From Diaphorobacter sp. HDW4A (GTDB taxonomy: Bacteria; Pseudomonadota; Gammaproteobacteria; Burkholderiales; Burkholderiaceae_C), in contig NZ_CP049910.1 in NCBI RefSeq assembly GCF_011305995.1, positions 2,976,001 to 3,040,000 of the forward strand: DNA of 64,000 nt, written 5' to 3'. Every line of letters starts with the position of its first letter. The stretch's first letter is position 1. Positions 1 to 64,000 of the stretch are shown in pieces. Position numbers and translations under genes: made by a program. The notes below the pieces were generated by a model. The model was given only the letters and a program-made list of their open reading frames with translations, made no database searches and was not told where the DNA came from.

Positions 1-2384
1 CCGGCCCCACCCATGCCCTGCCCCGCCATCACTGGCGACATGGCCACCATCGAGCCCGCAGCCATGGCCACAGCTGCATTGCGCACCATTCCAGCGCCGC
101 CGCTGATGCCCTGCGCCGCGCCCTCGCTCACGTAGCCGCCCAGCTCCATGAAAACGCGGCTCGGGCTGTGAATGCCTAGCTTTTGCTTGAACCAATCGAC
201 AGCGTCACCCGCCGCCATGCTGATCGAATCGCGCACTGACTGGATGCGGCTTGTGATGCCGTTGGCAATACCTTGCACGATGGACGCGCCCGCATCAAAT
301 GCACGCATGGCCAGCCCGGCCACGAACTGCAGGCCAGAGGCAGCAGCAGCGCCCATATCCTGAATCAGCAGCTTGAAGCCACCCTTCACGTCTTCCCAAC
401 GTTGGTACAGCATGACGGCCGCCGTGATGAGCAGGCCCACCGGCCCCAAGAAACGCAGCATCACCATGCCCATGCGCGCCACCATCGGCAAATAGGTGGC
501 CAGCGTGCCAATCCACGCGCCCAGCCACTGCGATGCACGCAGCAACCACGGACCAGCCGCACCCGCCGCGCGCCCCAGCAATCCCCACATGCGGCCCAGC
601 AGGCCCATGGCAGGCGTGGCACCTGCCGCAGCAGCGCGCACGCCCACCATGTTGAGCAGGAAACGCGACAGCATGAATCGCGCGATGAACATGGGGCCGA
701 ACATGGTCGCCACCGCCACACCCACGGTGCCCAGCACCGTGGCCAGCGCCCCGGCACCGATCACCACCCTGAGAATGCCACTGACCACAGCGGGATTTTT
801 TTGCATCCACTGGGTGAGCTTTTCGAGCCACGGATTCACGGCCTTGAGCACATCGAGAATCGCCACCTTCAACGGTTCGCCCGCAATGGCCAGCGCATTG
901 AACATACGGTTTTTCTGCATCTGCAGTTGGGCACTGAGCGCAGAATTGCGTGCAGATGCTTCGCGCGCCATGCTGCCTTTGGCCTCGGCGCTGTTGGCAA
1001 GACCGATTTGGCGGCGCAGTTCCTCGGTGTTGGTCACCAGCTTGGCCAGGCGGCCCACATGCTCCTTTCCCGCCAGCTCGGCCATCACGCCCAACTGCTC
1101 TTTCTTCGGGATTTTCTTGATCGCCTCCGCCACTTGCAGCATCGTGCCCACGGCGTCCTTGGACATCCCTTCCTGCATCTGCTCAGGTGTCATGCCAATT
1201 TCACGGACTGCCCCTTGAAACTTCTTGGTGCCCTTGGTCGCCGCCGCGAAGTTTGTGAAGATCGCCTTCACGCCCGTACCCGCCGTTTCTTCCGTTTCGC
1301 CGGAGGTCAACAACGTGCTTCCCAGCGCTGCCATGTTCTCGCCCGTGATGCCGACCGTGCCCGCAACACCGCCAACACGGTTCAAGAAACCAATGATGTC
1401 GCTACCCTTGCTGATCGCGTTGTCATCAAGGTAGTTGATGGTATCTGCCAACCCGCGAATCTCCGTGATTGGCATCTTCAAGTTGTTGGCAATCTTGCCC
1501 ATGCTCTCCGCGATCTCGTCTGGGGTCGCGTCGAATGCCGTCGCAATCTCGCTGGCCATCTCCACGAACATGGCGAGCTTGTCTTTCGGCACCTCCATGC
1601 GCGCGGCCGCCGTGTACATCTCAGCGATCTGCACAGTAGATTGCGGAATGCGTGTGGACAGTTCGCGAATCTCGCGCTCAGCCGTCCGGTAGACCTCCGT
1701 CAGATTTCCCTGCGCGTCGCGCGCGCCCTGCACTTGTCGCTGAACACCCATCATGGCGTCTTCATGCTTCATGAAGGCATCGACCGGAGCCAACCCCGTT
1801 TGCATGACCCGTTTTCCGACGTGCGCACCAGCCGCCGCCGTCGCGCCAACCATTGCCAAGCGGCCCATGGTTTTGCCGTGAACGGCGTTCAGCTTGGACA
1901 GTGCTTGCTGCTTGGCGGACAGCTTGTCCAGCTCGGCGCGCTGGCGCTCCATGGCCTTGGTGGTTGATTCGATGCTTCCTTTGATGCGGTCCTGCGCAGC
2001 GCTCAGACTGCCATTGACGCCCATGGCATTCAATGAAGTCCGCGCACTCGCCGCAACGGCGCGTTGCTTCTCCATCGCCGCCGTTAGCTTGCGCACGCCC
2101 TCGGTCTGCGTCTTGAGCTGCGCCTCGGACGCCGTGCCGCTGCGCCGTGCAGAATCGAGCAGCGCCTGCTTGACCTTCAATTCATTGTTGAGGCGCGCAA
2201 ACTCCGCAGCCTGCTTTTGCACATTGGCAATAGCGCCTTGCTGATCATTCAGCGCCTTGAGTTCGGCGCGTGTTTTCTTGAGTGCAGAGGATGTTTCGGC
2301 GCTGGCCCGCGCCACACCCTTGAGCGGGGCCGTGACCCGGTCCACGGCCGCCATAAGGACTTCAAGCCGCAGGCGGTCAACCAT
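1..2384 (-). CDS. T: Phage tail tape measure protein, gpT-like (3' end outside window)
   Basis: This frame stays open from an ATG at 2384 to the left window edge, giving at least 794 residues with no stop seen. The N-terminal 200 residues are rich in Ala, Gln, Lys and Glu and look coiled-coil (tail-length ruler). A conserved middle block (VGKRVMQTGLAPVDAFM, then MYTAAARMEVPKDKLAMF and GGVAGTVGITGENMAALGS) matches the TP901-type tape-measure domain. Hydrophobic stretches follow further on (VVSGILRVVIGAGALATVL, PMVARMGMVMLRFLGPVGLL), as usual for proteins that reach the host membrane. It lies downstream of gpE/gpE' as in P2. It sets tail length and is expected to help DNA entry. The length beyond the edge is unknown. 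Identification is firm. Confidence 0.93.
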   Translation of the reverse strand, partial: MVDRLRLEVLMAAVDRVTAPLKGVARASAETSSALKKTRAELKALNDQQGAIANVQKQAAEFARLNNELKVKQALLDSARRSGTASEAQLKTQTEGVRKLTAAMEKQRAVAASARTSLNAMGVNGSLSAAQDRIKGSIESTTKAMERQRAELDKLSAKQQALSKLNAVHGKTMGRLAMVGATAAAGAHVGKRVMQTGLAPVDAFMKHEDAMMGVQRQVQGARDAQGNLTEVYRTAEREIRELSTRIPQSTVQIAEMYTAAARMEVPKDKLAMFVEMASEIATAFDATPDEIAESMGKIANNLKMPITEIRGLADTINYLDDNAISKGSDIIGFLNRVGGVAGTVGITGENMAALGSTLLTSGETEETAGTGVKAIFTNFAAATKGTKKFQGAVREIGMTPEQMQEGMSKDAVGTMLQVAEAIKKIPKKEQLGVMAELAGKEHVGRLAKLVTNTEELRRQIGLANSAEAKGSMAREASARNSALSAQLQMQKNRMFNALAIAGEPLKVAILDVLKAVNPWLEKLTQWMQKNPAVVSGILRVVIGAGALATVLGTVGVAVATMFGPMFIARFMLSRFLLNMVGVRAAAAGATPAMGLLGRMWGLLGRAAGAAGPWLLRASQWLGAWIGTLATYLPMVARMGMVMLRFLGPVGLLITAAVMLYQRWEDVKGGFKLLIQDMGAAAASGLQFVAGLAMRAFDAGASIVQGIANGITSRIQSVRDSISMAAGDAVDWFKQKLGIHSPSRVFMELGGYVSEGAAQGISGGAGMVRNAAVAMAAGSMVAMSPVMAGQGMGGA

Positions 2385-2414
2385 GGCGCACCCCCTGCGC
2401 CACGGCCTGGCGTG

Positions 2415-2639
2415 TCAGTTGATGGGCGGAAGCCCTGCAGTTTTGCGCGACGAACGAATCAGATCGTCGATTTCGTCCAGCTCGCGCTTGGACATCGCTG
2501 GTTCCAGCGTGGGCTCTTGGAACACCCATTGCGCGGCACGCTTGGCCGCCATGCCCGCAAAGTAGGCGTACATCACCCCGGCGCCAAGGATGGCGAACAG
2601 GGCCAGCACTGCGATGGTGACGATGATGAAGGTGTCCAT
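2415..2639 (-). CDS. Small phage membrane protein between gpE' and gpT
   Basis: A 74-residue protein starting at an ATG (MDTFIIVTIAVLALFAILG). It has one strong N-terminal transmembrane helix (about residues 3-25) and a charged tail (SKRELDEIDDLIRSSRK). A TTG seven codons upstream (2660) is an alternative start; neither has a good ribosome-binding site. It sits between the gpE' extension and the tape measure, where P2 has no separate gene. Function is unknown. The reading frame could be a neutral insertion, but the clean membrane helix followed by an acidic-basic amphipathic tail argues that it is coding. Confidence 0.6.
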   Translation of the reverse strand: MDTFIIVTIAVLALFAILGAGVMYAYFAGMAAKRAAQWVFQEPTLEPAMSKRELDEIDDLIRSSRKTAGLPPIN

Positions 2640-2669
2640 GGGTTCGCATATTACCGCCAATCGAAAAAT

Positions 2670-2852
2670 CTACTCGGGCGGCGCATGCATTGCGTTGTGT
2701 CGCTCCACAGCCAGGTGCCGCCAGTGCATCAGCTCGCCCAGTTCCATGGCATCCATGACCTGCGGCGTCCAATGAAACAGCATGGCCACGTCGGCCATGG
2801 CCGCCTCTACGCAGTCGGGGAGGCCATGTCCGCCTTCGAGGCGAAAAAACCC
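2670..2852 (-). CDS. E': gpE' C-terminal extension, made by -1 frameshift from gpE
   Basis: This frame encodes the GpE-family segment ADVAMLFHWTPQVMDAMEL and ends at 2670. It has an internal ATG at 2798 (42 residues), but the family model is fusion: ribosomes translating gpE slip back one base at GGGTTTT (about 2846-2852) and continue through FFRLEGGHGLPDCVEAA into this segment. P2 makes E+E' in the same way, and the long form is a tail assembly chaperone that coats the tape measure. The gpE frame itself stops at 2807, so the overlap and the heptamer fit the model well. Independent initiation at 2798 cannot be excluded. Confidence 0.8.
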   Translation of the reverse strand, partial: GFFRLEGGHGLPDCVEAAMADVAMLFHWTPQVMDAMELGELMHWRHLAVERHNAMHAPPE

Positions 2853-3187
2853 GTGATCTCCACGGCGCAATTGATCAGGTCGGCCACATCCATCTCGGCC
2901 ACTTCGTGCTTGAGCAGCGATGGCACCGTGATGCGCAGCAGCAACTCCGCCACGGCATCGGTCTTCATCATCGACACTTCGCCCAGCGACAGGCCGCGCA
3001 GGTCGCCGGTGCGCGGCTTCATCAGCTGAATACTGGTGATGGTCTGCTCGCCGCGCTGGATTGGCGTTTCCAGCGTGAGGGTCACGAATTTGCGCGCAGC
3101 GGCGACGGCGATGGCTGCAGGCACTGGAATAGGTGTCGGCGCCTGCGTCGGTGCGGCGTTTTCGTTGGATTGCTTTGCAGTGCTCAT
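2807..3187 (-). CDS. E: Phage tail assembly protein gpE
   Basis: A 126-residue protein of the gpE/gp41 tail-assembly family. The N-terminus is a Pro/Ala/Thr-rich linker (about residues 1-30), followed by the folded part with LTLETPIQRGEQTITSIQL and KPRTGDLRGLSLGEVSMM. The start at 3187 (MSTAKQSNEN) is preferred over an upstream in-frame start because the family core begins shortly after it and the upstream codons overlap a terminator. It is a chaperone for tail-tube and tape-measure assembly and is not found in the virion in P2. It lies directly after the terminator that follows the sheath-tube operon, so it probably has its own promoter or depends on readthrough. Confidence 0.88.
   Translation of the reverse strand: MSTAKQSNENAAPTQAPTPIPVPAAIAVAAARKFVTLTLETPIQRGEQTITSIQLMKPRTGDLRGLSLGEVSMMKTDAVAELLLRITVPSLLKHEVAEMDVADLINCAVEITGFFASKADMASPTA
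2844..2852 (-). promoter_or_regulatory. Programmed -1 frameshift site of gpE/gpE'
   Basis: The minus strand reads GGGTTTTTTC, in the zero frame ACG GGT TTT TTC. The heptamer G GGT TTT is a standard -1 slippery sequence, and slipping gives GGG TTT TTT CGC, which continues in the gpE' frame. Position near the end of gpE agrees with P2-family phages. Confidence 0.8.
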
Positions 3188-3210
3188 GATTGGCTCTCGG
3201 TGCTTTGAAT

Positions 3211-3248
3211 AAAAAAGGCGGCGGGCGGCAACGACGCACACCCGCCGC
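3211..3248 (-). terminator. Intrinsic terminator after the sheath-tube operon
   Basis: On the minus strand an 8-bp GC stem (GCGGCGGG pairing with CCCGCCGC) is followed directly by CCTTTTTTATT. It lies between the end of the tail tube gene (3311) and the start of gpE (3187), so it should end most sheath-tube transcripts and lower expression of gpE and gpT. Confidence 0.85.
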
Positions 3249-3310
3249 AAACCATGCGCACCGGCTTGACCCAAGCGCGCATGACAGCTTGGCAGCTGCG
3301 TTCTGTTCGG

Positions 3311-3823
3311 TCAGATGCCCAACGCGGTGCGCGTTGCAGCCATGTTGTCCACGCCGTCCACGATCTCGATCATGTTCACCAGATCGATTTCGAATTCAAC
3401 CTTGCCGTCCACCACCTGCTTGTAGTAGCTCAGCACGTACTTGTAAGACGGCTCCAGCTTGTCTCCCGCCTTGGCGGTGCCTTGGTCGAGCTCTTCAATG
3501 CGACCGCGCCCAGTGACCTCCACGGCAGTGACCGCGCCGGTTTCATCGGTCTGGATGGCACCCACGAAACGCAGCAGCTCGGCGTTGTGCAGCGGAGAAC
3601 CCCACTTCGATGCAAGGCCCTTCATCCAGCCCGCGCCCTTGATCTCCATTTCCAGCGTCCCATCGACGCCGAAATCGAGCTTGACCTCTCCACCCATGCC
3701 GCCGGAGCGGTGGCCTTCCATCTTGCGTTTGAGCTTCGGGATGACGATTTCCGTCACCTCTCCCCGGTAGTCGGTGCCGTTCACGAAGACGACAAAATTT
3801 TTCAGTTTGCGCGGCAGTGCCAT
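3311..3823 (-). CDS. FII: Phage major tail tube protein gpFII
   Basis: A 170-residue protein, the usual length for P2 FII. It begins MALPRKLKNFVVFVNGTDYRG and contains the family block LDFGVDGTLEMEIKGAGWMKG. It forms the hexameric rings of the inner tail tube through which DNA passes. AAGGA lies upstream of the start at a normal distance. It follows the sheath gene by 35 bp, forming the FI-FII operon, and is followed by a strong terminator. Very likely correct. Confidence 0.95.
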   Translation of the reverse strand: MALPRKLKNFVVFVNGTDYRGEVTEIVIPKLKRKMEGHRSGGMGGEVKLDFGVDGTLEMEIKGAGWMKGLASKWGSPLHNAELLRFVGAIQTDETGAVTAVEVTGRGRIEELDQGTAKAGDKLEPSYKYVLSYYKQVVDGKVEFEIDLVNMIEIVDGVDNMAATRTALGI

Positions 3824-3858
3824 GGCTATTCCTTGATATGAGTTTCAGGCGGCCCGGC

Positions 3859-5055
3859 TCAGCTGCCGGTAGAAACGCGCAGAGCCCAGTCGGCCCAGTA
3901 CTGGTCCGTGATGCGCTGGCGCAATGTCAGGTCTTCCAGCGGCGGCAGCGGCGTGTAGTCGTAATCGATGATCAGCTTGCCGGACTTGAGCGATTCGGTG
4001 GTGTTCACTTCTTCGTTGATCCACGCTTTGCCATCCAGGATGTACTGCAGCGCCTTCAACTGGCGCAACCGGGTGTTGATGCCTTCGAGAATGTCCTTGG
4101 TGAGGCTCGGCGTCATAGGCTTGTCGATGAACTCGAAGTGCCCTTCCGCCATCGTGTCGGCCAACACATGCGCAGTTCGCGCCGCAGTTTCGAACGAGAA
4201 GTTTTCATCGCTGCTGCAGGTGCGGCTACCCCAGATGCGATAGCCCTGCTTGCGAATCAGCGTGGTGACGTTCCCCTCGTTCAGCAGCGTTGCATCGCTG
4301 GCCGGGTTCTGCAGATCGAAAAACACATCCTTGGCAATGCCGGTAGGGCCGTTCACTGCGACATTGGAAATGCTCTTGTGCCAGCCCTGCGTCTGGTCGA
4401 TGTAGGCACGCATGCCGAGCGCGTAAGCCACCACCGGCACTTCAACCGCCTTGTTTTCGACGGTGCTCCAGCGGGTGAAGTTAGGCCACAGCACCATGGT
4501 TTCGCGCTTGCTGAACCCTTGCTGATATCCCAGCACTTCGCTCACGTCTTCGGCGCCGTGGCCGTACACGTAGGCCATCGCGCGCAGCTTCTCGGCCACG
4601 GACGTGAGCGCTTCGGCCACGGGCTTGGTATCCAGACCGGGCGCGCCGAGAATGCGGGGCTTCACGCCGAGCTGCTGCTCGGCCGTAAGCAGCGCCTGAA
4701 TGCCAGTGCGCTGGCCGCCCACGTAGTCACCCACCACCTTGCTGGTCTGGTCTGCTGCGCGTTCCTCATCGGTTGCGCCTTCGCCATCCGCCACGCGCAC
4801 GATGACTATCACCGGGCGTGCATTGTCTGCAATGCAGGACAGGGCCATGGACAACGTGCCGAGCGTGCCCGCTGCGGCCTGGGCCTTCGAGATGGATGTG
4901 AACAGCACGGGCTTGTTCAGCGGGAACACCGTCGCATCCGCATCGCTTGCCGTGGCCACCAAGCCGACGATGGCAGTGGACACGGTGCGCAGGGTGTTGG
5001 TTCCCTCGTTGATTTCAACGACGCGGACGCCGTGGTGGTAGTCAGTGACAGCCAT
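3859..5055 (-). CDS. FI: Phage contractile tail sheath protein gpFI
   Basis: A 398-residue sheath protein (P2 FI is 396). The N-terminus MAVTDYHHGVRVVEINEG and the C-terminal block RRQRITDQYW-type region (DLTLRQRITDQYWADWALRV) are characteristic. It polymerises round the FII tube and contracts to drive injection. GGAG precedes the ATG. It starts 23 bp after an unknown membrane-protein gene and is followed by the tube gene, the standard P2 order. Confidence 0.96.
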   Translation of the reverse strand: MAVTDYHHGVRVVEINEGTNTLRTVSTAIVGLVATASDADATVFPLNKPVLFTSISKAQAAAGTLGTLSMALSCIADNARPVIVIVRVADGEGATDEERAADQTSKVVGDYVGGQRTGIQALLTAEQQLGVKPRILGAPGLDTKPVAEALTSVAEKLRAMAYVYGHGAEDVSEVLGYQQGFSKRETMVLWPNFTRWSTVENKAVEVPVVAYALGMRAYIDQTQGWHKSISNVAVNGPTGIAKDVFFDLQNPASDATLLNEGNVTTLIRKQGYRIWGSRTCSSDENFSFETAARTAHVLADTMAEGHFEFIDKPMTPSLTKDILEGINTRLRQLKALQYILDGKAWINEEVNTTESLKSGKLIIDYDYTPLPPLEDLTLRQRITDQYWADWALRVSTGS

Positions 5056-5078
5056 GGTTTGATACTCCGTTGGTGATC

Positions 5079-5822
5079 TCAGGCGCTGGCCACGTTGGCG
5101 GTGGCGTCTTCGCCCTTCCAGCGAAGCAGCGAGAAAGTGACGTTGACCACCGGCAGGCGAGCACGCCCCATGTACTGGTGGTTGACCTTGTAGCCGTAGT
5201 TGGTGCGCAGGCAGAACTTGCCCAAACGCTTGGACCGGAAGAACTGGTAGACGCCTGCGTTTTCCAGCAGATACCAGCCCTCGATCTCGCGGCCTGCATC
5301 AGTGTTGCCCCAGCTCTGCACCGGTCCGGCCAGATCGGACTTGACGCCCAACTGCGCAGCCAGCCAGCTGGCACGATTGCGCCAGCCCAGCCACACAAGG
5401 CGCGCCCAGTAGCTGCGCGGGTGATGGCCCTTGGCCCAGTAGCACAGGGCGATGACGTCGGCGGCGTTGTCCTCTGGCACGCGGTCGGGCTTGCCGATGC
5501 CAGTCACTAGGTCAGGGCTCCACGTCAGGCCCGCGTCGCCGTTGATTGATACGTCGTTATCCCACCAGCGGAACAGGCGCGGTAGTTTATCGTCTCCCCA
5601 CTTCGTGAACAGCAATGCGATGGGCACCACAATGGGTGCCAAAAGAGCAGGCAAGGTGACCAGCGCGCCGCGAACCGCGACAGGCAAAAAGCAGCTCGCT
5701 GCCTTGACGCGATGCTCCCATGGCATGCCCTGCAGACTGAGCACCGCGACGATGGGAAAGATGCACCAAGCGAGATAGAGAAATGCCAGCACGTAGAGCG
5801 CGGCGGGCAACCAAGAAGGCAT
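5079..5822 (-). CDS. Unknown phage membrane protein upstream of the sheath gene
   Basis: A 247-residue protein with two N-terminal hydrophobic helices (about residues 5-30 and 42-73: LPAALYVLAFLYLAWCIFPI and GALVTLPALLAPIVVPIALL). A soluble, Trp- and Tyr-rich C-terminal part follows (WWDNDVSINGDAGLTWSP, YWARLVWLGWRNRASWLA). AAGGA precedes the start. It sits between the adhesin and the sheath genes, a spot where P2-like phages often carry cargo (morons). Its membrane topology suggests a role in the infected or lysogenised cell, such as superinfection exclusion, rather than in the virion. That is inference from position and topology only; no family function is recognised. Confidence 0.75.
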   Translation of the reverse strand: MPSWLPAALYVLAFLYLAWCIFPIVAVLSLQGMPWEHRVKAASCFLPVAVRGALVTLPALLAPIVVPIALLFTKWGDDKLPRLFRWWDNDVSINGDAGLTWSPDLVTGIGKPDRVPEDNAADVIALCYWAKGHHPRSYWARLVWLGWRNRASWLAAQLGVKSDLAGPVQSWGNTDAGREIEGWYLLENAGVYQFFRSKRLGKFCLRTNYGYKVNHQYMGRARLPVVNVTFSLLRWKGEDATANVASA

Positions 5823-5920
5823 TGGATTTCCTTGATAGAAACAATGCAGTCATGGTGCCCACGCGCGTGCGGATGCGCCAGTAATGCGCCCTGTGGCTGA
5901 CGCTTGAACAGAACGACGGG

Positions 5921-6793
5921 CTACGCCGCCGCGTAGGGAAATGAGCGGCCCGCTCCCCAGATGATACGGACGGCACCGACGCCACCTTGAGCCTCTGGCG
6001 TACTATTCGACGCACTCCCCCCGCCGCCGTAAGCGCCGCCGACCGCGGTGTAGTCAGATGCTCCGCCAGCACCACCTTGACCGCCGCCGCCCCCCACGCC
6101 CGGACCTACGGTATCCGACGTCCCCGAAATCACGCCCTTCAAGCCAACACCACCACCACCGCCCTTGCGGTAGTTGGCGTCCACCCCGCCGCCACCACCG
6201 CCTCCAGTCGTGCTACCGACACCCGAATAATTTGTGGAGCCACCTTGCCCACCCGCATGCAGATATCCGCCCGCCCCGCCACCACCAGAACCAGCTGCGC
6301 CGTATCCGCCGCCACCAGCCCCACCTCCATCGAAGTTTCCAGAACGACTACCGCCACTAGATGATGGAACGTTCGGCGGGCCGAAGTAGCCGTTACCAGC
6401 CTGATATACGACACCCCCAATAGTCACCGATGTGTTTCCAGATGCGGCTGAATTGAATCGCACTTGGATAACTTGCCCCGGCGTGACAGCAACGTTGTTC
6501 TTCCATCCCAACGCACCCCCACCGCCAGATCCGTCGAACGTGCCGTTACCACCGCGCCCCACAGCCACAAAGCAAATAGAGGTAACGCCCGCTGGCACCG
6601 TGAAATCAGCATTTGCCGTGTATGTTGCTTCGCCCGCTGCGGCCTTTCCGTGAAACTGGGATAGCGAGATCGCGCCAGAGGCCGGAATGCCTGAAACGAT
6701 GCCGTAATACTCACTCAATTCATGCGGTGCAGATCCGCCAAACTCCTGGGCAATCTGCAGCAACGAGATGGGGCCGGACGATGGCAATGCCAT
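5921..6793 (-). CDS. Glycine-rich phage adhesin / tail tip protein
   Basis: A 290-residue protein. The N-terminus (MALPSSGPISLLQIAQEFGG) resembles the virion-attachment segment of short tail-fibre adhesins. Residues about 60-130 are a beta-rich domain. From about residue 140 there are many Gly runs (GGGGAGG, GGGGGGG, GGGGQGG) separated by variable loops, as in polyglycine-II sandwich adhesins like S16 gp38. It ends with the typical AVRIIWGAGRSFP. Such loops bind host-surface receptors and vary quickly. The start at 6793 is chosen because it lies one base after the stop of the DUF4376 gene and gives the standard N-terminus. Confidence 0.85.
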   Translation of the reverse strand: MALPSSGPISLLQIAQEFGGSAPHELSEYYGIVSGIPASGAISLSQFHGKAAAGEATYTANADFTVPAGVTSICFVAVGRGGNGTFDGSGGGGALGWKNNVAVTPGQVIQVRFNSAASGNTSVTIGGVVYQAGNGYFGPPNVPSSSGGSRSGNFDGGGAGGGGYGAAGSGGGGAGGYLHAGGQGGSTNYSGVGSTTGGGGGGGVDANYRKGGGGGVGLKGVISGTSDTVGPGVGGGGGQGGAGGASDYTAVGGAYGGGGSASNSTPEAQGGVGAVRIIWGAGRSFPYAAA

Positions 6794-6794
6794 T

Positions 6795-7541
6795 TCAAAC
6801 GCCCCATCCAGATTGGAAATCAATCGCCATGAGGGCCGGAATGTTGCCGGTCACATCGACCTGCTCGCGCAGCACCCGCTCACGCGCGAAACACGATTGA
6901 ACGTGACGAAAAACAGCTGTTCCGAACTGCATGATTTCAGCAGCACCCAGCGTAACAAAGCCGTTTTCAGCCTTCCACTCGATCATGGTTTCCGGGTCGG
7001 CCAAGGCGTGCGAATGCGCCCCGGTGATGGTGGATTGCGATTCACGATCCGTGAGCACGCGCGCCCCGCCCACGGTGATGCCTCCGGTTTCCTTGTCGTA
7101 CCGTACGCGGGCAATCTCGGCCTTCATACGCTCTTTCAGCTGCTGCAGATTCTGCGGCGAACGCAGATCCATGATGTGTGATTGCCGCACCCATTTCCCA
7201 TCGATCAAACTCGGCTCACCCACCTGCACGTCCTCAAACCATTCAGGGGAGCGCATCGGCGCAATCACCGGGGCGACTGCGCGGAATGCGGCCGGTAGCG
7301 TCTGTACGATCTGCGTGCCTTCCAGTCGCCTCTCTTGCGCTTCAAACCATTCGCGCGGCGGTGCTTGATCCAGTATCCCCGCGTCCAGCTCCACGCCTTC
7401 GAGGCACTTCCCATCCGCACAGATCGGCAACGAGACAAGCATTTGCGCAAAGGCCTTCGGCAAATCGGAATGACGAAAAACCACCTCGACCTTTTCAAGG
7501 TGTTCCACAACGCGCAACGGTGTGTATGTCAGCGTGCTCAT
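6795..7541 (-). CDS. DUF4376 phage protein (fibre-associated)
   Basis: A 248-residue protein with a variable N-terminal half and a C-terminal DUF4376 domain, about residues 135-225, including RVRYDKETGGITVGGARVLT and DRESQSTITGAHSHALADPE. Proteins with this domain sit next to tail-fibre genes in many phages and are thought to be fibre accessory or assembly factors; the exact role is not known. It overlaps the preceding S74 fibre gene by 4 bp and is followed by the adhesin after one base, so the three genes are co-translated. Confidence 0.82.
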   Translation of the reverse strand: MSTLTYTPLRVVEHLEKVEVVFRHSDLPKAFAQMLVSLPICADGKCLEGVELDAGILDQAPPREWFEAQERRLEGTQIVQTLPAAFRAVAPVIAPMRSPEWFEDVQVGEPSLIDGKWVRQSHIMDLRSPQNLQQLKERMKAEIARVRYDKETGGITVGGARVLTDRESQSTITGAHSHALADPETMIEWKAENGFVTLGAAEIMQFGTAVFRHVQSCFARERVLREQVDVTGNIPALMAIDFQSGWGV

Positions 7542-8479
7542 GCCCGCGCCCCTTTCAATGCCTGGACTTCCCGGTCCAGTTCCTTCACGGCCTCAATCAG
7601 CGGCGCGACAAGATTTCCATAGGCCACCGTCAGAATGGTGGCCTCGCTGTCTGCGCATGGCTTGCTCTCCAGCACCACCTCTGGAAACACCTCGCGCACC
7701 TCCTGCGCGATTACACCCATCTGCCGAGCCTTCGCCGGATCGTCAATGCGAGTGAAGTAGACGCCGCGCAAATCCCTGATGCGCGCCAACGCGTTGAGCA
7801 CAGGGACGACATTTGTTTTCAGGCGCGCATCCGAGTACGCCGTCACGTTGCTGCTCGACGTCATGTTTCCGCTGGCGTCCAGCGTCCACCGTGCAACGCC
7901 TGTGCCCTGAGACCATCCGCCGATGCGGATCGCGTTGTCAGTGTCCAAACCAAAGTTGATCGCATAGGCGCTAGCCCGATGAAAAGAGATCATCGCCGCG
8001 TTGGATGCGTCGCCCATTGCCTGCAACTTCGAACCACCCGCGCCCGTGACTGCCCCCACGTTGCTCGCCGTAGTGATCGACCCAGTGAAAGCGCCACCAG
8101 CCTTCGGCATGGCGTTTGGATCGGTCGCACTGGCAGCACTCCCGGTGATGTTGATTGGCCAGTTACCGGACGCATCACTGCCGGTGCGCGATGGAACACT
8201 CAGAATGGCCCGAGCCCCGGACACCGTTTTGGCACCGGTTCCGCCATTTTCGACACCCACCGTCGCCGTCACATCGAGCTTGGACTGCGCAAGCGCGTTC
8301 GCCCTCTGCTCGATCAACGCATCCAACTCCTGCGCACGCTGTGCCAAATTCAGCGCGGCCTGGTGCATCAGGCTGTCAATGCCCGAGATGGCATCGCGCA
8401 GCTTGAAAACGTCATATTCAAGGAATGCCGCAGGGTCCGGCAGCGGCAAGCCGTAGTGCCCTGTGATTTCGTTGGCCAT
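7538..8479 (-). CDS. Tail fibre with C-terminal S74 intramolecular chaperone
   Basis: A 313-residue protein. The N-terminal part has fibre repeats (SKLDVTATVGVENGGTGAK, a typical gene-H-type motif) and GNWPINITGSAASAT. The C-terminal 100 residues are a Peptidase S74 chaperone: the AYSDARLKTNVVPV motif contains the Ser-Asp cleavage site and is followed by FPEVVLE and a final coiled coil (LIEAVKELDREVQAL). In the family this domain trimerises the fibre and then cuts itself off. Expected to be a trimeric receptor-binding or side fibre. It is first in a three-gene overlap with the DUF4376 and adhesin genes. Confidence 0.9.
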   Translation of the reverse strand: MANEITGHYGLPLPDPAAFLEYDVFKLRDAISGIDSLMHQAALNLAQRAQELDALIEQRANALAQSKLDVTATVGVENGGTGAKTVSGARAILSVPSRTGSDASGNWPINITGSAASATDPNAMPKAGGAFTGSITTASNVGAVTGAGGSKLQAMGDASNAAMISFHRASAYAINFGLDTDNAIRIGGWSQGTGVARWTLDASGNMTSSSNVTAYSDARLKTNVVPVLNALARIRDLRGVYFTRIDDPAKARQMGVIAQEVREVFPEVVLESKPCADSEATILTVAYGNLVAPLIEAVKELDREVQALKGARA

Positions 8480-8489
8480 GTGTCACCCC

Positions 8490-9521
8490 TTACAGAATCA
8501 CCGCGCGCAGATTGCGCACCTTGGGCCGGGCCGTGGTAGTACCGCTTAGCGTCAGTCGCAGGCGCAGCGATTGCGCATTGATGGCTTGTTTTCGATGATG
8601 AAGCTCAATCACACCTGCGGTCTGCGCGCTACTGCTCTCCCACGGCACGGCCACCCATGCGCCCGCGTCGTTGAGCTGCGCTTCCACCATCACGCCGGAT
8701 CCGCCCGGAATATCGCCCTCGAAGATGACGCGCAGATCCGTGCCGCCTGATGATGCGATGGCGGGCGTGATGTAAGTACCCGACTCCAGCAAGCTCCCCA
8801 CGGCCAGTACGGTGCCGGGCTCCAGTACCGCGCCCAAGCCACTTGCACCCACGCGCATGGTGGCGCTGAGCCGTGCCGTTCCGGTGTGCGGCTCGCTCAA
8901 CTGCACGGTCTGGCCGGAATCGACATCCATCGATCGCACCACGGCACCGGCCTGAGTCAGCAACTCCAGCTTGTAGGTGATGCGTGCATCACTGGCAGGC
9001 TGCTGCGCCCCTGCGTTGACCATCAGGCTGGTTGCATTGACAACGGCTTGCGAACCAATGATCAGCGTCTTGTTCTGCTCGGTGTACCGCACCGCCAACA
9101 GCTCGAAGCGAAGCATTCGATTGGCGTAACGCGTGGTGATGCCCGATGCGTTGGTTTGCCAGTAGGTGCCGATGGTGGCCTGCGGCGCAGTCACCCAGCC
9201 GCCGGTCTGGTTCTGTTCGCCGTACTGCCCCACATGTACCGACGTGATGGTGTCGGATGCATCGACCACCAAGGCCAGCGGCACATTGGCGGACACCAGC
9301 ACTGGAGCATCCCACAGGCAGCGCGTAGCCTCGCCATTTGTCTTGATGGCCTGCACGCCGAGGCGCGCACGTGCCATCACGTTGCCGAGCTGCCCGTTTT
9401 CATCGAGCATGCACATGGACACCAGCACGTCACCACCAGCGGCCGCAAAAAACAGGTTTGCGCCCGCGCACTGCATCACCGCCGTGGGCGTGATGATTTG
9501 GACAATTGAATCAAATGACAT
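8490..9521 (-). CDS. Unknown phage tail protein upstream of the S74 fibre
   Basis: A 343-residue, mostly beta-type protein without signal or membrane segments. The first half (MSFDSIVQIITPTAVMQCAG, TRCLWDAPVLVSANVPLALV) and the second half (VIFEGDIPGGSGVMVEAQLN, RLRLTLSGTTTARPKVRNLR) resemble jelly-roll or Ig-like virion domains. Its start overlaps the end of the 714-residue upstream gene by 11 bp, so both are probably made together and assembled as part of the fibre network. A baseplate-to-fibre connector is likely, but no named family was recognised. Confidence 0.78.
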   Translation of the reverse strand: MSFDSIVQIITPTAVMQCAGANLFFAAAGGDVLVSMCMLDENGQLGNVMARARLGVQAIKTNGEATRCLWDAPVLVSANVPLALVVDASDTITSVHVGQYGEQNQTGGWVTAPQATIGTYWQTNASGITTRYANRMLRFELLAVRYTEQNKTLIIGSQAVVNATSLMVNAGAQQPASDARITYKLELLTQAGAVVRSMDVDSGQTVQLSEPHTGTARLSATMRVGASGLGAVLEPGTVLAVGSLLESGTYITPAIASSGGTDLRVIFEGDIPGGSGVMVEAQLNDAGAWVAVPWESSSAQTAGVIELHHRKQAINAQSLRLRLTLSGTTTARPKVRNLRAVIL

Positions 9522-11655
9522 AGGTCACCACTCCAGATCCTGCTCCGTAGCCGCCGTACATGGTTGACCAGCGACCGTATGTTTTCAAGGTCAGCACAGC
9601 ACCGCCCAAATAATTGGCCGAGCCCTTGCTACCGTTCTCGCCCACGAATTCCACTGCCTTCATGCCAATGGAAATATTGGCAGGCACGGTAAACGCACCG
9701 TAGACCTCGCCGCGCGCGTTGGCGATCAGAGAGCCACCAGCTACCGGTGTCACCGCCACCGGCACGCCATCAAAAGCCACGCTCGCCAACGGCTCCAGCG
9801 GGCGGAAGCCGGACAGACTGAATGTGACCTCGATCTGACGCATATGGACGTTGCTCACGTCGATGGTCGATTTGTCGTACAGCTCATCGAAGGCCGATTG
9901 AATGGTGTACCTGCTGGCATTGCGATCAATGGCCAATGGATACGCCTGCGGATATGGTGCCTCCCACCGATCCACGGCAGGCTGCAGCGCAATGGTTGCC
10001 GGAAGCTGCCCCGCCGCCCCGCTTGGATTGATGGCCATCGCTCGACTGAAACTCAGCTGGGATACAGCCGCGACAAAGTCATATGCGAGCCCATAGGCCG
10101 TGACACCGTCGCCCATCAAAAATGCACCCTCAAATTCATAGAGCTGCAGCGCTTGCCCCGACACCATGGCCGTCTGCTCACGCCCCTGATCTCGCATGGT
10201 GTTGTCCATCATCGGATCGGCGAAGTAGCCCTTTTTCAGGCCGCTGTATCGACCCGCCACGTCCGTGGCCAGCCGCAGCTCTGCCAGATCCAGCTCGATG
10301 TCATCCATGCGGGTTGCATACGACACCAGCGTGTCCATCTGCACCGTGCGCACGGCGTCGGCCACAGTGCGGCGCGTGTCTGCATCCCACGTCTGCACGA
10401 CGCTCGCCAACGCCAGCACGCCGCCCGGTACGTCCGGATCTACGGGTTGCCATGTGGCCGGGATGCCCTTGATGATGTCCAGCTCGCCCGCACCGTTCAT
10501 CACGATTCGGTCGATGCGCTTCATCGCATAGGCATAGTCCACCTGCAAGACGGTCTGCGGCACGCCGCCCTGCACGTCAAATCCGCGCGGCGTCTGGTTC
10601 AGCACGTCCTCTGTGCTGATGTAGTCGAAATCCACCGTGTACTCACTGCCCGGCACCACTTCCGCTCCGTCCGGACTCCAATCGACCTGCCCGGCGGTCA
10701 GCTTGTAATCCACGTCCTTTTGGTAAGTGGTTCCGCCTTGCTTCACGCTGTTGATCTTGTACACGCTGTTTTCTGGCAACGGATCAGCAGCACCCAGAAA
10801 CGGGCCGTGCGAGATCTGCGCCACACGGTTGCGCGGAATCTTGACCTTGGCAGGCTGCAGCACCGGCCAGCGGTCGAACTGCACATGCAACAACCCGGCC
10901 GTGTCCACGTTGTGCGGCTCACCGCTGATCAGCTCGACATCTGGCACGGCCGCAAACACCACACGGCGGTCCACCGGCTGCTCGACGGCGCGGCCACTGA
11001 TGCGCGCCGCGCCCGCCGTGACAGCGAACACCTGCCGCCCTTGTTCATCATCGTCCGACTGAATGGTGACCAGCCCGCGCACCACGTAGCTGCCACCCGT
11101 GCTGTCTCGGTCGTAACGTTCGATAGCCTGGGTGGTGGCGTTCATCGTTGGCGCTGGCTCGCGAGGCGTCACCACGCCGTCGCGGATGGTCCATACTGGA
11201 TAGAAATTGCCCGGCTGGCCATCGCCCTGCACGCCCCACGCGGTGGACACCTGCAAGCGGTCCGCACCAAGCTCACCATACCCGGCCGCACCGGCTGCGC
11301 GGTTGTACAACGTTGGATCATCCACCGCCGTGACCACGCGCTCACGGTAGAGCACGCCCACATAAACCAGCCCGACGACGGGCACCTGCAGCGATGCTGC
11401 AGCCAGATCATGCACCGCGCCCGAAATGTAGATGCCGCCCGCCTCCATCGAGCACTCGCCGGTTTCGGCATTGACCGTGCAGCGCGCGCCCTCGGTGATA
11501 TCACCGTCGGCAAACAGCACGTCTGCAATGCGGGTGATTCGGTGATCGATGATGGACTGCGCTTCGTTCTGCTCGGCGGATCCCGCCACGCGGTCCGCAT
11601 GCACCAGCACTTTGGTATAGCCCTTGGCCGCATCGAATCCGTTGTAAATCGTCAT
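9511..11655 (-). CDS. DUF4815 phage tail/baseplate protein
   Basis: A 714-residue protein of the DUF4815 family. It begins MTIYNGFDAAKGYTKVLVHADRV, contains NEAQSIIDHRITRIADVLFA near residue 30 and the GRYSGLKKGYFADPMMDNTM block near residue 470. In contractile-tailed phages this family follows the gpI-type genes and replaces the classic gpH fibre; its large size and multi-domain beta character suggest a baseplate-attached fibre or hub. It follows the 165-residue protein with a 10-bp gap. Family assignment is fairly sure; the function is inferred from position. Confidence 0.82.
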   Translation of the reverse strand: MTIYNGFDAAKGYTKVLVHADRVAGSAEQNEAQSIIDHRITRIADVLFADGDITEGARCTVNAETGECSMEAGGIYISGAVHDLAAASLQVPVVGLVYVGVLYRERVVTAVDDPTLYNRAAGAAGYGELGADRLQVSTAWGVQGDGQPGNFYPVWTIRDGVVTPREPAPTMNATTQAIERYDRDSTGGSYVVRGLVTIQSDDDEQGRQVFAVTAGAARISGRAVEQPVDRRVVFAAVPDVELISGEPHNVDTAGLLHVQFDRWPVLQPAKVKIPRNRVAQISHGPFLGAADPLPENSVYKINSVKQGGTTYQKDVDYKLTAGQVDWSPDGAEVVPGSEYTVDFDYISTEDVLNQTPRGFDVQGGVPQTVLQVDYAYAMKRIDRIVMNGAGELDIIKGIPATWQPVDPDVPGGVLALASVVQTWDADTRRTVADAVRTVQMDTLVSYATRMDDIELDLAELRLATDVAGRYSGLKKGYFADPMMDNTMRDQGREQTAMVSGQALQLYEFEGAFLMGDGVTAYGLAYDFVAAVSQLSFSRAMAINPSGAAGQLPATIALQPAVDRWEAPYPQAYPLAIDRNASRYTIQSAFDELYDKSTIDVSNVHMRQIEVTFSLSGFRPLEPLASVAFDGVPVAVTPVAGGSLIANARGEVYGAFTVPANISIGMKAVEFVGENGSKGSANYLGGAVLTLKTYGRWSTMYGGYGAGSGVVTYVI

Positions 11656-11665
11656 ATTCAGGCCC

Positions 11666-12163
11666 TCATAGCGGGATTACGATTTCTTCATTGCCCTTGG
11701 TTCCGCCGTCGCGCACCATGCGCGCCCGGAATTCCATTGACCAGATTTCCCCAGCATCTGCGATCTGATCTGGCGAGAGGTATCGCTGACCCGCAGGCAC
11801 ACCGGCAGCGATTTGCGTGCCAAAGAAGACGCCCATCTCGCGAACAGACTCGCCCACTGCGTCATCAAATCCGAACGTAGCGCGAACGAAAAGAAACTGG
11901 GATGGCTCAGCGACGCGCTTGTAGAAAATCTTTCCGGGCAACTCAATGTCACCATCAATTTCGGTGGCGGGCACCACGTAGGCCACCTCGGTGGCAAGAC
12001 GTCGCCCGATTTCATCCATGAGCGCCGCCCTGTCGGAAGGCGTGGCCGGTGGATCGTTCCACACGCCATCACCACGCCCCAACGCTACATGCACCGTCAT
12101 GGCCATCATGGCTTTGGCCAACATCTTGCGTCCGTTTTGTTGCAGCACTTGCATGCTCTTCAC
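11666..12163 (-). CDS. Unknown phage baseplate-associated protein
   Basis: A 165-residue protein that starts with GTG in a GTGA overlap with the stop of gpI, so translation is coupled. The C-terminal two thirds (VRATFGFDDAVGESVREMGV, MEFRARMVRDGGTKGNEEIV) resemble the small proteins that follow gpI in P2-like phages of Burkholderiales and resemble the N-terminal baseplate-docking part of classic fibres. No catalytic motif or membrane segment. Probably an adaptor between gpI and the DUF4815 protein; this is inferred from gene order. Confidence 0.75.
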   Translation of the reverse strand: MKSMQVLQQNGRKMLAKAMMAMTVHVALGRGDGVWNDPPATPSDRAALMDEIGRRLATEVAYVVPATEIDGDIELPGKIFYKRVAEPSQFLFVRATFGFDDAVGESVREMGVFFGTQIAAGVPAGQRYLSPDQIADAGEIWSMEFRARMVRDGGTKGNEEIVIPL

Positions 12164-13113
12164 TCCGTTGTTTCGTAATAGTTACTCTGAATGTTTTGAA
12201 CGCGCCAAGGCGTTGAGTCCCACCGCCCCCGCCATTTGCGATCACCCACAACACGCGGCGTGCATTCGCCCGAAAATGTGACTTCCGCACCCGCCACCTG
12301 ATGCGCCGTGCGCGCGCTATCACACTGGCTCGCCATCCCCTCGAAGTGAGTGTTTTGCGGCTGCTGCGCTTGATACGGCTGCACCATCGAGCATGTGAAC
12401 CAGTGCAATACGCCCACGGTAGTGCGATGTACCGCGCCGTCCCAGCGCGAAACGTCCCACCGCATCACATCAGGCCTTCGCATCTGACTGATGTAGGTGA
12501 ATTCGCTTGCGCACTGCAGCGGCTCCAGCTTGGGCGGGTTGCAAATGGACTGCTGAAATACCGCTTGGCTACCAATGACCACACCGCCGTCGTCGCCCAC
12601 ATCCACAGGCGCACCGCTCACGTTGTCCCAGATCGCTGCATCCCACAACGGCCGGTTGTCCCAACGCAGCATGCGCAGGTCATAGCGATAGAACACCCGG
12701 TAAAACGACACATGCAGCGGGATCGTGTTGCGCACGGCATAGGCCATCCGGGCAATGTCGGCATTGCTGACCTCACGCCCCGGATTGATGTGCAAGCGCG
12801 CGCCGTCCTCGTCGAGCGTGACGCTGGTGTATCCGAGCCACGACAGCACGCGGCGTACACCAGCAGCGGTGCCGCGCTCGCGCAACCACGGCAGGCCCTG
12901 CGCGATCAGCTCACGCGTGTCGTCAAAGTAGCGATCAAATCGGCTGATCTGCCACTGCTGCGCGACCCACGGCAAAAAACTGTCATTGGCCAGCACTGCG
13001 GCAGGCTCGATGCCATCGGCCATTGCGCCCCAGCCACGCGGAAACGTGGTGTCAATCACTCGCTCCAGCGTGGTGGATGACGGCGGCAGGATGGTGCGCG
13101 GCGTCGTCGTCAT
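12160..13113 (-). CDS. I: Phage baseplate wedge protein gpI
   Basis: A 317-residue protein. The N-terminal 180 residues are the Tail_P2_I family: an LPPSSTTLERVIDTTF start, LPWVAQQWQISRFD and the GTAAGVRRVLSWLGY motif. The C-terminal part (about residues 185-317) is longer than P2 gpI (176 residues) and contains Trp-rich segments (VMRWDVSRWDGA, WRGRWDSTPW), perhaps a fibre-docking extension. gpI joins the wedge to the fibre. It overlaps gpJ and the next gene by 4 bp each. Confidence 0.92.
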   Translation of the reverse strand: MTTTPRTILPPSSTTLERVIDTTFPRGWGAMADGIEPAAVLANDSFLPWVAQQWQISRFDRYFDDTRELIAQGLPWLRERGTAAGVRRVLSWLGYTSVTLDEDGARLHINPGREVSNADIARMAYAVRNTIPLHVSFYRVFYRYDLRMLRWDNRPLWDAAIWDNVSGAPVDVGDDGGVVIGSQAVFQQSICNPPKLEPLQCASEFTYISQMRRPDVMRWDVSRWDGAVHRTTVGVLHWFTCSMVQPYQAQQPQNTHFEGMASQCDSARTAHQVAGAEVTFSGECTPRVVGDRKWRGRWDSTPWRVQNIQSNYYETTE

Positions 13114-13964
13114 GCCACCACCCCGGCATCAATCAATTGCACTACGCCCAGCGCCGGATATTCACCGGCCGCAATGGTGGTGGTGACCGCTGGCGCTGCA
13201 TCGTCGGGGAACTCCACGGCATGCACGCCATCGACGTGCAGCAGCGTGGTGATGTAGCTGCGCGCCACCGTGCCCGCCAGAATGCCCATGTCGGCAAACG
13301 CTGCGGCCAGACGCTGGCGCATCAGCTGCGGCAGGTTGCCCGGCGCGCTGCTGGTGCGCGTGATGCGCGCGGTGATGTTGATGACGTGCGGCTCAGCCAC
13401 GGCCACGGTGAGCACGACGCCAAGCATGCGGGCGTCATCCGCATTGAGTGCGGAATTGACCAGCTCGCGCACGGCCTGTGCCTGCGCGGCATCCACCACC
13501 CACAGCATCACCAGCACTTTGCCCGGCGCGCTTTGCGTGGCGCGTACCGCTCGCACCAATGGCGAGGCGGTCAGCGCCTTGTATTCGTAATACTCACGCG
13601 TTCCCTGCGCGCCCATCGCGGCGATGCGCAGTTGCAGGCGCACCCGGAATCGATCATCCGACTCGTCGGCCATACGCTCGACGCCAAACATGGCGGCCAG
13701 CTGGTCCAGATCAGCACCCGAGGCAAACGCCAGCAGGTGCGCGCGCGACGCGTCATTGACCCGAGCCCGGAAAAGCAGTTCGCGCAATGCGAACGATTCC
13801 AGCAGCTTGACCACCGGGTCAGACTCAAGTTTCAGGATGTCATCAATGCCAGGCAGGTGCGGCCGCATGCGATCCGCGAAATCTGCCTTGCCCTGCGCGA
13901 GGATGGTTTCAAACGCCAGCGTTTCGACCACGCTCGGCGGTGCGAGTGTCTGCAGATCAATCAC
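13110..13964 (-). CDS. J: Phage baseplate wedge protein gpJ
   Basis: A 284-residue Baseplate_J family protein (P2 J is 302). The recognisable core runs from ADFADRMRPHLPGIDDILKL through SDDRFRVRLQLRIAAMGAQG to TREYYEYKALTASPLVRAV. The start is GTG at 13964, in a GTGA overlap with the stop of gpW and with GGGGG upstream; longer upstream reading lacks family similarity. gpJ builds the outer wedge ring that triggers sheath contraction. Part of the V-W-J-I operon. Confidence 0.94.
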   Translation of the reverse strand: MIDLQTLAPPSVVETLAFETILAQGKADFADRMRPHLPGIDDILKLESDPVVKLLESFALRELLFRARVNDASRAHLLAFASGADLDQLAAMFGVERMADESDDRFRVRLQLRIAAMGAQGTREYYEYKALTASPLVRAVRATQSAPGKVLVMLWVVDAAQAQAVRELVNSALNADDARMLGVVLTVAVAEPHVINITARITRTSSAPGNLPQLMRQRLAAAFADMGILAGTVARSYITTLLHVDGVHAVEFPDDAAPAVTTTIAAGEYPALGVVQLIDAGVVA

Positions 13965-14317
13965 GCAGTTCCCCCAGTCAACGGCACGGACAACGAAAGC
14001 GACGAGTCCCGGCCGAATTGCCCGGTGTAGGCGCAATCGATATTGAGCGTGGCGCGACCTGGCACGTCGGCATCTCGCGTGAGCGACATCTTCGAGACCT
14101 TGATACGTGGTTCCCAACGCATCAGCGCCGAGGCCACAGCGGAAAACACGCGTGTTTGGGTTGCGAGGTTGTCGGGCTGGTCGATCAGCGCGGGGACAAG
14201 ACTGCCGTAGGTGCGGCGCATGACGCGGCTACCGATCGGAGTGCTCAGGATGTCGGTGATGCTCTGGCGCACATGTTCGAGCATGTTGATGCGCTGGCCG
14301 GTGGTGCGGTTCATCAT
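13961..14317 (-). CDS. W: Phage baseplate wedge protein gpW (gp25-like)
   Basis: A 118-residue protein of the gpW/gp25 family. The MRRTYGSLVPALIDQPDN block and RWEPRIKVSKMSLTRD are typical. It contacts the sheath at the baseplate and starts sheath polymerisation. It overlaps gpV and gpJ by 4 bp. Length and order match P2 (W is 115 residues). Confidence 0.94.
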   Translation of the reverse strand: MMNRTTGQRINMLEHVRQSITDILSTPIGSRVMRRTYGSLVPALIDQPDNLATQTRVFSAVASALMRWEPRIKVSKMSLTRDADVPGRATLNIDCAYTGQFGRDSSLSLSVPLTGGTA

Positions 14318-14988
14318 GGCGCAAGCCCTCCGGGTATGGCGCCACCTGCGCCAGCAGGCACGCCGGACAGCATCACACCCTTGGTGACTTCGGTGTGAAC
14401 GTGCGTCATCAAACTAATGCCTGCAGCGATCACATCCACATTGGACGTAACAGTGGCCGGGCCGATCTGCAGCGTGGCCGCCCCGGCCTGCAGGGTGATC
14501 TGGTTCGGCTTCATCGTGATGCTGCAGCCGTCTCCCACATCCATGCGGAACTCTTGCGGCTCCATGGTGGCGCTGCAGGTGTTCGAAACCTCAGTGCGCA
14601 ACTTCTTTTCGTGGTGCGTGATGTGCGCCTCGGGCGCGTATTCGGAATAGTCTTTTTCAGACCAGCGCGTGTGCTCCACGGCCTTCTTGTTGCTGGGTGC
14701 GGCGTTGGCGTCGGAGTAGAAGCCGAGCAGCACAACGCCCTGCAGCAGGTCACCGCCCGGTGCGATCACCAGACATTGCTCACCGACAACCGGCGGCCAC
14801 CAATGCGAACCATCCTTGCCAGCTGCGCGGCCGGAGAACCATTGCAACCAGTCGGTGATGTTCTCGCCCATCTGCACGCGGCAGCGCGCGGCCCGAAGAT
14901 TCACGGCATGCACCACGCCGAGGCCAGCAATGTTTTCCAGCTTGCGGGCCTGTTCCTGCGGTGTGTTTTGCTGCGGTGTTTGCGACAT
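14314..14988 (-). CDS. V: Phage baseplate spike protein gpV
   Basis: A 224-residue spike protein (P2 V is 211). The N-terminal OB-fold-type domain (LENIAGLGVVHAVNLRAARC, HWWPPVVGEQCLVIAPGGDL) is followed by a repetitive triple beta-helix and, near the tip, SLMTHVHTEVTKG, whose HxH motif binds an iron ion in P2-type spikes. The 30 residues after it are Gly/Ala/Pro-rich. It punctures the outer membrane. It is the first gene of the V-W-J-I operon, and the start codon lies about 56 bp from the centre of a sequence repeated upstream of gpP. Confidence 0.94.
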   Translation of the reverse strand: MSQTPQQNTPQEQARKLENIAGLGVVHAVNLRAARCRVQMGENITDWLQWFSGRAAGKDGSHWWPPVVGEQCLVIAPGGDLLQGVVLLGFYSDANAAPSNKKAVEHTRWSEKDYSEYAPEAHITHHEKKLRTEVSNTCSATMEPQEFRMDVGDGCSITMKPNQITLQAGAATLQIGPATVTSNVDVIAAGISLMTHVHTEVTKGVMLSGVPAGAGGAIPGGLAP

Positions 14989-15033
14989 GCACCCACTTTG
15001 CCGCCGCGCGCGCGTGAAGGCCAGCGCGGCGGG

Positions 15034-15054
15034 CTGTGGCTGCGCACATCACAT
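15034..15054 (-). promoter_or_regulatory. Putative late-promoter activator site upstream of gpV
   Basis: A 21-bp sequence identical to 21285-21305 lies between gpS and gpV. Its core is TGTG-N11-CACA, an inverted repeat similar in type to the dyads bound by Ogr/Delta activators of P2-family late promoters. The centre is about 56 bp upstream of the gpV start; the other copy is about 57 bp upstream of gpP. Both starts also have a CGCGCGCG tract about 20-30 bp upstream. Function is inferred. Confidence 0.5.
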
Positions 15055-15062
15055 ATTGCGGA

Positions 15063-15536
15063 CTAGCTGGCCAGATGCTGCAGCAGCACGTCGCGAATCA
15101 GATCGGTGTCAGCATCGCTGATGCCCACCAGCTCGCGTGCTGGGTATCGATAGGCCGGGCCGTGCGGGTTGACGTTGTCGGTTTCACCGAAGTGATGAAC
15201 GCGCGCGATTCGCTGGGCACGGCTCACGATCTCGACCAGCGCGGACTCAGGCGAGCCGCGCGCCTTCAAATTCTTGGCCGCCCTCATCTTGGCAAAGAGT
15301 GGCAGCTTTTGCTTGGCCGCCTGCCGGATGCGACCGGCCTTGCTACGCATTGTGGATGCTGGTGGTTTGCGCGGCTCCCAGCGGTTTCCGTCCGGGTCGG
15401 TCTGCGCAGCCATGCGCGCGGCGTTGGCGGCGCGCAGCTTGCGGGCGACGTCTACCGTAATGCGGCGGCGCTGGCTCGGCTGCAGCTTCTGCAGCATGCT
15501 CTCGGCCCACGTTTCGAGCGCTTTGAAGTCGGCCAT
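15063..15536 (-). CDS. S: Phage virion morphogenesis (tail completion) protein gpS
   Basis: A 157-residue protein of the phage virion morphogenesis family (P2 S is 150). It starts MADFKALETWAESMLQKLQP and contains RRRITVDVARKLRAAN, the TDPDGNRWEPRKPP motif and KMRAAKNLKARGSPES. It is required for joining complete tails to heads. It follows gpR by 11 bp and precedes the gpV promoter region, matching P2 order. Confidence 0.93.
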   Translation of the reverse strand: MADFKALETWAESMLQKLQPSQRRRITVDVARKLRAANAARMAAQTDPDGNRWEPRKPPASTMRSKAGRIRQAAKQKLPLFAKMRAAKNLKARGSPESALVEIVSRAQRIARVHHFGETDNVNPHGPAYRYPARELVGISDADTDLIRDVLLQHLAS

Positions 15537-15547
15537 TGTTCAGACCA

Positions 15548-16075
15548 TCAGAAGAAGCGCAGCGACTCGAAGCGCGCGCGCTCTGGCGGGATCTCCATAT
15601 CCCATTGCGCCAGCAACTGGTCCTTTAGGTATAGCTCCCATCGTTCAGCCATGCCCGCCATGCCTGGCACACCCGGTTCTGGCGGGTGCTCGGCAATCAG
15701 TCGCGTTGGGTGATCTTCGTCGGCCTTGACCACCACCCGCTCGGTGACAGGCACGCGAATGGCAATGTCACAGCTCGACAACTCCAGCAATTCCACATTG
15801 AACTCCAGACCCTTGGCCTGAGTCTTCGGATTGTCCAGCAGCTCGGATTGATGCACCCGCACCCAAGCCAGCAACGGCACAAACAGCGCATCCGTGTGGC
15901 CAACGTAGTTCAGCACCGTGATTTCGATGGTGTATTCGTACTCGAACGAGAGCCCGCCCGCCAACGTGGACACCGTGCGCCCTTCGTGCGCCAGCACGAT
16001 GAGGTTTTGCGGATCACGCACGAGGTCGGGGTTTGCCGACTCAATGAGCGCTCGCAGGCTCTGCAACTTCCACAT
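15548..16075 (-). CDS. R: Phage tail completion protein gpR
   Basis: A 175-residue protein of the P2 gpR tail-completion family (P2 R is 155). The N-terminus MWKLQSLRALIESANPDLVR and LSFEYEYTIEITVLNYVGH are typical, with RWELYLKDQLLAQW near the end. The start lies 35 bp inside the 3' end of the Rz gene. Acts with gpS at the head-proximal end of the tail. Confidence 0.92.
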   Translation of the reverse strand: MWKLQSLRALIESANPDLVRDPQNLIVLAHEGRTVSTLAGGLSFEYEYTIEITVLNYVGHTDALFVPLLAWVRVHQSELLDNPKTQAKGLEFNVELLELSSCDIAIRVPVTERVVVKADEDHPTRLIAEHPPEPGVPGMAGMAERWELYLKDQLLAQWDMEIPPERARFESLRFF

Positions 16076-16640
16076 GTTGCACCCCCTTCAATCTGGCTTT
16101 GTAGCGCTCGACCTCTGCGGCGGCCCCGTTGTATCGGTCGATACAGAAATTGAGATCTCGGATTGCGTCGTCTCCGTCGTCGGTGATGCCGAAAATTTCA
16201 ACAGCATCCGCTCCGACAAGTTCGGCGCGCGCTTCTTGAGTCCCAGCGGCTCCAGACTGGGCGGTGTTGCCAGTTGGTATGACGGCGGGCACACAAGCGG
16301 CGGCCCTGATTGACACGCGCTGAGTGCCAGCGCGCAAAGCGCGATCACGCTCGATCTGCGAAATTTTTGCATTTTCTTTGGCCTCGTTCAGTTGCTTGGT
16401 CAACAGGTCTTTTTCATCGCGATGACGTTTCTGGCTGTCGTCGACCTCGCGGATCTGGCGCTGGCGTTCCGTTTCATTGGCCGCGTCCTGCGCTTTCTCT
16501 TTTTTCCCCGCCGCCACCATGGCGCGGTCATAGCCCTGCCCCTCTGCCCATGCGTAGAACGCCCACGCCGCGAGCGCAAGGCACGCGCAAAGGATGATGG
16601 TCACATCGAGCGTGCCGCGCTGCCTTGGTTTACATGTCAT
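16041..16640 (-). CDS. Rz: Inner-membrane spanin subunit, Rz/LysB-like
   Basis: A 199-residue protein with an N-terminal signal-anchor (TLDVTIILCACLALAAWAFY, about residues 10-29) and a long charged coiled coil (about residues 45-115: ETERQRQIREVDDSQKRHRD and onward), the plan of an i-spanin. It spans the periplasm and, with Rz1, fuses inner and outer membranes at the last step of lysis. The start at 16640 is preferred because its ATG overlaps the end of the preceding lipoprotein gene; an in-frame ATG 7 codons upstream is possible. The Rz1 gene is nested inside it in another frame. Confidence 0.85.
   Translation of the reverse strand: MTCKPRQRGTLDVTIILCACLALAAWAFYAWAEGQGYDRAMVAAGKKEKAQDAANETERQRQIREVDDSQKRHRDEKDLLTKQLNEAKENAKISQIERDRALRAGTQRVSIRAAACVPAVIPTGNTAQSGAAGTQEARAELVGADAVEIFGITDDGDDAIRDLNFCIDRYNGAAAEVERYKARLKGVQHVEVAEPASAH
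16088..16372 (-). CDS. Rz1: Outer-membrane spanin lipoprotein, Rz1/LysC-like (nested in Rz)
   Basis: A 94-residue protein lying wholly inside the Rz gene in a different frame. It has a signal peptide ending in a lipobox (LCALALSAC, Cys at about residue 19) and then a Pro-rich stretch (GPPLVCPPSYQLATPPSLEP), as in known o-spanins. The mature protein would sit in the outer membrane and bind the Rz C-terminus. Nested Rz/Rz1 pairs are common in P2- and lambda-like phages. Confidence 0.85.
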   Translation of the reverse strand: MQKFRRSSVIALCALALSACQSGPPLVCPPSYQLATPPSLEPLGLKKRAPNLSERMLLKFSASPTTETTQSEISISVSTDTTGPPQRSSATKPD

Positions 16641-16896
16641 AGCAAGCACGGGTGCCCTCATCCTGCAGGTCTTTCAAACATGCCTTGAACGCGGCACGCT
16701 CGCGCGCGTCTGTCATTCCGCACTCTTCCAGCACATCACCCGCCTCCTCGTACCATGCAGAGGCCATGTCCGCTTCGTCAAGCGCGATATTCAACAGCCT
16801 GCAGCCGCTGGCCGCTGACTGCGCCGGGACCACAGTGCATCCCGACATGCCGATCAGCGCGACAGCGATTGCAATGAGTAAAAGTATGCGTTTCAT
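16630..16896 (-). CDS. Phage lipoprotein in the lysis cassette
   Basis: An 88-residue protein starting MKRILLLIAIAVALIGMSGC with a clear type II signal peptide and lipobox Cys at residue 20. The mature part is acidic and has four more Cys residues (SGCRLL, LEECGM, FKACLKDL, TRACYDM). It lies between endolysin and Rz and overlaps both. Its place corresponds to the lysA region of P2, but it is not a membrane antiholin; a periplasmic lysis regulator or a cargo lipoprotein are both possible. Confidence 0.78.
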   Translation of the reverse strand: MKRILLLIAIAVALIGMSGCTVVPAQSAASGCRLLNIALDEADMASAWYEEAGDVLEECGMTDARERAAFKACLKDLQDEGTRACYDM

Positions 16897-17432
16897 TTCT
16901 GCATCTCCATACATGCCGCAATGCGGCGCTCTTGCCGAAGCCAAACACCTCTACAGCCTTGCGGCCCCCAGTTGACCGGCAGGCGGCAATCACGGCCTGC
17001 CTGAAAACGCCAAGCCTCTAACGCCTGGCACGCGCCGACGTAGTCACCACGCAGCAACCATGTGCGCGGGCTTTGCGGCTTGGTCCAGTTGCCATAGCCA
17101 AACTGGCCGAGAAAATCCATGTAGAGATCGAACTCGCCCTGCAACAGAACCACGTCCGGCAACGACTTGATAAGGCGCTTTTCATCCTCGGCCGCAAGTC
17201 CGCGCGCAAGCTGGGACGCACGCTCTCGCGTGATCGGCGGATCTGTCATGCGCACGGGCGTGCCATCTTCATAGCGCGTGGAGCCGTGGCCAATCGTTGG
17301 CACATCGCCCTTGGTCGGGATGTATGGGTTCGCACCGAACCCCTCGTTCGCCTTCCACGTACCGAACCCGGCCGCCGACAGCGTGAGCGCCGTGACGATC
17401 ACGCGAACAACCGATTGCCGTGCCTGCTCCAT
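16893..17432 (-). CDS. K: Phage endolysin, GH24 lysozyme with signal-anchor
   Basis: A 180-residue lysozyme. The N-terminus has a weakly hydrophobic segment (VVRVIVTALTLSAAGFGTW) that looks like a SAR (signal-arrest-release) domain. The catalytic region follows: Glu in WKANEGFGANPY, then KGDVPTIGHGST with the Asp and Thr of a GH24 site and the GHG loop. It cleaves peptidoglycan. The start is an ATG overlapping the TAA stop of the holin gene (TAATG). The Glu-Asp spacing (12 residues between) is longer than in T4 lysozyme (8) but the order of residues is kept. Confidence 0.88.
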   Translation of the reverse strand: MEQARQSVVRVIVTALTLSAAGFGTWKANEGFGANPYIPTKGDVPTIGHGSTRYEDGTPVRMTDPPITRERASQLARGLAAEDEKRLIKSLPDVVLLQGEFDLYMDFLGQFGYGNWTKPQSPRTWLLRGDYVGACQALEAWRFQAGRDCRLPVNWGPQGCRGVWLRQERRIAACMEMQK

Positions 17433-17638
17433 TACTCGCCCTTCACCGGCGTGCCCTGCGCGGCCTTGCGCCAGCGGTACAGCAACCACCCGATTTGCAA
17501 CAGCAGATAAACGATGGTCAGTGTTCCGACCGTTGCATTGATCGACCAGCCTTGCGCCACCGATGTGGTGACCACGGCAACGGGCGGCGATGCCTTGGCG
17601 CTTTCAACTGCGATATCTCTGATCATTTCTTTGCTCAT
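17432..17638 (-). CDS. Y: Phage holin, gpY-like
   Basis: A 68-residue protein (MSKEMIRDIAVESAKASPPV) with a weak N-terminal hydrophobic stretch, one clear transmembrane helix (TLTIVYLLLQIGWLLYRW) and a basic C-terminus. Small size and place between gpX and the endolysin make it the holin, which opens the inner membrane and times lysis. It starts 4 bp after the gpX stop. Confidence 0.8.
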   Translation of the reverse strand: MSKEMIRDIAVESAKASPPVAVVTTSVAQGWSINATVGTLTIVYLLLQIGWLLYRWRKAAQGTPVKGE

Positions 17639-17642
17639 GTTC

Positions 17643-17870
17643 TCAGTCCCACAGATAAACCCGCTCTTGCACCGGCTCGGCCGACTCCACCACCCGCACG
17701 GGATGCCCCTCCGGCAGATCGGTCGCGATCTTTGCCAAGCCCGGATTGGCTTCGAGCGTGGCCTCAAGATTGCCCGCCGTTTTTCCCAGCGTGCGCCACA
17801 TCAGTGCATCAAGCACCTCGTGCTGATGTGCACGGACCGTGGCGCTCTGGTTGCTGGTGACGGCGCTCAT
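17643..17870 (-). CDS. X: Phage tail protein gpX
   Basis: A 75-residue protein of the tail-protein-X family (P2 X is 67). Motifs: DALMWRTLGKTAGNLEATLE and NPGLAKIATDLPEGHPVRV, a LysM-like fold. It is needed for tail assembly. The ATG overlaps the TGA of gpL (ATGA). Confidence 0.92.
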   Translation of the reverse strand: MSAVTSNQSATVRAHQHEVLDALMWRTLGKTAGNLEATLEANPGLAKIATDLPEGHPVRVVESAEPVQERVYLWD

Positions 17871-18364
17871 ATCAATTCCGCGATCACGCGCGAGCGGCTT
17901 TGCAGATCGGCAATGGCAAAGCGCAATCTCTGGTTGAAACCGGAGACGCGCACCTCGACCCCGCTTGTTACCCGGGCCTCCTTGCCCGCACCCTGCGGCA
18001 GCGTGGCCATGTCGCGCGCCACCTCGGCGGTTTCGGCCAACACGTGCCACTTGATGGCGTGGCGGTATTGCTTGAGGCGCACGCTCTCGCGTTCGGCACC
18101 AGTTCCGATAGTGGCGGCAGGCACGTCGCCCAACGTCGCGTAGCCCTGCGATTCCTGCAGCTCGCGCCAGTCCCGCAACTCGGCGTTGATGGCCCAAATG
18201 GCGGCCTCTATGGCCTCACGCATTCGCGGCGTGGTCACGGTGGATTCAATGCGCGAGTCGGCCCGCAGACGCTCGCAATCGATGTCCGGGAAAAAGCCGT
18301 CATTCATCACCACGCCCTCTTCCTGCTTGAGCGGTGGATTCACATGCGGTGCAACGAATGACAT
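17867..18364 (-). CDS. L: Phage head completion protein gpL
   Basis: A 165-residue protein of the P2 gpL head completion/stabilisation family (P2 L is 169). The middle motifs IEAAIWAINAELRDWRELQE and QYRHAIKWHVLAETAEVARD are typical. It closes the filled head at the portal vertex. It overlaps gpX by 4 bp and is separated from gpM by 127 bp that contain a long hairpin. Confidence 0.93.
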   Translation of the reverse strand: MSFVAPHVNPPLKQEEGVVMNDGFFPDIDCERLRADSRIESTVTTPRMREAIEAAIWAINAELRDWRELQESQGYATLGDVPAATIGTGAERESVRLKQYRHAIKWHVLAETAEVARDMATLPQGAGKEARVTSGVEVRVSGFNQRLRFAIADLQSRSRVIAELI

Positions 18365-18391
18365 GGGGCCTTCTTCCGGATCGGTGTAGGT

Positions 18392-18453
18392 GTGGCGGTG
18401 GCCCTGGGCTTCGGCATATGCAAATCAATGCTGCTTTGCCCAGGGGCCGCCAC
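18392..18453 (-). repeat. Long inverted repeat between gpM and gpL
   Basis: GTGGCGGTGGCCCTGGGC (18392-18409) pairs with GCCCAGGGGCCGCCAC (18438-18453), a 16-18 bp GC-rich stem with a 28-nt loop. There is no T-run on either side, so it is not a standard terminator. It may slow or process the transcript between head genes. Confidence 0.7.
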
Positions 18454-18491
18454 GGCGCGGGGTACGCTCGGTTTCGAGCAACTGGCTCGGG

Positions 18492-19190
18492 CTATTTCTT
18501 GACCCGACGCTCCAATCGCTCAATGTCTTTTTTCACGCCCACGAGCTTGTCCAGCTCGATGGCTCGCTGCAGGTATGGCAATGCCTGCTCGCACACCTCT
18601 GGCGAGAGGCTGGCAATGTCCGCATCGCTGGTACTGGTCTTGCCCACCAGCGCCCAGCCAGCGGCCTTGCACAGGCGTGCCTTCGGCTGGTCTGGCGTGT
18701 CGGCTGCACTGGTCATTTCCATGACGCGCCGGACGGTCTGCAGTGCCTCATCGCCCACCAGCTTCCCGTCACACACGGCGGTGGAAATTTCGTCCTGCAG
18801 GATCGTGGCCACGTTGCGCCTGTAGTCGTCTGGCGGATTGACACCAGCGGCCAGCATGTACTCGGCGATGTCGATGCCGCGCGCATAAAGGCCCGCGTCC
18901 AGACTCCAGACCATGGCATATGCAATCACCTGATCTTGAGTGCCTGGCCGCGACTGCAACACGCCATCGACATAGGCGTCATACAGCGGAAGTAGCTTGC
19001 GCTTGGCATCCACCTTCATTTCGATGGACTTGATTTCCTTGAGATCACTGCGGTGCTGCCGAAGCTGCATCATCATCAGCTCGAAGGCTTCGCCCACCGT
19101 TTCGCCGTGGACGTTTGCAGCATCGGCCTGCGCCTGCTGCTGTGCGGCGCTCTTGTGCATAAAGCTGCGCTGCGCTGGTGTCTGTCGCAT
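18492..19190 (-). CDS. M: Phage terminase small (endonuclease) subunit gpM
   Basis: A 232-residue protein (P2 M is 247). The N-terminus has MRQTPAQRSFMHKSAA, and the middle block QDQVIAYAMVWSLDAGLYAR and IAEYMLAAGVNPPDDYRRN is family-specific. With gpP it makes the packaging terminase; in P2 gpM cuts cos. A second long hairpin separates it from the capsid gene. Confidence 0.93.
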   Translation of the reverse strand: MRQTPAQRSFMHKSAAQQQAQADAANVHGETVGEAFELMMMQLRQHRSDLKEIKSIEMKVDAKRKLLPLYDAYVDGVLQSRPGTQDQVIAYAMVWSLDAGLYARGIDIAEYMLAAGVNPPDDYRRNVATILQDEISTAVCDGKLVGDEALQTVRRVMEMTSAADTPDQPKARLCKAAGWALVGKTSTSDADIASLSPEVCEQALPYLQRAIELDKLVGVKKDIERLERRVKK

Positions 19191-19218
19191 GTTGATGTTC
19201 CCCGCGTTTGTGTGGCAG

Positions 19219-19262
19219 CTGGCAAATAGCGGCCCCTTTTTTAGGGCGGGCTATTTGCCAGC
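19219..19262 (-). repeat. Inverted repeat between capsid and terminase small subunit genes
   Basis: TGGCAAATAGC at 19219-19229 pairs with GCTATTTGCCA near 19250-19261, with an inner GGCCCC/GGGC extension and a loop of Ts on the plus strand. No T-run follows the stem on the minus strand. It may act as a processing or partial termination signal lowering gpM relative to the capsid protein. Confidence 0.75.
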
Positions 19263-19270
19263 GTTGTCGC

Positions 19271-20299
19271 TCAGTCCTGCAGCTCGATGTTCTCGATCAA
19301 CGCGAACTTGCCCAGGTCTTCCACCACGAAGGCGTCATTGCTGCTTTCGTAGGTCTCGATGCGGTCTGCCTCTGGCGCCTCCTTGACGTGGCGACGGCGG
19401 CCACCTTGCTGCCAGTAGATGGACAGATTGCTAAGGCTGGTGATTGCAATCTTTCCCTCCGGCATAAATGGCACGGTGATGGCCTGCAGTTCACCCAAGC
19501 GCTTCTGACTGCGAACAATGCTGGCCGCCAGAATTTCTGTCGGTGCGTTCTGATCATTAACCAGCGGGAACAGCTTGTCATGCATCAGACCGCGCCCCAC
19601 GATGGCCACCAGATCACCGGCCCCGACATGCCACGTTTCCAACAACGTGTTGGCCACGTCGTAGACCAGCCCGTCGAGATTGGCGTAGTCCGCGCCAGCG
19701 CCCGTGCCCACGACCACCTTGCCCGCCGCATTGGTTCCGCTGGAGCCATCGAGAACACGCTGCGCGGCATTCTCACGCACGTACTGCAGCCAGCCCTTGT
19801 TCACGTCCTGCAGCAGCGGATTTGCCGCGCGATTCGTAGTGACCGCCACACTGGTGCCGTTGAATCCGATCATGATGCGGTCGAGCGCGCAGCGTTGCTG
19901 GATCGCCTGCGACAGCAGCAGCTGGAACTTGTTTCCGAACTTGGCCCACATGTCGAGCTTGGGATAGCGCACATGCGTGTCATAGTTGGTCTGCGCGCAC
20001 AGATATTTCTGATCGTTCATCGCGCTGACATCGCGCGTTTGACGACGGCCAGCGCCGGACGTATCAGTGCGGCTCGCGATGGGTCCATCGACGCCAATGC
20101 CGAGCGTTTCACCCATCATTTCATCGACTGGGACGATGTTGATGGATTTCAGGAATGCGCTGCTTTCCTGAATGCGGGCTTCGAGTCGCTGCTGCACAGT
20201 CGGCTCGACCGCGAACTTCACGGATGCGTCGCTGATCCCGTTCAGTCGCGCCTGATTTTCAAGGTACTGATTGAGCAGGATGCGGGTTTCGTTTCTCAT
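19271..20299 (-). CDS. N: Phage major capsid protein gpN
   Basis: A 342-residue P2-family major capsid protein (P2 N is 357). It starts MRNETRILLNQYLENQARLN and includes GVDGPIASRTDTSGAGRRQT, KLDMWAKFGNKFQLLLSQAI and NLSIYWQQGGRRRH. It forms the T=7 shell after cleavage by gpO. It follows gpO by 76 bp and precedes gpM. Confidence 0.96.
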   Translation of the reverse strand: MRNETRILLNQYLENQARLNGISDASVKFAVEPTVQQRLEARIQESSAFLKSINIVPVDEMMGETLGIGVDGPIASRTDTSGAGRRQTRDVSAMNDQKYLCAQTNYDTHVRYPKLDMWAKFGNKFQLLLSQAIQQRCALDRIMIGFNGTSVAVTTNRAANPLLQDVNKGWLQYVRENAAQRVLDGSSGTNAAGKVVVGTGAGADYANLDGLVYDVANTLLETWHVGAGDLVAIVGRGLMHDKLFPLVNDQNAPTEILAASIVRSQKRLGELQAITVPFMPEGKIAITSLSNLSIYWQQGGRRRHVKEAPEADRIETYESSNDAFVVEDLGKFALIENIELQD

Positions 20300-20375
20300 G
20301 GTCTGGTCCCTAAAGGAAATCGATTTGATTCGGTGGATGCGGTACTGCGGTGTGGGCTTTTAATCGGCTTCTCGA

Positions 20376-21209
20376 TCAGCAATCAGCCACGGCGTCGCTG
20401 GTTTCCGATCCCGTCGCGGCCGGTCGCTTGGTTCCGCTGCCGTCCTGCTTGCTCAGCTTTTCGGTTTGGTCATCGAGTGCCGCCTGCAGCTTGGTGAACT
20501 TCTTGTTCAGAGCCTTGTTTTCGGACTCCAGCTTGTCTACGCGCCCCTGCAAGTCCTCAACCGATTCGGCTGTTTCTTCCATCACTTCGGCGGCCTGCGC
20601 GCTGAACTTCTCGGTGTCTTCCTGGCGGCCGTTCAGCTTGCGGAACTTGCCCAGCACCTTGGAGAGCACGCTCGCCCTTTTGGCCGCTGGTTCAGGCCGC
20701 GTGTCATCGTCGTCATCGTCGTCTTCTTCTTCATCACCGTAGTCAAGCTCGGTTGCGATGAAGCCACTGGAAAAACGCTTCTTGTCTTTCTCCGCCGAGA
20801 ATTTCAGCGTTTCAGTGCCGAGACTTGCAGGCTCATCCGTCACGGCTACACCAGTCATGTAAGCCTCGCCCGTGTCCGCGAATTCGGGCACGATTTCAGC
20901 GGACGAATACACCTTCTTGCCGCGCTTGTTGAGCTTCACGAGGTCATCGAGCGGAGCGATGGCGGCATAGAGAGCCATCTTTCCATCGAGCTTTCCGCCC
21001 TTGATCACTTCGGCCTTCAGCTCGATCACGTCGCCCTGGGCACTGAAAGGAGAGTCCGCGCTATAGCTGCGCATGTGCTCCACCCAGACACGCGCGCCGT
21101 ATACCTCAGGGTCATAGTTGGCGGCGGCTTGCGTCAGCCATGCGCGTTTGATGGAGCGGCCGTCAATGGTTGCGCCTTCAACAGCTACGCGGAAAAATTT
21201 CTTTGCCAT
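20376..21209 (-). CDS. O: Capsid scaffold and maturation protease gpO
   Basis: A 277-residue protein (P2 O is 284). The protease half carries the serine-protease triad in family positions: Asp16 (EGATIDGR), His45 (VWVEHMRS) and a Ser near 102-103 (KKVYSSAEIVPEF); P2 gpO uses D19, H48 and S107. An acidic run (EEEDDDDDDD, about residue 160) precedes the C-terminal coiled-coil scaffold (EDLQGRVDKLESENKALNKK). It cleaves gpN and itself during head maturation. It is divergent from gpP, with the repeated promoter motif between them. Confidence 0.93.
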   Translation of the reverse strand: MAKKFFRVAVEGATIDGRSIKRAWLTQAAANYDPEVYGARVWVEHMRSYSADSPFSAQGDVIELKAEVIKGGKLDGKMALYAAIAPLDDLVKLNKRGKKVYSSAEIVPEFADTGEAYMTGVAVTDEPASLGTETLKFSAEKDKKRFSSGFIATELDYGDEEEDDDDDDDTRPEPAAKRASVLSKVLGKFRKLNGRQEDTEKFSAQAAEVMEETAESVEDLQGRVDKLESENKALNKKFTKLQAALDDQTEKLSKQDGSGTKRPAATGSETSDAVADC

Positions 21210-21284
21210 TTGCGGCCCTCGGTGATGAAAGTTGATTCACCGCCTATGTTCCGCATATGGCTCATGCGCTGCAATTGGCGCGCA

Positions 21285-21305
21285 CTGTGGCTGCGCACAT
21301 CACAT
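21285..21305. promoter_or_regulatory. Putative late-promoter activator site between gpO and gpP
   Basis: Identical over 21 bp to 15034-15054. It carries the TGTG-N11-CACA dyad and lies in the 142-bp divergent region between gpO and gpP, with its centre 57 bp upstream of the gpP start and about 86 bp upstream of gpO. In P2 the PO and PP late promoters lie in the same place and are bound by Ogr. A shorter match (CTGTGGCTG, 5891-5899) lies upstream of the sheath operon. Confidence 0.5.
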
Positions 21306-21351
21306 TTTTACGTTGTCGATTTCCGCGCGCGCGCGACAGACACTGGCAAGC

Positions 21352-23253
21352 ATGACAAAGCAAGTCGCGCAGGACAACGCCGCGCCCAAAGCCCAACGCA
21401 TCAAGGCCAATCCATCCAAAACAACGATGGCCCGGCAAGCCGCCGCATTGCACGACCAGGTGGTAAGCCAATTCAACGGCCTGCCCAAAGGTGATACCAG
21501 TCCGGTGAATTACGGCGGCGCAGGCAAGCGACGCGATGCACGCGGGCTGTACTGGCAAGGTTGGAAACTGTCGCACATTTCCGAGCACCTTGGTATTCCA
21601 CGCGGCACCTTGCACGGCTGGCTTAAGTCAGAGAAGTGGAACGATGCGACGCCCACGCACCGCGTGGAATGCACGCTCGAAGCGCGCCTTGTCTGCCTCA
21701 TCATGAAAGAGCAGAAGACGGGTGGAGACTTCAAGGAAATCGACCTGCTCAGCCGACAAGCTGAGCGCCTTGCGCGCATCGGCAAGTATGAGACGACCGG
21801 GCGTGAAGTTGATCTGAATCCGAACATCGAACGGCGGAACGCTGCGCCAAAAAAGCAGCCATCCAGAAATTTCCTTACCGATGAGCACATCGAACAGCTG
21901 AAATCGGCGTTCCTCGATAGCCTGTTCAAGTATCAGTTGCAGTGGTGGCATAGCAGCCAGCAACGCACCCGCAGCATTCTGAAATCGCGACAAATCGGCG
22001 CCACTTGGTACTTTGCTCGCGAAGCCCTGATTGACGCACTAGAGACAGGCCGCAACCAGATTTTTCTCTCTGCCAGCAAGTCGCAGGCGCACATTTTCAA
22101 GCAGTACATCACATCGTTTGTCTACGATGTGTGCGGCGTTGAACTCAAGGGCGATCCCATCGTGCTGGCCAACGGTGCAACGCTGTATTTCCTCGGCAGC
22201 AACGCGCGCACCGCGCAGGGCTACCACGGCAATTTCTATTTTGATGAGTTCTTTTGGACGACCGATTTCGAGCGCCTCAACAAGGTGGCCAGCGGCATGG
22301 CCATGCACAAGAAATGGCGCAAGACGTATTTCTCGACACCCTCCAGCATCCAGCATGCCGCCTATGCGTTTTGGAGCGGCGAACGCCTCAAGAAGAAATC
22401 AAAGATCGAGGTGGACATCACACATGCAAAACTCGCTACCGGCTTCACCGGCGAGGATCGCATGTGGCGCAACATCGTCACCATCGTTGACGCGCTCAAT
22501 GGTGGCTGCGATCTATTCGACCTGGCCGAGTTGCAGCTCGAATACTCGGATGAAGAATTCGCCAATCTGCTCATGTGCGGGTTTGTCGACGATTCGTTCT
22601 CTGTGTTCCCCATGTCCGATCTGCAGCCCTGCATGGTGGACAGCTGGGAAATCTGGAAGGACTTCAAGCAGTTCGCACAGCGCCCTCTTGGATATGCGCC
22701 GGTTTGGATTGGCTACGACCCCAGCCAAACGGGTGACAGCGCTGGACTTGTCGTCGTCGCACCACCAGCGAAGACAGGCGGTTCGTTTCGCGTGCTCGAA
22801 ACACTGCAATTCAAGGGCGCGGATTTCGAGGCCCAAGCGGACGCCATCAAGAAGGTGACCCAACGCTACAACGTCGAGCACATCACCATCGACACCACTG
22901 GCATCGGCGCTGCAGTGCATGAGCTGGTGCGCAAGTTCTACCCACGCGCACGCGGCATCAACTACAGCGTAGACAGCAAGACCATGCTGGTGCTCAAGGG
23001 TCAGCAGGTGATCAGGTCCGGCCGCTTGGAATTCGACGCAGACAAACGCGAGCTGATGAGTCACCTCATGTCGATCAAGCGCGAACTGACACCTAGTGGC
23101 CGAAGCGTCACCTACTCCGCAGGCCGCAGCAAGACTACGGGCCACGCTGATCTCGGGTGGTCATTGCTCAATGCGTTGAGCAATGAGCCATTGGACGCAG
23201 GCACCGACATGGCCACCAGTACCGGCCGCTCTTTCATCACCGTATCAGATTGA
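21352..23253 (+). CDS. P: Phage terminase large (ATPase) subunit gpP
   Basis: A 633-residue protein. Order of domains: an N-terminal helix-turn-helix (YWQGWKLSHISEHLGIPRGT), then the packaging ATPase with the P2-type Walker A variant KSRQIGATW and Walker B NFYFDEFFW, then the nuclease-type domain starting WIGYDPSQTGDSAGLVVVAP. The start at 21352 (MTKQVAQDNAAPK) is chosen because upstream codons run through the divergent promoter region. It packs DNA from cos into the prohead. The portal gene follows after 3 bp. Confidence 0.95.
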   Translation: MTKQVAQDNAAPKAQRIKANPSKTTMARQAAALHDQVVSQFNGLPKGDTSPVNYGGAGKRRDARGLYWQGWKLSHISEHLGIPRGTLHGWLKSEKWNDATPTHRVECTLEARLVCLIMKEQKTGGDFKEIDLLSRQAERLARIGKYETTGREVDLNPNIERRNAAPKKQPSRNFLTDEHIEQLKSAFLDSLFKYQLQWWHSSQQRTRSILKSRQIGATWYFAREALIDALETGRNQIFLSASKSQAHIFKQYITSFVYDVCGVELKGDPIVLANGATLYFLGSNARTAQGYHGNFYFDEFFWTTDFERLNKVASGMAMHKKWRKTYFSTPSSIQHAAYAFWSGERLKKKSKIEVDITHAKLATGFTGEDRMWRNIVTIVDALNGGCDLFDLAELQLEYSDEEFANLLMCGFVDDSFSVFPMSDLQPCMVDSWEIWKDFKQFAQRPLGYAPVWIGYDPSQTGDSAGLVVVAPPAKTGGSFRVLETLQFKGADFEAQADAIKKVTQRYNVEHITIDTTGIGAAVHELVRKFYPRARGINYSVDSKTMLVLKGQQVIRSGRLEFDADKRELMSHLMSIKRELTPSGRSVTYSAGRSKTTGHADLGWSLLNALSNEPLDAGTDMATSTGRSFITVSD

Positions 23254-23256
23254 CCC

Positions 23257-24332
23257 ATGCCAAAACGCAAACGCCAATATCGCAAGCAGCACACCAACGA
23301 CGCTACGCCGCAGCCCACCGACAGTCCGAACACTCGCGGCGGCCAATCAGAGTCGTTCACTTTCCAGCTTGGAGACCCCGAGCCCGTTATCGGTGGCCGG
23401 TCGGCCCTGCTCGAATACGCCGAGTGCATGGAAAACGGCGACTACTACGAGCCGCCGGTTAGCCTGGCATCGTTGGCTCGGTTGCTGCGCATCGGCGCGC
23501 ATCACGAAAGCGCGCTGCGGTTCAAGGTGAATGTGCTCACCAGCACGTTTGTGCCGTCGCAGTGGATGAGCGCCGACACATTCCGCGCGCTAGCGCTTGA
23601 CTATCTGGTGCTAGGGAATGGCTATCTCGAAAAGCGATTCAACCGGCTGGGCGGCCTGCTCGAATTGCTCCCATGCCTGGGCAAGTACATGCGGCGCGGC
23701 ATTGAACCAGATCGCAACTTCTTTGTCACGGACATGAAAAGTCCGCACGAATTCGAGCGTGGCTCAATTGTTCATCTCCGCGAGCCCGATCTGCACCAAG
23801 AAGTCTACGGACTCCCCCTTACCTTGGCGCGCTTCAATCCGCGATCCTCAATGAGAGCGCAACGCTGTTCCGCCGCCGATACTTCGCCAATGGTGCGCAC
23901 GCTGGCTTCATCTTGTATGTGACCGACGAGGCACAGAACCAAGACGACATTGACAAGCTGCGCATGCAGCTGACCAACACCAAGGGGGCAGGGAACTTTC
24001 GCAACGTCTTCTACTATGCGCCAGGTGGCGCCAAGGATGGCGTGCAACTGATCCCCATCAGCGAAGTGGCCGCGAAGGACGACTTCTTGAACATCAAGAA
24101 TTGCAGCCGCGACGACATACTGGCAGCGCATCGCGTGCCGCCCCAGCTTATGGGCATGCTACCCAACAGCACCGGCGGCTTCGGTGACGTGGAGAAAGCA
24201 GCGATGGTGTTCGCACGCAACGAGATAGCGCCGCTGCAGGCCACCATGGCGCACGCCATCAACACGCAGGCAGGGCGCACGGTCTGCACGTTCAAGCCGT
24301 ACCAGTTGACCGACGCACCCGCCGCGAACTGA
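23257..24332 (+). pseudogene. Q: Portal protein gpQ, frameshifted
   Basis: Two frames together give a complete P2-type portal protein. Frame 1 (from MPKRKRQYRK) reads to EPDLHQEVYGLP; after that it should continue YLGALQSAILNESATLFRRR, which is found in another frame and runs on through LYVTDEAQNQDDIDKLRMQL to the end at 24332. The break is one missing base next to a run of five C (23814-23818). No other lesion is seen, so the fault is recent or is a base-calling error in the homopolymer. If real, no prohead with a packaging portal can form. The portal forms the dodecameric DNA channel. Confidence 0.9.
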
Positions 24333-24353
24333 CGGCCACCGCAAGCCACCCAC

Positions 24354-24380
24354 AAGCCCGCCTAGCGCGGGCTTTCTTTC
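24354..24380 (+). terminator. Intrinsic terminator after the gpP-gpQ operon
   Basis: AAGCCCGC pairs with GCGGGCTT across a 5-nt loop, followed by TCTTTC, 20 bp after the portal stop codon. Confidence 0.8.
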
Positions 24381-24783
24381 ACCCACCCCACGCCCTCACC
24401 ACCCCTCAGCAGGCCCGCCACGGCCCGCGTGGCAGGCCCACGCCCCACGCTCGCACCTCGCCCCGGCCCTGCCGCCCGCCCGGACCCCCATCAAGACCGA
24501 AAGCGCGCCGACGAGACCCCGCCGCGCCGGCACGCTAAATAGGTCGCTTTTGTCGGCCCTGTCGATCTACCAGCCAGCCAAGCCCAGCAACGCGCCGCGC
24601 GCAGTTTTGGGGTACTCTTTCGCGCCGGGAATCGTCGGGTTTTGGCATATGGCACTCACCTCGAATCCACCCATTCGCAGAAATGACCGACAAGGCCCGA
24701 AATCGAGTCGCCACGCGGTCATTTCTTGATGGTCCATACCATGGCCTATAACGACATGGAAAAGTGTACAGACGGCTTGCTTT
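24381..24783. other. Gene-free GC-rich segment at the prophage right edge; possible cos region
   Basis: No credible gene in about 400 bp. The first 140 bp are extremely C-rich (for example CTCGCCCCGGCCCTGCCGCC) and lie where P2-type phages have cos, directly beyond gpQ; no exact cos sequence could be identified. A 10-bp inverted repeat GAAATGACCG (24680-24689) / CGGTCATTTC (24716-24725) is of a kind common in intergenic DNA of this group. None of the expected P2 early genes follows. Confidence 0.4.
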
Positions 24784-24867
24784 CTATGTTTGCGGCTCCT
24801 GCTCTCCTCCGCCTGCCATGGCGATGTTGGGCATCAACACCCAAGGCAACAGACGCTCCAAGCGCAT
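24784..24867 (-). pseudogene. 5' remnant of the zinc-ribbon membrane protein gene
   Basis: From an ATG at 24867 with AAGGAG upstream, this encodes MRLERLLPWVLMPNIAMAGG and then diverges and stops after 27 codons. The same start, leader and ribosome-binding site belong to the intact 97-residue protein at 46374-46667. The match ends near 24807, marking where the module copy is cut by the sequence on its left (prophage side). Confidence 0.8.
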
Positions 24868-24996
24868 GCACGCACTCCTTTTCTTGGTATCCGGTACAGG
24901 GAGATGCCAGGCTGATGCCAAATTGGGATTCATCCTGCATCGATATGTGAAGCAAACTCCGTAGATGCAAATGTATCAGAAACGGATGCTTGAGGG

Positions 24997-25260
24997 GTGT
25001 CTGCCAAACCCACTCCTCCCACTCATCTTCCCGACCCGGACAACCTGCGCGATGTGTTTGCGTACTGGGTGCGTCTCAAACGAGTCGAGAAAGGCTGGTC
25101 GCAGGAGCGCCTGGCGCTGGAGTGCGATTTGGACCGAACCTACGTGTCGGCTGTAGAGCGGTCCCGCTGGAATGTGTCGCTGGCAAACATTGAACGCATA
25201 GCGCAAGCGCTGGATGTAAAGGCATGGACATTAATCAAGCCACCTCACTCTGGCCTCTAG
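24997..25260 (+). CDS. XRE-family transcriptional regulator (copy A)
   Basis: An 87-residue protein that is almost only a helix-turn-helix domain: LRDVFAYWVRLKRVEKGWSQ, then ERLALECDLDRTYVSAVERS and NVSLANIERIAQALDVKAW. The start is GTG at 24997; the codon two triplets upstream is a stop. Family members bind operators as dimers and often repress their own module. It faces the five-gene operon convergently, so if it controls that operon it acts in trans on the leader at about 30.26-30.31 kb. Near identical to the copy at 46796. Confidence 0.88.
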   Translation: MSAKPTPPTHLPDPDNLRDVFAYWVRLKRVEKGWSQERLALECDLDRTYVSAVERSRWNVSLANIERIAQALDVKAWTLIKPPHSGL

Positions 25261-25670
25261 TACGTCCATCAGTAGCCAGAGAAAGTTCGATCAAAACTAG
25301 CCGAAGGCGAGTAGGTCATGTATCGGAACCTTAAATCCACATCCTCCTTCTCACACCCCCCCTACGGGGTGGATTTTGAAAGTGAATTTCCTCGCCAGTT
25401 TTGGCACACCGGCAAGTGATCAGATCGAGACCCGTGCACGGAGGATTTGCGTCGTGCACACGAATCCAACCGCCATTGCCATTCAGCCCAAATCGCTAAC
25501 CCAGATTGATCTCAAGAAGACGCTTTTGGCAAAGTTCCGCGTACAGCGGGACAAATTTAAGCCCACGGTTTTTTGTGCTTCGGCCAATGCTTTTTAAAAC
25601 AAAAAAAGAAGGCGATAGGAATGAACCCAGCAATCGCCGGATTCATTCATTCGCTTCTCTCATCCGGCCC
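25261..25670. other. Gene-free stretch with a degenerate convergent terminator
   Basis: No credible gene in about 410 bp. Near 25621-25650 an imperfect hairpin (GAATGAACCC / GGATTCATTC) corresponds to the perfect bidirectional terminator of copy B at 47107-47132. A plus-strand reading at 25376-25597 lacks family features and is not called. Confidence 0.6.
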
Positions 25671-26360
25671 TTAGGCTCGTTTCGGCTCAATCACCACGAT
25701 ATCAGCACAACGTCCCTGAAGCCGTTCTCCGTCCACCGAGCAAAGTATGCACCGCCCAACTGCATCCCAAGACACTCGCGCGCCGAACCCACTGCCCCAC
25801 GGGGCTGCCCAACTGTGACTGACGACCAGTGCAGCCCTGACCATCTCGTCTGAGATGATCCAATGTCGGTCTTCCGGTTCAGGCAGCTTCTGTACCTCTA
25901 CCCCCACGACCCAAACCCAGCATCCAGCGGGCTCAGAATCGCGACGTTGTGCCCGATGCAATGCCAGCTTCAGCAATGCACATCCGCCGCGCTCCAGCAC
26001 TCGCGCCAAACAGTTCATCGAAGCCTTCACGATGGCATTGGAATGTCGGATCTCACACGCAGGGAATAGCGCTTCCCATACGACACTGTTGATCGCCTGC
26101 TCTGCAAGCTGGAGTTGAACAGCGATGGAGCCCATGGGCCGCTTTGTCATCACTGCTGTGCATCGCCTTAGGCACCATGCCAAACTCTCCAGATGATCCT
26201 CCGAATCAGTTCGCTGGGCGTGTTCCGAATCCGGCGGTAAGCTCTGCCAGCGCTTGCGTCCCGATGCTGCGACCACCTGGTACTCCCACACTCCATCAAA
26301 ACGTATGCCTTGCATGTAGCGATGGGCGAGTCCGAATGCCTTGCCCGCAATTTCAGCCAT
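25671..26360 (-). CDS. Unknown module protein, last operon gene (copy A)
   Basis: A 229-residue protein starting MAEIAGKAFGLAHRYMQGIR. The start is chosen because its ATG overlaps the stop of the metal-binding protein gene (ATGGCTGA) and matches the equivalent start in copy B. Shared with copy B are RYMQGIRFDGVWEYQV, GRKRWQSL, WEALFPACEI, GGCALLKLAL, WVWVVGVEVQ and RAALVVSHSWAAPWGSGFGA. No membrane segment, signal or catalytic motif is recognised. Conservation between copies shows it is a real gene. Function unknown. Confidence 0.8.
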   Translation of the reverse strand: MAEIAGKAFGLAHRYMQGIRFDGVWEYQVVAASGRKRWQSLPPDSEHAQRTDSEDHLESLAWCLRRCTAVMTKRPMGSIAVQLQLAEQAINSVVWEALFPACEIRHSNAIVKASMNCLARVLERGGCALLKLALHRAQRRDSEPAGCWVWVVGVEVQKLPEPEDRHWIISDEMVRAALVVSHSWAAPWGSGFGARVSWDAVGRCILCSVDGERLQGRCADIVVIEPKRA

Positions 26361-27510
26361 GCCGGTGACCTCCCACACTCCGAAATGGACGCGTGCCTTG
26401 CGCATACGTTCCCTCCCCTGCGTCCTGCTCTGCGCCCTGTCCTACGCCTTGACTTGCGGCTTGCACTGCGGGTGGATAAAACTCCTGGATGATGTCGGTT
26501 GCCTCTTGCTCCAGCTCCTCAAACAGTCCGAGCGCGTAGCCTTCTCTGGCCGCTTGGTCCAAAGCCTGCTGATCCTGTCCGATCTTGTGGGCGTCCTGCG
26601 CCGCTTGTGCGGCTTGGCTGATGGCCACATCGAGCGGCAGGCCGTCACGAAGTCCTAGATCCGCATAATAGATCGGTGTCCGGTGTGACATTGCCGTGGA
26701 TTTCGCACGAAGGCGTAGTTCGAGTGGCAGATAGGCCAATAACCCGCCACTGGCGGCTTGCAGGTACTGCATGCGGGTCATCAGGGTACGCAGGGAGTTG
26801 ATACCCGTGGTGCGCAGCACGAAGGTACTCATGGCATCGGCCTGGTTGCCCAGATGATCAATGCGCAGATGGAAGCGACCAAACGGCTTGCAACCACCTT
26901 CGATGGCAAGAGCACACAGGTCGGGGCCTTCGCAGAGGGCTGTTTCGATACCCTTGGCTGTCACCCGCTTGCAGGCCTGTCCGTCTCCGACGCAAATCGG
27001 ACGAGCGGTTGACCGGTCGAACAGGGTGTAGTTGGCCCGAAGATTCAGGGCAGGATCATTGAACAGTACCCGGATGGGAATGCTGCGAAGCTTGGGCTTG
27101 GCCGGTTGCGCATGGCCTATCGGCGCGCTGAGGGGCTCGGTCAATGCCGTCTCTTGCGTCAAAGGCCCTCGGGCACTCTTGCTGGACTGAAGTGACTGGG
27201 TTGCCTGCACACGCTTGGCGCGCGTTGCAAGCTTGTCCTGCAAAGTAGGTTTTGTGCCTCCTTCAAACTCTGGCGGAAGCGTTGGGAGCTCAGTGACCTC
27301 CACGCCGGTACTCATCAGTGCACGATCAGCAATCTCGGTGCGAAGGATGGCATCCATCGGATGAAGGATCCAGCCCTTGCGACTTTGTACCTGCGTGGTG
27401 ATGGTGAATTCATCGTCTTTCTCCGGCAATCGCTTGCCGTTGCGTTCCACGACTTTGCCAATGGATATGCGCCCCACTACCGGGGGCGTCATCATCAGGC
27501 CTTTGATCAT
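26353..27510 (-). CDS. Metal-binding / recombination-directionality-like protein (copy A)
   Basis: A 385-residue protein starting MIKGLMMTPPVVGRISIGKV. A central Cys cluster (RPICVGDGQACKRV, then ETALCEGPDLCALAIEGGCK) looks like a zinc site, followed by STFVLRTTGINSLRTLMTRM and LAYLPLELRLRAKST. Similar proteins in Comamonadaceae mobile elements are commonly labelled hydrolase or metal-binding protein. The layout resembles gp3-type recombination directionality factors, but this is not proven. Next to a YqaJ exonuclease, a DNA-binding or annealing partner role is also possible. It overlaps the downstream gene by 8 bp and follows an intergenic hairpin. Confidence 0.75.
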   Translation of the reverse strand: MIKGLMMTPPVVGRISIGKVVERNGKRLPEKDDEFTITTQVQSRKGWILHPMDAILRTEIADRALMSTGVEVTELPTLPPEFEGGTKPTLQDKLATRAKRVQATQSLQSSKSARGPLTQETALTEPLSAPIGHAQPAKPKLRSIPIRVLFNDPALNLRANYTLFDRSTARPICVGDGQACKRVTAKGIETALCEGPDLCALAIEGGCKPFGRFHLRIDHLGNQADAMSTFVLRTTGINSLRTLMTRMQYLQAASGGLLAYLPLELRLRAKSTAMSHRTPIYYADLGLRDGLPLDVAISQAAQAAQDAHKIGQDQQALDQAAREGYALGLFEELEQEATDIIQEFYPPAVQAASQGVGQGAEQDAGEGTYAQGTRPFRSVGGHRHG

Positions 27511-27525
27511 GTATTTCTCCAGACA

Positions 27526-27563
27526 TAAAAAGGCCCCTTGCTCCACTGAAGGGCCAAGGGGCT
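27526..27563 (-). terminator. Terminator-like hairpin between YqaJ and metal-binding protein genes (copy A)
   Basis: On the minus strand AGCCCCTTG pairs with CAAGGGGCC and is followed by TTTTTATG. It lies 16 bp upstream of the next start codon. Copy B has a hairpin of different sequence at the same place (49007-49040). Probably an attenuator or partial terminator. Confidence 0.8.
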
Positions 27564-27633
27564 GGTTGGTGAATTGATTAGTTTTTTGGTTGGCGGCTTT
27601 TTGAATGCCCATGTTTTGGGCTGAATCGAATGC

Positions 27634-28647
27634 TCAGCAAGTCTCCTGCAGCAAGAAACGGCGGGAGCCAGGTTTGGCGATGGTGTAGGTCTTGGCCAGT
27701 GCCGGATGCTCCTTCTCGAACAACGCCGCATTGAAGGCTTTGCCGTCTTTGGAGCGTTTCCAGCTCACCGCGCCATGGGTGAAGGTGGCATGTGATGCCG
27801 ATCCCATACGTTGCTGGATCTGATGCTTGAGCAGTGCTTCTTGTGCCTCCCAGTCCTGCAGGAGTTTGCGCACATGCACCAGTTGAGCGAATGCCCCGCA
27901 GGACGGTTCATCCTCGGACAGGTCAACCGTATCTCCGCTGTCCTGTGGATACAAGCTGCGCAAGGCCAAAGCACTGCTGTCAGAGGCATCCGCAGCAGGG
28001 GCTTGCCCGGTCTGGACCATTTCCCAAAATTGCGCCTCCAAGGCAATCAACTGGGTGATCATGGTCTCGTCACGCTCGATGCGGTGAATCTGCAGTTCCT
28101 GACCGCAGATCAGCACGGCCACATCGGCTGCTTGTTTTCCGGTCACCGCCAATTGGTGCATGACTTGCAGCTGGATGTATTCCGGAACGCCCTCCTTCCA
28201 CAGTTTGGCGCCGTTGATGCCTGCAGTTTTGCATTCCAGGATTTGCACATCGGACGCACCCACAACTTCCCGGTCGATATTGGCCAGCATCCAGGGGATC
28301 TGGGGATGGCCCAACACGGCATTCACGCGTCGCACCCGGTTGCCTGTGCGCTTGGTGTAGTGGGCCGCCACAATGGGCTCGAGCAGGGTGCCCCAGTACA
28401 TGGGGCTGGTTTCATCGTGTGGATCGATGACAGGCAGGAGATCAGCCTTGCCGGTCTTGTGCATCCACAGCTCCAGCGGGGACTGGTAGGGATTGAGCCC
28501 TACGGCCGCCGCAGCATCGGAGCTGCCGATACCTTGGCGCCGTACATCCAGCCAGGTCTCGCGCGGCATATCGCGGGTGGAGACCAGACGCAGCGCAGGA
28601 CGTCTGGCCTGTGAGGTCGGTATATGTGTAGAAGCAGTTGTCGGCAT
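27634..28647 (-). CDS. YqaJ-family (lambda-exonuclease-like) nuclease (copy A)
   Basis: A 337-residue protein. The YqaJ domain occupies about residues 30-215: ETWLDVRRQGIGSSDAAAAV, then LLEPIVAAHYTKRTGNRVRR with the conserved Glu, and NIDREVVGASDVQILECKTA with the Asp and Glu-x-Lys of a PD-(D/E)XK site. The C-terminal part is a helical extension rich in Gln and Glu. Family members are 5'-3' exonucleases of phage-type recombination systems. No RecT/Bet partner is seen nearby. The start (MPTTASTH) has GGGAGG upstream. Confidence 0.9.
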   Translation of the reverse strand: MPTTASTHIPTSQARRPALRLVSTRDMPRETWLDVRRQGIGSSDAAAAVGLNPYQSPLELWMHKTGKADLLPVIDPHDETSPMYWGTLLEPIVAAHYTKRTGNRVRRVNAVLGHPQIPWMLANIDREVVGASDVQILECKTAGINGAKLWKEGVPEYIQLQVMHQLAVTGKQAADVAVLICGQELQIHRIERDETMITQLIALEAQFWEMVQTGQAPAADASDSSALALRSLYPQDSGDTVDLSEDEPSCGAFAQLVHVRKLLQDWEAQEALLKHQIQQRMGSASHATFTHGAVSWKRSKDGKAFNAALFEKEHPALAKTYTIAKPGSRRFLLQETC

Positions 28648-28719
28648 GATGCCTCCCGTGAAAATAGAGAAAGAAATAGATAAACGTAGGCAAACGCCCC
28701 TCCCCAAAACCCTAAGACA

Positions 28720-28746
28720 AAGCCCTCGCAGCAATGGCGAGGGCTT
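28720..28746 (-). terminator. Terminator-like hairpin between DUF932 and YqaJ genes (copy A)
   Basis: AAGCCCTCGC pairs with the GCGAGGGCTT arm across a short loop; on the minus strand it is followed by TGTCTTAGGGTTTTGG. The same hairpin occurs at 50162-50190 in copy B. Confidence 0.75.
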
Positions 28747-28824
28747 CAGGTGTGAATACGGCGCTGAGTGGTATTGAAGGGCGCGCGCTGAAAGTGCGCC
28801 ATAGACGGCGCTGCAGACTGGAGC

Positions 28825-29820
28825 TCAAGCCACCAGTTGCAAGGCGTGCTCCAGTGCACGCTGCTTGATGGCGGCACCCACGCCGAACCAGGCACTGTCC
28901 AACCGGTTGTCCTGGCTGCGGGCTCTGCGCTCGTGATCCACATATTCGGTAATGGAACACAGCAAGCCCCAGGCCGTTCCTTGGGCTGCTGACAGGGTGG
29001 CACCGCGTCCATGACCGTCAAAGAGCATCTGGGCCTTTTGCAAGGCCCGTTCATTGGTCAGGCCCGTGGACTGCACTGCTCCGCTGGATCCTGGTTTGTC
29101 TGATGCGCAGAGCACCTTCAGGAAGAAGTTCATGGCTTCGTGGCTCTTGACCTTGCGCTCGGCCAAAGTACGCATCTGGTACATGAACGAATCCCACTGT
29201 CCCACCGCAATGCCCAGTTGACGCTTGACCGCCTTGGCATCGAAGTTTGTGGAGTGAGGTACTCGTACGGCATTTGATGCACCCTGCAAGGCAATGGCCA
29301 AAGTGTTGTTGCAGACTACCCGTACGGTCGTCGGCATAGCAACTGTGGCAAGGGTTCCGTCGCATGACGTCGCCAGCAGCAAATAGCCATGGACAAGGTC
29401 ATCGCCTTTGAGCGCTGCTGATTTACCGGTGCGTGCCAAAGCCCAGAATTTTCGGCCCGCCTTGAGTACGCCTGCGGTCTCCAGCTCGTAGCCAGCCACT
29501 TCGGTAAGATCCCGATAGAACTCCAGCACATCCCGGGGCTGGACCACCTGATAGCGGTTGCTGACCACTGACAGAGGAGCCTTGGAATCACTGCGATACA
29601 GCACTTTCTGATCAGGAAACTCCATGGGTTCTGCGTACATGGGGGAAGTGGCCCCGACACCTCCATCCGCAAGATAGCGCACCGGGGTTTCGAGAATCTG
29701 CCACTGCATGCCAGCGGCCTGTGCCCACACATCGAGGGACTGTTTACGAGGAAGGTTATTGCCCAATTGATGCCAGGGCGCTTGGCCTGCGTAGGCCATG
29801 GTTTCGACGAGATGGGACAT
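28825..29820 (-). CDS. DUF932 protein (copy A)
   Basis: A 331-residue DUF932 (phage/plasmid-like TIGR03299-type) protein. Motifs: MSHLVETMAYAGQAPWHQLG, LEFYRDLTEVAGYELETAGV, FWALARTGKSAALKGDDLVH, YLLLATSCDGTLATVAMPTT and RVVCNNTLAIAL. Proteins of this family occur on plasmids, phages and integrative elements together with recombination exonucleases, and their role is unknown. The zipper-protein gene lies 17 bp upstream. The copy at 50284 is closely similar. Confidence 0.9.
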   Translation of the reverse strand: MSHLVETMAYAGQAPWHQLGNNLPRKQSLDVWAQAAGMQWQILETPVRYLADGGVGATSPMYAEPMEFPDQKVLYRSDSKAPLSVVSNRYQVVQPRDVLEFYRDLTEVAGYELETAGVLKAGRKFWALARTGKSAALKGDDLVHGYLLLATSCDGTLATVAMPTTVRVVCNNTLAIALQGASNAVRVPHSTNFDAKAVKRQLGIAVGQWDSFMYQMRTLAERKVKSHEAMNFFLKVLCASDKPGSSGAVQSTGLTNERALQKAQMLFDGHGRGATLSAAQGTAWGLLCSITEYVDHERRARSQDNRLDSAWFGVGAAIKQRALEHALQLVA

Positions 29821-29837
29821 GGGATGTTCTCCTTAGA

Positions 29838-30161
29838 TCAAGCCTTGAACGAATTGCCGCAGTTCTGGCATTCGTAGTTGTCGAAATAGGTCTGGTCGAT
29901 TTGCTCGCCGATGCGGCCGCCGACTTCGTGGCCGACGGTTCCGCCAACAACGCCGCCGATGATGGCGCCGAGCAAGGAACCGAGAGCACCACCGACGGGG
30001 CCTGCGGCCAAGCCCACGGTGGCTCCGGTGGTTGCGCCTTGCATGGCACCGGCGATACCAGTTGCAGTGCCTGCAGCTGAGCCGACACGTTGGCCTAATT
30101 CCTTGGCCGTGCCCTTTGGACGCACGTTCAGAGAATGGCAATGGGGACATTGGATAGGCAT
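29838..30161 (-). CDS. Zinc-ribbon / glycine-zipper protein (copy A)
   Basis: A 107-residue protein. An N-terminal CxxC (MPIQCPHCHSLNV) and a C-terminal CxxC (YECQNCGNSF) could form one zinc ribbon. Between them lies a glycine-zipper hydrophobic region (GSAAGTATGIAGAMQGATTG and GALGSLLGAIIGGVVGGTVG), which can insert into or pack within membranes. It is the first gene of the five-gene operon, translated after a leader with a hairpin and with AGGAG before the start. Function unknown. Confidence 0.85.
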   Translation of the reverse strand: MPIQCPHCHSLNVRPKGTAKELGQRVGSAAGTATGIAGAMQGATTGATVGLAAGPVGGALGSLLGAIIGGVVGGTVGHEVGGRIGEQIDQTYFDNYECQNCGNSFKA

Positions 30162-30184
30162 AGAAACTCCTGACGTAAAGAAAA

Positions 30185-30212
30185 GCGCCCCGGGCTCGAA
30201 AGCCAGGGGCGC
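30185..30212 (-). terminator. Leader hairpin upstream of the zipper gene (copy A)
   Basis: GCGCCCC / GGGGCGC stem with an inner GGCT/AGCC stem, followed on the minus strand by TTTTCTTTACG, ending about 20 bp before the first start codon. In copy B the stem is GCGCCCT / AGGGCGC: the base pair changed on both sides, so the structure is under selection. A likely attenuator at the head of the operon. Confidence 0.8.
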
Positions 30213-30262
30213 AGGTATATGAGAAAAATGAATGCAAAATGTGTTGCTACAAAGCAAACAGC

Positions 30263-30310
30263 TCTCGCATCACGTCAGGGATATATGATTGAAAATAGTT
30301 GGAATCGCAA
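30263..30310 (-). promoter_or_regulatory. Conserved promoter/operator element of the module (copy A)
   Basis: TCTCGCATCACGTCAGG followed by GATATAT is shared with copy B (51712-51744) although flanking DNA differs. On the minus strand it reads as a TATAT(C/T) box resembling a -10 element followed by CCTGACGTGATGCGAGA. A promoter with an overlapping operator is plausible; the XRE protein is the obvious candidate binder. Confidence 0.5.
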
Positions 30311-30381
30311 AGACCGACTGCAACTTCAGGCTGAGAGCGGCCATCCAGCTTTGGGAGCTCGATGACTGCGGATGCCGATAG

Positions 30382-31550
30382 GGATGGTGTTCAAAACACC
30401 CGTGGCGGTGGCCACTGAGTCGATATATTCCACATGATGACGAATTCGGCGTTTTTTGGGCTGCAAATAAGGGGCATTTCACCCTTGCCGCTGGCCCTTT
30501 GGTCGGTTGTGGACGCACTCATCCATGCAGACCCTGCAAAAGCTTGCGCCGCGCCATCCACAGATTGCTCAGCGCAAACAGCGTTACCAGGTTGGCCGTG
30601 TTTTTGGCCAGGCCACGGTACTTGACCTTGGTGTAGCCGAACTGCCGTTTGATGACGCGAAATGGGTGCTCCACTTTGGCCCGGATACGTGCCTTGACCT
30701 GCTCCAGCTTGTCCAGGATGGCGCCCATGGGCGTGCTCTTGTCCAGCGCACGGCGCTTGCCAGGGCGCATGGCCACATGCCACTGGGCAGTGATGTCTTG
30801 CGTCTCTTCGCGCTTGGCCACGCCCTGGTAACCCGCATCGGCAAACACATCGGCTTCGTCACCATGGACCAGCTTGCTGGCCTGAGTCACGTCGTTGACG
30901 TTGGCAGCCGTGCCCACCACGGTATGAACCAGGCCGGAATCGGCATCCACGCCGATGTGGGCTTTCATCCCAAAATGCCACTGATTCCCCTTCTTGGTCT
31001 GGTGCATCTCGGGGTCGCGTTCACCACCCTTGTTCTTGGTCGAACTGGGCGCGGCAATCAGGGTGGCATCGACCACCGTGCCTTCGCGCAGCATCAGACC
31101 TTTGTCGGTGAGCGTGGCGTTGACGGTAGCCAGGATGCGTTGGGCCAACTGGTGCTCTTCGAGCAGATGGCGAAAGCGCAGGATGCTGACCCGGTCGGGA
31201 ATACGTTCGACGCTGGACAGACCCACAAACTCCCGGTACAGCGCGGTCTCGAAGAGGGCTTCTTCCATCGCCAGGTCGGACAGGCCGAACCACTGCTGGA
31301 CGAAGTGAATGCGCAGCATGGTCTCCAACTCGAACGGAGGTCTGCCGGTTTTGGCTCGCGGTGCGCGCGGAGCAATCAATGCCAGCAACTCAGACCACGG
31401 CACCACCAGGTTCATCTCGTCCAAGAATACCGCTTTGCGCGTGCGTCGCTTGCTCAGATTCAGGCCGAGGTCTTGTTGCTTCATGAGCGTATTGTCAGGC
31501 GCGGCGCCGTACTTCAGACAGCGCCAGCGGCAGAGTTTTGAACACCATCC
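30382..31550 (-). mobile_element. IS5-family insertion sequence, complete
   Basis: 1169 bp with terminal inverted repeats: GGATGGTGTTCAAAAC at the left end (30382-30397) and its exact complement at the right (31535-31550). It is flanked by the 4-bp direct repeat ATAG (30378-30381 and 31551-31554), the duplication length expected for the IS5 family. It carries one transposase gene on the minus strand. It inserted about 100 bp beyond the conserved leader of module copy A. Confidence 0.93.
30519..31484 (-). CDS. IS5-family transposase
   Basis: A 321-residue DDE transposase. Start MKQQDLGLNLSKRRTRKAVF is typical of the family. The N-terminal domain has FELETMLRIHFVQQWFGLSD; the catalytic domain has VDATLIAAP (first Asp), VFADAGYQGV (second Asp) and the C-terminal Glu in KVEHPFRVIKRQFGY. 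Full length, no frameshift, so probably active. An upstream in-frame start would run into the IS end. Confidence 0.95.
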   Translation of the reverse strand: MKQQDLGLNLSKRRTRKAVFLDEMNLVVPWSELLALIAPRAPRAKTGRPPFELETMLRIHFVQQWFGLSDLAMEEALFETALYREFVGLSSVERIPDRVSILRFRHLLEEHQLAQRILATVNATLTDKGLMLREGTVVDATLIAAPSSTKNKGGERDPEMHQTKKGNQWHFGMKAHIGVDADSGLVHTVVGTAANVNDVTQASKLVHGDEADVFADAGYQGVAKREETQDITAQWHVAMRPGKRRALDKSTPMGAILDKLEQVKARIRAKVEHPFRVIKRQFGYTKVKYRGLAKNTANLVTLFALSNLWMARRKLLQGLHG

Positions 31551-31949
31551 ATAGCGGGCGCTCATCGGAGATCCTGCAGAACTTCTGATCGCACAAAGGA
31601 ACGTGGACCCAGTCCGCTAGCGAATAGGAACTCCCGCCCCACAAGAGACATGCATCCTTCAACAGCAAAGCGGTCTATCATCCTCTTGAACAAGCAGACC
31701 AGCAGATGAAAAGCGAAGCCAGTACAAATAAACCTTCCCAGCATAAAATCTATAGTGAATGCACAGTGAGCACTGGCGGACTTGGTCAAAAAGCCTGCCG
31801 GGATTCATCAATTTCTTTTGTCTGTATTTTTGAATAGAGGATCAGACGCCAAGCTAGTCTGCGAGCCATATTTAGGAGAAATGTGTGGCCAAAATACCCC
31901 GCACCGCCGAGTTTTTTCCACAAAAATTGTAAGGTACATTACGTTAGGC
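31551..31949. other. Intergenic DNA with an integron-type core site
   Basis: No credible gene in 400 bp. The last bases before the next start codon read ACGTTAGGC (core GTTAGGC at 31943-31949), a perfect match to the integron recombination core GTTRRRY, placed directly in front of the ATG as in cassette genes. No matching attC left half was found upstream on the plus strand. Confidence 0.5.
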
Positions 31950-32243
31950 ATGGCGATCACCTGTCCTCACTGTCGTGGCAAAGTTGCTGCCCCTAAGATT
32001 GAAGGGCGGAGTACTCACATCGACTTCGCGTGCGATCTGTGCGGTGCACAACTCAGGCTGAGCTTCAGCCTAGTGGTTGTTTTGGCGCTCGTGTGCGCGG
32101 TACCTTGCATCATCTACAGCTACGAGTATTTTCCAAGGTTCACGTTTCTGATCGGGGATACGCTGATCTCTCTAGCGTTCGCGCTGCTGTTTTGGCCATT
32201 GCGCACCATCCGCTTGAGAAACAGACCTCATGACTATGTCTAA
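31950..32243 (+). CDS. Small zinc-ribbon membrane protein, possible cassette gene
   Basis: A 97-residue protein starting MAITCPHCRGKVAAPKIEGR. An N-terminal CPHC and a second FACDLCG make a zinc ribbon; two hydrophobic helices follow (SLVVVLALVCAVPCIIYSY and FLIGDTLISLAFALLFW). The start is placed directly after GTTAGGC. Just after the stop, GTCTAATTTGTCGCTCAACC resembles the left half of an attC site. Function unknown. Confidence 0.7.
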   Translation: MAITCPHCRGKVAAPKIEGRSTHIDFACDLCGAQLRLSFSLVVVLALVCAVPCIIYSYEYFPRFTFLIGDTLISLAFALLFWPLRTIRLRNRPHDYV

Positions 32244-32354
32244 TTTGTCGCTCAACCTGACCCGCACCGGCAGGCCACCGCAGGCTATCATTTGATTCTT
32301 GACCCATCCACGACATTCCGATCTCTGCACTGACCGCACACAACCGGCCACTCA

Positions 32355-32411
32355 ACCTAACGTCAAAGGTCAGTGGGCGGCGTAGCTTTCCGCTGGACCG
32401 CAGGGTTAGCC
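32355..32411 (-). repeat. attC-like integron recombination site 1
   Basis: On the minus strand the outer cores are GGCTAAC (R'') and GTTAGGT (R'). Inner arms CCTGCGGTCCAGCGG and CCGCCCACTGACC form an imperfect stem round AAAGCTACG. The layout and the CTAACCCTGCGG start are typical of attC sites. The upstream cassette gene ends inside it, as is common. Confidence 0.75.
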
Positions 32412-32794
32412 CGCTGCGGCAATGAAAAGACATCGTGATCCGCAACGAGGGCGTGAACGGCGATCTGCTCGGGGCACCACAAGCCGCCGAGATGGTCTTC
32501 GACCGCGGAGCGATGCATAGTCTCCATGACGCAAGCTAGCGCTTCCAGCGCAAAGCGTGCATTGCCGCCATGCCGCGATTCCACAACAAAGGCTGCAGTT
32601 ACAGCGCCACCCAAGCGTCTCTCCAACTCGGCGTCTTCTCCCGGCTCAATTTCCGATCCCCACTCTGGATAGCGCCGGAAGAAGAACGTTCGAGTGCCAT
32701 CTGACACGTTGCCACTGCGAAAGCCGTAGGGGCGCATCGCTTCCTCCACTTGACCGTAGCTCTGTCCCGCGACGAAGAGAATCACGCCGTCCAT
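32363..32794 (-). CDS. Integron cassette protein of unknown function
   Basis: A 143-residue protein starting MDGVILFVAGQSYGQVEEAM. It lacks membrane segments; the recognisable core includes YGFRSGNVSDGTRTFFFRRY, LERRLGGAVTAAFVVESRHG and LEALACVMETMHRSAVEDHL. It starts 7 bp after the core GTTAGCC of the upstream attC-like site and ends inside the downstream one, with no own promoter seen: the standard form of a mobile gene cassette. It looks like a small soluble protein, perhaps an immunity-type protein, but this is a guess. Confidence 0.75.
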   Translation of the reverse strand: MDGVILFVAGQSYGQVEEAMRPYGFRSGNVSDGTRTFFFRRYPEWGSEIEPGEDAELERRLGGAVTAAFVVESRHGGNARFALEALACVMETMHRSAVEDHLGGLWCPEQIAVHALVADHDVFSLPQRANPAVQRKATPPTDL

Positions 32795-32801
32795 GATTGA
32801 G

Positions 32802-32866
32802 GGCTAACTTTGATGTATCCCGCACTTCTGCGGACTTTGTTGACCGCCAGCGGGATAACGTTGGCG
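32802..32866 (-). repeat. attC-like integron recombination site 2
   Basis: Outer cores CCAAC (minus strand left) and GTTAGCC (right), with an 8-bp inner stem TATCCCGC / GCGGGATA and a 26-nt loop. It bounds the cassette gene at its 5' side. Less canonical than site 1. Confidence 0.65.
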
Positions 32867-33737
32867 GTAAAACACCTAAATGTCTTTCATAGTCAATGCT
32901 TTACGGCAATGCGCTGCATGAACGTGCAGGTATAACAGATTCGGCTGAGACACGCTTTAGACCGTAGACCTCAGCGACTGCTTCGGCCGACAATGACCGT
33001 CGCGAGTCGACCCGTTGCAGTCGTTCGCCTGCTATCGACCAAGGTCTGCATTGCAGCGTGTCCGGTCCTTCGTCTGCCAGGGTCGAACTCACGCTTTCTG
33101 GTAACAAGCCGTCATCGACTTGCTCGGCCCCAGATCGGTCGAGCGGCTGGTCTGAAGATCGCAGCAGCCGTTTGCGACGTTCTGACCCGTTGATAGGGTA
33201 CGCAGCCTTCTGATGACCGCTTCTATCGAAAATTGGCTCACGCTCCCGATCCGAAGCAGATAATTGGGATTAGGGCAAAAGAAGGCATTAACTTTGGTCA
33301 CAGAAGCTCTACTCTGCCAAGAATCCGCTTAAAGCGAATGCTGCGTGCCATATCGACTTGTGGACGCGGACTATGAACCTCGTTATCGTCTAGAGCATGT
33401 AGCCTCAGGCGGACATGCTCGCCCCATTTAGGTGCCAAGTTATTCGACATCTGCAACTTGGACTAGCATTTGATAAAACATGCTTGGCTCGTACGTCTTG
33501 CGAACCAAGGCCGCCTTCTCAGCGGCCTACCAGCTCCGCCTGTGCTGGTCTCTCTATCGTCTCTGTATGTCTAGTTATACGCACAGTCCTATGCCTATCT
33601 GGAAGATAAGCGATAGACCCTGTCCGGAGATTCCGATGGCTACCCAAAATACTTGCAGGTATTAACAGCAGGCAGATTCAATTTAAGATGTCGCTCACTC
33701 ACCAAACAAAGCCACCTGCTGCGAATCTGAATTTACT
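32867..33737. other. Gene-free region with a dispersed intergenic repeat
   Basis: No reading frame with family features in about 870 bp. Positions 32985-33013 (GGCCGACAATGACCGTCGCG and following bases) are nearly identical to 39121-39150. Fragments such as ATGACCGCTTCT (33210) recur in other intergenic regions of the window. Probably decayed cassette or accessory DNA. Confidence 0.6.
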
Positions 33738-34199
33738 TCATGCAGAAAGACTCTGCGGAGAGCGAACTAACAAAACGGGAATCGGTGAATGTCGAAGAAT
33801 GCTCTCCGCGCTACTACCTAGAACGACACGCCCGAATCCACGCCTTCCGTGTGTACCCAGGACGATCAAATCAGCTCGCCATCCTTGCGCTTCGGCGAGA
33901 ACAATCTCATATACGGCACCTTTAAATTCCTCTTTTAATTTTGTGTCGACCATAACACCAGCTTTAAGTGCCACATCAGCAGCTTCCTGAAGAATGCGTG
34001 CACCGTCCATACGCAGTTCATTTAACCAGTCTCCAGCATGACCTGAATAGGCATCCATCGCAAGGGCGAGAGAAAGATCGTCAACAACATGAATCAATCG
34101 TAATCTTCCCCCTGTCGACTTTGCGAGCCGAACTGATTCTTCCAATCCCAATTTAGCTGTGTCGCTTCCATCAATAGGAACAAGAATTCTCTGATACAT
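33738..34199 (-). CDS. Universal stress protein (UspA family)
   Basis: A 153-residue protein starting MYQRILVPIDGSDTAKLGLE. The ATP-binding motif G-x2-G-x9-G-S is present in GTHGRRGFGRVVLGSSAES, so it belongs to the nucleotide-binding UspA branch. AAGGAG lies 5 bp before the start. It is last in a minus-strand series of four stress-type genes. Such proteins accumulate under starvation, oxygen limitation or membrane stress and bind ATP; the exact role is unknown. Confidence 0.93.
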   Translation of the reverse strand: MYQRILVPIDGSDTAKLGLEESVRLAKSTGGRLRLIHVVDDLSLALAMDAYSGHAGDWLNELRMDGARILQEAADVALKAGVMVDTKLKEEFKGAVYEIVLAEAQGWRADLIVLGTHGRRGFGRVVLGSSAESILRHSPIPVLLVRSPQSLSA

Positions 34200-34438
34200 A
34201 GGATCTCCTTTTTGAAGCCAATGGATGCTTATGGCAACATTCGTTAGTGCACACTTAGCTCGCTGCATATGGCACTAAGCAAAGTCTCTATCACTTCTCT
34301 AGTGCATATGAGCAGCTCTACAGATACCATTGAGTGCTCCTGCCGAGAGCCGCTCAGAGGAAAAATACTTGTAGGTAGCCGAGAATTAACATTTACGCGA
34401 AAAACCCATGAGCGATAAACCATTACCCAACATTGATT

Positions 34439-35854
34439 TCAAAATTTATAGGTTGCTCCTTCTTGAGGAACAATAACGTCACACTGCTCCCAAGCTTGCT
34501 GCTGTCGCAGAAGCACCGCTAAGGCCTGGGATGCAGGATTCTCTCCATGCACCACAAAAACCTTGCGAGGATGGCGCTTGAAAGCATGTGCCCAGTCGAT
34601 AAGCGCTTTCTGATCGGCATGTGCCGAAAATGCGCCAAGAGTATGTATAGAAGCCTGAACTTCGATATCGTCACCCAAAAGGCGAACATGCTTTTCACCA
34701 TCGACTAAGCGTCTACCCAGCGTTCCCTCAGCCTGGAACCCTGCAATAACTACAGCGCAATCTCGGCGTCCCAGATTTTCGTGCAGATGGCGGATCACCC
34801 GGCCCGCGTCGCACATGCCGCTAGCAGAGATGATCACCGCACCAGATCTAATTAGAAGAAGCTCTATGGAGTCCTTAACATCACTTACGAAGTGAAGGCG
34901 AAACTGCAGCCGCAACTGCTTGGCTTGCGAGAGCAGTTCGCGTGCATCGTCATCAAACAGCGCGAAATGTTTGAGGGTGATCTCTGTGGCAGCAACGGCC
35001 ATGGGCGAATCTATATATACATCTAAAGGGCCTAACCTACCCTGCGTTGAAAGAAGCAGAAGGTGATAGAGCAGTTCTTGCGTGCGGCCAACAGCAAACG
35101 CTGGAATAACAACATTGCCTTTGACTAAAGTGTTTTTGATCACCCCAACCAGTTCATCAAGCGTGGAAGGCATGTCTTTGTGCATGCGATCTCCGTATGT
35201 GGACTCTATCAGCAGCACATCGGCCTCTTCATTGAAGGTGGGGTCACGCAGGATGACGCGTCCTGGCTGGCCCAGATCACCGCTGGCGACGAGCTTGCAT
35301 ATTTTCCCCAACGAGTCCGTTAACCAAATTTCAATAATTGCTGAACCCAGGATATGTCCTGCATCGCGAAAGCAAGCCTTTACAGAAGCATGTGGTGAAA
35401 ATTCAATATCGTAGGAGATGGTCCGTAACTGGCGCATGCAATGGTTTACATCGCGCAGCGTATAAAGCGGCGGGTGCACTTCGCGACGATGCACCTGGTT
35501 CTTACCTTTGGTCGCCCGTTTTTCGTTGCGCTCAGATTCCATCTCTTGGATGTGCGCACTGTCTTTTAACAAGACGTCCAGAAGATCAAAGGTGGCTGGC
35601 GTCGTAAATATCGGCCCGACAAAGCCATGCATGCTCAGCCGAGGTAGCAGGCCACTGTGGTCTATGTGCGCATGTGTGAGCAACACGAAGTCGATTAGCT
35701 TGGGGTCAAATGCAAATGGCTTGTAATTGCGCTCCTTGGCCATGCGACTGCCTTGAACCATGCCGCAATCCACGAGGAAGCGGCAGCCTTCAGCTTCTAT
35801 AAGAAAACAGGATCCTGTCACTTGTTGCGCTGCGCCATGAAAGGTAATTTGCAT
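34439..35854 (-). CDS. Metallo-beta-lactamase fold RNA-processing exonuclease, beta-CASP family
   Basis: A 471-residue protein. The metallo-beta-lactamase domain has LLTHAHIDHSGLLPRL (HxHxDH zinc motif), RDAGHILGSAIIEIW and SGDLGQPGR; the beta-CASP insert follows with IESTYGDR, PAFAVGRTQELLYHL, YIDSPMAVAATEIT and ASGMCDAGRV; the C-terminus has LGAFSAHADQKALIDW. This is the YSH1/CPSF73-like group widespread in bacteria, acting on RNA or DNA ends. It commonly occurs with Usp and zinc dehydrogenase genes in stress clusters, as here. Confidence 0.93.
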   Translation of the reverse strand: MQITFHGAAQQVTGSCFLIEAEGCRFLVDCGMVQGSRMAKERNYKPFAFDPKLIDFVLLTHAHIDHSGLLPRLSMHGFVGPIFTTPATFDLLDVLLKDSAHIQEMESERNEKRATKGKNQVHRREVHPPLYTLRDVNHCMRQLRTISYDIEFSPHASVKACFRDAGHILGSAIIEIWLTDSLGKICKLVASGDLGQPGRVILRDPTFNEEADVLLIESTYGDRMHKDMPSTLDELVGVIKNTLVKGNVVIPAFAVGRTQELLYHLLLLSTQGRLGPLDVYIDSPMAVAATEITLKHFALFDDDARELLSQAKQLRLQFRLHFVSDVKDSIELLLIRSGAVIISASGMCDAGRVIRHLHENLGRRDCAVVIAGFQAEGTLGRRLVDGEKHVRLLGDDIEVQASIHTLGAFSAHADQKALIDWAHAFKRHPRKVFVVHGENPASQALAVLLRQQQAWEQCDVIVPQEGATYKF

Positions 35855-36048
35855 AGACTAAAGCCAATGGAAGTTTCAGGAATTAATGATGGTGCCAAGG
35901 CAGATCACAACATGTCACTTGTAGTCGATCCAGCGTGGATCAAACAAAAAATGCTTTAAATCCGCTCTTGATCCATCCTTTTATCTTGGGCCTTGCTCAT
36001 GCGTATTTCAAGTTGCCTGGGGTGATTGCATTGCACATGATCCATAGA

Positions 36049-37146
36049 TCAATTCTTAATGGCAACTTTTAGAACTCCATCACGTTGATGACTAAAGAGG
36101 TCGTATGCAGCAACGATGTCTTCAAGCTTGTACTTATGGGTGACTAGCGGGCTGAGATCAATGCGGCCACTTTCAATCACGGACATAAGACGACGCATGC
36201 GCTCTTTGCCACCTGGGCATAAGGCTGTATTGATACGGTGGTCTCCCAATCCAGCCCCAAAAGCATTCAATGGAATCTTTAAATCTTCAGAGTAAACACC
36301 TAAGCTCGATACAGTGCCTCCTGGGCGGATGCATCTCAATGCGCTCTCGAATGTGCCTTGTGTGCCAAGTGCTTCAATTGCGCTGTCAGCCCCTTTGCCA
36401 CCCGTAATTTTTAGCACCTCAGCGACTACATCCTCAGTTTTGAAGTTCAAGGTTACAGTGGCACCAAGCTTTTTAGCTACAGCAAGTCGATCTTCATTGC
36501 CATCCACACCGATGATGATGCTTGCCCCACGAAGCTTGGCGCCAGCAGTGGCACACAAGCCGATTGGCCCTTGCGCGAACACGACAACGACATCACCTAT
36601 CTTGATGTTCGCATTCTCCGCACCGGCGAATCCGGTAGACATGATGTCCGGGCACATCAGGACTTGTTCATCGGTCAATCCATCTGGGACCGGCGCCAAG
36701 TTACCTTGAGCATCAGGTACAAGAATGTACTCAGCCTGCGCCCCGTCGATTAGGTTACCAAAGCGCCATCCGGCAGTTAGCTTGTATCCATGGCACCCGC
36801 AGCGCCCACTGGCTGCCAGATAGCTACCATCCTGCGAGGACGCACCATCCTGGGCTGCGTAGCTATTGAAGTTAGGGCAAATGGCGCCCGCAATCACGCG
36901 CTGTCCTTCTTTGTAACCCTGAACAGCATTGCCAAGCTTAACGATGATGCCAACGGGCTCATGCCCAATCGTCAACCCCTTGGCGACAGGGTATTCACCT
37001 TTGAGAATGTGAATGTCGGTCCCGCAGATCGTTGTTGTTGTGATCTTGATCAGAGCATCATTAGGGCCCACATCTGGAATCGGTTTTTCCACAACGTCAA
37101 TGCGACCTGGCTCTACAAAAACAGCCGCTTTCATCATCTGAGTCAT
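36049..37146 (-). CDS. Zinc-dependent alcohol dehydrogenase
   Basis: A 365-residue medium-chain dehydrogenase. Zinc-site motifs: ICGTDIHILKG (catalytic Cys), LTIGHEPVGIIVKLG (His-Glu). The NAD(P)-binding region has VVVFAQGPIGLCATAGAKLR and IIIGVDGNEDRLAVAKKLGA; the Asp after VGV-like IIIGV suggests NAD. It resembles bacterial secondary-alcohol dehydrogenases (isopropanol/TADH type). The start (MTQMMKAAVFVE) has AAGGAAACGTC upstream. It belongs to the stress-type cluster and may take part in fermentation-linked redox balance. Confidence 0.93.
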   Translation of the reverse strand: MTQMMKAAVFVEPGRIDVVEKPIPDVGPNDALIKITTTTICGTDIHILKGEYPVAKGLTIGHEPVGIIVKLGNAVQGYKEGQRVIAGAICPNFNSYAAQDGASSQDGSYLAASGRCGCHGYKLTAGWRFGNLIDGAQAEYILVPDAQGNLAPVPDGLTDEQVLMCPDIMSTGFAGAENANIKIGDVVVVFAQGPIGLCATAGAKLRGASIIIGVDGNEDRLAVAKKLGATVTLNFKTEDVVAEVLKITGGKGADSAIEALGTQGTFESALRCIRPGGTVSSLGVYSEDLKIPLNAFGAGLGDHRINTALCPGGKERMRRLMSVIESGRIDLSPLVTHKYKLEDIVAAYDLFSHQRDGVLKVAIKN

Positions 37147-37292
37147 GACGTTTCCTTGCAAAAGGTTCGTGGTGGCAATCTGCAGTGTGCAGATTCGCAT
37201 TCTGTGCCTTATTGCCCTGCAAGGCTCTCACGGATTACATCTATTACGTAATGAATCAGATCTAGGTTTCGATAGCAGATTGGCAGTCCACG

Positions 37293-38528
37293 TCAGCCCA
37301 GCCATAGCAGTGACAGGCCTGCTCCTGTCACCATTGAGGCTAGTCCCAAGCTGATTCGTGCCCCATATTTGATTCCCCCAATGGAGAACGCCAGTACCGA
37401 TTTGGCCATTGCGCTGGAAGCAAGAATTACAACCACCCCCCATTGAGCGGTTGACAATGGCAAACTACCCGAGGCAAAAAGCTGCCCTAAACTAGCAGCA
37501 GCGGCATGCAGCTCGGCTAAAGCGGCGAATGCCGCTGCGACCAAAACACCAGTGTTACCAAAGACATGCTGTAGCCAAGCGGCGAGAAATAACATCAGCG
37601 CGATGATGCCCGCAATCAGCAATGCACTTGAAAGCTTAAATACCCGTTCCGATTCAAATTCCGTTTTTGAGGCTGTTTTTTGTCGATTCAACAATCCTGA
37701 GGCTGCAGCCAGCACAAGGCAAAGTGCCGCAATGAGTAGAGGAATTGCCATAGAAAGCATCAGAGCTATGGATGTTGTCGAGAGAATTGCTATGAACAGG
37801 CATAGTGAGGCCAACTGAGCCAACATGGCGCAGCCAAATGCTTGCGCCAGCTGATGTTCGTCTGACTTGGCTAGGTGACCAAGGCTCGCTATAGCAGCGG
37901 TAGATGACACAAATCCAGAAAAAAATCCGGTAACGGGCAACCCCCAGTGCGGGCCGAGCACTCTAGTAAGTATGTGGCCAAGCATACCTATGGTCATGAA
38001 CAGCACAACAACTTTCCAAAGGGCGGCGAGGCTCAATACGCCCCATGGATCCACAGGCGCTTGTGGCAGAAGTGGCATCACGATCAACGCTGCGGCGCCT
38101 AGCAAAAGGCCATTCCTCAACTCATTCTCTCTTAGCAACTCACGACTCCAGCGCTGTATGGGGCCTTTGGAGTACACAAGCAAAGCGCAAAGGATGCCCA
38201 GAGCTGCAGTCAAGGTGGCACTCTTATGCGATATCCCTCCCAGAGTTACCGAGAAAAGTAGGGTCACTTCACTTGTCAAACCTGGGTCTTTGGGGGCTGA
38301 CTGCCAGTAAGCCGCGACGGTCAGTGCACCTACTAGCAGAAGGACCACAACAAAAGGCGGCACACCTAACGACCAAGCCGTGCAGCCAAGCAGCGCTGCT
38401 ATGGCGTGTGTACGAGTTCCAGCCATGCTTTCTCGTTCACTGTCGCGACGCTCGCTCACGACACCAATAAGCAGACCACAGCCTAACGAGACTACCCAAG
38501 GATCAACACCGGCCCAACTCAGCTGCAT
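37293..38528 (-). CDS. MgtC/DUF4010 family membrane protein
   Basis: A 411-residue multi-pass membrane protein with about 11-12 helices. The N-terminal MgtC/SapB-type part has SLGCGLLIGVVSERRD and MAGTRTHAIAALLGCTAWSL; the C-terminal DUF4010 part has NELRNGLLLGAAALIVMPLL, GFFSGFVSSTAAIASLGHLA and SAMAKSVLAFSIGG. Family members are linked to Mg or acid stress but are not well characterised. The start at 38528 is an ATG with GAGG upstream; a TTG three codons earlier is possible. Confidence 0.88.
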   Translation of the reverse strand: MQLSWAGVDPWVVSLGCGLLIGVVSERRDSERESMAGTRTHAIAALLGCTAWSLGVPPFVVVLLLVGALTVAAYWQSAPKDPGLTSEVTLLFSVTLGGISHKSATLTAALGILCALLVYSKGPIQRWSRELLRENELRNGLLLGAAALIVMPLLPQAPVDPWGVLSLAALWKVVVLFMTIGMLGHILTRVLGPHWGLPVTGFFSGFVSSTAAIASLGHLAKSDEHQLAQAFGCAMLAQLASLCLFIAILSTTSIALMLSMAIPLLIAALCLVLAAASGLLNRQKTASKTEFESERVFKLSSALLIAGIIALMLFLAAWLQHVFGNTGVLVAAAFAALAELHAAAASLGQLFASGSLPLSTAQWGVVVILASSAMAKSVLAFSIGGIKYGARISLGLASMVTGAGLSLLWLG

Positions 38529-39172
38529 AAGTCTCAATTCCTCGATCTGAATCAGGCTCTCAAATTCGACAGGACCTCCGCCCCTGGCTACTACTAATCA
38601 GCAGAGTCGAGCATGACAAGCTGGAGGCCACCTATAGTGCCTACCTGATGACGCATTGCTGAACTGGTCAGGCCTCAGCGAAGGGCCTCCACCTAGTCTG
38701 GCATTAGCGACGATGAGCACATGGTGCTATGCATGTGCCAACTTTGTCAATCAAGTCTTGATATATTTTTAAGCATGCTTAACTACCCAAGTTATTTCAG
38801 GCGCACTTGCTCCAAATCTCGGGCGAATAACGGGTGTCTGGCGAAGAATCCAAACCAGCCAATGACCGATATGAGTGGCGCGAAGATTCGAGGAGGCTTC
38901 AAGTCGTCACCACCAGTTCACAGCTGACGAGAGTTGCTGTTCAGATTGTCTGACGCGCAACAAAGCAGCAAGTTTACGGTTTGAGGTCTACAGCGGACGC
39001 TTGAATAGATAGAAGATCAGCGTCCGCTATTGAGAGCAGCGGTCATAGGCTTTTTAAAGTGCGGAGGCGGCAATCAGCCTGCACCAGCTGTTGAAGTGAA
39101 CCAAGCGGCTGACCGCTGTTGGCCGGACAGTGACGGTCGCGAGTCGACCCTGAGCGGCCATCGGCTTGTCCC
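38529..39172. other. Gene-free region with intergenic repeat
   Basis: No credible gene in 640 bp. The right part contains 39121-39150, a near copy of 32985-33013, and GCGTCCGCTATTGAGAGCAG-type sequence typical of decayed intergenic DNA. Confidence 0.6.
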
Positions 39173-39607
39173 TTATTGAGCTTCCTCGTAGTAAAAGCAA
39201 ACGCCCATCTCAGCGCCGTGTAACGTGAGCATCGCCAATGCTTCGCGCGTGATAAGTGGGCCACCACCAGTTCCGTTTCCACCCCAGAACACGGAAAAGT
39301 AGTACTCAAATCCCTGCAAGCTGAGGTCGGTCAAAAGCTTGCCTCTTTTAAGCCGATTTAACAGCCAAATCAAATGGTCTTGAAGATCGTCACTATCAAC
39401 TTTCCCATTCGTGTCCAAGTGCCACCAATACCTCGGAACGTCCGGCCGCTGTTGAATTCCGGCTTTTCGCAGTCTTGCCCGTGAAGCAACTCGTTCGGGC
39501 GACATGTTGTCCGAATAATCTGCGGCCCTTATCGCAGACGCGAGGAAAATGCTCGACGGAAGCGCCGCATGGGTTCTTGAACTTATAAAAAGTGTGCAAT
39601 AGCGCAT
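39173..39607 (-). CDS. DUF4279-like small protein
   Basis: A 144-residue protein starting MRYCTLFISSRTHAALPSSI. The order of segments fits DUF4279: an N-terminal strand, a Trp-containing strand (PRYWWHLDTNG), a helix pair (DDLQDHLIWLLNRLKRGKLL) and the end EALAMLTLHGAEMGVCFYYE. Proteins of this family often lie near polymorphic toxin or phage genes as possible immunity proteins, which is not proven. It follows the 39642 gene with a 34-bp gap. Confidence 0.65.
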   Translation of the reverse strand: MRYCTLFISSRTHAALPSSIFLASAIRAADYSDNMSPERVASRARLRKAGIQQRPDVPRYWWHLDTNGKVDSDDLQDHLIWLLNRLKRGKLLTDLSLQGFEYYFSVFWGGNGTGGGPLITREALAMLTLHGAEMGVCFYYEEAQ

Positions 39608-39641
39608 CAGGACATATCCGCTTCTGGCCGGTACTAGACAG

Positions 39642-40109
39642 TTAGAAATTTCGCTGTTGAGAAGCGATGCGCAAGTCACGAGTTTCCGGATACATGCGCA
39701 TGAACCTCTTTTCAGCCTCCTCCGGAAGGCCGATTAAGAGTGTTGCACTGCTATCCCAACAGACAATCTCAAACAACGCATCATCCAACTGCGGAGACAC
39801 CTCGACACCCTGCCAATACAGGGGATTGTCATCCACATACGGTGCTTGCTCGACATTTCGGCAGTAACCGATAGGAAAGGCGCTAAAGACTGCCCAAATG
39901 AACTGAACAGTACGGGTAGCCAAAAAGTGTTCCAGTTCTATCCCAGGAAGCCATCTGTCGGTGCCTGAGAATTCGTCGCTGCCACAATTGGTTTCGATAT
40001 CGCTGATGTACCAATCAAAATCAGACGCACGAAGCCCCGTGGCCTCAAAAACCAGGCGCATGTCCGTGTAGAAGCGAACTCTTTCTGTCCGTTCAAGAAT
40101 GAGGTTCAT
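39642..40109 (-). CDS. Unknown small acidic protein
   Basis: A 155-residue soluble protein starting MNLILERTERVRFYTDMRLV. It is acidic and rich in aromatic residues (ATGLRASDFDWYISDIETNC, TVQFIWAVFSAFPIGYC, DALFEIVCWDSSATLLIGLP). No signal, membrane segment or known motif. Acidic single-domain proteins of this size in accessory islands are often immunity proteins, but no toxin is seen. Probably co-transcribed with the DUF4279-like gene. Confidence 0.7.
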   Translation of the reverse strand: MNLILERTERVRFYTDMRLVFEATGLRASDFDWYISDIETNCGSDEFSGTDRWLPGIELEHFLATRTVQFIWAVFSAFPIGYCRNVEQAPYVDDNPLYWQGVEVSPQLDDALFEIVCWDSSATLLIGLPEEAEKRFMRMYPETRDLRIASQQRNF

Positions 40110-40226
40110 AGCAGTGGGTACAGCAATCTATTCATTGACATATGCGGACATAAATGACCGCTTCTGGTAAGCGTCCGGGCACCCCACCCTGATCTACCGC
40201 TGGAAGTCGCAGAGGTGGAGTGACCC

Positions 40227-40451
40227 CTACGTTTTGGAGCCGCAGCAAGCTTCGTCGCCACCGGCCTGGATTGGAGGGCACGGCACCGAACCGAACGAGC
40301 AGAACACACAACAATGGCCCGGTTTTGGGCGCAAGACCGTGTGGCAACTTTCGCACTCGTAGAACCATTGGCACGCGTCCGTCGGCATTGTTTCGTTCTT
40401 GGCATGCCCACACTCAGGGCACGTCAGAACAGAGTCCAAGATCAAATCCAT
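40227..40451 (-). CDS. GDCCVxC-domain protein of the mer set
   Basis: A 74-residue Cys-rich protein. It has zinc-ribbon pairs (LTCPECGH and YECESCHT) and the signature GHCCVFCSFGSVPCPPIQ. The family signature is GDCCVxC and some members carry selenocysteine; here Asp is replaced by His and all positions are Cys. It overlaps the merP stop by one base, so it is co-translated. Members accompany merT/merP and may pass mercury or other soft metals; this is inferred. Confidence 0.85.
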   Translation of the reverse strand: MDLILDSVLTCPECGHAKNETMPTDACQWFYECESCHTVLRPKPGHCCVFCSFGSVPCPPIQAGGDEACCGSKT

Positions 40452-40735
40452 TACGGCTTTGCCGGGGCAACAGATGACGGGAATCCAGCTTCCGTGGTGG
40501 CCTTGGTCAGCACGTCCACCTTGACCTTGGTGTCATCAAAGACCACCGTGGTCTCTCGTTTGGCCAGGTTGGATTTGACGCCAATGACTCCGTCGATCTG
40601 GGTCAGTGCCTTCTTCACCGTGATGGGGCAAGTGGCACAACTCATGCCGGGCACCGACAGAGTGACGCTTTGTTGGGCAGCCCAGCCGGGCGTCAGCAGC
40701 AAGAGTGCTGCAGTGGTCATGATCAACCGCTTCAT
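40451..40735 (-). CDS. merP: Periplasmic mercury-binding protein MerP
   Basis: A 94-residue protein with a signal peptide (MKRLIMTTAALLLLTPGWAA) and a heavy-metal-associated domain with the metal site GMSCATCPITVKKAL. It binds Hg(II) in the periplasm and hands it to MerT. It lies 14 bp downstream of merT. Length and layout match known MerP (91 residues). Confidence 0.95.
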   Translation of the reverse strand: MKRLIMTTAALLLLTPGWAAQQSVTLSVPGMSCATCPITVKKALTQIDGVIGVKSNLAKRETTVVFDDTKVKVDVLTKATTEAGFPSSVAPAKP

Positions 40736-40749
40736 GTCGGAGCCTTTCA

Positions 40750-41124
40750 TCAGTAGAACCAGTGGGCGAACAGGGGGAACACCAGCGCGGCCACCAGCAA
40801 CAGGGTCACCAGGGCAAACAGCACCTTGTAGGAGAGGCTGACCATCGGCCGCTGACATACCTGTCCCGCTTCACAGGCCACAACCGGGCGCCATATCCGG
40901 CGCGCCGCAAAGATCAAGGCGATAGTGGCTGCACCAATGAACAGTGGTTGGTACGGCTCCAGCAGCGTCAACGTGCTGATCCATGCTCCAGAGATGCCCA
41001 GCATGATCAGCACCAGAGGGCCAAGGCAGCAGGCGGACGCAAGGAGCGCGGACAGGCCACCCGCGATCAAGGCCTTTCCACCGCCAGTGGCACGGGCAGA
41101 AATGTCTGTAGATTTTGTTGACAT
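40750..41124 (-). CDS. merT: Mercuric transporter MerT
   Basis: A 124-residue membrane protein with three helices. The first helix has the vicinal pair in [15 protein letters not shown]; the cytoplasmic loop has the second pair in [14 protein letters not shown], as in MerT. It moves Hg(II) into the cytoplasm. First gene of the operon, transcribed divergently from merR from the MerR-type promoter at 41131-41161. Confidence 0.95.
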
Positions 41125-41130
41125 GGCTTA

Positions 41131-41161
41131 AGCTTAGTCCCGTACATTGGTACGGAGTCAA
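41131..41161 (-). promoter_or_regulatory. mer operator-promoter (MerR-controlled)
   Basis: On the minus strand TTGACT (-35) and TAAGCT (-10) are 19 bp apart. The spacer holds the dyad CCGTACcaatGTACGG. The overlong spacer with a central palindrome is the mark of MerR promoters, where Hg-MerR untwists the DNA to align the boxes. Confidence 0.92.
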
Positions 41162-41166
41162 GCACC

Positions 41167-41604
41167 ATGAGCCTTCCTCTTCCGCATGCCCACCCCGGCT
41201 TGACCATTGGTGATCTGGCCAAGGCGGCCGGTGTCAATGTAGAGACCATACGGTTCTACCAACGCAAGGAGCTGATGCCCGAGCCAGAACGGCCCCAGGG
41301 CAGCATTCGGCGATATGACCAGAATGACCTATCGCGATTGCATTTCATCAAGACTGCGAAGCGGCTGGGGTTCAGCCTGGATGAGACCGCGCAGTTGCTG
41401 CAACTCGACGATGGTGCGAGCTGCGCTCAAGCCCGTACACACGCAGAGTCCAAGCTCGCCGAAGTTCAACTCAAGCTTGCAGACCTGCACCGAATGGAAG
41501 CCGTACTCTCTGAACTGATCGATCTCTGCAGTTCTGGGAGAGGCAAAGTCCGTTGCCCGCTGATTGCGGCAATGGAGAGGCAGTCGCCTCCGCTACAGAT
41601 TTGA
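41167..41604 (+). CDS. merR: Mercury-responsive regulator MerR
   Basis: A 145-residue MerR. The N-terminal winged helix has [20 protein letters not shown] and the dimer helix follows. Mercury-binding cysteines are at 86, 121 and 130 ([23 protein letters not shown]), the same spacing as C82, C117 and C126 of Tn501 MerR. The last residues (QSPPLQI) run into IS66 sequence: the gene overlaps the end of tnpC by 12 bp, so the natural C-terminus may have been slightly altered by the junction. Confidence 0.94.
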
Positions 41605-43122
41605 AGCAGTGGTGGACTGCCAGCGATGTGGCAAAAGATCATGGATGCGGCTGGCGCGCTGCATGGGCAGACGTGCCATCACATCGCGCAGGTAGGCGTA
41701 GGGGTCATGCCCGTTCATGCGCGCTGACTGGATCAAGCTCATGACGGCGGCGGCGCGTTGGCCCGCGCGCAGGCTGCCAGCGAAGAGCCAGTTGTTGCGA
41801 CCAATGGCAATGGGCCGGATCTGGTTCTCGATCCAGTTGTTGTCCAAAGGCAGTTGCCCATCGTCGACGAACCGGGTCAACGCCACCCAGCGCCGCAGGC
41901 TGTAGTCCAGCGCCTTGGCGCTCGCTGAACCTTCGGGCACCTTCTGGCGTTGCAGCAGCATCCACTGGTGCAAGGCATCGAGCAGCGGCTTCGTTTGTTG
42001 TTGCCGGATGGCCCGGCGCTGATCGGCGCTGAGCTCCTTGACCTCGCGCTCGATTTCGTAGACCCGACCGAACTGCTGCAGCGCGAACTCGGCGATCTGG
42101 CTCTGGTTAGCTGCATGCAGATCGAAGAACTTGCGCCGCGCGTGCGCCAGGCAACCGACCTCGGTCACGCCGCTGGCGATCAAGGCTTTGTAGCCGCTGA
42201 AGTCGTCACAGGTGAGGCTGCCTCTCCAGTCGCCCAGGAAGCGCCGGGCATGTTCGCCCGAGCGTGATTCGCAGAAGTCGTAGACGATCACCTTGGTGTT
42301 CTCGAAGGCACCCGTGGCATAGGCCCAGAGGTAGGCCCGGTGCGTCTTTCCGTTGCCCGGCTTGAGCATGGACACCGGCGTCTCATCGGCATGCAGCACG
42401 CGGTGCTGCAGCAGCTCGTTTCTCATGGCATCCACAAGTGGCTGCAACTGCACGCCACACGCGCCCACCCACTGAGCGAGCGTGGAACGCGGGATCGCGA
42501 GACCAGCTCGACCAAAGATCGCTTCCTGGCGGTACAGCGGAAGGTGATCGGCGTACTTGGCCACCAGCACCTGCGCCAGCAGCCCGGTGGTGGGGATGCC
42601 CTTGTCGATGATGTGCGGATCGACGGGGACTTGGGTGAGCGTCTCGCACTTCGCACAAGCCCACTTGCCCCGGATGTGGCGCTCGACGCTGAAGACGCCA
42701 GGCACATAGTCCAGCTTCTCGGCCACGTCCTCGCCCACGCGCTTCATCTGGCAACCGCAGGCACAGGTGGTCGAGTCGGGCTCGTGGCGGATCTCGCGCC
42801 GCGGCAGGTTGGCTGGCAGCGGCGCGCGCTTGGGAACCTTCTTCTCTTCAACCTTGGCGGGCGCCTGCGCTTCTTGCAGCGCATCGATCTCGGTGGCCAC
42901 GGCTGCCAGGTCGGCCTCGATCTCGTCTTCGAGCAGGCTCTTCTGTTCGGGGTTGAAGCGTTCGGATTGAGCTGCGAACTTCATGCGCTTCAAGAGCGCG
43001 TTCTCGTGCGTGAGTTTGTCCAGCAACGCGCTCTGGTGGCGCAGCTGCGTCATGAGGCGCGTGGTCAGCTCACGCAGCTCTTCTGCGCTCAGGCTCTGCA
43101 GGGATTGAGGCTCGACCACCAT
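41593..43122 (-). CDS. tnpC: IS66 transposase TnpC
   Basis: A 509-residue transposase. Order: leucine-zipper-like N-terminus ([20 protein letters not shown]), zinc finger ([16 protein letters not shown] and [11 protein letters not shown]), catalytic core with [11 protein letters not shown] and [11 protein letters not shown], and the C-terminal [20 protein letters not shown]. The usual end LLPHRWQ is present; the seven residues after it come from the junction with merR. Catalytic residues look intact, but the missing left end should prevent transposition. Confidence 0.93.
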
Positions 43123-43203
43123 GGGCATCCACTGTGCCAGCACTGGCACACGCGCACCATTGGCGCATGCCCCAATTGGCAAGCACCGGTCTGCGCTTCA
43201 GAG

Positions 43204-43536
43204 TCAGACCACGGTGATGACACCACCGTTGCCAAGGCGCTGCCAGGGCAGGCCCAGCACCAGCGCATCGAACTGGGCTCGGGTGAGCGAGGCGGTGCTT
43301 GCCGCATCACGCGGCCAGACGAACTTGCCGCTGTTGAGGCGACGCGCTGCCAGCCACACACCGATGCCGTCGTGCACCAGCACCTTCATGCGGTTGGCGC
43401 GTCGATTGGCGAACAGGTAGGCGTGGTGCGGGCGCGCTGCGCCGAAGACCGACACCACGCGAGCCAGCGCCGTCTCGGTGCCCGATCTCATGTCCAGCGG
43501 CTCAGTGGCCAGCCACAGCGCATCAACCCGGATCAC
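43204..43536 (-). CDS. tnpB: IS66 accessory protein TnpB
   Basis: A 110-residue IS66 Orf2 protein. Motifs: ATEPLDMRSGTETALARVV, HHAYLFANRRANRMKVLVHD and GVWLAARRLNSGKFVWP. The start is GTG in a GTGA overlap with the stop of tnpA. Required for IS66 transposition; exact action unknown. Confidence 0.93.
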   Translation of the reverse strand: MIRVDALWLATEPLDMRSGTETALARVVSVFGAARPHHAYLFANRRANRMKVLVHDGIGVWLAARRLNSGKFVWPRDAASTASLTRAQFDALVLGLPWQRLGNGGVITVV

Positions 43537-43892
43537 TTGAGCAGCTCTCGCATCCACACGGCGCACTGGTCGGCCGCATCCAATGGCCAGGTCACCGAGA
43601 CGGTGGTGGCGCCACGGCGCAGCTCGATGCGGATGTCTGGTGCAAGTGCAGGCCCTGGTGAACATGCCGCTGGCGGCAGCGGCACTGGAACGAATGCGGG
43701 GGCCTGGAGTGCAGGCAGCGCGCCACCCGCTTCGCGGCGCCACTTGTGAACGACGTTGGCGTTGATGCCGTACGACAAGGCAATGCTGGCCACCGATGCA
43801 CCCGGCTCGGCGCACTGAGCAATGATCTGCTGCTTGAGCTCGGCGCTGTGCCGCCGGCGGGTCTTCTTCTTGGCTTCATTCATGGTGTCCAC
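43533..43892 (-). CDS. tnpA: IS66 accessory protein TnpA (helix-turn-helix)
   Basis: A 119-residue IS66 Orf1 protein with an N-terminal helix-turn-helix (RRRHSAELKQQIIAQCAEPG, then ASIALSYGINANVVHKWRRE). The C-terminus holds the conserved DIRIELRRGATTVSVTWP. First gene of the IS66 operon. Confidence 0.92.
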   Translation of the reverse strand: MDTMNEAKKKTRRRHSAELKQQIIAQCAEPGASVASIALSYGINANVVHKWRREAGGALPALQAPAFVPVPLPPAACSPGPALAPDIRIELRRGATTVSVTWPLDAADQCAVWMRELLK

Positions 43893-44060
43893 CTAAATCT
43901 TTGGTGGACACCATCGTTGCCGCTTAGACCAATCCCTTCAAGGGTGGGATGACCGTGCGCTTACGTTTTTTCATGGATTTTTAACTTACAGCGACCGCTA
44001 CTGTGGTCTGTGAAGAAACGGAAAGCGAGTTGTAGATGTGTGGAGCGACGTGCCCACATC

Positions 44061-45089
44061 TCATCCACCTTCCCAAGCGCTGCGATAGGTGACTGTCGAC
44101 CCCGGTGGAACTAGATGGGCGGGCCCAGGCGTGATGCGATAGGCACACCCATAGCCCTTGAAATCCTGGTCCTCAGGTCCATGGACGGAAACCTCGTTCG
44201 CTTTGAGACCAGCAGCGTGTAGCCGTTTGTCGTACTCCATGTCGCACGGGCCCGCTGGCTGCGGGATCATGACCATGCCGGTGGGGACGGTCGATGTTCC
44301 TGCCTGCAGCTCACTATTCGCAACCGCCTCTACCGTTGGACATTTGGGAAACTCCAGTTCATCCCCAAAGGTAAAGAACTCGGGCTTGAGACTACGTAGA
44401 GCCTGTGCCGCCACATCTTTATATTTCTGAGGTTGGCAGTTGAATCCCTGATCTTTCACCACCCAGTCTTCGGACTCTTTCACCGTCATGGCGTCAGCCC
44501 ACCGCCCTGCGGCCCCAATGGCCTGATCCGTTGCCAGTTCTGCAGTGAGCATCGCCTGCTTGAACTGCACTGCCCTGCTCCCCTGGGCTACCAGGTAAAC
44601 ATTGGGAACATAGGCATTGCCGCAGTCCCGAAGGCAGTCCGCCAGGTACTGCCCTGAGCCCATAGCTTCCTCAAACGCACCAAAGGTCAGCGCATTGAGC
44701 GGCTGGCGCTGCGGCATGCCCAGCAATCCGCCGACATCCACATCACACTCGGGTGTGATCGCTACTTGGACCGAGTGTATGGCTTTGTCCTGTTCATCAC
44801 TTCTCAGAACCAATTGGCAGCCTTGGACCTTGAAGTGGTGCTGGTGGTCTTCGGACCGCATGGGTGGCCCTGCCCTCTGTTGCACATAGGCAAAGTTCAT
44901 GCCGATGGCGTCCCAGGAGGTCAGTTGGGTGAGCAGATCGGGCGTCACTGGGGATTGCTCTGTGGAGTCGTTGGAGCTAAACAAGGATTTGACGCGCTCC
45001 GTCAAGGAAGAAACGCGATCCTGTGCACGGTCTGTGCAGCCAACCGAGGCTACCGCTAGAACCAGCGCGCCGTATGTATTCAGTTTCAT
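44061..45089 (-). CDS. Lipoprotein with PASTA-like C-terminus
   Basis: A 342-residue protein with a lipoprotein signal (MKLNTYGALVLAVASVGC, Cys at residue 18). Residues about 25-45 are a charged coiled coil; the middle is Cys-containing (VQGCQLVLR, PECDVDVGG, YLADCLRDCGNAY) and unknown. The last 70 residues (GMVMIPQPAGPCDMEYDKRL, LKANEVSVHGPEDQ, HLVPPGSTVTYRS) look like a PASTA-type domain. Not recognised as a named protein. Between IS66 and the DUF2628 gene, 131 bp from the latter. Confidence 0.75.
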   Translation of the reverse strand: MKLNTYGALVLAVASVGCTDRAQDRVSSLTERVKSLFSSNDSTEQSPVTPDLLTQLTSWDAIGMNFAYVQQRAGPPMRSEDHQHHFKVQGCQLVLRSDEQDKAIHSVQVAITPECDVDVGGLLGMPQRQPLNALTFGAFEEAMGSGQYLADCLRDCGNAYVPNVYLVAQGSRAVQFKQAMLTAELATDQAIGAAGRWADAMTVKESEDWVVKDQGFNCQPQKYKDVAAQALRSLKPEFFTFGDELEFPKCPTVEAVANSELQAGTSTVPTGMVMIPQPAGPCDMEYDKRLHAAGLKANEVSVHGPEDQDFKGYGCAYRITPGPAHLVPPGSTVTYRSAWEGG

Positions 45090-45220
45090 AGGGAAGTCAG
45101 AGATGGATAGAGGTGGTCAAAGAAGCCCGGCGAATCCAACGAACCGCGGAAGTTGGAAATCGGGGACCATGGAGATCGAACCACTCGATCCGATACTCCT
45201 CGGCCCACTCGATCCAGCAG

Positions 45221-46102
45221 TCAGCCTTCAGCAATGACGCCGATCATTCCAAGCAGTACGAGGAGTGCCGCCACAAAGCCGACTGCTGCGCCGATATTGG
45301 TGCCGCCCTGCCGGGCCAGCTCGATACGCGCCTGCTCCGGGGTGTGGGTTGCCAGGATGTGGTTCACCCGCTGGTTGACATGCTGCTGGTACCAGGCATT
45401 GCCCTTCAAGCCAAAGCCAATGGCAATGCCGAGGTTGATACCGCTCGTTATAGCGCTAGGAACGCCTATGGCCAGTTCGACAATTAGTTCGGCAACAATA
45501 ACGCCAATAAAGATCCAGGAGTAGAGGTACATCTTGCGATATCCCATCCAGCCATAGCCCACCAGAAAAGCTACCCAATTCCAGGACAGCGGGTGCTTGC
45601 GCTGCGCAGCCTCTGCCCATTTGCGCTCAAAGTAGTCATGGTTCTTGCCGACAAAGATCTGAATGGCCTCCTGCCGTGACAACACAGATGCCGTTGAAGC
45701 TCGCTCCCGCACTGCCGGTGCAGAGGTTGCAACGGGCGCCTGAGGTGCGCGCGCAACAGCCACTGGAGAAACTGGTGGTGCATACCCACCCGTAGAAATG
45801 GAGGGCGATGAGGAGGCCGGGACAGCAGGGGCCGAGCTCACCGGCACCACATCAAAGTCCAGCGACGCCTCCTGAGGGATTGACTGGATGATGCATTGAG
45901 CACCTGTGCTTTCAATGGCCTTTTTGTACTTGTCAACAACGTCTGCCGCCACGACCTTCTTGACCACACAAGATGGTTGAGACAACAAATGTCCGGCCTG
46001 CTCCGCTGTGCACTTGAACAGGGCAGCGAGCTTTAGCGCTACCTGGTGCGGATCAGCCGCAGGGTGCCTTCCACTTAGCACAATGTTGTATTTCTCTGGC
46101 AT
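45221..46102 (-). CDS. DUF2628 membrane protein with N-terminal L7/L12-like domain
   Basis: A 293-residue protein. The N-terminal 75 residues (MPEKYNIVLSGRHPAADPHQ, LAALFKCTAEQAGHLLSQPS, KYKKAIESTGAQCII) have the fold pattern of the ribosomal L7/L12 C-terminal domain. A Pro/Ala/Ser linker follows (about 80-145), then DUF2628: FVGKNHDYFERKWAEA, LSWNWVAFLVGYGWMGYRKM and membrane helices ending near VAALLVLLGMIGVIAEG. Start at 46102 removes an unlikely basic leader. Function unknown. Confidence 0.82.
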   Translation of the reverse strand: MPEKYNIVLSGRHPAADPHQVALKLAALFKCTAEQAGHLLSQPSCVVKKVVAADVVDKYKKAIESTGAQCIIQSIPQEASLDFDVVPVSSAPAVPASSSPSISTGGYAPPVSPVAVARAPQAPVATSAPAVRERASTASVLSRQEAIQIFVGKNHDYFERKWAEAAQRKHPLSWNWVAFLVGYGWMGYRKMYLYSWIFIGVIVAELIVELAIGVPSAITSGINLGIAIGFGLKGNAWYQQHVNQRVNHILATHTPEQARIELARQGGTNIGAAVGFVAALLVLLGMIGVIAEG

Positions 46103-46373
46103 GGCGTGACGCGTCCTCTTGTCGTTATCGCGTTGGGTATCGTTGCAGGGGTACAAGACCAGTAGTTTCTTGGCCGTCATACTTCTAAAGTGAAGCAAAC
46201 TCATCAAATCAGAACGTACGAACGCCACAGTTTGAGCACGTAGTACATGCGTTCAGTGGTCGCTCAGTAGTGATTCAGCAGCCACGTGACAGCGAAGAAA
46301 CGGACCATGGGGCGGGGGTGCAGGCAGGCGTAAATGCTGATCGCCTGACCAAATCCACGGTCTGATGCGGCAT

Positions 46374-46667
46374 TCAACCCAAGTCAGAGCCGCAATGCTT
46401 GCACTTTCTGGCCTTCGCCAAGATGGGTTCTGCGCAATAGGGGCAGTCTTTGGTGGCCTGGACTAGCGAGTGGGGGCCGCCTTGCTGCACGAATGTGCGA
46501 TTCGAGCCTCCAAAAATCATCTGGAACCAGAACTTCCAGAGCTTGATAAAGCCCCATACCAAGATGGGCAAAAAGATGATCAAGCCCAGGACGATGCCGC
46601 CCCCTCCTCCACCAGCCATGGCAATGTTGGGCATCAACACCCAAGGCAACAGACGCTCCAAGCGCAT
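46374..46667 (-). CDS. Zinc-ribbon membrane protein (intact, copy B)
   Basis: A 97-residue protein starting MRLERLLPWVLMPNIAMAGG with AAGGAG 8 bp upstream. A short signal-like region and one helix (GGIVLGLIIFLPILVWGFIK) are followed by a C-terminal zinc ribbon (DCPYCAEPILAKARKCKHCG). The N-terminus plus leader of this gene survive as a remnant at 24784-24867. It is divergent from the XRE gene, so its promoter lies in the 46668-46795 gap. Function unknown. Confidence 0.82.
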   Translation of the reverse strand: MRLERLLPWVLMPNIAMAGGGGGGIVLGLIIFLPILVWGFIKLWKFWFQMIFGGSNRTFVQQGGPHSLVQATKDCPYCAEPILAKARKCKHCGSDLG

Positions 46668-46795
46668 GCGCGCACTCCTTTTTTGGTATTTAGTACAGGG
46701 AGATGCTGGGCTGATGCCATATTGGGTTTTTTCCTGCATCCATATGCGAAGCAAACTCCGTAGATGTAAATGTATCAGAAACGGATGCTTGGAGG

Positions 46796-47059
46796 GTGTC
46801 TGCCAAACCCACGCCTCCCACTCATCTTCCCGACCCGGACAACCTGCGCGATGTGCTTGCTTACTGGGTGCGTCTCAAACGTGTCGAGAAAGGCTGGTCG
46901 CAGGAACGTCTGGCGCTGGAGTGCGAGTTAGACCGAACCTATGTGTCGGCGGTGGAGCGCTCGCGCTGGAATGTATCGCTGGCTAATATTGAGCGCATCG
47001 CGCAGGCACTGGATGTCAAGGCCTGGGTGCTGATTAAACCACCGGAGACCCACCTGTAG
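46796..47059 (+). CDS. XRE-family transcriptional regulator (copy B)
   Basis: An 87-residue helix-turn-helix protein, identical to the copy A protein at 81 positions (differences mainly at the last residues). HTH: ERLALECELDRTYVSAVERS. GTG start at 46796. It is divergent from the zinc-ribbon gene and convergent to the operon, with a perfect bidirectional terminator between. Near identity of the two regulators while the operon genes diverge suggests they recognise the same operators and could cross-regulate both copies. Confidence 0.88.
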   Translation: MSAKPTPPTHLPDPDNLRDVLAYWVRLKRVEKGWSQERLALECELDRTYVSAVERSRWNVSLANIERIAQALDVKAWVLIKPPETHL

Positions 47060-47106
47060 CCCCAGCCTGCCAATGTGGATTTCAGCAAAAAAAGAAGGTC
47101 TAAAAG

Positions 47107-47132
47107 ATGAACCCGGCCTTCGCCGGGTTCAT
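47107..47132. terminator. Bidirectional terminator between XRE and the operon (copy B)
   Basis: ATGAACCCGGC / GCCGGGTTCAT, an 11-bp perfect stem with a CTTC tetraloop, followed on the plus strand by TCTTTCTCC and on the minus strand by CTTTTAG. It separates two convergent genes. Confidence 0.88.
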
Positions 47133-47145
47133 TCTTTCTCCTCTT

Positions 47146-47829
47146 TCATTCCGCCTCTGGGCTGCGTCTTGGCGCAATCGTCACCACCTCCGTACAACGC
47201 CCTTGTAGTCGCTGACCCTCCACCGAGCACAGAACGCATGGACCGGTCTCCTCCCAAGACACCCGTGCCCCAAACCCGCTGGCCCAGGGCGCAGACAAGC
47301 TCGGGCTCACGACCAAGGCGGCCCTGACCTTGGGTTTCGCGGGGGAGGAATTTCCGTGTGGCCCTGAAGTCAAGCTCTGCAACTCCACGCCTACGACCCA
47401 TGCCCAAGATGCTGGGTCTTCCCCACAATGAAGCGGTCTGCGACGCAGCACCAACTTCAGCAGTGCACATCCGCTTCGCTCCATTACCGCAGACAGGCCC
47501 GCCAAGGAGTTCTTGTCTGTCCCGCTGAAGCGCCCGATCTCGCACTCTGGAAACAGCGCTTCCCATTCGGGAGCACCGTCTGAGCTCGTGGGGATGCAGG
47601 CGTGGTCTGGATCTTTTTGCATAGATCGCTGCGCCATGACTGCGGCGCATCTCGTCAAGCACCACCCCAGGCCATCGGGATCCGCTGCCTGGGCATCACC
47701 AGCATCCAGGAGCAACAGTTTCCAGCGTTTGCGCCCGGATGGCGAGGCGACCTGGTACTGCCACAACCCATCAAAGCGGATACCGCGCATGTACTGATGC
47801 ACGAGCCCCTGTCCTGCTGTTCTAATCAT
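47146..47829 (-). CDS. Unknown module protein, last operon gene (copy B)
   Basis: A 227-residue protein starting MIRTAGQGLVHQYMRGIRFD; the ATG overlaps the stop of the metal-binding protein gene (ATGATTAG). Conserved with copy A: YMRGIRFDGLWQYQV, GRKRWKLL, EWEALFPECEI, GCALLKLVL, WAWVVGVELQ and APWASGFGARVSW. The variable parts lie between these blocks. No known domain. The strong conservation of Trp-rich strands suggests a compact beta fold. Confidence 0.8.
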   Translation of the reverse strand: MIRTAGQGLVHQYMRGIRFDGLWQYQVASPSGRKRWKLLLLDAGDAQAADPDGLGWCLTRCAAVMAQRSMQKDPDHACIPTSSDGAPEWEALFPECEIGRFSGTDKNSLAGLSAVMERSGCALLKLVLRRRPLHCGEDPASWAWVVGVELQSLTSGPHGNSSPAKPKVRAALVVSPSLSAPWASGFGARVSWEETGPCVLCSVEGQRLQGRCTEVVTIAPRRSPEAE

Positions 47830-48982
47830 GGGATGGCTCCCGAACCAGCGGGTAGTTCTGGCGCTTGTGTCGAGCAGGCCTGTCACTGCGAACGCCATGG
47901 GCCTGGGAGTCACCGGGTGGATAGAACTCCTGCACGATCTCCACGGCCTCCCCTTCCAGCTCTTCAAACAAGCCCAAGGCATAGCCCTCTCTGGCAGCCT
48001 GCTCCAGCCCCCCTTGGTCATAGCCACTGCGCTTGGCCTGCTCGGCTGTCTGCGCCGCTTGGTTAATGGCGGCTTCCAAGGACTGTGGCTCGCGCACGCC
48101 TAGGTCCACATAGTAAATCGGGGTGCCGCGGGACTGCGCAGTGGATTTACCGCGCAGGCGGATCTCCAAGGGTAGATAGGCCAGAAGCCCTCCCGAGACG
48201 GCTTGCAGGTACTGCATGCGGGCCAGGAGCGTGCGCAAGGTGTTGATCCCTGTGGTGCGCAGCACAAAGGTGCTCAAGGCGTCCGCTGAATTGCCCGCAT
48301 GGTCAATCCGTACATGGAAACGGCCAAACGGCTTGCACCCGCCTTCCTGGGCCAATGGACACAGATCGGGGCCGGCACAGGGCAACTGTTTGATACCGGT
48401 CTCTGTGACCCGTTTACAGCTTTGGCCGTCTCCCACACACAAGGGCCGGGCGGTGGCCCGGTCAAACAAGGTGTAGTTGCCCCGCAGGTTCAGCGCCGGG
48501 TCGTTAAAGAGCAGGCGCACGGGGATGCGGCGCAGCTTGGGGCTGGTGGCGGCGCGGGTTACTAGTTTGCTGGGTGGGCGTTGCTCCAAGCCCGTACCCT
48601 GGTTCACCATAGATCCGCTGTTGCCCATTGCTCGCTGTGAGAGCTTGTCTCTCAGGCTGGGTTGGGAGGATTGGCTGAATTGCGGCAGTGCCTGTTCTTC
48701 AGGATGCTGCTGACGCGCTCCAGTGAAGTGATCAGCAAACTCCGGAGGGATCTCGTGCAACTCAGTGACCTCCACGCCAGTACTCACCTGCGCCCGCTCA
48801 AGCTCTTCTGCACGCAAGATGCCATCCAGCGGATGCAGCATCCAACCATTGCGGTTTTGCACCTGGGTGGTGATGGTGAATTCGTCGTCTTTCTCGGGCA
48901 AGCGCATGCCGTTGCGCTCTACGACGCGGCCAATTGATATCCGGCCCACCACGGGCGGGGTCATCATCAGTCCTTTGATCAT
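47822..48982 (-). CDS. Metal-binding / recombination-directionality-like protein (copy B)
   Basis: A 386-residue protein starting MIKGLMMTPPVVGRISIGRV. The Cys cluster is kept (RPLCVGDGQSCKRV, KQLPCAGPDLCPLAQEGGCK), as are STFVLRTTGINTLRTLLARM and LLAYLPLEIRLRGKS. The linker between about residues 85 and 155 is the most diverged part. Same open question as for copy A: RDF-like factor or DNA-binding partner of the YqaJ nuclease. Confidence 0.75.
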   Translation of the reverse strand: MIKGLMMTPPVVGRISIGRVVERNGMRLPEKDDEFTITTQVQNRNGWMLHPLDGILRAEELERAQVSTGVEVTELHEIPPEFADHFTGARQQHPEEQALPQFSQSSQPSLRDKLSQRAMGNSGSMVNQGTGLEQRPPSKLVTRAATSPKLRRIPVRLLFNDPALNLRGNYTLFDRATARPLCVGDGQSCKRVTETGIKQLPCAGPDLCPLAQEGGCKPFGRFHVRIDHAGNSADALSTFVLRTTGINTLRTLLARMQYLQAVSGGLLAYLPLEIRLRGKSTAQSRGTPIYYVDLGVREPQSLEAAINQAAQTAEQAKRSGYDQGGLEQAAREGYALGLFEELEGEAVEIVQEFYPPGDSQAHGVRSDRPARHKRQNYPLVREPSHD

Positions 48983-49006
48983 GGGTTTCTCCATTCATAA
49001 ATGCAA

Positions 49007-49040
49007 AGACCCCGTCTGCCTGGTGTGGCGGACGGGGTCT
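49007..49040 (-). terminator. Terminator-like hairpin between YqaJ and metal-binding protein genes (copy B)
   Basis: AGACCCCGTC / GACGGGGTCT, a 10-bp stem followed on the minus strand by TTGCATTTATG. Sequence differs wholly from the copy A hairpin at the same place, so structure rather than sequence is kept. Confidence 0.78.
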
Positions 49041-49096
49041 ATGCGTTGGGGGTGGCTGGTTAGTTGGTAAATTGCTTGCTTGGTTTTGCGTAGCGC

Positions 49097-50125
49097 TCAG
49101 TGCTCGGTATGGAGAAAAAAACGGCGCGAACCCGGTTTGGTGCCCAGGTAGGCTTGGGCTATCTCGGGGTGTTCTTTCTGCAACAAAGCAGCATGCAAGA
49201 CCTGGCTGTCCTTGCTGCGCTTCCAGCTCACTGCTCCAGCTGCAAACCGTGCAAAGCTGGCATTACCCATGCGCTGCTGGATCTGATGTTTGAGCAGGGC
49301 CTCCTTGGTTTCGCAGTCCTGGAGATGGCAACGGATTTGCTGGAGCTGGGTGAAGGCACTGGAGGCCGCTTCGTCTTCAGACAAATCGATCTCTTCCCCG
49401 GTGTCTTGGGCGTACAGGCACCGCAATGCGGTGGCAGCGCTCTCTGAGGCATCGGCTGGCGGCTCCTGCTCTGTCTTGACCCATTCCCAGAATTGCGCCT
49501 CCAAGGCAATCAACTGGGTGATCATGGTCTCGTCACGTTCAATGCGATGCACCTGCAATTCCTGGCCACCGATCAGCACGGCCACATCGGCCGCCTGCTT
49601 GCCCGTCACGGCTAGCTGGTGCATGACCTGCAGTTGGATGTACTCGGGAACGCCATCCCGCCAGAGCTTGGCGCCATTAATGCCTGCGGTTTTGCATTCG
49701 AGGATCTGGACATCGGGAGCCCCGACCACTTCCCGGTCGATATTGGCGAGCATCCAGGGGATGTGGGGATGGCCCAGCACCGCATTGACACGGCGCACGC
49801 GGTTGCCGGTGCGCTTGGTGTAGTGGGCCGCCACGATGGGCTCCAGCAGCGTGCCCCAGTACAGGGGGCTGGTTTCGTCATTGGGATCCACCGCAGGCAA
49901 GAGGTTTGCCTTGCCTGTTTTGTGCATCCACAACTCCAATTGGGACTGATAGGGATTGAGGCCTACGGCCGCTGCAGCATCCGAGCTGCCGATGCCTTGG
50001 CGACGAACATCCAGCCAGGTCTCACGCGGCATGTTCTTGGTGGATACCAATCGCAGCGCAGGACGGGTGTTGGATGATTTCACTGCAGTGACTTGCACTG
50101 CCGATGTTGAAACGGTAACGGGCAT
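49097..50125 (-). CDS. YqaJ-family (lambda-exonuclease-like) nuclease (copy B)
   Basis: A 342-residue protein starting MPVTVSTSAVQVTAVKSSNT. Nuclease domain as in copy A: GSSDAAAAVGLNPYQSQLEL, LLEPIVAAHYTKRTGNRVRR, PDVQILECKTAGINGAKLWR, all with the catalytic residues. The N-terminal 30 residues and the C-terminal helical part differ from copy A while the nuclease core is almost unchanged, showing purifying selection on activity. Confidence 0.9.
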   Translation of the reverse strand: MPVTVSTSAVQVTAVKSSNTRPALRLVSTKNMPRETWLDVRRQGIGSSDAAAAVGLNPYQSQLELWMHKTGKANLLPAVDPNDETSPLYWGTLLEPIVAAHYTKRTGNRVRRVNAVLGHPHIPWMLANIDREVVGAPDVQILECKTAGINGAKLWRDGVPEYIQLQVMHQLAVTGKQAADVAVLIGGQELQVHRIERDETMITQLIALEAQFWEWVKTEQEPPADASESAATALRCLYAQDTGEEIDLSEDEAASSAFTQLQQIRCHLQDCETKEALLKHQIQQRMGNASFARFAAGAVSWKRSKDSQVLHAALLQKEHPEIAQAYLGTKPGSRRFFLHTEH

Positions 50126-50161
50126 AGTGCCTCCTGAAGATTCCAGCCCCCCACAAAGCAC

Positions 50162-50190
50162 AAAGCCCTCACCGCAATGGCGAGGGCTTT
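50162..50190 (-). terminator. Terminator-like hairpin between DUF932 and YqaJ genes (copy B)
   Basis: AAAGCCCTC / GAGGGCTTT, a 9-bp stem with an 11-nt loop, equal in place and core sequence to the copy A hairpin at 28720-28746. Confidence 0.78.
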
Positions 50191-50283
50191 GGCTTGTAGG
50201 GAGATGCTTGGATTGATTGAGAATGAACGAGCGGTGCTCGCAGGTGGACTGATGGCATTCGAGCGGCTAGACGACCAATGGGG

Positions 50284-51273
50284 TTACGCGACCAGTTGCA
50301 ATGCGTGCTCCAAGGCGCGCTGCTTGAGCGCTGCCCCTTGGCCGAACCATGCACTGTCCAAACGGTTGTCCTGGCTACGGGCCTGTTTCTCGTGGTCGAC
50401 GAACTCGGTCACTGCGCTGAGCAAGCCCCAGGCGGTGTCCTTGGCGGCCTGCAATTCAGCACCGCGCCCATGGCCCTCAAACAGGGTTTGCACCTTCTTG
50501 AGAGCCCGTTCGTTGGCAAGGCCCGGTACGCCTGAGCCTCCGCCCTCCCCCATTTGGTCCGTCTGGCAGATCACCTTGAGGAAGTAGTTCATGGCCTCGT
50601 GCGTCTTGACTTTGCGTTCTGCCAGGGTCTTCATGCGGTACATGAAACTGTCCCATTGGCCTACGGCGATGCCCAACTGGCGTTTGACGGCCTGGGCATC
50701 GAAGCTGGTGGAGTGCGGGACCTTGATGGAGCCAGCACTGGCCCCTTGCAGGGCCATGGCCAGGGTGTTATTGCACACGACACGAACTGACGTCGGAATG
50801 GCCATGGTGGCAAGCGTGCCATCGCATGACGTTGCCAGCAGCAGGTAGCTGTGAACGACATCGTTGCCCTTCAAGCACGCTGATTTACCAGTACGGGCCA
50901 GTGCCCAAAATCGCCGGCCTGCTTTAAGCACCCCAGCGGTTTCCAGCTCGAAACCAGCAACCTCGGACAGATCCCGGTAGAACTCCAGCACTTCCTGCGG
51001 TTGCACGACTTTGTAGCGTTGGCTCACCACCGACAGTGCAGCGTTGGTGTCGCTGCGGTAGAGCACCTTCTGTTCAGGGAATTCCAAGGCTTCGCCATAC
51101 AGGGCATCTGCATCACCAGTGGTCATGTAACGCACTGGTGTTTCCTGGATTTTCCACTGCATGCCTGCAGCTTGCGCCCAGACATCGATGGATTGCTTTT
51201 TAGGCAATGCGTGGCCTAGTTGGTGCCAAGGGGTTTGGCCGGTGTAGGCCATTGTGTCGATCAGGTGGGACAT
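50284..51273 (-). CDS. DUF932 protein (copy B)
   Basis: A 329-residue DUF932 protein. MSHLIDTMAYTGQTPWHQLG, LEFYRDLSEVAGFELETAGV, RFWALARTGKSACLKGNDVV, RVVCNNTLAMALQG and AKDTAWGLLSAVTEFVDHEK are shared with copy A. The zipper gene is 18 bp upstream. Function unknown; always in the same gene pair in this window. Confidence 0.9.
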   Translation of the reverse strand: MSHLIDTMAYTGQTPWHQLGHALPKKQSIDVWAQAAGMQWKIQETPVRYMTTGDADALYGEALEFPEQKVLYRSDTNAALSVVSQRYKVVQPQEVLEFYRDLSEVAGFELETAGVLKAGRRFWALARTGKSACLKGNDVVHSYLLLATSCDGTLATMAIPTSVRVVCNNTLAMALQGASAGSIKVPHSTSFDAQAVKRQLGIAVGQWDSFMYRMKTLAERKVKTHEAMNYFLKVICQTDQMGEGGGSGVPGLANERALKKVQTLFEGHGRGAELQAAKDTAWGLLSAVTEFVDHEKQARSQDNRLDSAWFGQGAALKQRALEHALQLVA

Positions 51274-51291
51274 GAGAAAACTCCTTGAAGA

Positions 51292-51615
51292 TCAAATATG
51301 AAAGACGTGACCGCAGTCTTGGCACACATAGTTGTCGAGGTAGGTGTGGTCGATTTGCTCACCGATACGGCCACCGACTTCGTGGCCCACGGTGCCGCCG
51401 ACGACACCGCCGATGAGTGCACCCAGCAGAGTGCCCAACGCGCTGCCCACCGGGCCTGCGAGCATGCCAACGGAGGCACCGGTTGACGCGCCTTGCACCG
51501 CACCGGCTACACCGGTCGCCGTGCCTGCAGCTCCTCCTACACGCTGACCGATCCGTTTGGCTACGCCCTTGCTGCGCACGTTGGTGGACTGGCAGCGGGA
51601 ACATTGAATTGACAT
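51292..51615 (-). CDS. Zinc-ribbon / glycine-zipper protein (copy B)
   Basis: A 107-residue protein, same length as copy A. N-terminal CSRC and C-terminal CQDC pairs flank the zipper region (GAAGTATGVAGAVQGASTGA, LGTLLGALIGGVVGGTVGHE). AGGAG precedes the start. First gene of the copy B operon, divergent from the NERD helicase gene. Confidence 0.85.
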   Translation of the reverse strand: MSIQCSRCQSTNVRSKGVAKRIGQRVGGAAGTATGVAGAVQGASTGASVGMLAGPVGSALGTLLGALIGGVVGGTVGHEVGGRIGEQIDHTYLDNYVCQDCGHVFHI

Positions 51616-51635
51616 GGATACTCCTGACGTAAAAA

Positions 51636-51664
51636 AGCGCCCTGGGCATGGAGCCGAGGGCGCT
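51636..51664 (-). terminator. Leader hairpin upstream of the zipper gene (copy B)
   Basis: AGCGCCCT / AGGGCGCT stem, followed on the minus strand by TTTTTTACG, about 17 bp upstream of the first start codon. Compensatory change relative to copy A (C-G to T-A in the stem). Confidence 0.8.
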
Positions 51665-51711
51665 GAGATGAATAGAAAAGGTAGATGCAGCGTCAGTTCA
51701 GAGCGAACTTT

Positions 51712-51744
51712 TCTCGCATCACGTCAGGAATATATTGCTGAAAA
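51712..51744 (-). promoter_or_regulatory. Conserved promoter/operator element of the module (copy B)
   Basis: TCTCGCATCACGTCAGG with AATATAT, then TGAAAAT, shared with copy A at 30263-30297. The AT-rich part resembles a -10 box for the minus strand. It lies 100-130 bp upstream of the zipper gene. Confidence 0.5.
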
Positions 51745-51991
51745 TTTTTTATTTCTAGGTCTGGCTAAGGCTGGTCTCCGGCATTCGCTCACTGTTCCAG
51801 CTTACTTTCCCGCACACCTGAAAACGGTTAGAGAGTGTCAGTTCGCAAAGCTGGCTGCAACCGGTCATGTCTACTCGATCTGAGTGAACGTGATGTAGTG
51901 CAGGTTGGATGTGGGCACCGGAATACGCGCCGATCACCGAGCGGAAGCACCTGCTTGGGGTATCCTCAGCCACACTAGGGAGGAGAACAAC

Positions 51992-53809
51992 GTGGCGGTA
52001 TTGATTCCTGCAATGGGAGCCTGCGCTGGTCGGATGACGGCAGGTGAGCGTCGTTTGGCCGAGCGGCTGGAGCAAAAACTCGATGACGACTACATGCTCT
52101 GGTACGACGTCCCCATCGGTCCCAAACAAACGCACCCTGATTTTGTCGTGATCCACCCACGCCGTGGCATCCTGATTCTTGAAACCAAGGACTGGCGGTT
52201 GGATACGGTTCAGGAGGCGACCAAACAAGCGTGGACACTCACGGTTGAAGGCAGGCCCAAAGTCGTTATTAATCCAGCCGCACAGGCCCGGCACTGCGCC
52301 ATCCAGGTCGTCAACGCGCTTGAGCGAGATTCGCAACTGATACAGAGCGAAGGGCCGCATCAAGGAAAGCTGTCATTTCCATGGGGTAGCGGTGTTGTAT
52401 TCACCAACATCACGCGCAAGCAATTCGAAGACTCCGAACTGAATCGCGCTATTGATGAACATCTCGTCATCTGCAAGGACGAGATGTTGGAATCCGTCGA
52501 TGCCGAAGCCTTTCAACAGCGGTTGTGGAACATGTTTCCTCACGCATTTGGCAAGGCCATCTCCGTGCCACAACTGGAGCGGGTGCGGTGGATCATGTTC
52601 CCGCAGGTACGCGTTCCGGTGCAAGGCAGTCTGCTACCTGATGACGCGGACGATCTGCCGGACATCATGAGGGTCATGGATCTGCAGCAAGAGCAACTCG
52701 CGCGTAGCTTGGGAGATGGACATCGTGTTATCCACGGGGTTGCAGGCTCCGGCAAGACCATGATTTTAGGCTATCGCGCCGAGCATCTTGCCAAGTCATC
52801 TTCGGCCAAGCCCATCCTCGTGCTTTGCTACAACGAACCGTTGGCTGTAAAGATGAATGCTTGGTTCACAGCCAAGGGGCTTGCCGACCGCGTACATGCT
52901 CGCAACTTCCACAAGTGGTGCCGCCAGCAATTGGTGGCCTATGGCCAAACACTGCCCGCTCAGGGCGCAGGCATGTTCGATCAGATGGTGGAGTTCGTGA
53001 TCCGCGGAGTAGATCGACAACAAATTCCATCCGGGCAGTATCAAGCGGTCTTGGTGGATGAAGGACACGATTTTCAACCCGAATGGCTCAAGCTCGTCAC
53101 CCAGATGGTTGACCCCGAGACCAACAGTTTGCTGATCCTGTACGACAGCGCACAGAACATCTACGGCAAAAGCAAGGCCCGTGGGTTCAGTTTCAGGAGC
53201 GTGGGTATCCAAGCCTCAGGTCGCACCACCATTCTCAAGATCAACTACCGCAATACCAAGCAGATCCTGCAGATCGCCAACCGTATTGCAGCAGAGTTCT
53301 TGCAGCCCGATGCGCAAGACGATGATGGCGTCCCACTGGTGCAGCCAATCAGTTGCGGTCGCGATGGACAGGAGCCACTGATCGTGCGCCTGCCCACGTA
53401 CAAAGACGAGCCAGCCAAGATTGCAGAGCTTCTTGCCGCTGCGCATCAGGAGGGCCACGCATGGGGCGATATGGCCATACTCTGCCGAGATCACGAATCC
53501 ATGAATCAATGCGCAGTAGCGCTTGCCCACCGCAAACTGCCTCATCGTGTGCGGCATCGGTCAGGGGACTTCGATCCGTTGGCAGACACCATCAAAGTCA
53601 TGACTATGCACGCGAGCAAGGGACTGGAGTTTCCGGTGGTAGCGATTGCCGGAGTCGGTCAAATGCCTCGCGAAGGCGAAGAGCCAGCGGACGAGGCCAA
53701 GCTGTTCTATGTGGCGGCTACACGGGCGACCCAGAAGCTGGTGCTTACAGTCGCAGGTACAGGGGCCTTTGCGAGCGCTCTAGACGCAGCCCCGGAGGGG
53801 GAAGAGTGA
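51992..53809 (+). CDS. NERD nuclease-domain / UvrD-like helicase fusion
   Basis: A 605-residue protein. The NERD domain (about residues 15-135) has the nuclease-type pattern HPDFVVIHPRRGILILETKD (Asp50, Glu64, Lys66). The SF1 helicase follows: GVAGSGKTMILG (Walker A, about 249-256), VLVDEGHDFQPEWLKL (Walker B), LKINYRNTKQI, and near the end VMTMHASKGLEFPVVAIAG and KLFYVAATRATQKLVLT. The start is GTG at 51992 with GGGAGGAG upstream. Such fusions are common in defence islands and on mobile elements and may degrade foreign DNA. A defence role here is inferred from company. Confidence 0.88.
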   Translation: MAVLIPAMGACAGRMTAGERRLAERLEQKLDDDYMLWYDVPIGPKQTHPDFVVIHPRRGILILETKDWRLDTVQEATKQAWTLTVEGRPKVVINPAAQARHCAIQVVNALERDSQLIQSEGPHQGKLSFPWGSGVVFTNITRKQFEDSELNRAIDEHLVICKDEMLESVDAEAFQQRLWNMFPHAFGKAISVPQLERVRWIMFPQVRVPVQGSLLPDDADDLPDIMRVMDLQQEQLARSLGDGHRVIHGVAGSGKTMILGYRAEHLAKSSSAKPILVLCYNEPLAVKMNAWFTAKGLADRVHARNFHKWCRQQLVAYGQTLPAQGAGMFDQMVEFVIRGVDRQQIPSGQYQAVLVDEGHDFQPEWLKLVTQMVDPETNSLLILYDSAQNIYGKSKARGFSFRSVGIQASGRTTILKINYRNTKQILQIANRIAAEFLQPDAQDDDGVPLVQPISCGRDGQEPLIVRLPTYKDEPAKIAELLAAAHQEGHAWGDMAILCRDHESMNQCAVALAHRKLPHRVRHRSGDFDPLADTIKVMTMHASKGLEFPVVAIAGVGQMPREGEEPADEAKLFYVAATRATQKLVLTVAGTGAFASALDAAPEGEE

Positions 53810-53821
53810 GTAGCCAACTGA

Positions 53822-53900
53822 GTGTGTGGATGACAAGTCACCGCTCAAACGTCCAAGCGTCCCCGTCCCCATTGCTGGCGGACAAGTGCGATCAAACGTC
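53822..53900 (-). ncRNA. Candidate DRT3 noncoding RNA segment
   Basis: Downstream of Drt3b on the minus strand two similar blocks occur, GACGTTTGATCGCACTTGTC (53900-53881) and GACGTTTGAGCGG..ACTTGTC (53853-53832), followed at once by CACACAC (53828-53822). DRT type 3 systems work with a structured noncoding RNA said to carry an ACACAC template. This is the only ACACAC on the relevant strand near the locus. A hairpin with a T-run lies upstream of it, so it would need its own promoter or readthrough. Evidence is weak. Confidence 0.3.
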
Positions 53901-53901
53901 G

Positions 53902-53923
53902 AAAAGCCTCTTTTTACGGAGGC
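53902..53923 (-). terminator. Weak terminator after Drt3b
   Basis: GCCTC / GAGGC stem with an 8-nt loop CGTAAAAA, followed on the minus strand by TTTTC. Short stem, so termination may be partial. Confidence 0.55.
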
Positions 53924-53991
53924 CCATTGCGACCAATGGTTGCCCATTGATCGAGGAGAAGCCATCTCACCCTTCGACGGCCATGTTAGCA

Positions 53992-55953
53992 CTAGTACGC
54001 CTGCTTCAACTCCTTCTTTTCCAAAGAATTGAGCAAATCAACATCCTGCCAATCAATCTGCCAGTGCCCATCACATACGACCGCTAGGAAGGCATTGATA
54101 TCCGCATTGTTTGGTGGCGCCTTCTGCAATACCGAATAGAGCGACTTTATCCACAGCGACTTATTTACATCTGGAACAAATGGGCAACTCAACAAATCCA
54201 GCAGCAGATAAGCCTTCTCGCTATTCATTAGGATATCTGACATATCCCCTAACCTCGACGCTACGGAACGCAGGATCTTCTTCCTGATCGCCTTGTACTG
54301 GTCATCATCTCGCACATAGAAAAGACACGAGACAATCGTGAAATAAGAAAGTCTTCGATTCTTAATGAACAGCTCATCCAATACCCGAGAAGGCAGCAGA
54401 TGATGGTCTCCAAGCTCCCGAATTGCCAAAGCAATGTTCAGATATTCGAGGTTCACAAACCCGTCTACACCTTCCGCATGTGGCTTTCCACATTGCTCAA
54501 GAAGTAGTCTAGATGCCAGTGTGTATAGCTGATGTGAAATAGTTCCGGCGTGAACGGGAAGATATTTTTTAGAAAATCTAAATACAAGAATCAGTGAAGT
54601 ACTGAATTTATAGGAAGCCCCAACCGATGGGGCAACGCTATACAAGAAGAACAGCACATCCACCAGAACCTCGATGACGGTCAGGTAGTTATCCTGAACC
54701 GCAACTTCGCACGTCTCCAGATCTCCGTTCACCAGTTTCTTGATTCGCTCAACAACAACCGACATCAAAAATGATGCCACTTCGTCGTAGCTTGAAGAAT
54801 TAGCAGAACAGAGAGCCTTTATGGAGTCGATATAGCTCTTCGTGAGCTTCCACTTGGAAAAAACCCGCTTAGGGGTCAGCAACCCTACCGTCGACTCATC
54901 CAGAAATTTCGACAGAAACTCATTCGTCTTAAGGCCCGCTTCAAATATCAACCTAGACTTGGTTGTCAAGAATGGCCGGTGAATAGTCGACGACTTTGCT
55001 GTGTTTGCATGAAGATTGAATGCAACCAACGTATCCGCATAGATCTCATAGATGCGCTGCGCAACTGCCTCGTTGATTGCAAATATAAAAACATCATCCA
55101 CGTATCGACGAAAAACATAATCAACGCCAAATTCTAGGTCAGGCAGTTTCGCAATCGCTCGACGATCTATCTCTTGAAATATTATCTCCGCAAAGACCCG
55201 GCTAGCTTCGGGACCAATTGGAATACCATTTGTCTCGTTATGATTTCCGTGCCGAATGGTCTGATCGAAGTCTTGCGCAAATGTGGACGAAACTGAGACA
55301 TTGCCCTTCGTGAATTCTTTATCCTTAACTGCCCACGAAAGGCTGTGGGTATAAATACTATCAAAGCATTTTGACACATCAAGGGTTGTCAGTACACAGA
55401 ACTGCTTCTCTAACGAAAAGTAGTCTCGCGAATTGAAGAATTTATATAAACGGTCGTAGCCGAAATACGAAAAGAACGAAGGTGTGTGCTTGACATATCG
55501 GTCAAGACTTGCCAATGTTACGGCGTCTTTTTTGTACTGGTTGATGTTTTCCCACGAGTTTTTGCTATAGAAGCTTCCTGCCACCTTGCGCGGCGAACGA
55601 ATCGACGCAGGGCTTTGCGCACAATAGTGCAGGATCAACTGCTCGTATTTCTGATAGAAGCACTTCAGACGCCACTGCGAGAGCGGATGTAGAAGAGCCA
55701 AGCGCCTGAACTCTTTGGAGTTCTTTCTAACCTTGTACAGATATGGGTTTGTAGAATTAATCACCTTGGGGTGCCCCTCTCCCAGCACAAGAGCATCAAT
55801 GATGGTTTTCTGAATCCCACCTGCAGTGCCGATTGATGCAACATGGTTGTACAACCCATCATTTGAGAAAATGATAGGCGTTTCAAAGGGCAGTGTTTCA
55901 GTAATGAGAACGCGATTGTAGTCTCCGCGTTTGATTCTGTTTTTCTTTTTCAT
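53992..55953 (-). CDS. drt3b: Antiviral reverse transcriptase, Drt3b-like (UG8)
   Basis: A 653-residue protein starting MKKKNRIKRGDYNRVLITET, preceded by GAGGTTGAG. The polymerase part shows TTLDVSKCFDSIYTHSLSW (catalytic Asp192), TNGIPIGPEASRVFAEIIFQ and RRYVDDVFIFAIN (YVDD, 284-287). A long C-terminal alpha-helical region (about 340-653) without known domain follows, as in other UG-group reverse transcriptases. It lies 7 bp after Drt3a. In DRT3 systems this subunit works with Drt3a and a noncoding RNA to make repetitive DNA during phage defence. The pair of two adjacent reverse transcriptases is characteristic. Confidence 0.85.
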   Translation of the reverse strand: MKKKNRIKRGDYNRVLITETLPFETPIIFSNDGLYNHVASIGTAGGIQKTIIDALVLGEGHPKVINSTNPYLYKVRKNSKEFRRLALLHPLSQWRLKCFYQKYEQLILHYCAQSPASIRSPRKVAGSFYSKNSWENINQYKKDAVTLASLDRYVKHTPSFFSYFGYDRLYKFFNSRDYFSLEKQFCVLTTLDVSKCFDSIYTHSLSWAVKDKEFTKGNVSVSSTFAQDFDQTIRHGNHNETNGIPIGPEASRVFAEIIFQEIDRRAIAKLPDLEFGVDYVFRRYVDDVFIFAINEAVAQRIYEIYADTLVAFNLHANTAKSSTIHRPFLTTKSRLIFEAGLKTNEFLSKFLDESTVGLLTPKRVFSKWKLTKSYIDSIKALCSANSSSYDEVASFLMSVVVERIKKLVNGDLETCEVAVQDNYLTVIEVLVDVLFFLYSVAPSVGASYKFSTSLILVFRFSKKYLPVHAGTISHQLYTLASRLLLEQCGKPHAEGVDGFVNLEYLNIALAIRELGDHHLLPSRVLDELFIKNRRLSYFTIVSCLFYVRDDDQYKAIRKKILRSVASRLGDMSDILMNSEKAYLLLDLLSCPFVPDVNKSLWIKSLYSVLQKAPPNNADINAFLAVVCDGHWQIDWQDVDLLNSLEKKELKQAY

Positions 55954-55960
55954 CTCAACC

Positions 55961-57229
55961 TCAGTTCTTCCAGCACGCTTGGATTTGCTTAAGCCTCGAC
56001 CCAGAGAAATAAACAAAACTGGCTTTGGCATGCCCCTTCATAAAACTATTGGAAAGTAATTGCCTTTTTTGCGCCCCTGTTAGTTTTGGAGATGACAACG
56101 AGGCGATGCGCCCATTCTTAGCAAGGATCGCATTTCTTAAAAACTCATCAAGAGACGCAATCCCTTCGGCATTACTTGAGGCTAGAGGGTAACTATGAAA
56201 TATACCGGCAATCTTCTTGCCTCCAGCCTTTGCGTTGTAGACGCTAAAGTTCTTTGTGAGGAACTTAATCCTATCCCTTAACAAAAGCCAATCACCGCTT
56301 TTGGCAAAGTCAAAGAAAGATCTGGATATCCTCGTTTTGAACTTGGCTATCTTCTTTTCTGCAATGTCCACCACCACTGTGCGATGGTGATCGCCAAGCT
56401 GCTTATTCTTTTCCCTTACTGGTTCACCAATCCGAAACGAATAACCAAGATAGTCAAACTTAAAAAGATGCACAGTTGCGTCGGCCGGTTTTGTCGGATT
56501 GACTCGGTCGCCAGCTTCTTCAATCTGTCTTTTCGTTGGATTTAAACGAAGTCCAGATGGAAGCATGTTTTCAATCTGTCGAACAAATATTGCCGAGTCT
56601 TCCCTCGCTGAGGTAACGATGATGATGTCGTCTACATATCTAGAGAAGAAGAACACTTCCGAATGTCCGCCCACTTTATGATCGAAATCACGCATTAAAT
56701 ACTCAGACAAAGCCGCACTTAATGCAAGGCCGCGAGGAATCCCAGACCCGCCGAGAGCTGCGTGGCACCCAAGCAGGTCATGCAGCAATCTCTTGCTTAG
56801 CGGGCTAAGCTCCGCGAGCTCGCCGACTTTCGCTATTACGTTGGAGACCTTGAAAGACTCGTAGAAGCTTTTCACGTCCAGACGGTATACGCGAAATGGC
56901 ACCCCCTCTTTCAGAAGCAGGTGTAAATTCGACACGATCTGCGCCCGCCCGCGTGAAGTGGCTTTTGATGTTTTCTGAATGTTTAAGCAGAGTTTTCGAG
57001 CAACAAGTTCATCCCACAGGTTGGGAAACATGAAAACCTGCCGTCCATGCAATGGAAAGCTCACCAGCGGATTTGCAGTTTTCACAAACCCAGAGGCTGC
57101 AGATGCCATCGCTTTGTTGAGCATACTCTCGCGGAATTCATCCAGCTCCGCAGCAGCTTTTATCCCGACAAAATCTAGTTTCTGAAAAACTCGCGCAAGC
57201 GTTTTTTTATTAAAAGATTGGTCGTGCAC
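55961..57229 (-). CDS. drt3a: Antiviral reverse transcriptase, Drt3a-like (UG3)
   Basis: A 422-residue protein. The start is GTG at 57229 (VHDQSFNKKTLARVFQKLDF) with AGGGGAG 5 bp upstream; the reading frame stays open 71 codons further, but those residues look like translated noncoding DNA. Polymerase motifs: FRVYRLDVKSFYESFKVSNV (Asp118), GGSGIPRGLALSAALSEYLM and FFSRYVDDIIIVTS (YVDD, 198-201), then KFDYLGYSFRI (thumb-side motif). Bases 57230-57845 upstream hold no gene. Part of a two-gene operon with Drt3b. Confidence 0.85.
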   Translation of the reverse strand: MHDQSFNKKTLARVFQKLDFVGIKAAAELDEFRESMLNKAMASAASGFVKTANPLVSFPLHGRQVFMFPNLWDELVARKLCLNIQKTSKATSRGRAQIVSNLHLLLKEGVPFRVYRLDVKSFYESFKVSNVIAKVGELAELSPLSKRLLHDLLGCHAALGGSGIPRGLALSAALSEYLMRDFDHKVGGHSEVFFFSRYVDDIIIVTSAREDSAIFVRQIENMLPSGLRLNPTKRQIEEAGDRVNPTKPADATVHLFKFDYLGYSFRIGEPVREKNKQLGDHHRTVVVDIAEKKIAKFKTRISRSFFDFAKSGDWLLLRDRIKFLTKNFSVYNAKAGGKKIAGIFHSYPLASSNAEGIASLDEFLRNAILAKNGRIASLSSPKLTGAQKRQLLSNSFMKGHAKASFVYFSGSRLKQIQACWKN

Positions 57230-57845
57230 GCAACTCCCCTTTCTTCGTATGCGGCTAAATGTAACAAAATTCGCAATACAGCTCCAGGGGGCGTGCCGCT
57301 GACTTGAGAAGTTGAATTGCCGTGTAAGCATGCGCGGCGAATGCCGTTTGTCCCCCGAGCATTGCAACAATAGCGACTGCCTATCTACTGCGAGACCGAT
57401 GTCACCGACGGATCGAGACTTCCAATTCAGGTGGGAGGGCAACTGTCACTGGGAACGCCGACCTAGAACTGAGAATGCTATGGCTGCAGAACCTCGTGGA
57501 GCGGGCAATCGAGCTAGCGCTCGGTGTCGGAACCGAATGACCGCCCCACATGGGGCGGCGTGAGTAGGGCTGACGCAGATGGGGGACAGCAACCGCTGCA
57601 GAGCTGAAGTTGATGCTCGGGGACCTGCTTCAGGCTGATCTGCGTCGTTCGCGCCCCGGCGTCTAAGCGACAGCAATCACCAGAAGCTGTCGTCCGGTAG
57701 GTAGCCGTGAACGGCAAAAGCGGACGCTCGCCAAATACACAATGTGACCTATATGGACCTTCAACTCTGTAGCGAAGTGAGTACAGAGGCCACGGCCGTG
57801 CCAGCGGGTTGACTAATTGCTACAACTGTATCGTATGCTATATGT
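57230..57845. other. Gene-free divergent region between DRT3 and the Argonaute operon
   Basis: About 615 bp without a credible gene. It contains a perfect palindrome CCGCCCCACATGGGGCGG (57541-57558), the left copy of a 50-bp repeat (57589-57638) and, close to the plus-strand gene, TTGACT (57809-57814) and TATGCT (57834-57839) with a 19-bp spacer, ending 6 bp before the ATG. Promoters of both operons should lie here. Confidence 0.55.
57589..57638. repeat. 50-bp direct repeat, left copy, flanking the Argonaute operon
   Basis: Matches 61304-61353 at 43 of 50 positions in the same orientation. Begins GCAACCGCTGCAGAGC and ends CCTGCTTCAGGCTG. The two copies bracket exactly the nuclease-TIR-APAZ and Argonaute genes. 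Confidence 0.85.
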
Positions 57846-59666
57846 ATGTCCGCTGACCGTATCACCTATTGCTTAGAGCGTGTCTCAAGCTACCGCGACT
57901 TTGAACGGCTCTGTTCAGGTCTCCTTGCTGGTACCGACTATCCCGGGATTGACCCATTGGGGGGGACCGGTGACGGCGGGCGTGACGCAATCATTCGGTC
58001 CGATTCGAACGGGCGAAAAATCGTTTTTGCGTATACAGTCCGTGGCGACTGGAAGACCAAGCTTAAAAGCGATTGTTCTCGAGTCCGTGAACAGGCTCAC
58101 AATCCGGATTCGTTCGTCTTCGTATGTACAGAGGCACTAAACGCTGCGGAGAAGGACGGCGCCCATGAACTCGTCCAAAGGGATTTCGGCTGGAATCTAG
58201 ACCTCTTCGACCTAGAAAGATTAAGAGTCCTATTGGTCGGACCTCAACGTCATCTCCTGGCCCAGCATCCCAGCATCTTCACACCTCCATTTTTTCCGCA
58301 AGCAGGTGGCGAATCACTTGCCGAGAGTCGAGATACCCTGGTTATTGACCACGTTGATTCCGACCACGCGCTTGCAACGTGGCTTTCGCGCCGGCTCACG
58401 CTTGCGGGCTTTAGAGTCTGGTGCCGAGGTACTGCACCCCTTGCGGGCGAGAACCAAGACGATAGCGTTCGCAAGCTCATTGAGCTAAGAGCCTCGCAAT
58501 ACATCCCCGTCTTGTCGCAGGCCAGCATGGCTGACGAATTGTTGCTCGAGCGATGCGCTTTGGCGGCGGGAAAAGAAACACTTGTGCTTCTCTGCAAAGC
58601 AGCCGACATTGAGACGTCAAAGTTGCCCTCTCGACTACGCACTTCCACCCCTGCAGACTTCTCCCGCTCCTGGAACACAGGTCTTGAGCAAATCGTGGCG
58701 AGGCTCGGTGGTCTTGGAATACAGCCAGACATCATGCACGACCAAGGCAGAGCAATCGCGCTGAACGACTACATGCCTACGCGGGTTACCGTCGCCAAGG
58801 AGGAGCCAGTTTTCGCAAACATTTTCGCGCTGAGTTTGCCTGAGACGATGCTAATTTACGACCTCCACTCGGCGCTATCCACGGCAAAACTCGATGAGCT
58901 GAGAACGCGTTGGGCGTTTGTGGAATTGAATGCCTACCGACTGGTCGCCTTCACTCCCCCTCCAGAAAATGCCATTCCTTCCGTCAAGACAATACGTACC
59001 CCAGAGTTTCTGTGGACCGACAATCCAGAGCGCGATGGCAAAAGGACGGAGGACGTCGCGAAGGAACTCGTTCGCCGGAGCCTCACCGTGGTGTGCGTGC
59101 AAAAGGGTCTGGCCTGGTGCTCCGACCGGAATCTCTATTACTTTCCTGAACGTGAAGACGGCGTATGGACGCAGCGTATCCGACACGTTGACGGACGAGA
59201 CACCCGGGTCAACCTGACTGGCAAGCGGACCAAGAGCTGGGGGGAGCGGGCATCACCATTTCTCTATCAACTTTCTCCAAAATTTCAGCCACAGCTAGAC
59301 GTTGATGGAAGTTGGAACGTTGTTGTCAACGTCTATGTCCGCCCAACGGACCTAAATGGAAAAGTCTACGAGCTCAAAGAGCTGGGACGCCGTCGCAAAA
59401 TCGTGACAAAAAGTTGGTGGAATAAAGACTGGCTCCCTAGACTACTTGGCGTGGTTCAAGCACTGGAAGCAGAACCTGGGCTCATTCGTTATGGTGAAGG
59501 ACGCCGTGCCGTCACGATGAGCACCGCCCCGCTCAAATGGATGTGTCCAGTCGGGCTCGATGTCCACGCCCTCGCAGGAATGGTCGATATGAGCGAGGAG
59601 CTCGCCGAAAACAGGACCCGCGAAGATGAAGATGACGGGTCGGGCGATAGTGATGGCACACCCTAG
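57846..59666 (+). CDS. Nuclease-TIR-APAZ protein, partner of short Argonaute
   Basis: A 606-residue protein with three parts. Residues about 10-145: PD-(D/E)XK-type (Mrr/restriction-like) domain with Glu20 (YRDFERLCSGLL), GGTGDGGRDAII (Asp47) and FAYTVRGDWKTKLKSD. The usual Gln-x-Lys is replaced by AYT, with Lys residues in the following helix. Residues about 163-288: TIR domain (DTLVIDHVDSDHALATWLSR, GFRVWCRG, YIPVLSQASMADELLLERC, with Glu235 a possible NADase residue). Residues about 300-580: APAZ domain (FVELNAYRLVAF, FLYQLSPKFQPQLDVDGSWN, VYVRPTDLNGK), which binds the Argonaute. The acidic tail EDEDDGSGDSDG is disordered. The gene ends 14 bp before the Argonaute gene. Confidence 0.85.
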   Translation: MSADRITYCLERVSSYRDFERLCSGLLAGTDYPGIDPLGGTGDGGRDAIIRSDSNGRKIVFAYTVRGDWKTKLKSDCSRVREQAHNPDSFVFVCTEALNAAEKDGAHELVQRDFGWNLDLFDLERLRVLLVGPQRHLLAQHPSIFTPPFFPQAGGESLAESRDTLVIDHVDSDHALATWLSRRLTLAGFRVWCRGTAPLAGENQDDSVRKLIELRASQYIPVLSQASMADELLLERCALAAGKETLVLLCKAADIETSKLPSRLRTSTPADFSRSWNTGLEQIVARLGGLGIQPDIMHDQGRAIALNDYMPTRVTVAKEEPVFANIFALSLPETMLIYDLHSALSTAKLDELRTRWAFVELNAYRLVAFTPPPENAIPSVKTIRTPEFLWTDNPERDGKRTEDVAKELVRRSLTVVCVQKGLAWCSDRNLYYFPEREDGVWTQRIRHVDGRDTRVNLTGKRTKSWGERASPFLYQLSPKFQPQLDVDGSWNVVVNVYVRPTDLNGKVYELKELGRRRKIVTKSWWNKDWLPRLLGVVQALEAEPGLIRYGEGRRAVTMSTAPLKWMCPVGLDVHALAGMVDMSEELAENRTREDEDDGSGDSDGTP

Positions 59667-59680
59667 GCTGGAGAAGCTTA

Positions 59681-61261
59681 ATGAGCAACACATTTCATTT
59701 TCTTGGCGAACCACTTCTTGAATTCGGGCATGGTCAAACCGCCGAAGACCCACACGATGGACTTGCCCTCTTCGGACCGGCCGAGGCGAAACAGCAGCTC
59801 CCAGATAACATTGTTCTTGGAACCGCGAGTGGCATAGAGGCTTGGAAAAATTGGTGCGCCGCGTTGAACGCGCCTGCCTCCTGTATCGACCCTGCCCGGC
59901 ATAGGGCTTGGCCTCCGTTTCCAGGATTTGACGTGGCGTTCGGCACCAGATGGCCATTGCCCGTTCGGAGCTATTCCATCAACGCAGAGAAGCTCTCAGA
60001 AGCGTCACGTAAAGCCGATAAACACGAGCGCGCATTTGCGGTCACCGGCCTATACATGGAGCAGGCGGAAAAACTAGGAAAGCTCGATTCACGTCCCGCA
60101 CTGGCCATCTGCGTGGTTCCCGACGAAGTGTTTGAGAACTGTCGCCCGAACTCAATCATTCCGCTTAGTAAGCGTAGCGATGCTGGACGAAGCCGAATTG
60201 AGCGCTCCTTCTTGGAGCAGGCAATCGTTGACCGGGATACCGGGCAGCAGGGAATGTTCGACGACTTTGAGGACGCGGCGGTGACCGCGGTGCGCGAGTC
60301 CTTAGAAACGTTCGAAGAATCTCGTAGCTATTCGCCAGACTTCCGCCGGCAGCTCAAGGGTCGATTGATGGGACTAGACCTGCCAGTCCAAATCATCAAG
60401 GAGTCAACGCTTCACATTACGTCAAAGGTGCGTCTCGGCGAAAAAGGGGAGAACCCGCTTTCCGACCGGCTGTGGAATTTCGGCACTGCCATCTACTACA
60501 AGTGCGGCGCGAAGCCATGGAAAACGCCTTGGGCTCGAGAAGGTGTCTGCTACGTTGGCCTTGCATATAAGCTCGCTGAGAACAAGCGAACCGCATGCTG
60601 CGCAGCACAGATGTTCTTGGACAGCGGTGATGGCGTTGTTTTCGTCGGTGAGTTCGGTGCTTGGTACTCAGCCAAAACGGGTGAATTTCATCTTCCGCCA
60701 GAAAAGGCTGAAGCGCTTCTGCGCGGCACCATAGAGACCTACCAGGAGCAGGACGGTCGACCACTGAAGGAGATTTTCCTGCATACCCACTCAGGTGTAA
60801 GTCCAGAGGAATACAAGGGATTTTTGAAGGCTGTTCCAGAAGGCGTGAAGCTCATCTCGATTCGTGTCCGTCAAGATCGTGGCGGTCAGCGCTTGTACCG
60901 CTACGACGACCATCCAGATGTAGGGAAACGAGGCCAGTATCCAGTCCAGCGTGGCGTTTTCTGGCAGCGGACAGACCGCCACGGTCTTCTTTACACCAAT
61001 GGCTTTAAAGCTCGCATCGCAAGCTACGACGGCTTCGAGATTCCTGTACCTCTCTCAATAACCATTCAATTTGGAGAAGGTGACATTGTTCAAGTGGCCA
61101 AAGACATCCTGGGATTGACCAAGTTGAACTACAACTCGTGCCAGCTTGGGGAAGGTCGGCCTATCACTATCAAGTACTCCGACCGAGTTGGCGAAATTAT
61201 TCTTGCAAATCCTGGCCTTCCCCAGACCAGTTGGAAGCACAATTTCAAGTACTACGCTTAA
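59681..61261 (+). CDS. ago: Short prokaryotic Argonaute, catalytically inactive
   Basis: A 526-residue protein without N and PAZ domains. After a leader of about 130 residues comes the MID domain (ALAICVVPDEVFENC, DLPVQIIKESTLHI) and then PIWI (LWNFGTAIYYKCGAKPWKTP, REGVCYVGLAYKLAENK, EIFLHTHSGVSPEEYKGF, to KHNFKYYA). The first catalytic Asp is lacking (Ala295 in YVGLAYKL) and the third position has His, so it should not cut its target. In family systems guide-target recognition switches on the partner protein. GGAG lies 8 bp before the ATG. Longer than typical short Argonautes (about 450-500) because of its leader. Confidence 0.9.
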   Translation: MSNTFHFLGEPLLEFGHGQTAEDPHDGLALFGPAEAKQQLPDNIVLGTASGIEAWKNWCAALNAPASCIDPARHRAWPPFPGFDVAFGTRWPLPVRSYSINAEKLSEASRKADKHERAFAVTGLYMEQAEKLGKLDSRPALAICVVPDEVFENCRPNSIIPLSKRSDAGRSRIERSFLEQAIVDRDTGQQGMFDDFEDAAVTAVRESLETFEESRSYSPDFRRQLKGRLMGLDLPVQIIKESTLHITSKVRLGEKGENPLSDRLWNFGTAIYYKCGAKPWKTPWAREGVCYVGLAYKLAENKRTACCAAQMFLDSGDGVVFVGEFGAWYSAKTGEFHLPPEKAEALLRGTIETYQEQDGRPLKEIFLHTHSGVSPEEYKGFLKAVPEGVKLISIRVRQDRGGQRLYRYDDHPDVGKRGQYPVQRGVFWQRTDRHGLLYTNGFKARIASYDGFEIPVPLSITIQFGEGDIVQVAKDILGLTKLNYNSCQLGEGRPITIKYSDRVGEIILANPGLPQTSWKHNFKYYA

Positions 61262-61303
61262 CGGCCATCGAGCAGCCGCTGGTGAGGTCGTAGGTGAAGG
61301 GCC

Positions 61304-61353
61304 GCAACCGCTGCAGAGCCGAAATTGGTGCTTTGGGGCCTGCTTCAGGCTGG
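61304..61353. repeat. 50-bp direct repeat, right copy, flanking the Argonaute operon
   Basis: Counterpart of 57589-57638 (86 percent identical), 43 bp after the Argonaute stop codon. It is followed by GGTTGCCGACAGTCACTGGA-type intergenic sequence. The rest of 61262-61600 holds no gene. Confidence 0.85.
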
Positions 61354-61600
61354 TTGCCGACAGTCACTGGACAACCGCTGAACGACTGCCGTGAGAAAGA
61401 CCAGAGAGTCAAAAGCATTGCCATTTTTCGGCCTCAACACTCATTATTACCAATGAGCGCCCTCCCTCGTGCCTCAAAGCTACAGTCGCTTTTACTCGAA
61501 AGTGCCCACTCAAACGTAAGAAAGGATTGTCAAGTCATAGATCCTTTGGCGATTCTCTTCTAGAGATGGGTTAATACTGCCGGGCGCACCACCCTCCAAT

Positions 61601-62053
61601 TCAACTAATGCGTTCAGATTCGCTTCTTGTCACTGATTCAGGGTTCGGTACTAATGGAAGCCATCGGGTATGCGCTTCCCACGAAATAGCACGAGTCGAC
61701 TCAGCCAAAAGGCGGGTCTTCTCTACCTCATCAACACTGAATTCTCCAAGGTTAAACTGATATCTGCAAAGTGCGTCTTCAATTTTTCGCTGACTATCTC
61801 TATAAATTGCCCACAAATGCTGCGGCTTCCTGAGCTGCAGCCAAGCAGTACTTGCCGCGACGACCAAGGAAAGGCATGATGGAATTATTTTCCCTACAAT
61901 TAAACCATCCCCCAACATCACAAACATGGGACTAAGCAAGCTAAATGTGACAATGATGGAAAAGAAGAAAAGCGATTCTAATTTATTGTGATCTGCCTTG
62001 GTCCGAAAATGATTTATAGCAGCATTCGCAAGTTCGACTGCATCAGTGGTCAT
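61601..62053 (-). CDS. SLATT-type two-helix membrane effector
   Basis: A 150-residue protein. N-terminal helix (DAVELANAAINHFRTKADHN), two transmembrane helices (SLFFFSIIVTFSLLSPMFVM and IPSCLSLVVAASTAWLQLR), then a long cytoplasmic helix (IYRDSQRKIEDALCRYQFNL) typical of SLATT domains. SLATT proteins are predicted pore-forming effectors in nucleotide-signalling conflict systems. Its ATG overlaps the stop of the phosphorylase gene (ATGA), so translation was coupled to it. The IS inserted upstream probably cuts off its promoter and coupling. Confidence 0.8.
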   Translation of the reverse strand: MTTDAVELANAAINHFRTKADHNKLESLFFFSIIVTFSLLSPMFVMLGDGLIVGKIIPSCLSLVVAASTAWLQLRKPQHLWAIYRDSQRKIEDALCRYQFNLGEFSVDEVEKTRLLAESTRAISWEAHTRWLPLVPNPESVTRSESERIS

Positions 62054-62129
62054 TGAGGCACCTCAAAATGGTTTTTAACTGCAGAGATCATAAAATTAGC
62101 TGATATAAAGCTACCGTATGCGTGCAGAG

Positions 62130-63162
62130 GGCTTTGTTGCACAAATCCGGGCCGCAGCGGTAGTAGGCTCGGATGATGAGTGAGACGAACTGGGGACGGC
62201 GCAAGTACCGCACCACAAACTGGAAGGCGTACAACGCAGCACTGAAGGCTAGAGGCGACTTGAGCATCTGGCTGGATAAAGACATGCAGTGGCTGGCTCC
62301 TGCGAGCGGCAAGCGTGGGCGCAACCAGACGTTCTCAGATGCGTCCATCCAGTTTTGCCTGACCATCAAATGCTTGTTTGGCTTGCCCCTGCGTCAGACA
62401 TTGGGGCTGGTGCAGTCGCTGCTCAAAATGGCTGGCCTACCTTGGGCAGCCCCCGACTACAGCACGGTGTGTCGCAGACAAAAAGGTATAAATGTTCAGG
62501 TGCACTACCGCCCAAGTGGCAACGGCTTGCACATGCTTGCCGACTCCACAGGGATCAAGTTCTTGGGTGAAGGCGAGTGGAAAACAAAGAAGCACGGCGC
62601 CGAGCGGCGCCGTCAGTGGCGCAAGGTGCACCTTGGCATAGATGCAGAAAATATGCAGATACGGGCCATGGTGGTGACCACCAATGAAGTTGGTGATTCA
62701 CCAGTAGCTGCAGGGCTACTGGGCCAAATACCAAGCCATGAAATAGTTGCCAGCTTTACAGGCGATGGCGCGTACGACACAAAAGACGTGCATGAAGCCT
62801 GCCACCACCGCAAAGCCATCCCCGTCATTCCTCCTCGCAAAGGCGCAAGGTTGCGCAAAGGTCTGGCATTCGCGCATCGCAACGAAGCGGTCAAAGCGTG
62901 CAAGAAGTTGGGCCGTACTATTTGGAAGCGCTGGAGCGGCTACCACCGTCGGTCCTTGGTGGAGACGAAGATGAACTGCTTGAAGCGCCTAGGCGAGAAG
63001 GTGATGGCTAGGACGTTTGAGCGACAGGTGGCCGAGCTCAATGTCCGGGCATCCATCCTCAATCGCTTCACCGAGCTGGGCACGCCCCAGACGGTGGCCG
63101 TGGCATAACTACGTCTGGGGTTTGGGGAGACTTAGCCTCAGACCGATTTATGCAACAAAGCC
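62130..63162 (+). mobile_element. IS903-group (IS5 family) insertion sequence, complete
   Basis: 1033 bp. Terminal inverted repeats GGCTTTGTTGCA (62130-62141) and TGCAACAAAGCC (63151-63162). Flanked by the 9-bp direct repeat CGTGCAGAG (62121-62129 and 63163-63171), the duplication length of the IS903 group. The exact duplication shows a recent, single insertion. Confidence 0.95.
62173..63108 (+). CDS. IS903-group transposase
   Basis: A 311-residue DDE transposase. MMSETNWGRRKYRTTNWKAY is the usual start; TIKCLFGLPLRQTLGLVQSL, HMLADSTGIKFLGEGEW (first Asp), FTGDGAYDTKDVHE (second Asp) and SLVETKMNCLKRLGEKVMAR (Glu) form the catalytic core. Full length and intact, so the element may still be mobile. 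Confidence 0.95.
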   Translation: MMSETNWGRRKYRTTNWKAYNAALKARGDLSIWLDKDMQWLAPASGKRGRNQTFSDASIQFCLTIKCLFGLPLRQTLGLVQSLLKMAGLPWAAPDYSTVCRRQKGINVQVHYRPSGNGLHMLADSTGIKFLGEGEWKTKKHGAERRRQWRKVHLGIDAENMQIRAMVVTTNEVGDSPVAAGLLGQIPSHEIVASFTGDGAYDTKDVHEACHHRKAIPVIPPRKGARLRKGLAFAHRNEAVKACKKLGRTIWKRWSGYHRRSLVETKMNCLKRLGEKVMARTFERQVAELNVRASILNRFTELGTPQTVAVA

Positions 63163-64000
63163 CGTGCAGAGCATCATTCTTTTCCGTCCCACACATATCT
63201 ACAACGGTTTTGGCGCATATACAGGGCGGCATGCTGGTTGATAATTCTGCCGCCCGTTGTATAGCATAGACTTCCATGTCAAGCGCTGTCACCTTGCGAT
63301 GCACTTGTTCCACCTGCTGCAAGTAAGTTTCACTAGCTATCACTGCCGAGCCGCTTGTGAATATACATACCTCCGGCAAGCTTTCGACTTTCGGCCGCTC
63401 GCCAGTAAACCCAGCTTCAAGGCTGCTGATGAGCTGATCCGAAGCGGCAAGTGCCTTTAGGCGAACGAGGGTGGCATGATCTGTGGAGACTTGATAAGGC
63501 TCATGGAGAAATCCATCAGTTGACCACTTTCCAGATTGATACTCGTAAGACATGCTAGATATGAGCAGCTGCCCTAAGCTTGCGCGCTTCTGAAACCCGC
63601 CACAAATACCGCTCATCCCGATCAAAGTTGGCCGGAATCGTTCGATGCAAATGGCAGCAGTGATGGCTGCATTGACTAATCCCATCTGAGGCAGCAACAC
63701 TGCCGTTCCTCGGCGTCCACCAATCGTGAAATCTAAACAATCGATACCTGCTCTTATAGCCGGATTGCAATCAAGCAGCGTTGCATATGGATTTCGCTCC
63801 TCTCGCAGAGCGCAAAATAAAACAAAATCAAACCGCGTGTTCTTACGCAACTGGACAAGCAAATGGTCTAAAGTAGACTGCCAACTGCGCTTTTCTGCAT
63901 AGTTCGCCAAAATACAACCACTTGCCTCATAAATTCCTCTCAACTCGGGAAATTCGTCGGGATACGAACTAATCGCGAGCATAAGGGCGTTAACTTTGCC

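Follow-up and report, generated by a model that had tools for sequence, protein, structure and literature searches.

Our analysis shows a two-gene operon of a nuclease-TIR-APAZ protein and a short MID-PIWI Argonaute in the 64,000-nucleotide stretch of Diaphorobacter sp. HDW4A DNA that we studied (contig NZ_CP049910.1, hereafter the window). This operon likely acts via its nuclease, since in its TIR domain an arginine is aligned at the place of the NAD-destroying glutamate, which all nuclease-free relatives examined retain. With moderate confidence, we regard it as a short-Argonaute system with a predicted defense role, in which target recognition likely fires the Mrr-type nuclease of the partner protein, with a TIR domain that likely lacks NADase activity and would serve assembly.

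The operon (Table 1) recurs among related loci, the partner being encoded together with a short Argonaute in 22 of 25. A previous reading of this DNA, the earlier note, had claimed a triple-domain partner and proposed profile searches as a check; these bear it out. PADLOC PDLC02416 matches the partner at full length (residues 6-597 against model positions 1-559 of 572, E 1.2e-139), and a Pfam scan at E <= 1 returned Mrr_cat and TIR_2 only; NCBIfam held no model matching the protein. The same note's inactive PIWI domain also stands, as the short MID-PIWI Argonaute has lost most catalytic residues and its tetrad is degraded, with Ala295 at the first Asp position. Lys226, Thr243, and Asn485 occupy SPARTA guide-contact positions in all 22 Argonautes of the window's own branch, which we call branch B (144 partner sequences). 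Branch A denotes the rhizobial nuclease-fused proteins (121 rows in column counts); L003, a branch A protein with Asp at the Glu77 column discussed below, lies outside these counts. A frameshifted Aminobacter copy (L117) and a partial Novosphingobium copy (L123) were left out, and L136 and L137 are uncounted, since a simple text filter did not pick them as TIR-APAZ proteins.

Table 1. Features of the operon (positions in the window; fractions are branch B proteins)
Feature	Position	Strand	Basis or conservation
Partner gene, nuclease-TIR-APAZ protein, 606 aa, start ATG	57846..59666	+	PADLOC PDLC02416, E 1.2e-139
Mrr-type nuclease domain, residues 8-145, limits approximate	57867..58280	+	Pfam Mrr_cat; strand/helix order of the structure model
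Glu20 codon, putative motif I acid	57903..57905	+	143/144, one gap; putative role
Asp43-Gly-Gly-Arg-Asp47, putative motif II	57972..57986	+	both Asp 144/144; putative role
Ala62-Tyr-Thr64 replacing motif III Gln-x-Lys	58029..58037	+	144/144; in modeled strand 58-64
Lys72 codon, putative migrated catalytic lysine	58059..58061	+	144/144; helix 69-82; putative role
Asp76 codon, possible replacement carboxylate	58071..58073	+	144/144; helix 69-82; putative role
TIR domain, residues 163-292, limits approximate	58332..58721	+	
Asp205 codon at SPARTA Trp46 column	58458..58460	+	Asp 144/144
Glu235-Arg236, Arg236 aligned with SPARTA catalytic Glu77	58548..58553	+	one-residue register caveat
APAZ domain, residues 320-575, limits approximate	58803..59570	+	
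Short Argonaute gene (MID-PIWI), 526 aa	59681..61261	+	adjoins the partner gene
Ala295 codon at PIWI first catalytic Asp position	60563..60565	+	Ala in 21/22 branch B Argonautes, Ser in 1

Two changes in the TIR domain suggest that branch B has likely lost NAD hydrolysis. First, the column of the SPARTA catalytic residue Glu77 holds Arg in all 144 branch B proteins of the multiple alignment; a profile of nuclease-free TIR domains with varied loop lengths places Arg there in 139 of 144, with Glu in 3 and a gap in 2. Glu is kept in 120 of 120 SPARTA-type and 13 of 13 other nuclease-free TIR-APAZ proteins, whereas none of the nuclease-fused proteins counted has it: branch A carries Asp (121 of 121, plus L119 and L120) or Leu (L090 and L128). 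Second, an aromatic residue at the nicotinamide-stacking columns 45/46 was found in a single branch B protein (L044, 1/144) as opposed to 133 of 133 nuclease-free ones. In SPARTA, nicotinamide is expected to be stacked on by Phe45 and Trp46, and alanine substitution at these positions impairs the NADase (PMC10474274 and PMC11156904), with W46A described as nearly abolishing it (PMC11156904). Branch A keeps the aromatic residue in 113 of 121 rows; therefore, only the loss of the Glu is common to both branches. Branch B does not conserve Arg114 and Asn116, which make TIR contacts in SPARTA, and so lends no support to TIR assembly of the SPARTA kind; these two residues also vary in nuclease-free relatives and are thus uninformative on the loss of NADase activity.

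The alignment of Arg236 with Glu77 carries a one-residue caveat, on which another explanation is built: Glu235 would reach the TIR pocket through a one-residue shift, both effectors would be live, and target recognition would trigger NAD loss and nucleic acid cleavage together. Glu235, directly before Arg236, is kept in 143 of 144 branch B proteins, and the TIR domain retains many invariant polar residues. L086, the nuclease-free sister of branch B, has Glu-Arg as well, and L091 offers a precedent within the TIR-APAZ family for a loop one residue shorter before the Glu. Scores from the helix alone do not separate the registers (3.5 versus 3.3 without the E77 column), and including that column favors Glu235 (8.3); only a longer block favors Arg236 (14.5 versus -4.8). 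However, phmmer, hmmsearch, hhalign, MAFFT, and the nuclease-free TIR profile all agree in placing Arg236 over Glu77, the stacking aromatics are missing in 143 of 144 proteins, and L048 has lost Glu235 altogether. We therefore consider it improbable that both domains are active; the two-effector reading raised in the earlier note is probably wrong, given the Arg at the Glu77 column and the missing aromatics. A separate scenario of reciprocal loss, with branch A losing its TIR and branch B its nuclease, was rejected on the same placement of Arg236, not Glu235, by the aligners.

The preferred reading, in which the nuclease is the effector, has to account for an unusual active site. Of the three domains in branch B, the nuclease is conserved best (mean pairwise identity, 0.773, compared with 0.666 for TIR and 0.655 for APAZ), and between the window and its three nearest loci its dN/dS is 0.034-0.045 compared with 0.071-0.113 for TIR; the exception among five computable codon comparisons is L034-L035, where TIR (0.057) lies below the nuclease (0.071). 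Pfam Mrr_cat matches all 16 branch B members scanned (E <= 0.1), the window's own match being at the cut-off. In a structure model of the partner built from 87 sequences, which replaced a poor 16-sequence one (pLDDT 60.7), the predicted nuclease shows the PD-(D/E)XK alpha-beta order, with weak confidence across motif II (pLDDT 46 at residues 41-50). A PDB sequence search with the nuclease piece gave no match, and the rows of a VIA-align fold comparison with the PDB spanned partner residues 161-576. The absence of Gln-x-Lys claimed earlier is confirmed throughout branch B: the textbook D...(D/E/Q)xK site is not retained, with Asp47 kept, Ala62-x-Thr64 in motif III, and Lys72 in the following helix. 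The same layout, a lysine in the helix following the third strand and Thr where the motif III Lys used to be, has been described for DUF1626 (PMC1913061). Two haloarchaeal proteins, though weak matches (E 8e-4 and 7e-5), have Tyr-Ser/Thr, Lys-Leu, and the following Asp in common with branch B.

These residues can also be read the other way, with a dead nuclease and a TIR domain performing NADase or other nucleotide chemistry in a rebuilt pocket. Motif III lacks both Gln and Lys in 144 of 144 proteins, and the invariant TIR residues Asp168, His169, Glu202, Asp205, and Arg236 resemble a rebuilt site. The Ala at the motif III Gln position also counts against a live nuclease: in the DREN nuclease of SPARDA, Q60A is reported to abolish activity and K62A only to impair it (PMC12205087). 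Yet the nuclease is the best conserved of the three domains, with invariant Asp and Lys and an altered pattern common to the two haloarchaeal proteins, and we hold this alternative to be quite improbable. The earlier suggestion that one effector could be dead stands as an idea, but the evidence favors the TIR domain: the suspicion against the nuclease is probably to be inverted, because no other domain is as well conserved and its Lys in the helix that follows strand three is invariant.

A DRT3 pair and other defense genes adjoin the operon; none of the window's DRT3, NERD-helicase, SLATT, or PNP proteins had an ORF match in the sequence covered at 25 other branch B loci (flanks of <=10 kb, often shorter). 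A functional link with the DRT3 pair was rejected, as no DRT3 match was present at these loci (flanks of <=10 kb). That neither domain cuts or hydrolyzes and the partner regulates or recruits another neighbor in the defense island is very improbable, since the altered textbook sites of both domains and the adjoining DRT3 pair and other defense genes fit it but the two-gene operon recurs without the window's neighbors (25 other loci, flanks of <=10 kb). No relatives were found in phage records, nor in viral contigs with the patterns used; Rfam at gathering scores gave no family in the window, and promoter and terminator scans of 57400-61700 stayed at chance level.

Trees and profiles suggest that a nuclease took over from the TIR domain twice, each time a different Mrr-type nuclease. 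The branch A nuclease keeps the textbook D...Q-A-K, with Asp in 115 of 115 lettered rows (6 of 121 rows are gapped there, their nuclease not shown) and Gln and Lys in 116 of 117 each, and the window's branch shares only 18-20% identity with the branch A rows aligned. In the TIR-APAZ tree that includes the nuclease-free sister L086, a single nuclease-fused clade is rejected (p-AU, 0.00073); without L086, it is not (p-AU, 0.189; Argonaute tree, 0.078). Against two origins, a single PADLOC model covers branches A and B, nuclease included, and Pfam Mrr_cat matches the nucleases of both. The two-origin test hinges on L086, which is one broken gene. Tentatively, and with less than even confidence, we propose that two TIR-APAZ lineages each gained a different Mrr-type nuclease, after which the NADase site decayed and the Glu was lost (replaced by Asp or Leu in branch A and by Arg in branch B), so that the TIR domain became a scaffold for firing the nuclease, which in the window would use a relocated catalytic lysine.

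Considering these observations, we propose a model for the nuclease reading. By analogy with SPARTA, the Argonaute would bind a guide RNA and recognize matching invader DNA; target binding would then drive assembly of the complex, as in SPARTA and SPARDA, for the latter of which PMC12205087 provides a working model of activation through assembly. The TIR domain, having likely lost its NADase, would act as an assembly domain, and the Mrr-type nuclease would be switched on for collateral nucleic acid cleavage with Lys72 as the migrated lysine, presumably leading to cell death or dormancy. Among the matches listed from the open-access literature, with subscription papers mostly outside it, we found no study of the nuclease-TIR-APAZ mechanism. 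In animal adaptors, TIR domains are used for assembly only. If the TIR domain is indeed a pseudoenzyme, the activity to assay in nuclease-TIR-APAZ systems is that of a guide-triggered nuclease, not of an NADase; such systems could offer a new programmable collateral nuclease and would provide a natural assembly-only TIR domain directly comparable with enzymatic SPARTA relatives.

The nuclease-TIR-APAZ layout was already known from the description by Makarova et al. 2009 (PMC2743648). Their account and the PADLOC model (Aga_REase-TIR-PNTD1-PNTD2) share with the window both the three domains and the operon with an inactive short Argonaute; the rhizobial branch differs in nuclease motif and in TIR substitution. 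SPARDA likewise joins an N-terminal nuclease of the D...QxK type to APAZ (PMC12205087), but this DREN nuclease is a DUF4365 domain, tethered to APAZ through a flexible loop and without TIR, whereas the window's partner has no DUF4365 match in Pfam at E <= 1. In the PD-(D/E)XK families DUF506, DUF790, and DUF1626, the motif III Lys (or Arg) is described as having moved to the helix that comes next; the window's nuclease is likened to them by residue layout rather than by sequence relationship, and it additionally lacks the motif III acid or Gln. SPARTA supplies the nearest solved relatives of both proteins and has in common with the window a TIR-APAZ fold and an inactive MID-PIWI protein with a lost tetrad. 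The window differs in adding an N-terminal nuclease, in carrying Arg instead of the catalytic Glu77 (subject to the one-residue register) and Asp at Trp46, and in lacking conserved Arg114 and Asn116.

In SPARTA, the short Argonaute system with a TIR-APAZ NADase, E77A serves as the catalytic control (PMC10474274; papers cited by PMC number are represented here by excerpts), and the numbering was verified on the sequence, with W46, E77, Y105, R114, and N116 all agreeing. At the Glu77 column, Glu is present in 120/120 nuclease-free proteins of the SPARTA type and in 13/13 other nuclease-free TIR-APAZ proteins (L086, L087, L091, L092, L093, L116, L118, L121, L122, L129, L130, L131, and L134, of which L092 nearly duplicates L093, and no column shown separates L091 from L131). 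Among the matches listed, nuclease-fused proteins carry Arg in 144/144 sequences of branch B, the window and its relatives, and Asp in 121/121 rows of the rhizobial branch A; Asp also occurs in loci L119 and L120, and Leu in the nuclease-fused L090 and L128. The branch B sample consists of P0001 to P0120 (the best 120 of 439 matches), 23 genome loci, and the window, and that of branch A of P0121 to P0240 (the best 120 of 836) plus locus L002; more distant members of both lie beyond these best 120.

In SPARTA, the residues expected to stack on the nicotinamide are Phe45 and Trp46 (PMC10474274), and W46A nearly abolishes NADase activity (PMC11156904). Since an aromatic residue at columns 45/46 is kept by nuclease-free proteins (133/133) and by branch A (113/121), its loss is particular to branch B, where 1/144 retains it (A and B among the matches listed). 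Nuclease-free proteins have Ser or Thr at column 8, with a single Cys; among the matches listed, the column is Ile/Leu/Val in branch A (121/121) and Asp in branch B (144/144). The Trp46, Arg114, and Asn116 columns vary also among some nuclease-free relatives and so carry less weight than Glu77 and the loss of the aromatic pair. A Rhizobium gallicum TIR-APAZ protein (L121:2027-3739) that keeps the TIR Glu bears a 159-residue N-terminal extension, in which no Pfam nuclease matched.

Among the matches listed, Glu235 immediately precedes Arg236 in 143/144 branch B sequences, and either residue might correspond to Glu77. The helix alone puts Glu235 ahead if the key column is included (8.3 vs 3.5); with that column left out, the registers tie (3.5 for Arg236 vs 3.3 for Glu235), and over a longer ungapped block Arg236 is ahead (14.5 vs -4.8). 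The aligners phmmer, hmmsearch, hhalign, and MAFFT likewise set Arg236 at Glu77. A profile built from 22 nuclease-free TIRs that carry the Glu and differ in loop length places Arg there in 139 of the 144 branch B sequences among the matches listed, while 3 show Glu and 2 a gap; adding L086 to the profile changes the figures for the same sequences to Arg 141, Glu 2, and gap 1. L048, the most diverged branch B member listed, lacks Glu235 and retains the Arg.

Branch A has the same layout as the window at an identity of just 18 to 20%. In one global profile comparison, the TIR-APAZ parts of the two branches align with a probability of 98%, versus 1.6% (E 0.012) for the nuclease parts; nucleases of both match Pfam Mrr_cat to some degree, and a single PADLOC model spans A and B. 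In the Argonaute tree, each branch forms one group (support 100/100), with A beside nuclease-free rows at weak support (82/68). That tree does not reject a single fusion, modeled by forcing A and B together (p-AU 0.078). L086 is nuclease-free, groups as sister to B (100/100), and has Glu at the E77 column; the TIR-APAZ tree gives the single fusion a p-AU of 0.189 if L086 is left out and of 0.00073 if it is included. We favor two independent nuclease fusions, a reading that rests on one imperfect sequence, as L086 lies at a contig end and contains an in-frame stop. Of the 402 sequences in the counts, 133 are nuclease-free, 125 belong to A, and 144 to B; they are not independent, the real sample being two events.

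The textbook Gln-x-Lys reported missing from the window nuclease in the earlier note is indeed absent: Ala62-Tyr-Thr64 stands there, in 144/144 branch B sequences among the matches listed, in which Asp43, Asp47, Lys72, and Asp76 are each equally invariant and Glu20 occurs in 143/144 (one gap). The branch A motif is D53...Q66-A-K68, with Asp in 115/115 rows that have a letter, Gln in 116/117, and Lys in 116/117 (among the matches listed). In the structure model, which is weak around Asp43/Asp47 (pLDDT 46 at 41-50), Ala62 to Thr64 close strand 58-64 and Lys72 lies inside the next helix, 69-82. This layout is described for DUF1626, where Thr often takes the place of the motif III Lys, which has likely moved into the helix that follows core strand three; comparable relocations are described for DUF506 and DUF790 (PMC1913061).

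The nuclease is the best-conserved domain of branch B, with a mean pairwise identity of 0.773 compared with 0.666 for TIR and 0.655 for APAZ (3000 random pairs). Between the window and its three nearest loci, dN/dS is 0.034, 0.043, and 0.045 for the nuclease, 0.084, 0.113, and 0.071 for TIR, and 0.051, 0.046, and 0.053 for APAZ. The pair L036-L040 gave 0.088, 0.126, and 0.116 for nuclease, TIR, and APAZ, and L034-L035 ran in the opposite direction (0.071, 0.057, and 0.028); the window-L034 codon pair gave no computable dS. The motif III Gln is lost too, which counts against activity: in the DREN nuclease of SPARDA, Q60A abolishes activity and K62A only impairs it (PMC12205087). On balance, the branch B nuclease is likely, though not certainly, active.

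The nuclease piece, used as a query, matched two haloarchaeal proteins (E 8e-4 and 7e-5) with His-Tyr-Ser/Thr, then Lys-Leu, then Asp, and in one of the two also Trp. Both (L126:2956-4110 and L127:2848-3963) are plasmid-borne, with the same altered Mrr-type motif, and no Pfam family matched their C-terminal halves. In a Dechloromonas MAG (L054:9983-10660), one 225-aa frame joins the first ~93 residues of the B nuclease to an unrelated stretch, either a domain swap or a truncation; no Argonaute was found at this locus.

The PIWI protein lacks the first catalytic Asp, as the earlier note had it. Aligned to the SPARTA Argonaute, its four catalytic positions are Ala295, Phe336, His370, and Asp501, the first being Ala in 21/22 and Ser in 1/22 branch B Argonautes. 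Lys226, Thr243, and Asn485, at SPARTA guide-contact positions, are kept in 22/22, and the His207 and Arg72 positions of SPARTA are Arg and Trp, respectively, in 22/22. Because catalytic positions are altered and these three guide-contact residues kept, the prediction for the window Argonaute is binding of guide and target without cutting.

The operon sits within a defense-rich stretch, flanked by a DRT3 reverse-transcriptase pair, a NERD-UvrD helicase, a SLATT protein, a PNP-like protein, and a DDE transposase. Only the transposase matched, partially, in the 25 other loci (flanks up to 10 kb, often shorter); the other four had no match there. Hosts labeled in the Argonaute tree are Pseudomonadota, most of which, by genus name, we take to be relatives of Burkholderiales, and one copy is borne on plasmid p2A1 of Thauera. 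At 59640-59690, a 14-base gap separates the window partner gene from the Argonaute start, where 20/22 relatives have a 4-base overlap, and in most relatives the partner protein is longer than that of the window by a few residues. The same genome holds a partner-gene remnant (L089, C1:1904515-1904640; first 33 to 42 codons, 88% identical, one stop) upstream of an ORF resembling, by eye, an IS21-type transposase. In a published study, the DRT3 noncoding RNA was modeled from sequence downstream of the DRT3 operon; by that layout, its place in the window would be below 53992.

Genes near the Argonaute operon in the window
Feature	Position	Strand	Match and remarks
Gp3-like, YqaJ recombinase, and DUF932 genes, consecutive	47822-51273	-	recombination genes of phage- or plasmid-like type, close to the defense stretch
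NERD-UvrD helicase	51905-53809	+	PADLOC C3a187, E 1.2e-173; another defense candidate
DRT3 reverse-transcriptase pair	53992-57442	-	Drt3a E 5.2e-133, Drt3b E 1.1e-216; divergent from and adjoining the Argonaute operon
SLATT_1 small membrane-effector-like protein	61601-62053	-	E 3.5e-7; without obvious sensor partner
PNP-superfamily protein	63068-64000	-	PADLOC PDC-M60C, E 7.3e-37; frame open to window end

The nuclease-TIR-APAZ layout is already known, as the earlier note stated with reference to comparative genomics: according to Makarova et al. 2009 (PMC2743648), several TIR-APAZ proteins have a further PD-(D/E)XK domain at the N-terminus, in which the catalytic residues are typically conserved. 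Ryazansky et al. 2018 (PMC6299218) catalogued TIR-APAZ and DUF4365-APAZ groups, and the excerpted passages of that text do not mention the triple layout. No study of the mode of action was found in the literature covered, largely open-access papers.

Assembly is driven by the target in SPARTA (PMC11156904, PMC10474274) and switches on the nuclease in SPARDA, the DREN-APAZ system (PMC12205087). By analogy with both, target recognition would bring several partner proteins together, whose nuclease domains might then pair or tetramerize and cut nucleic acid nonspecifically, possibly leading to death or dormancy. TIR assembly in branch B, if any, would proceed via contacts other than those of SPARTA, since Arg114, the central SPARTA TIR contact, is unconserved in branch B.
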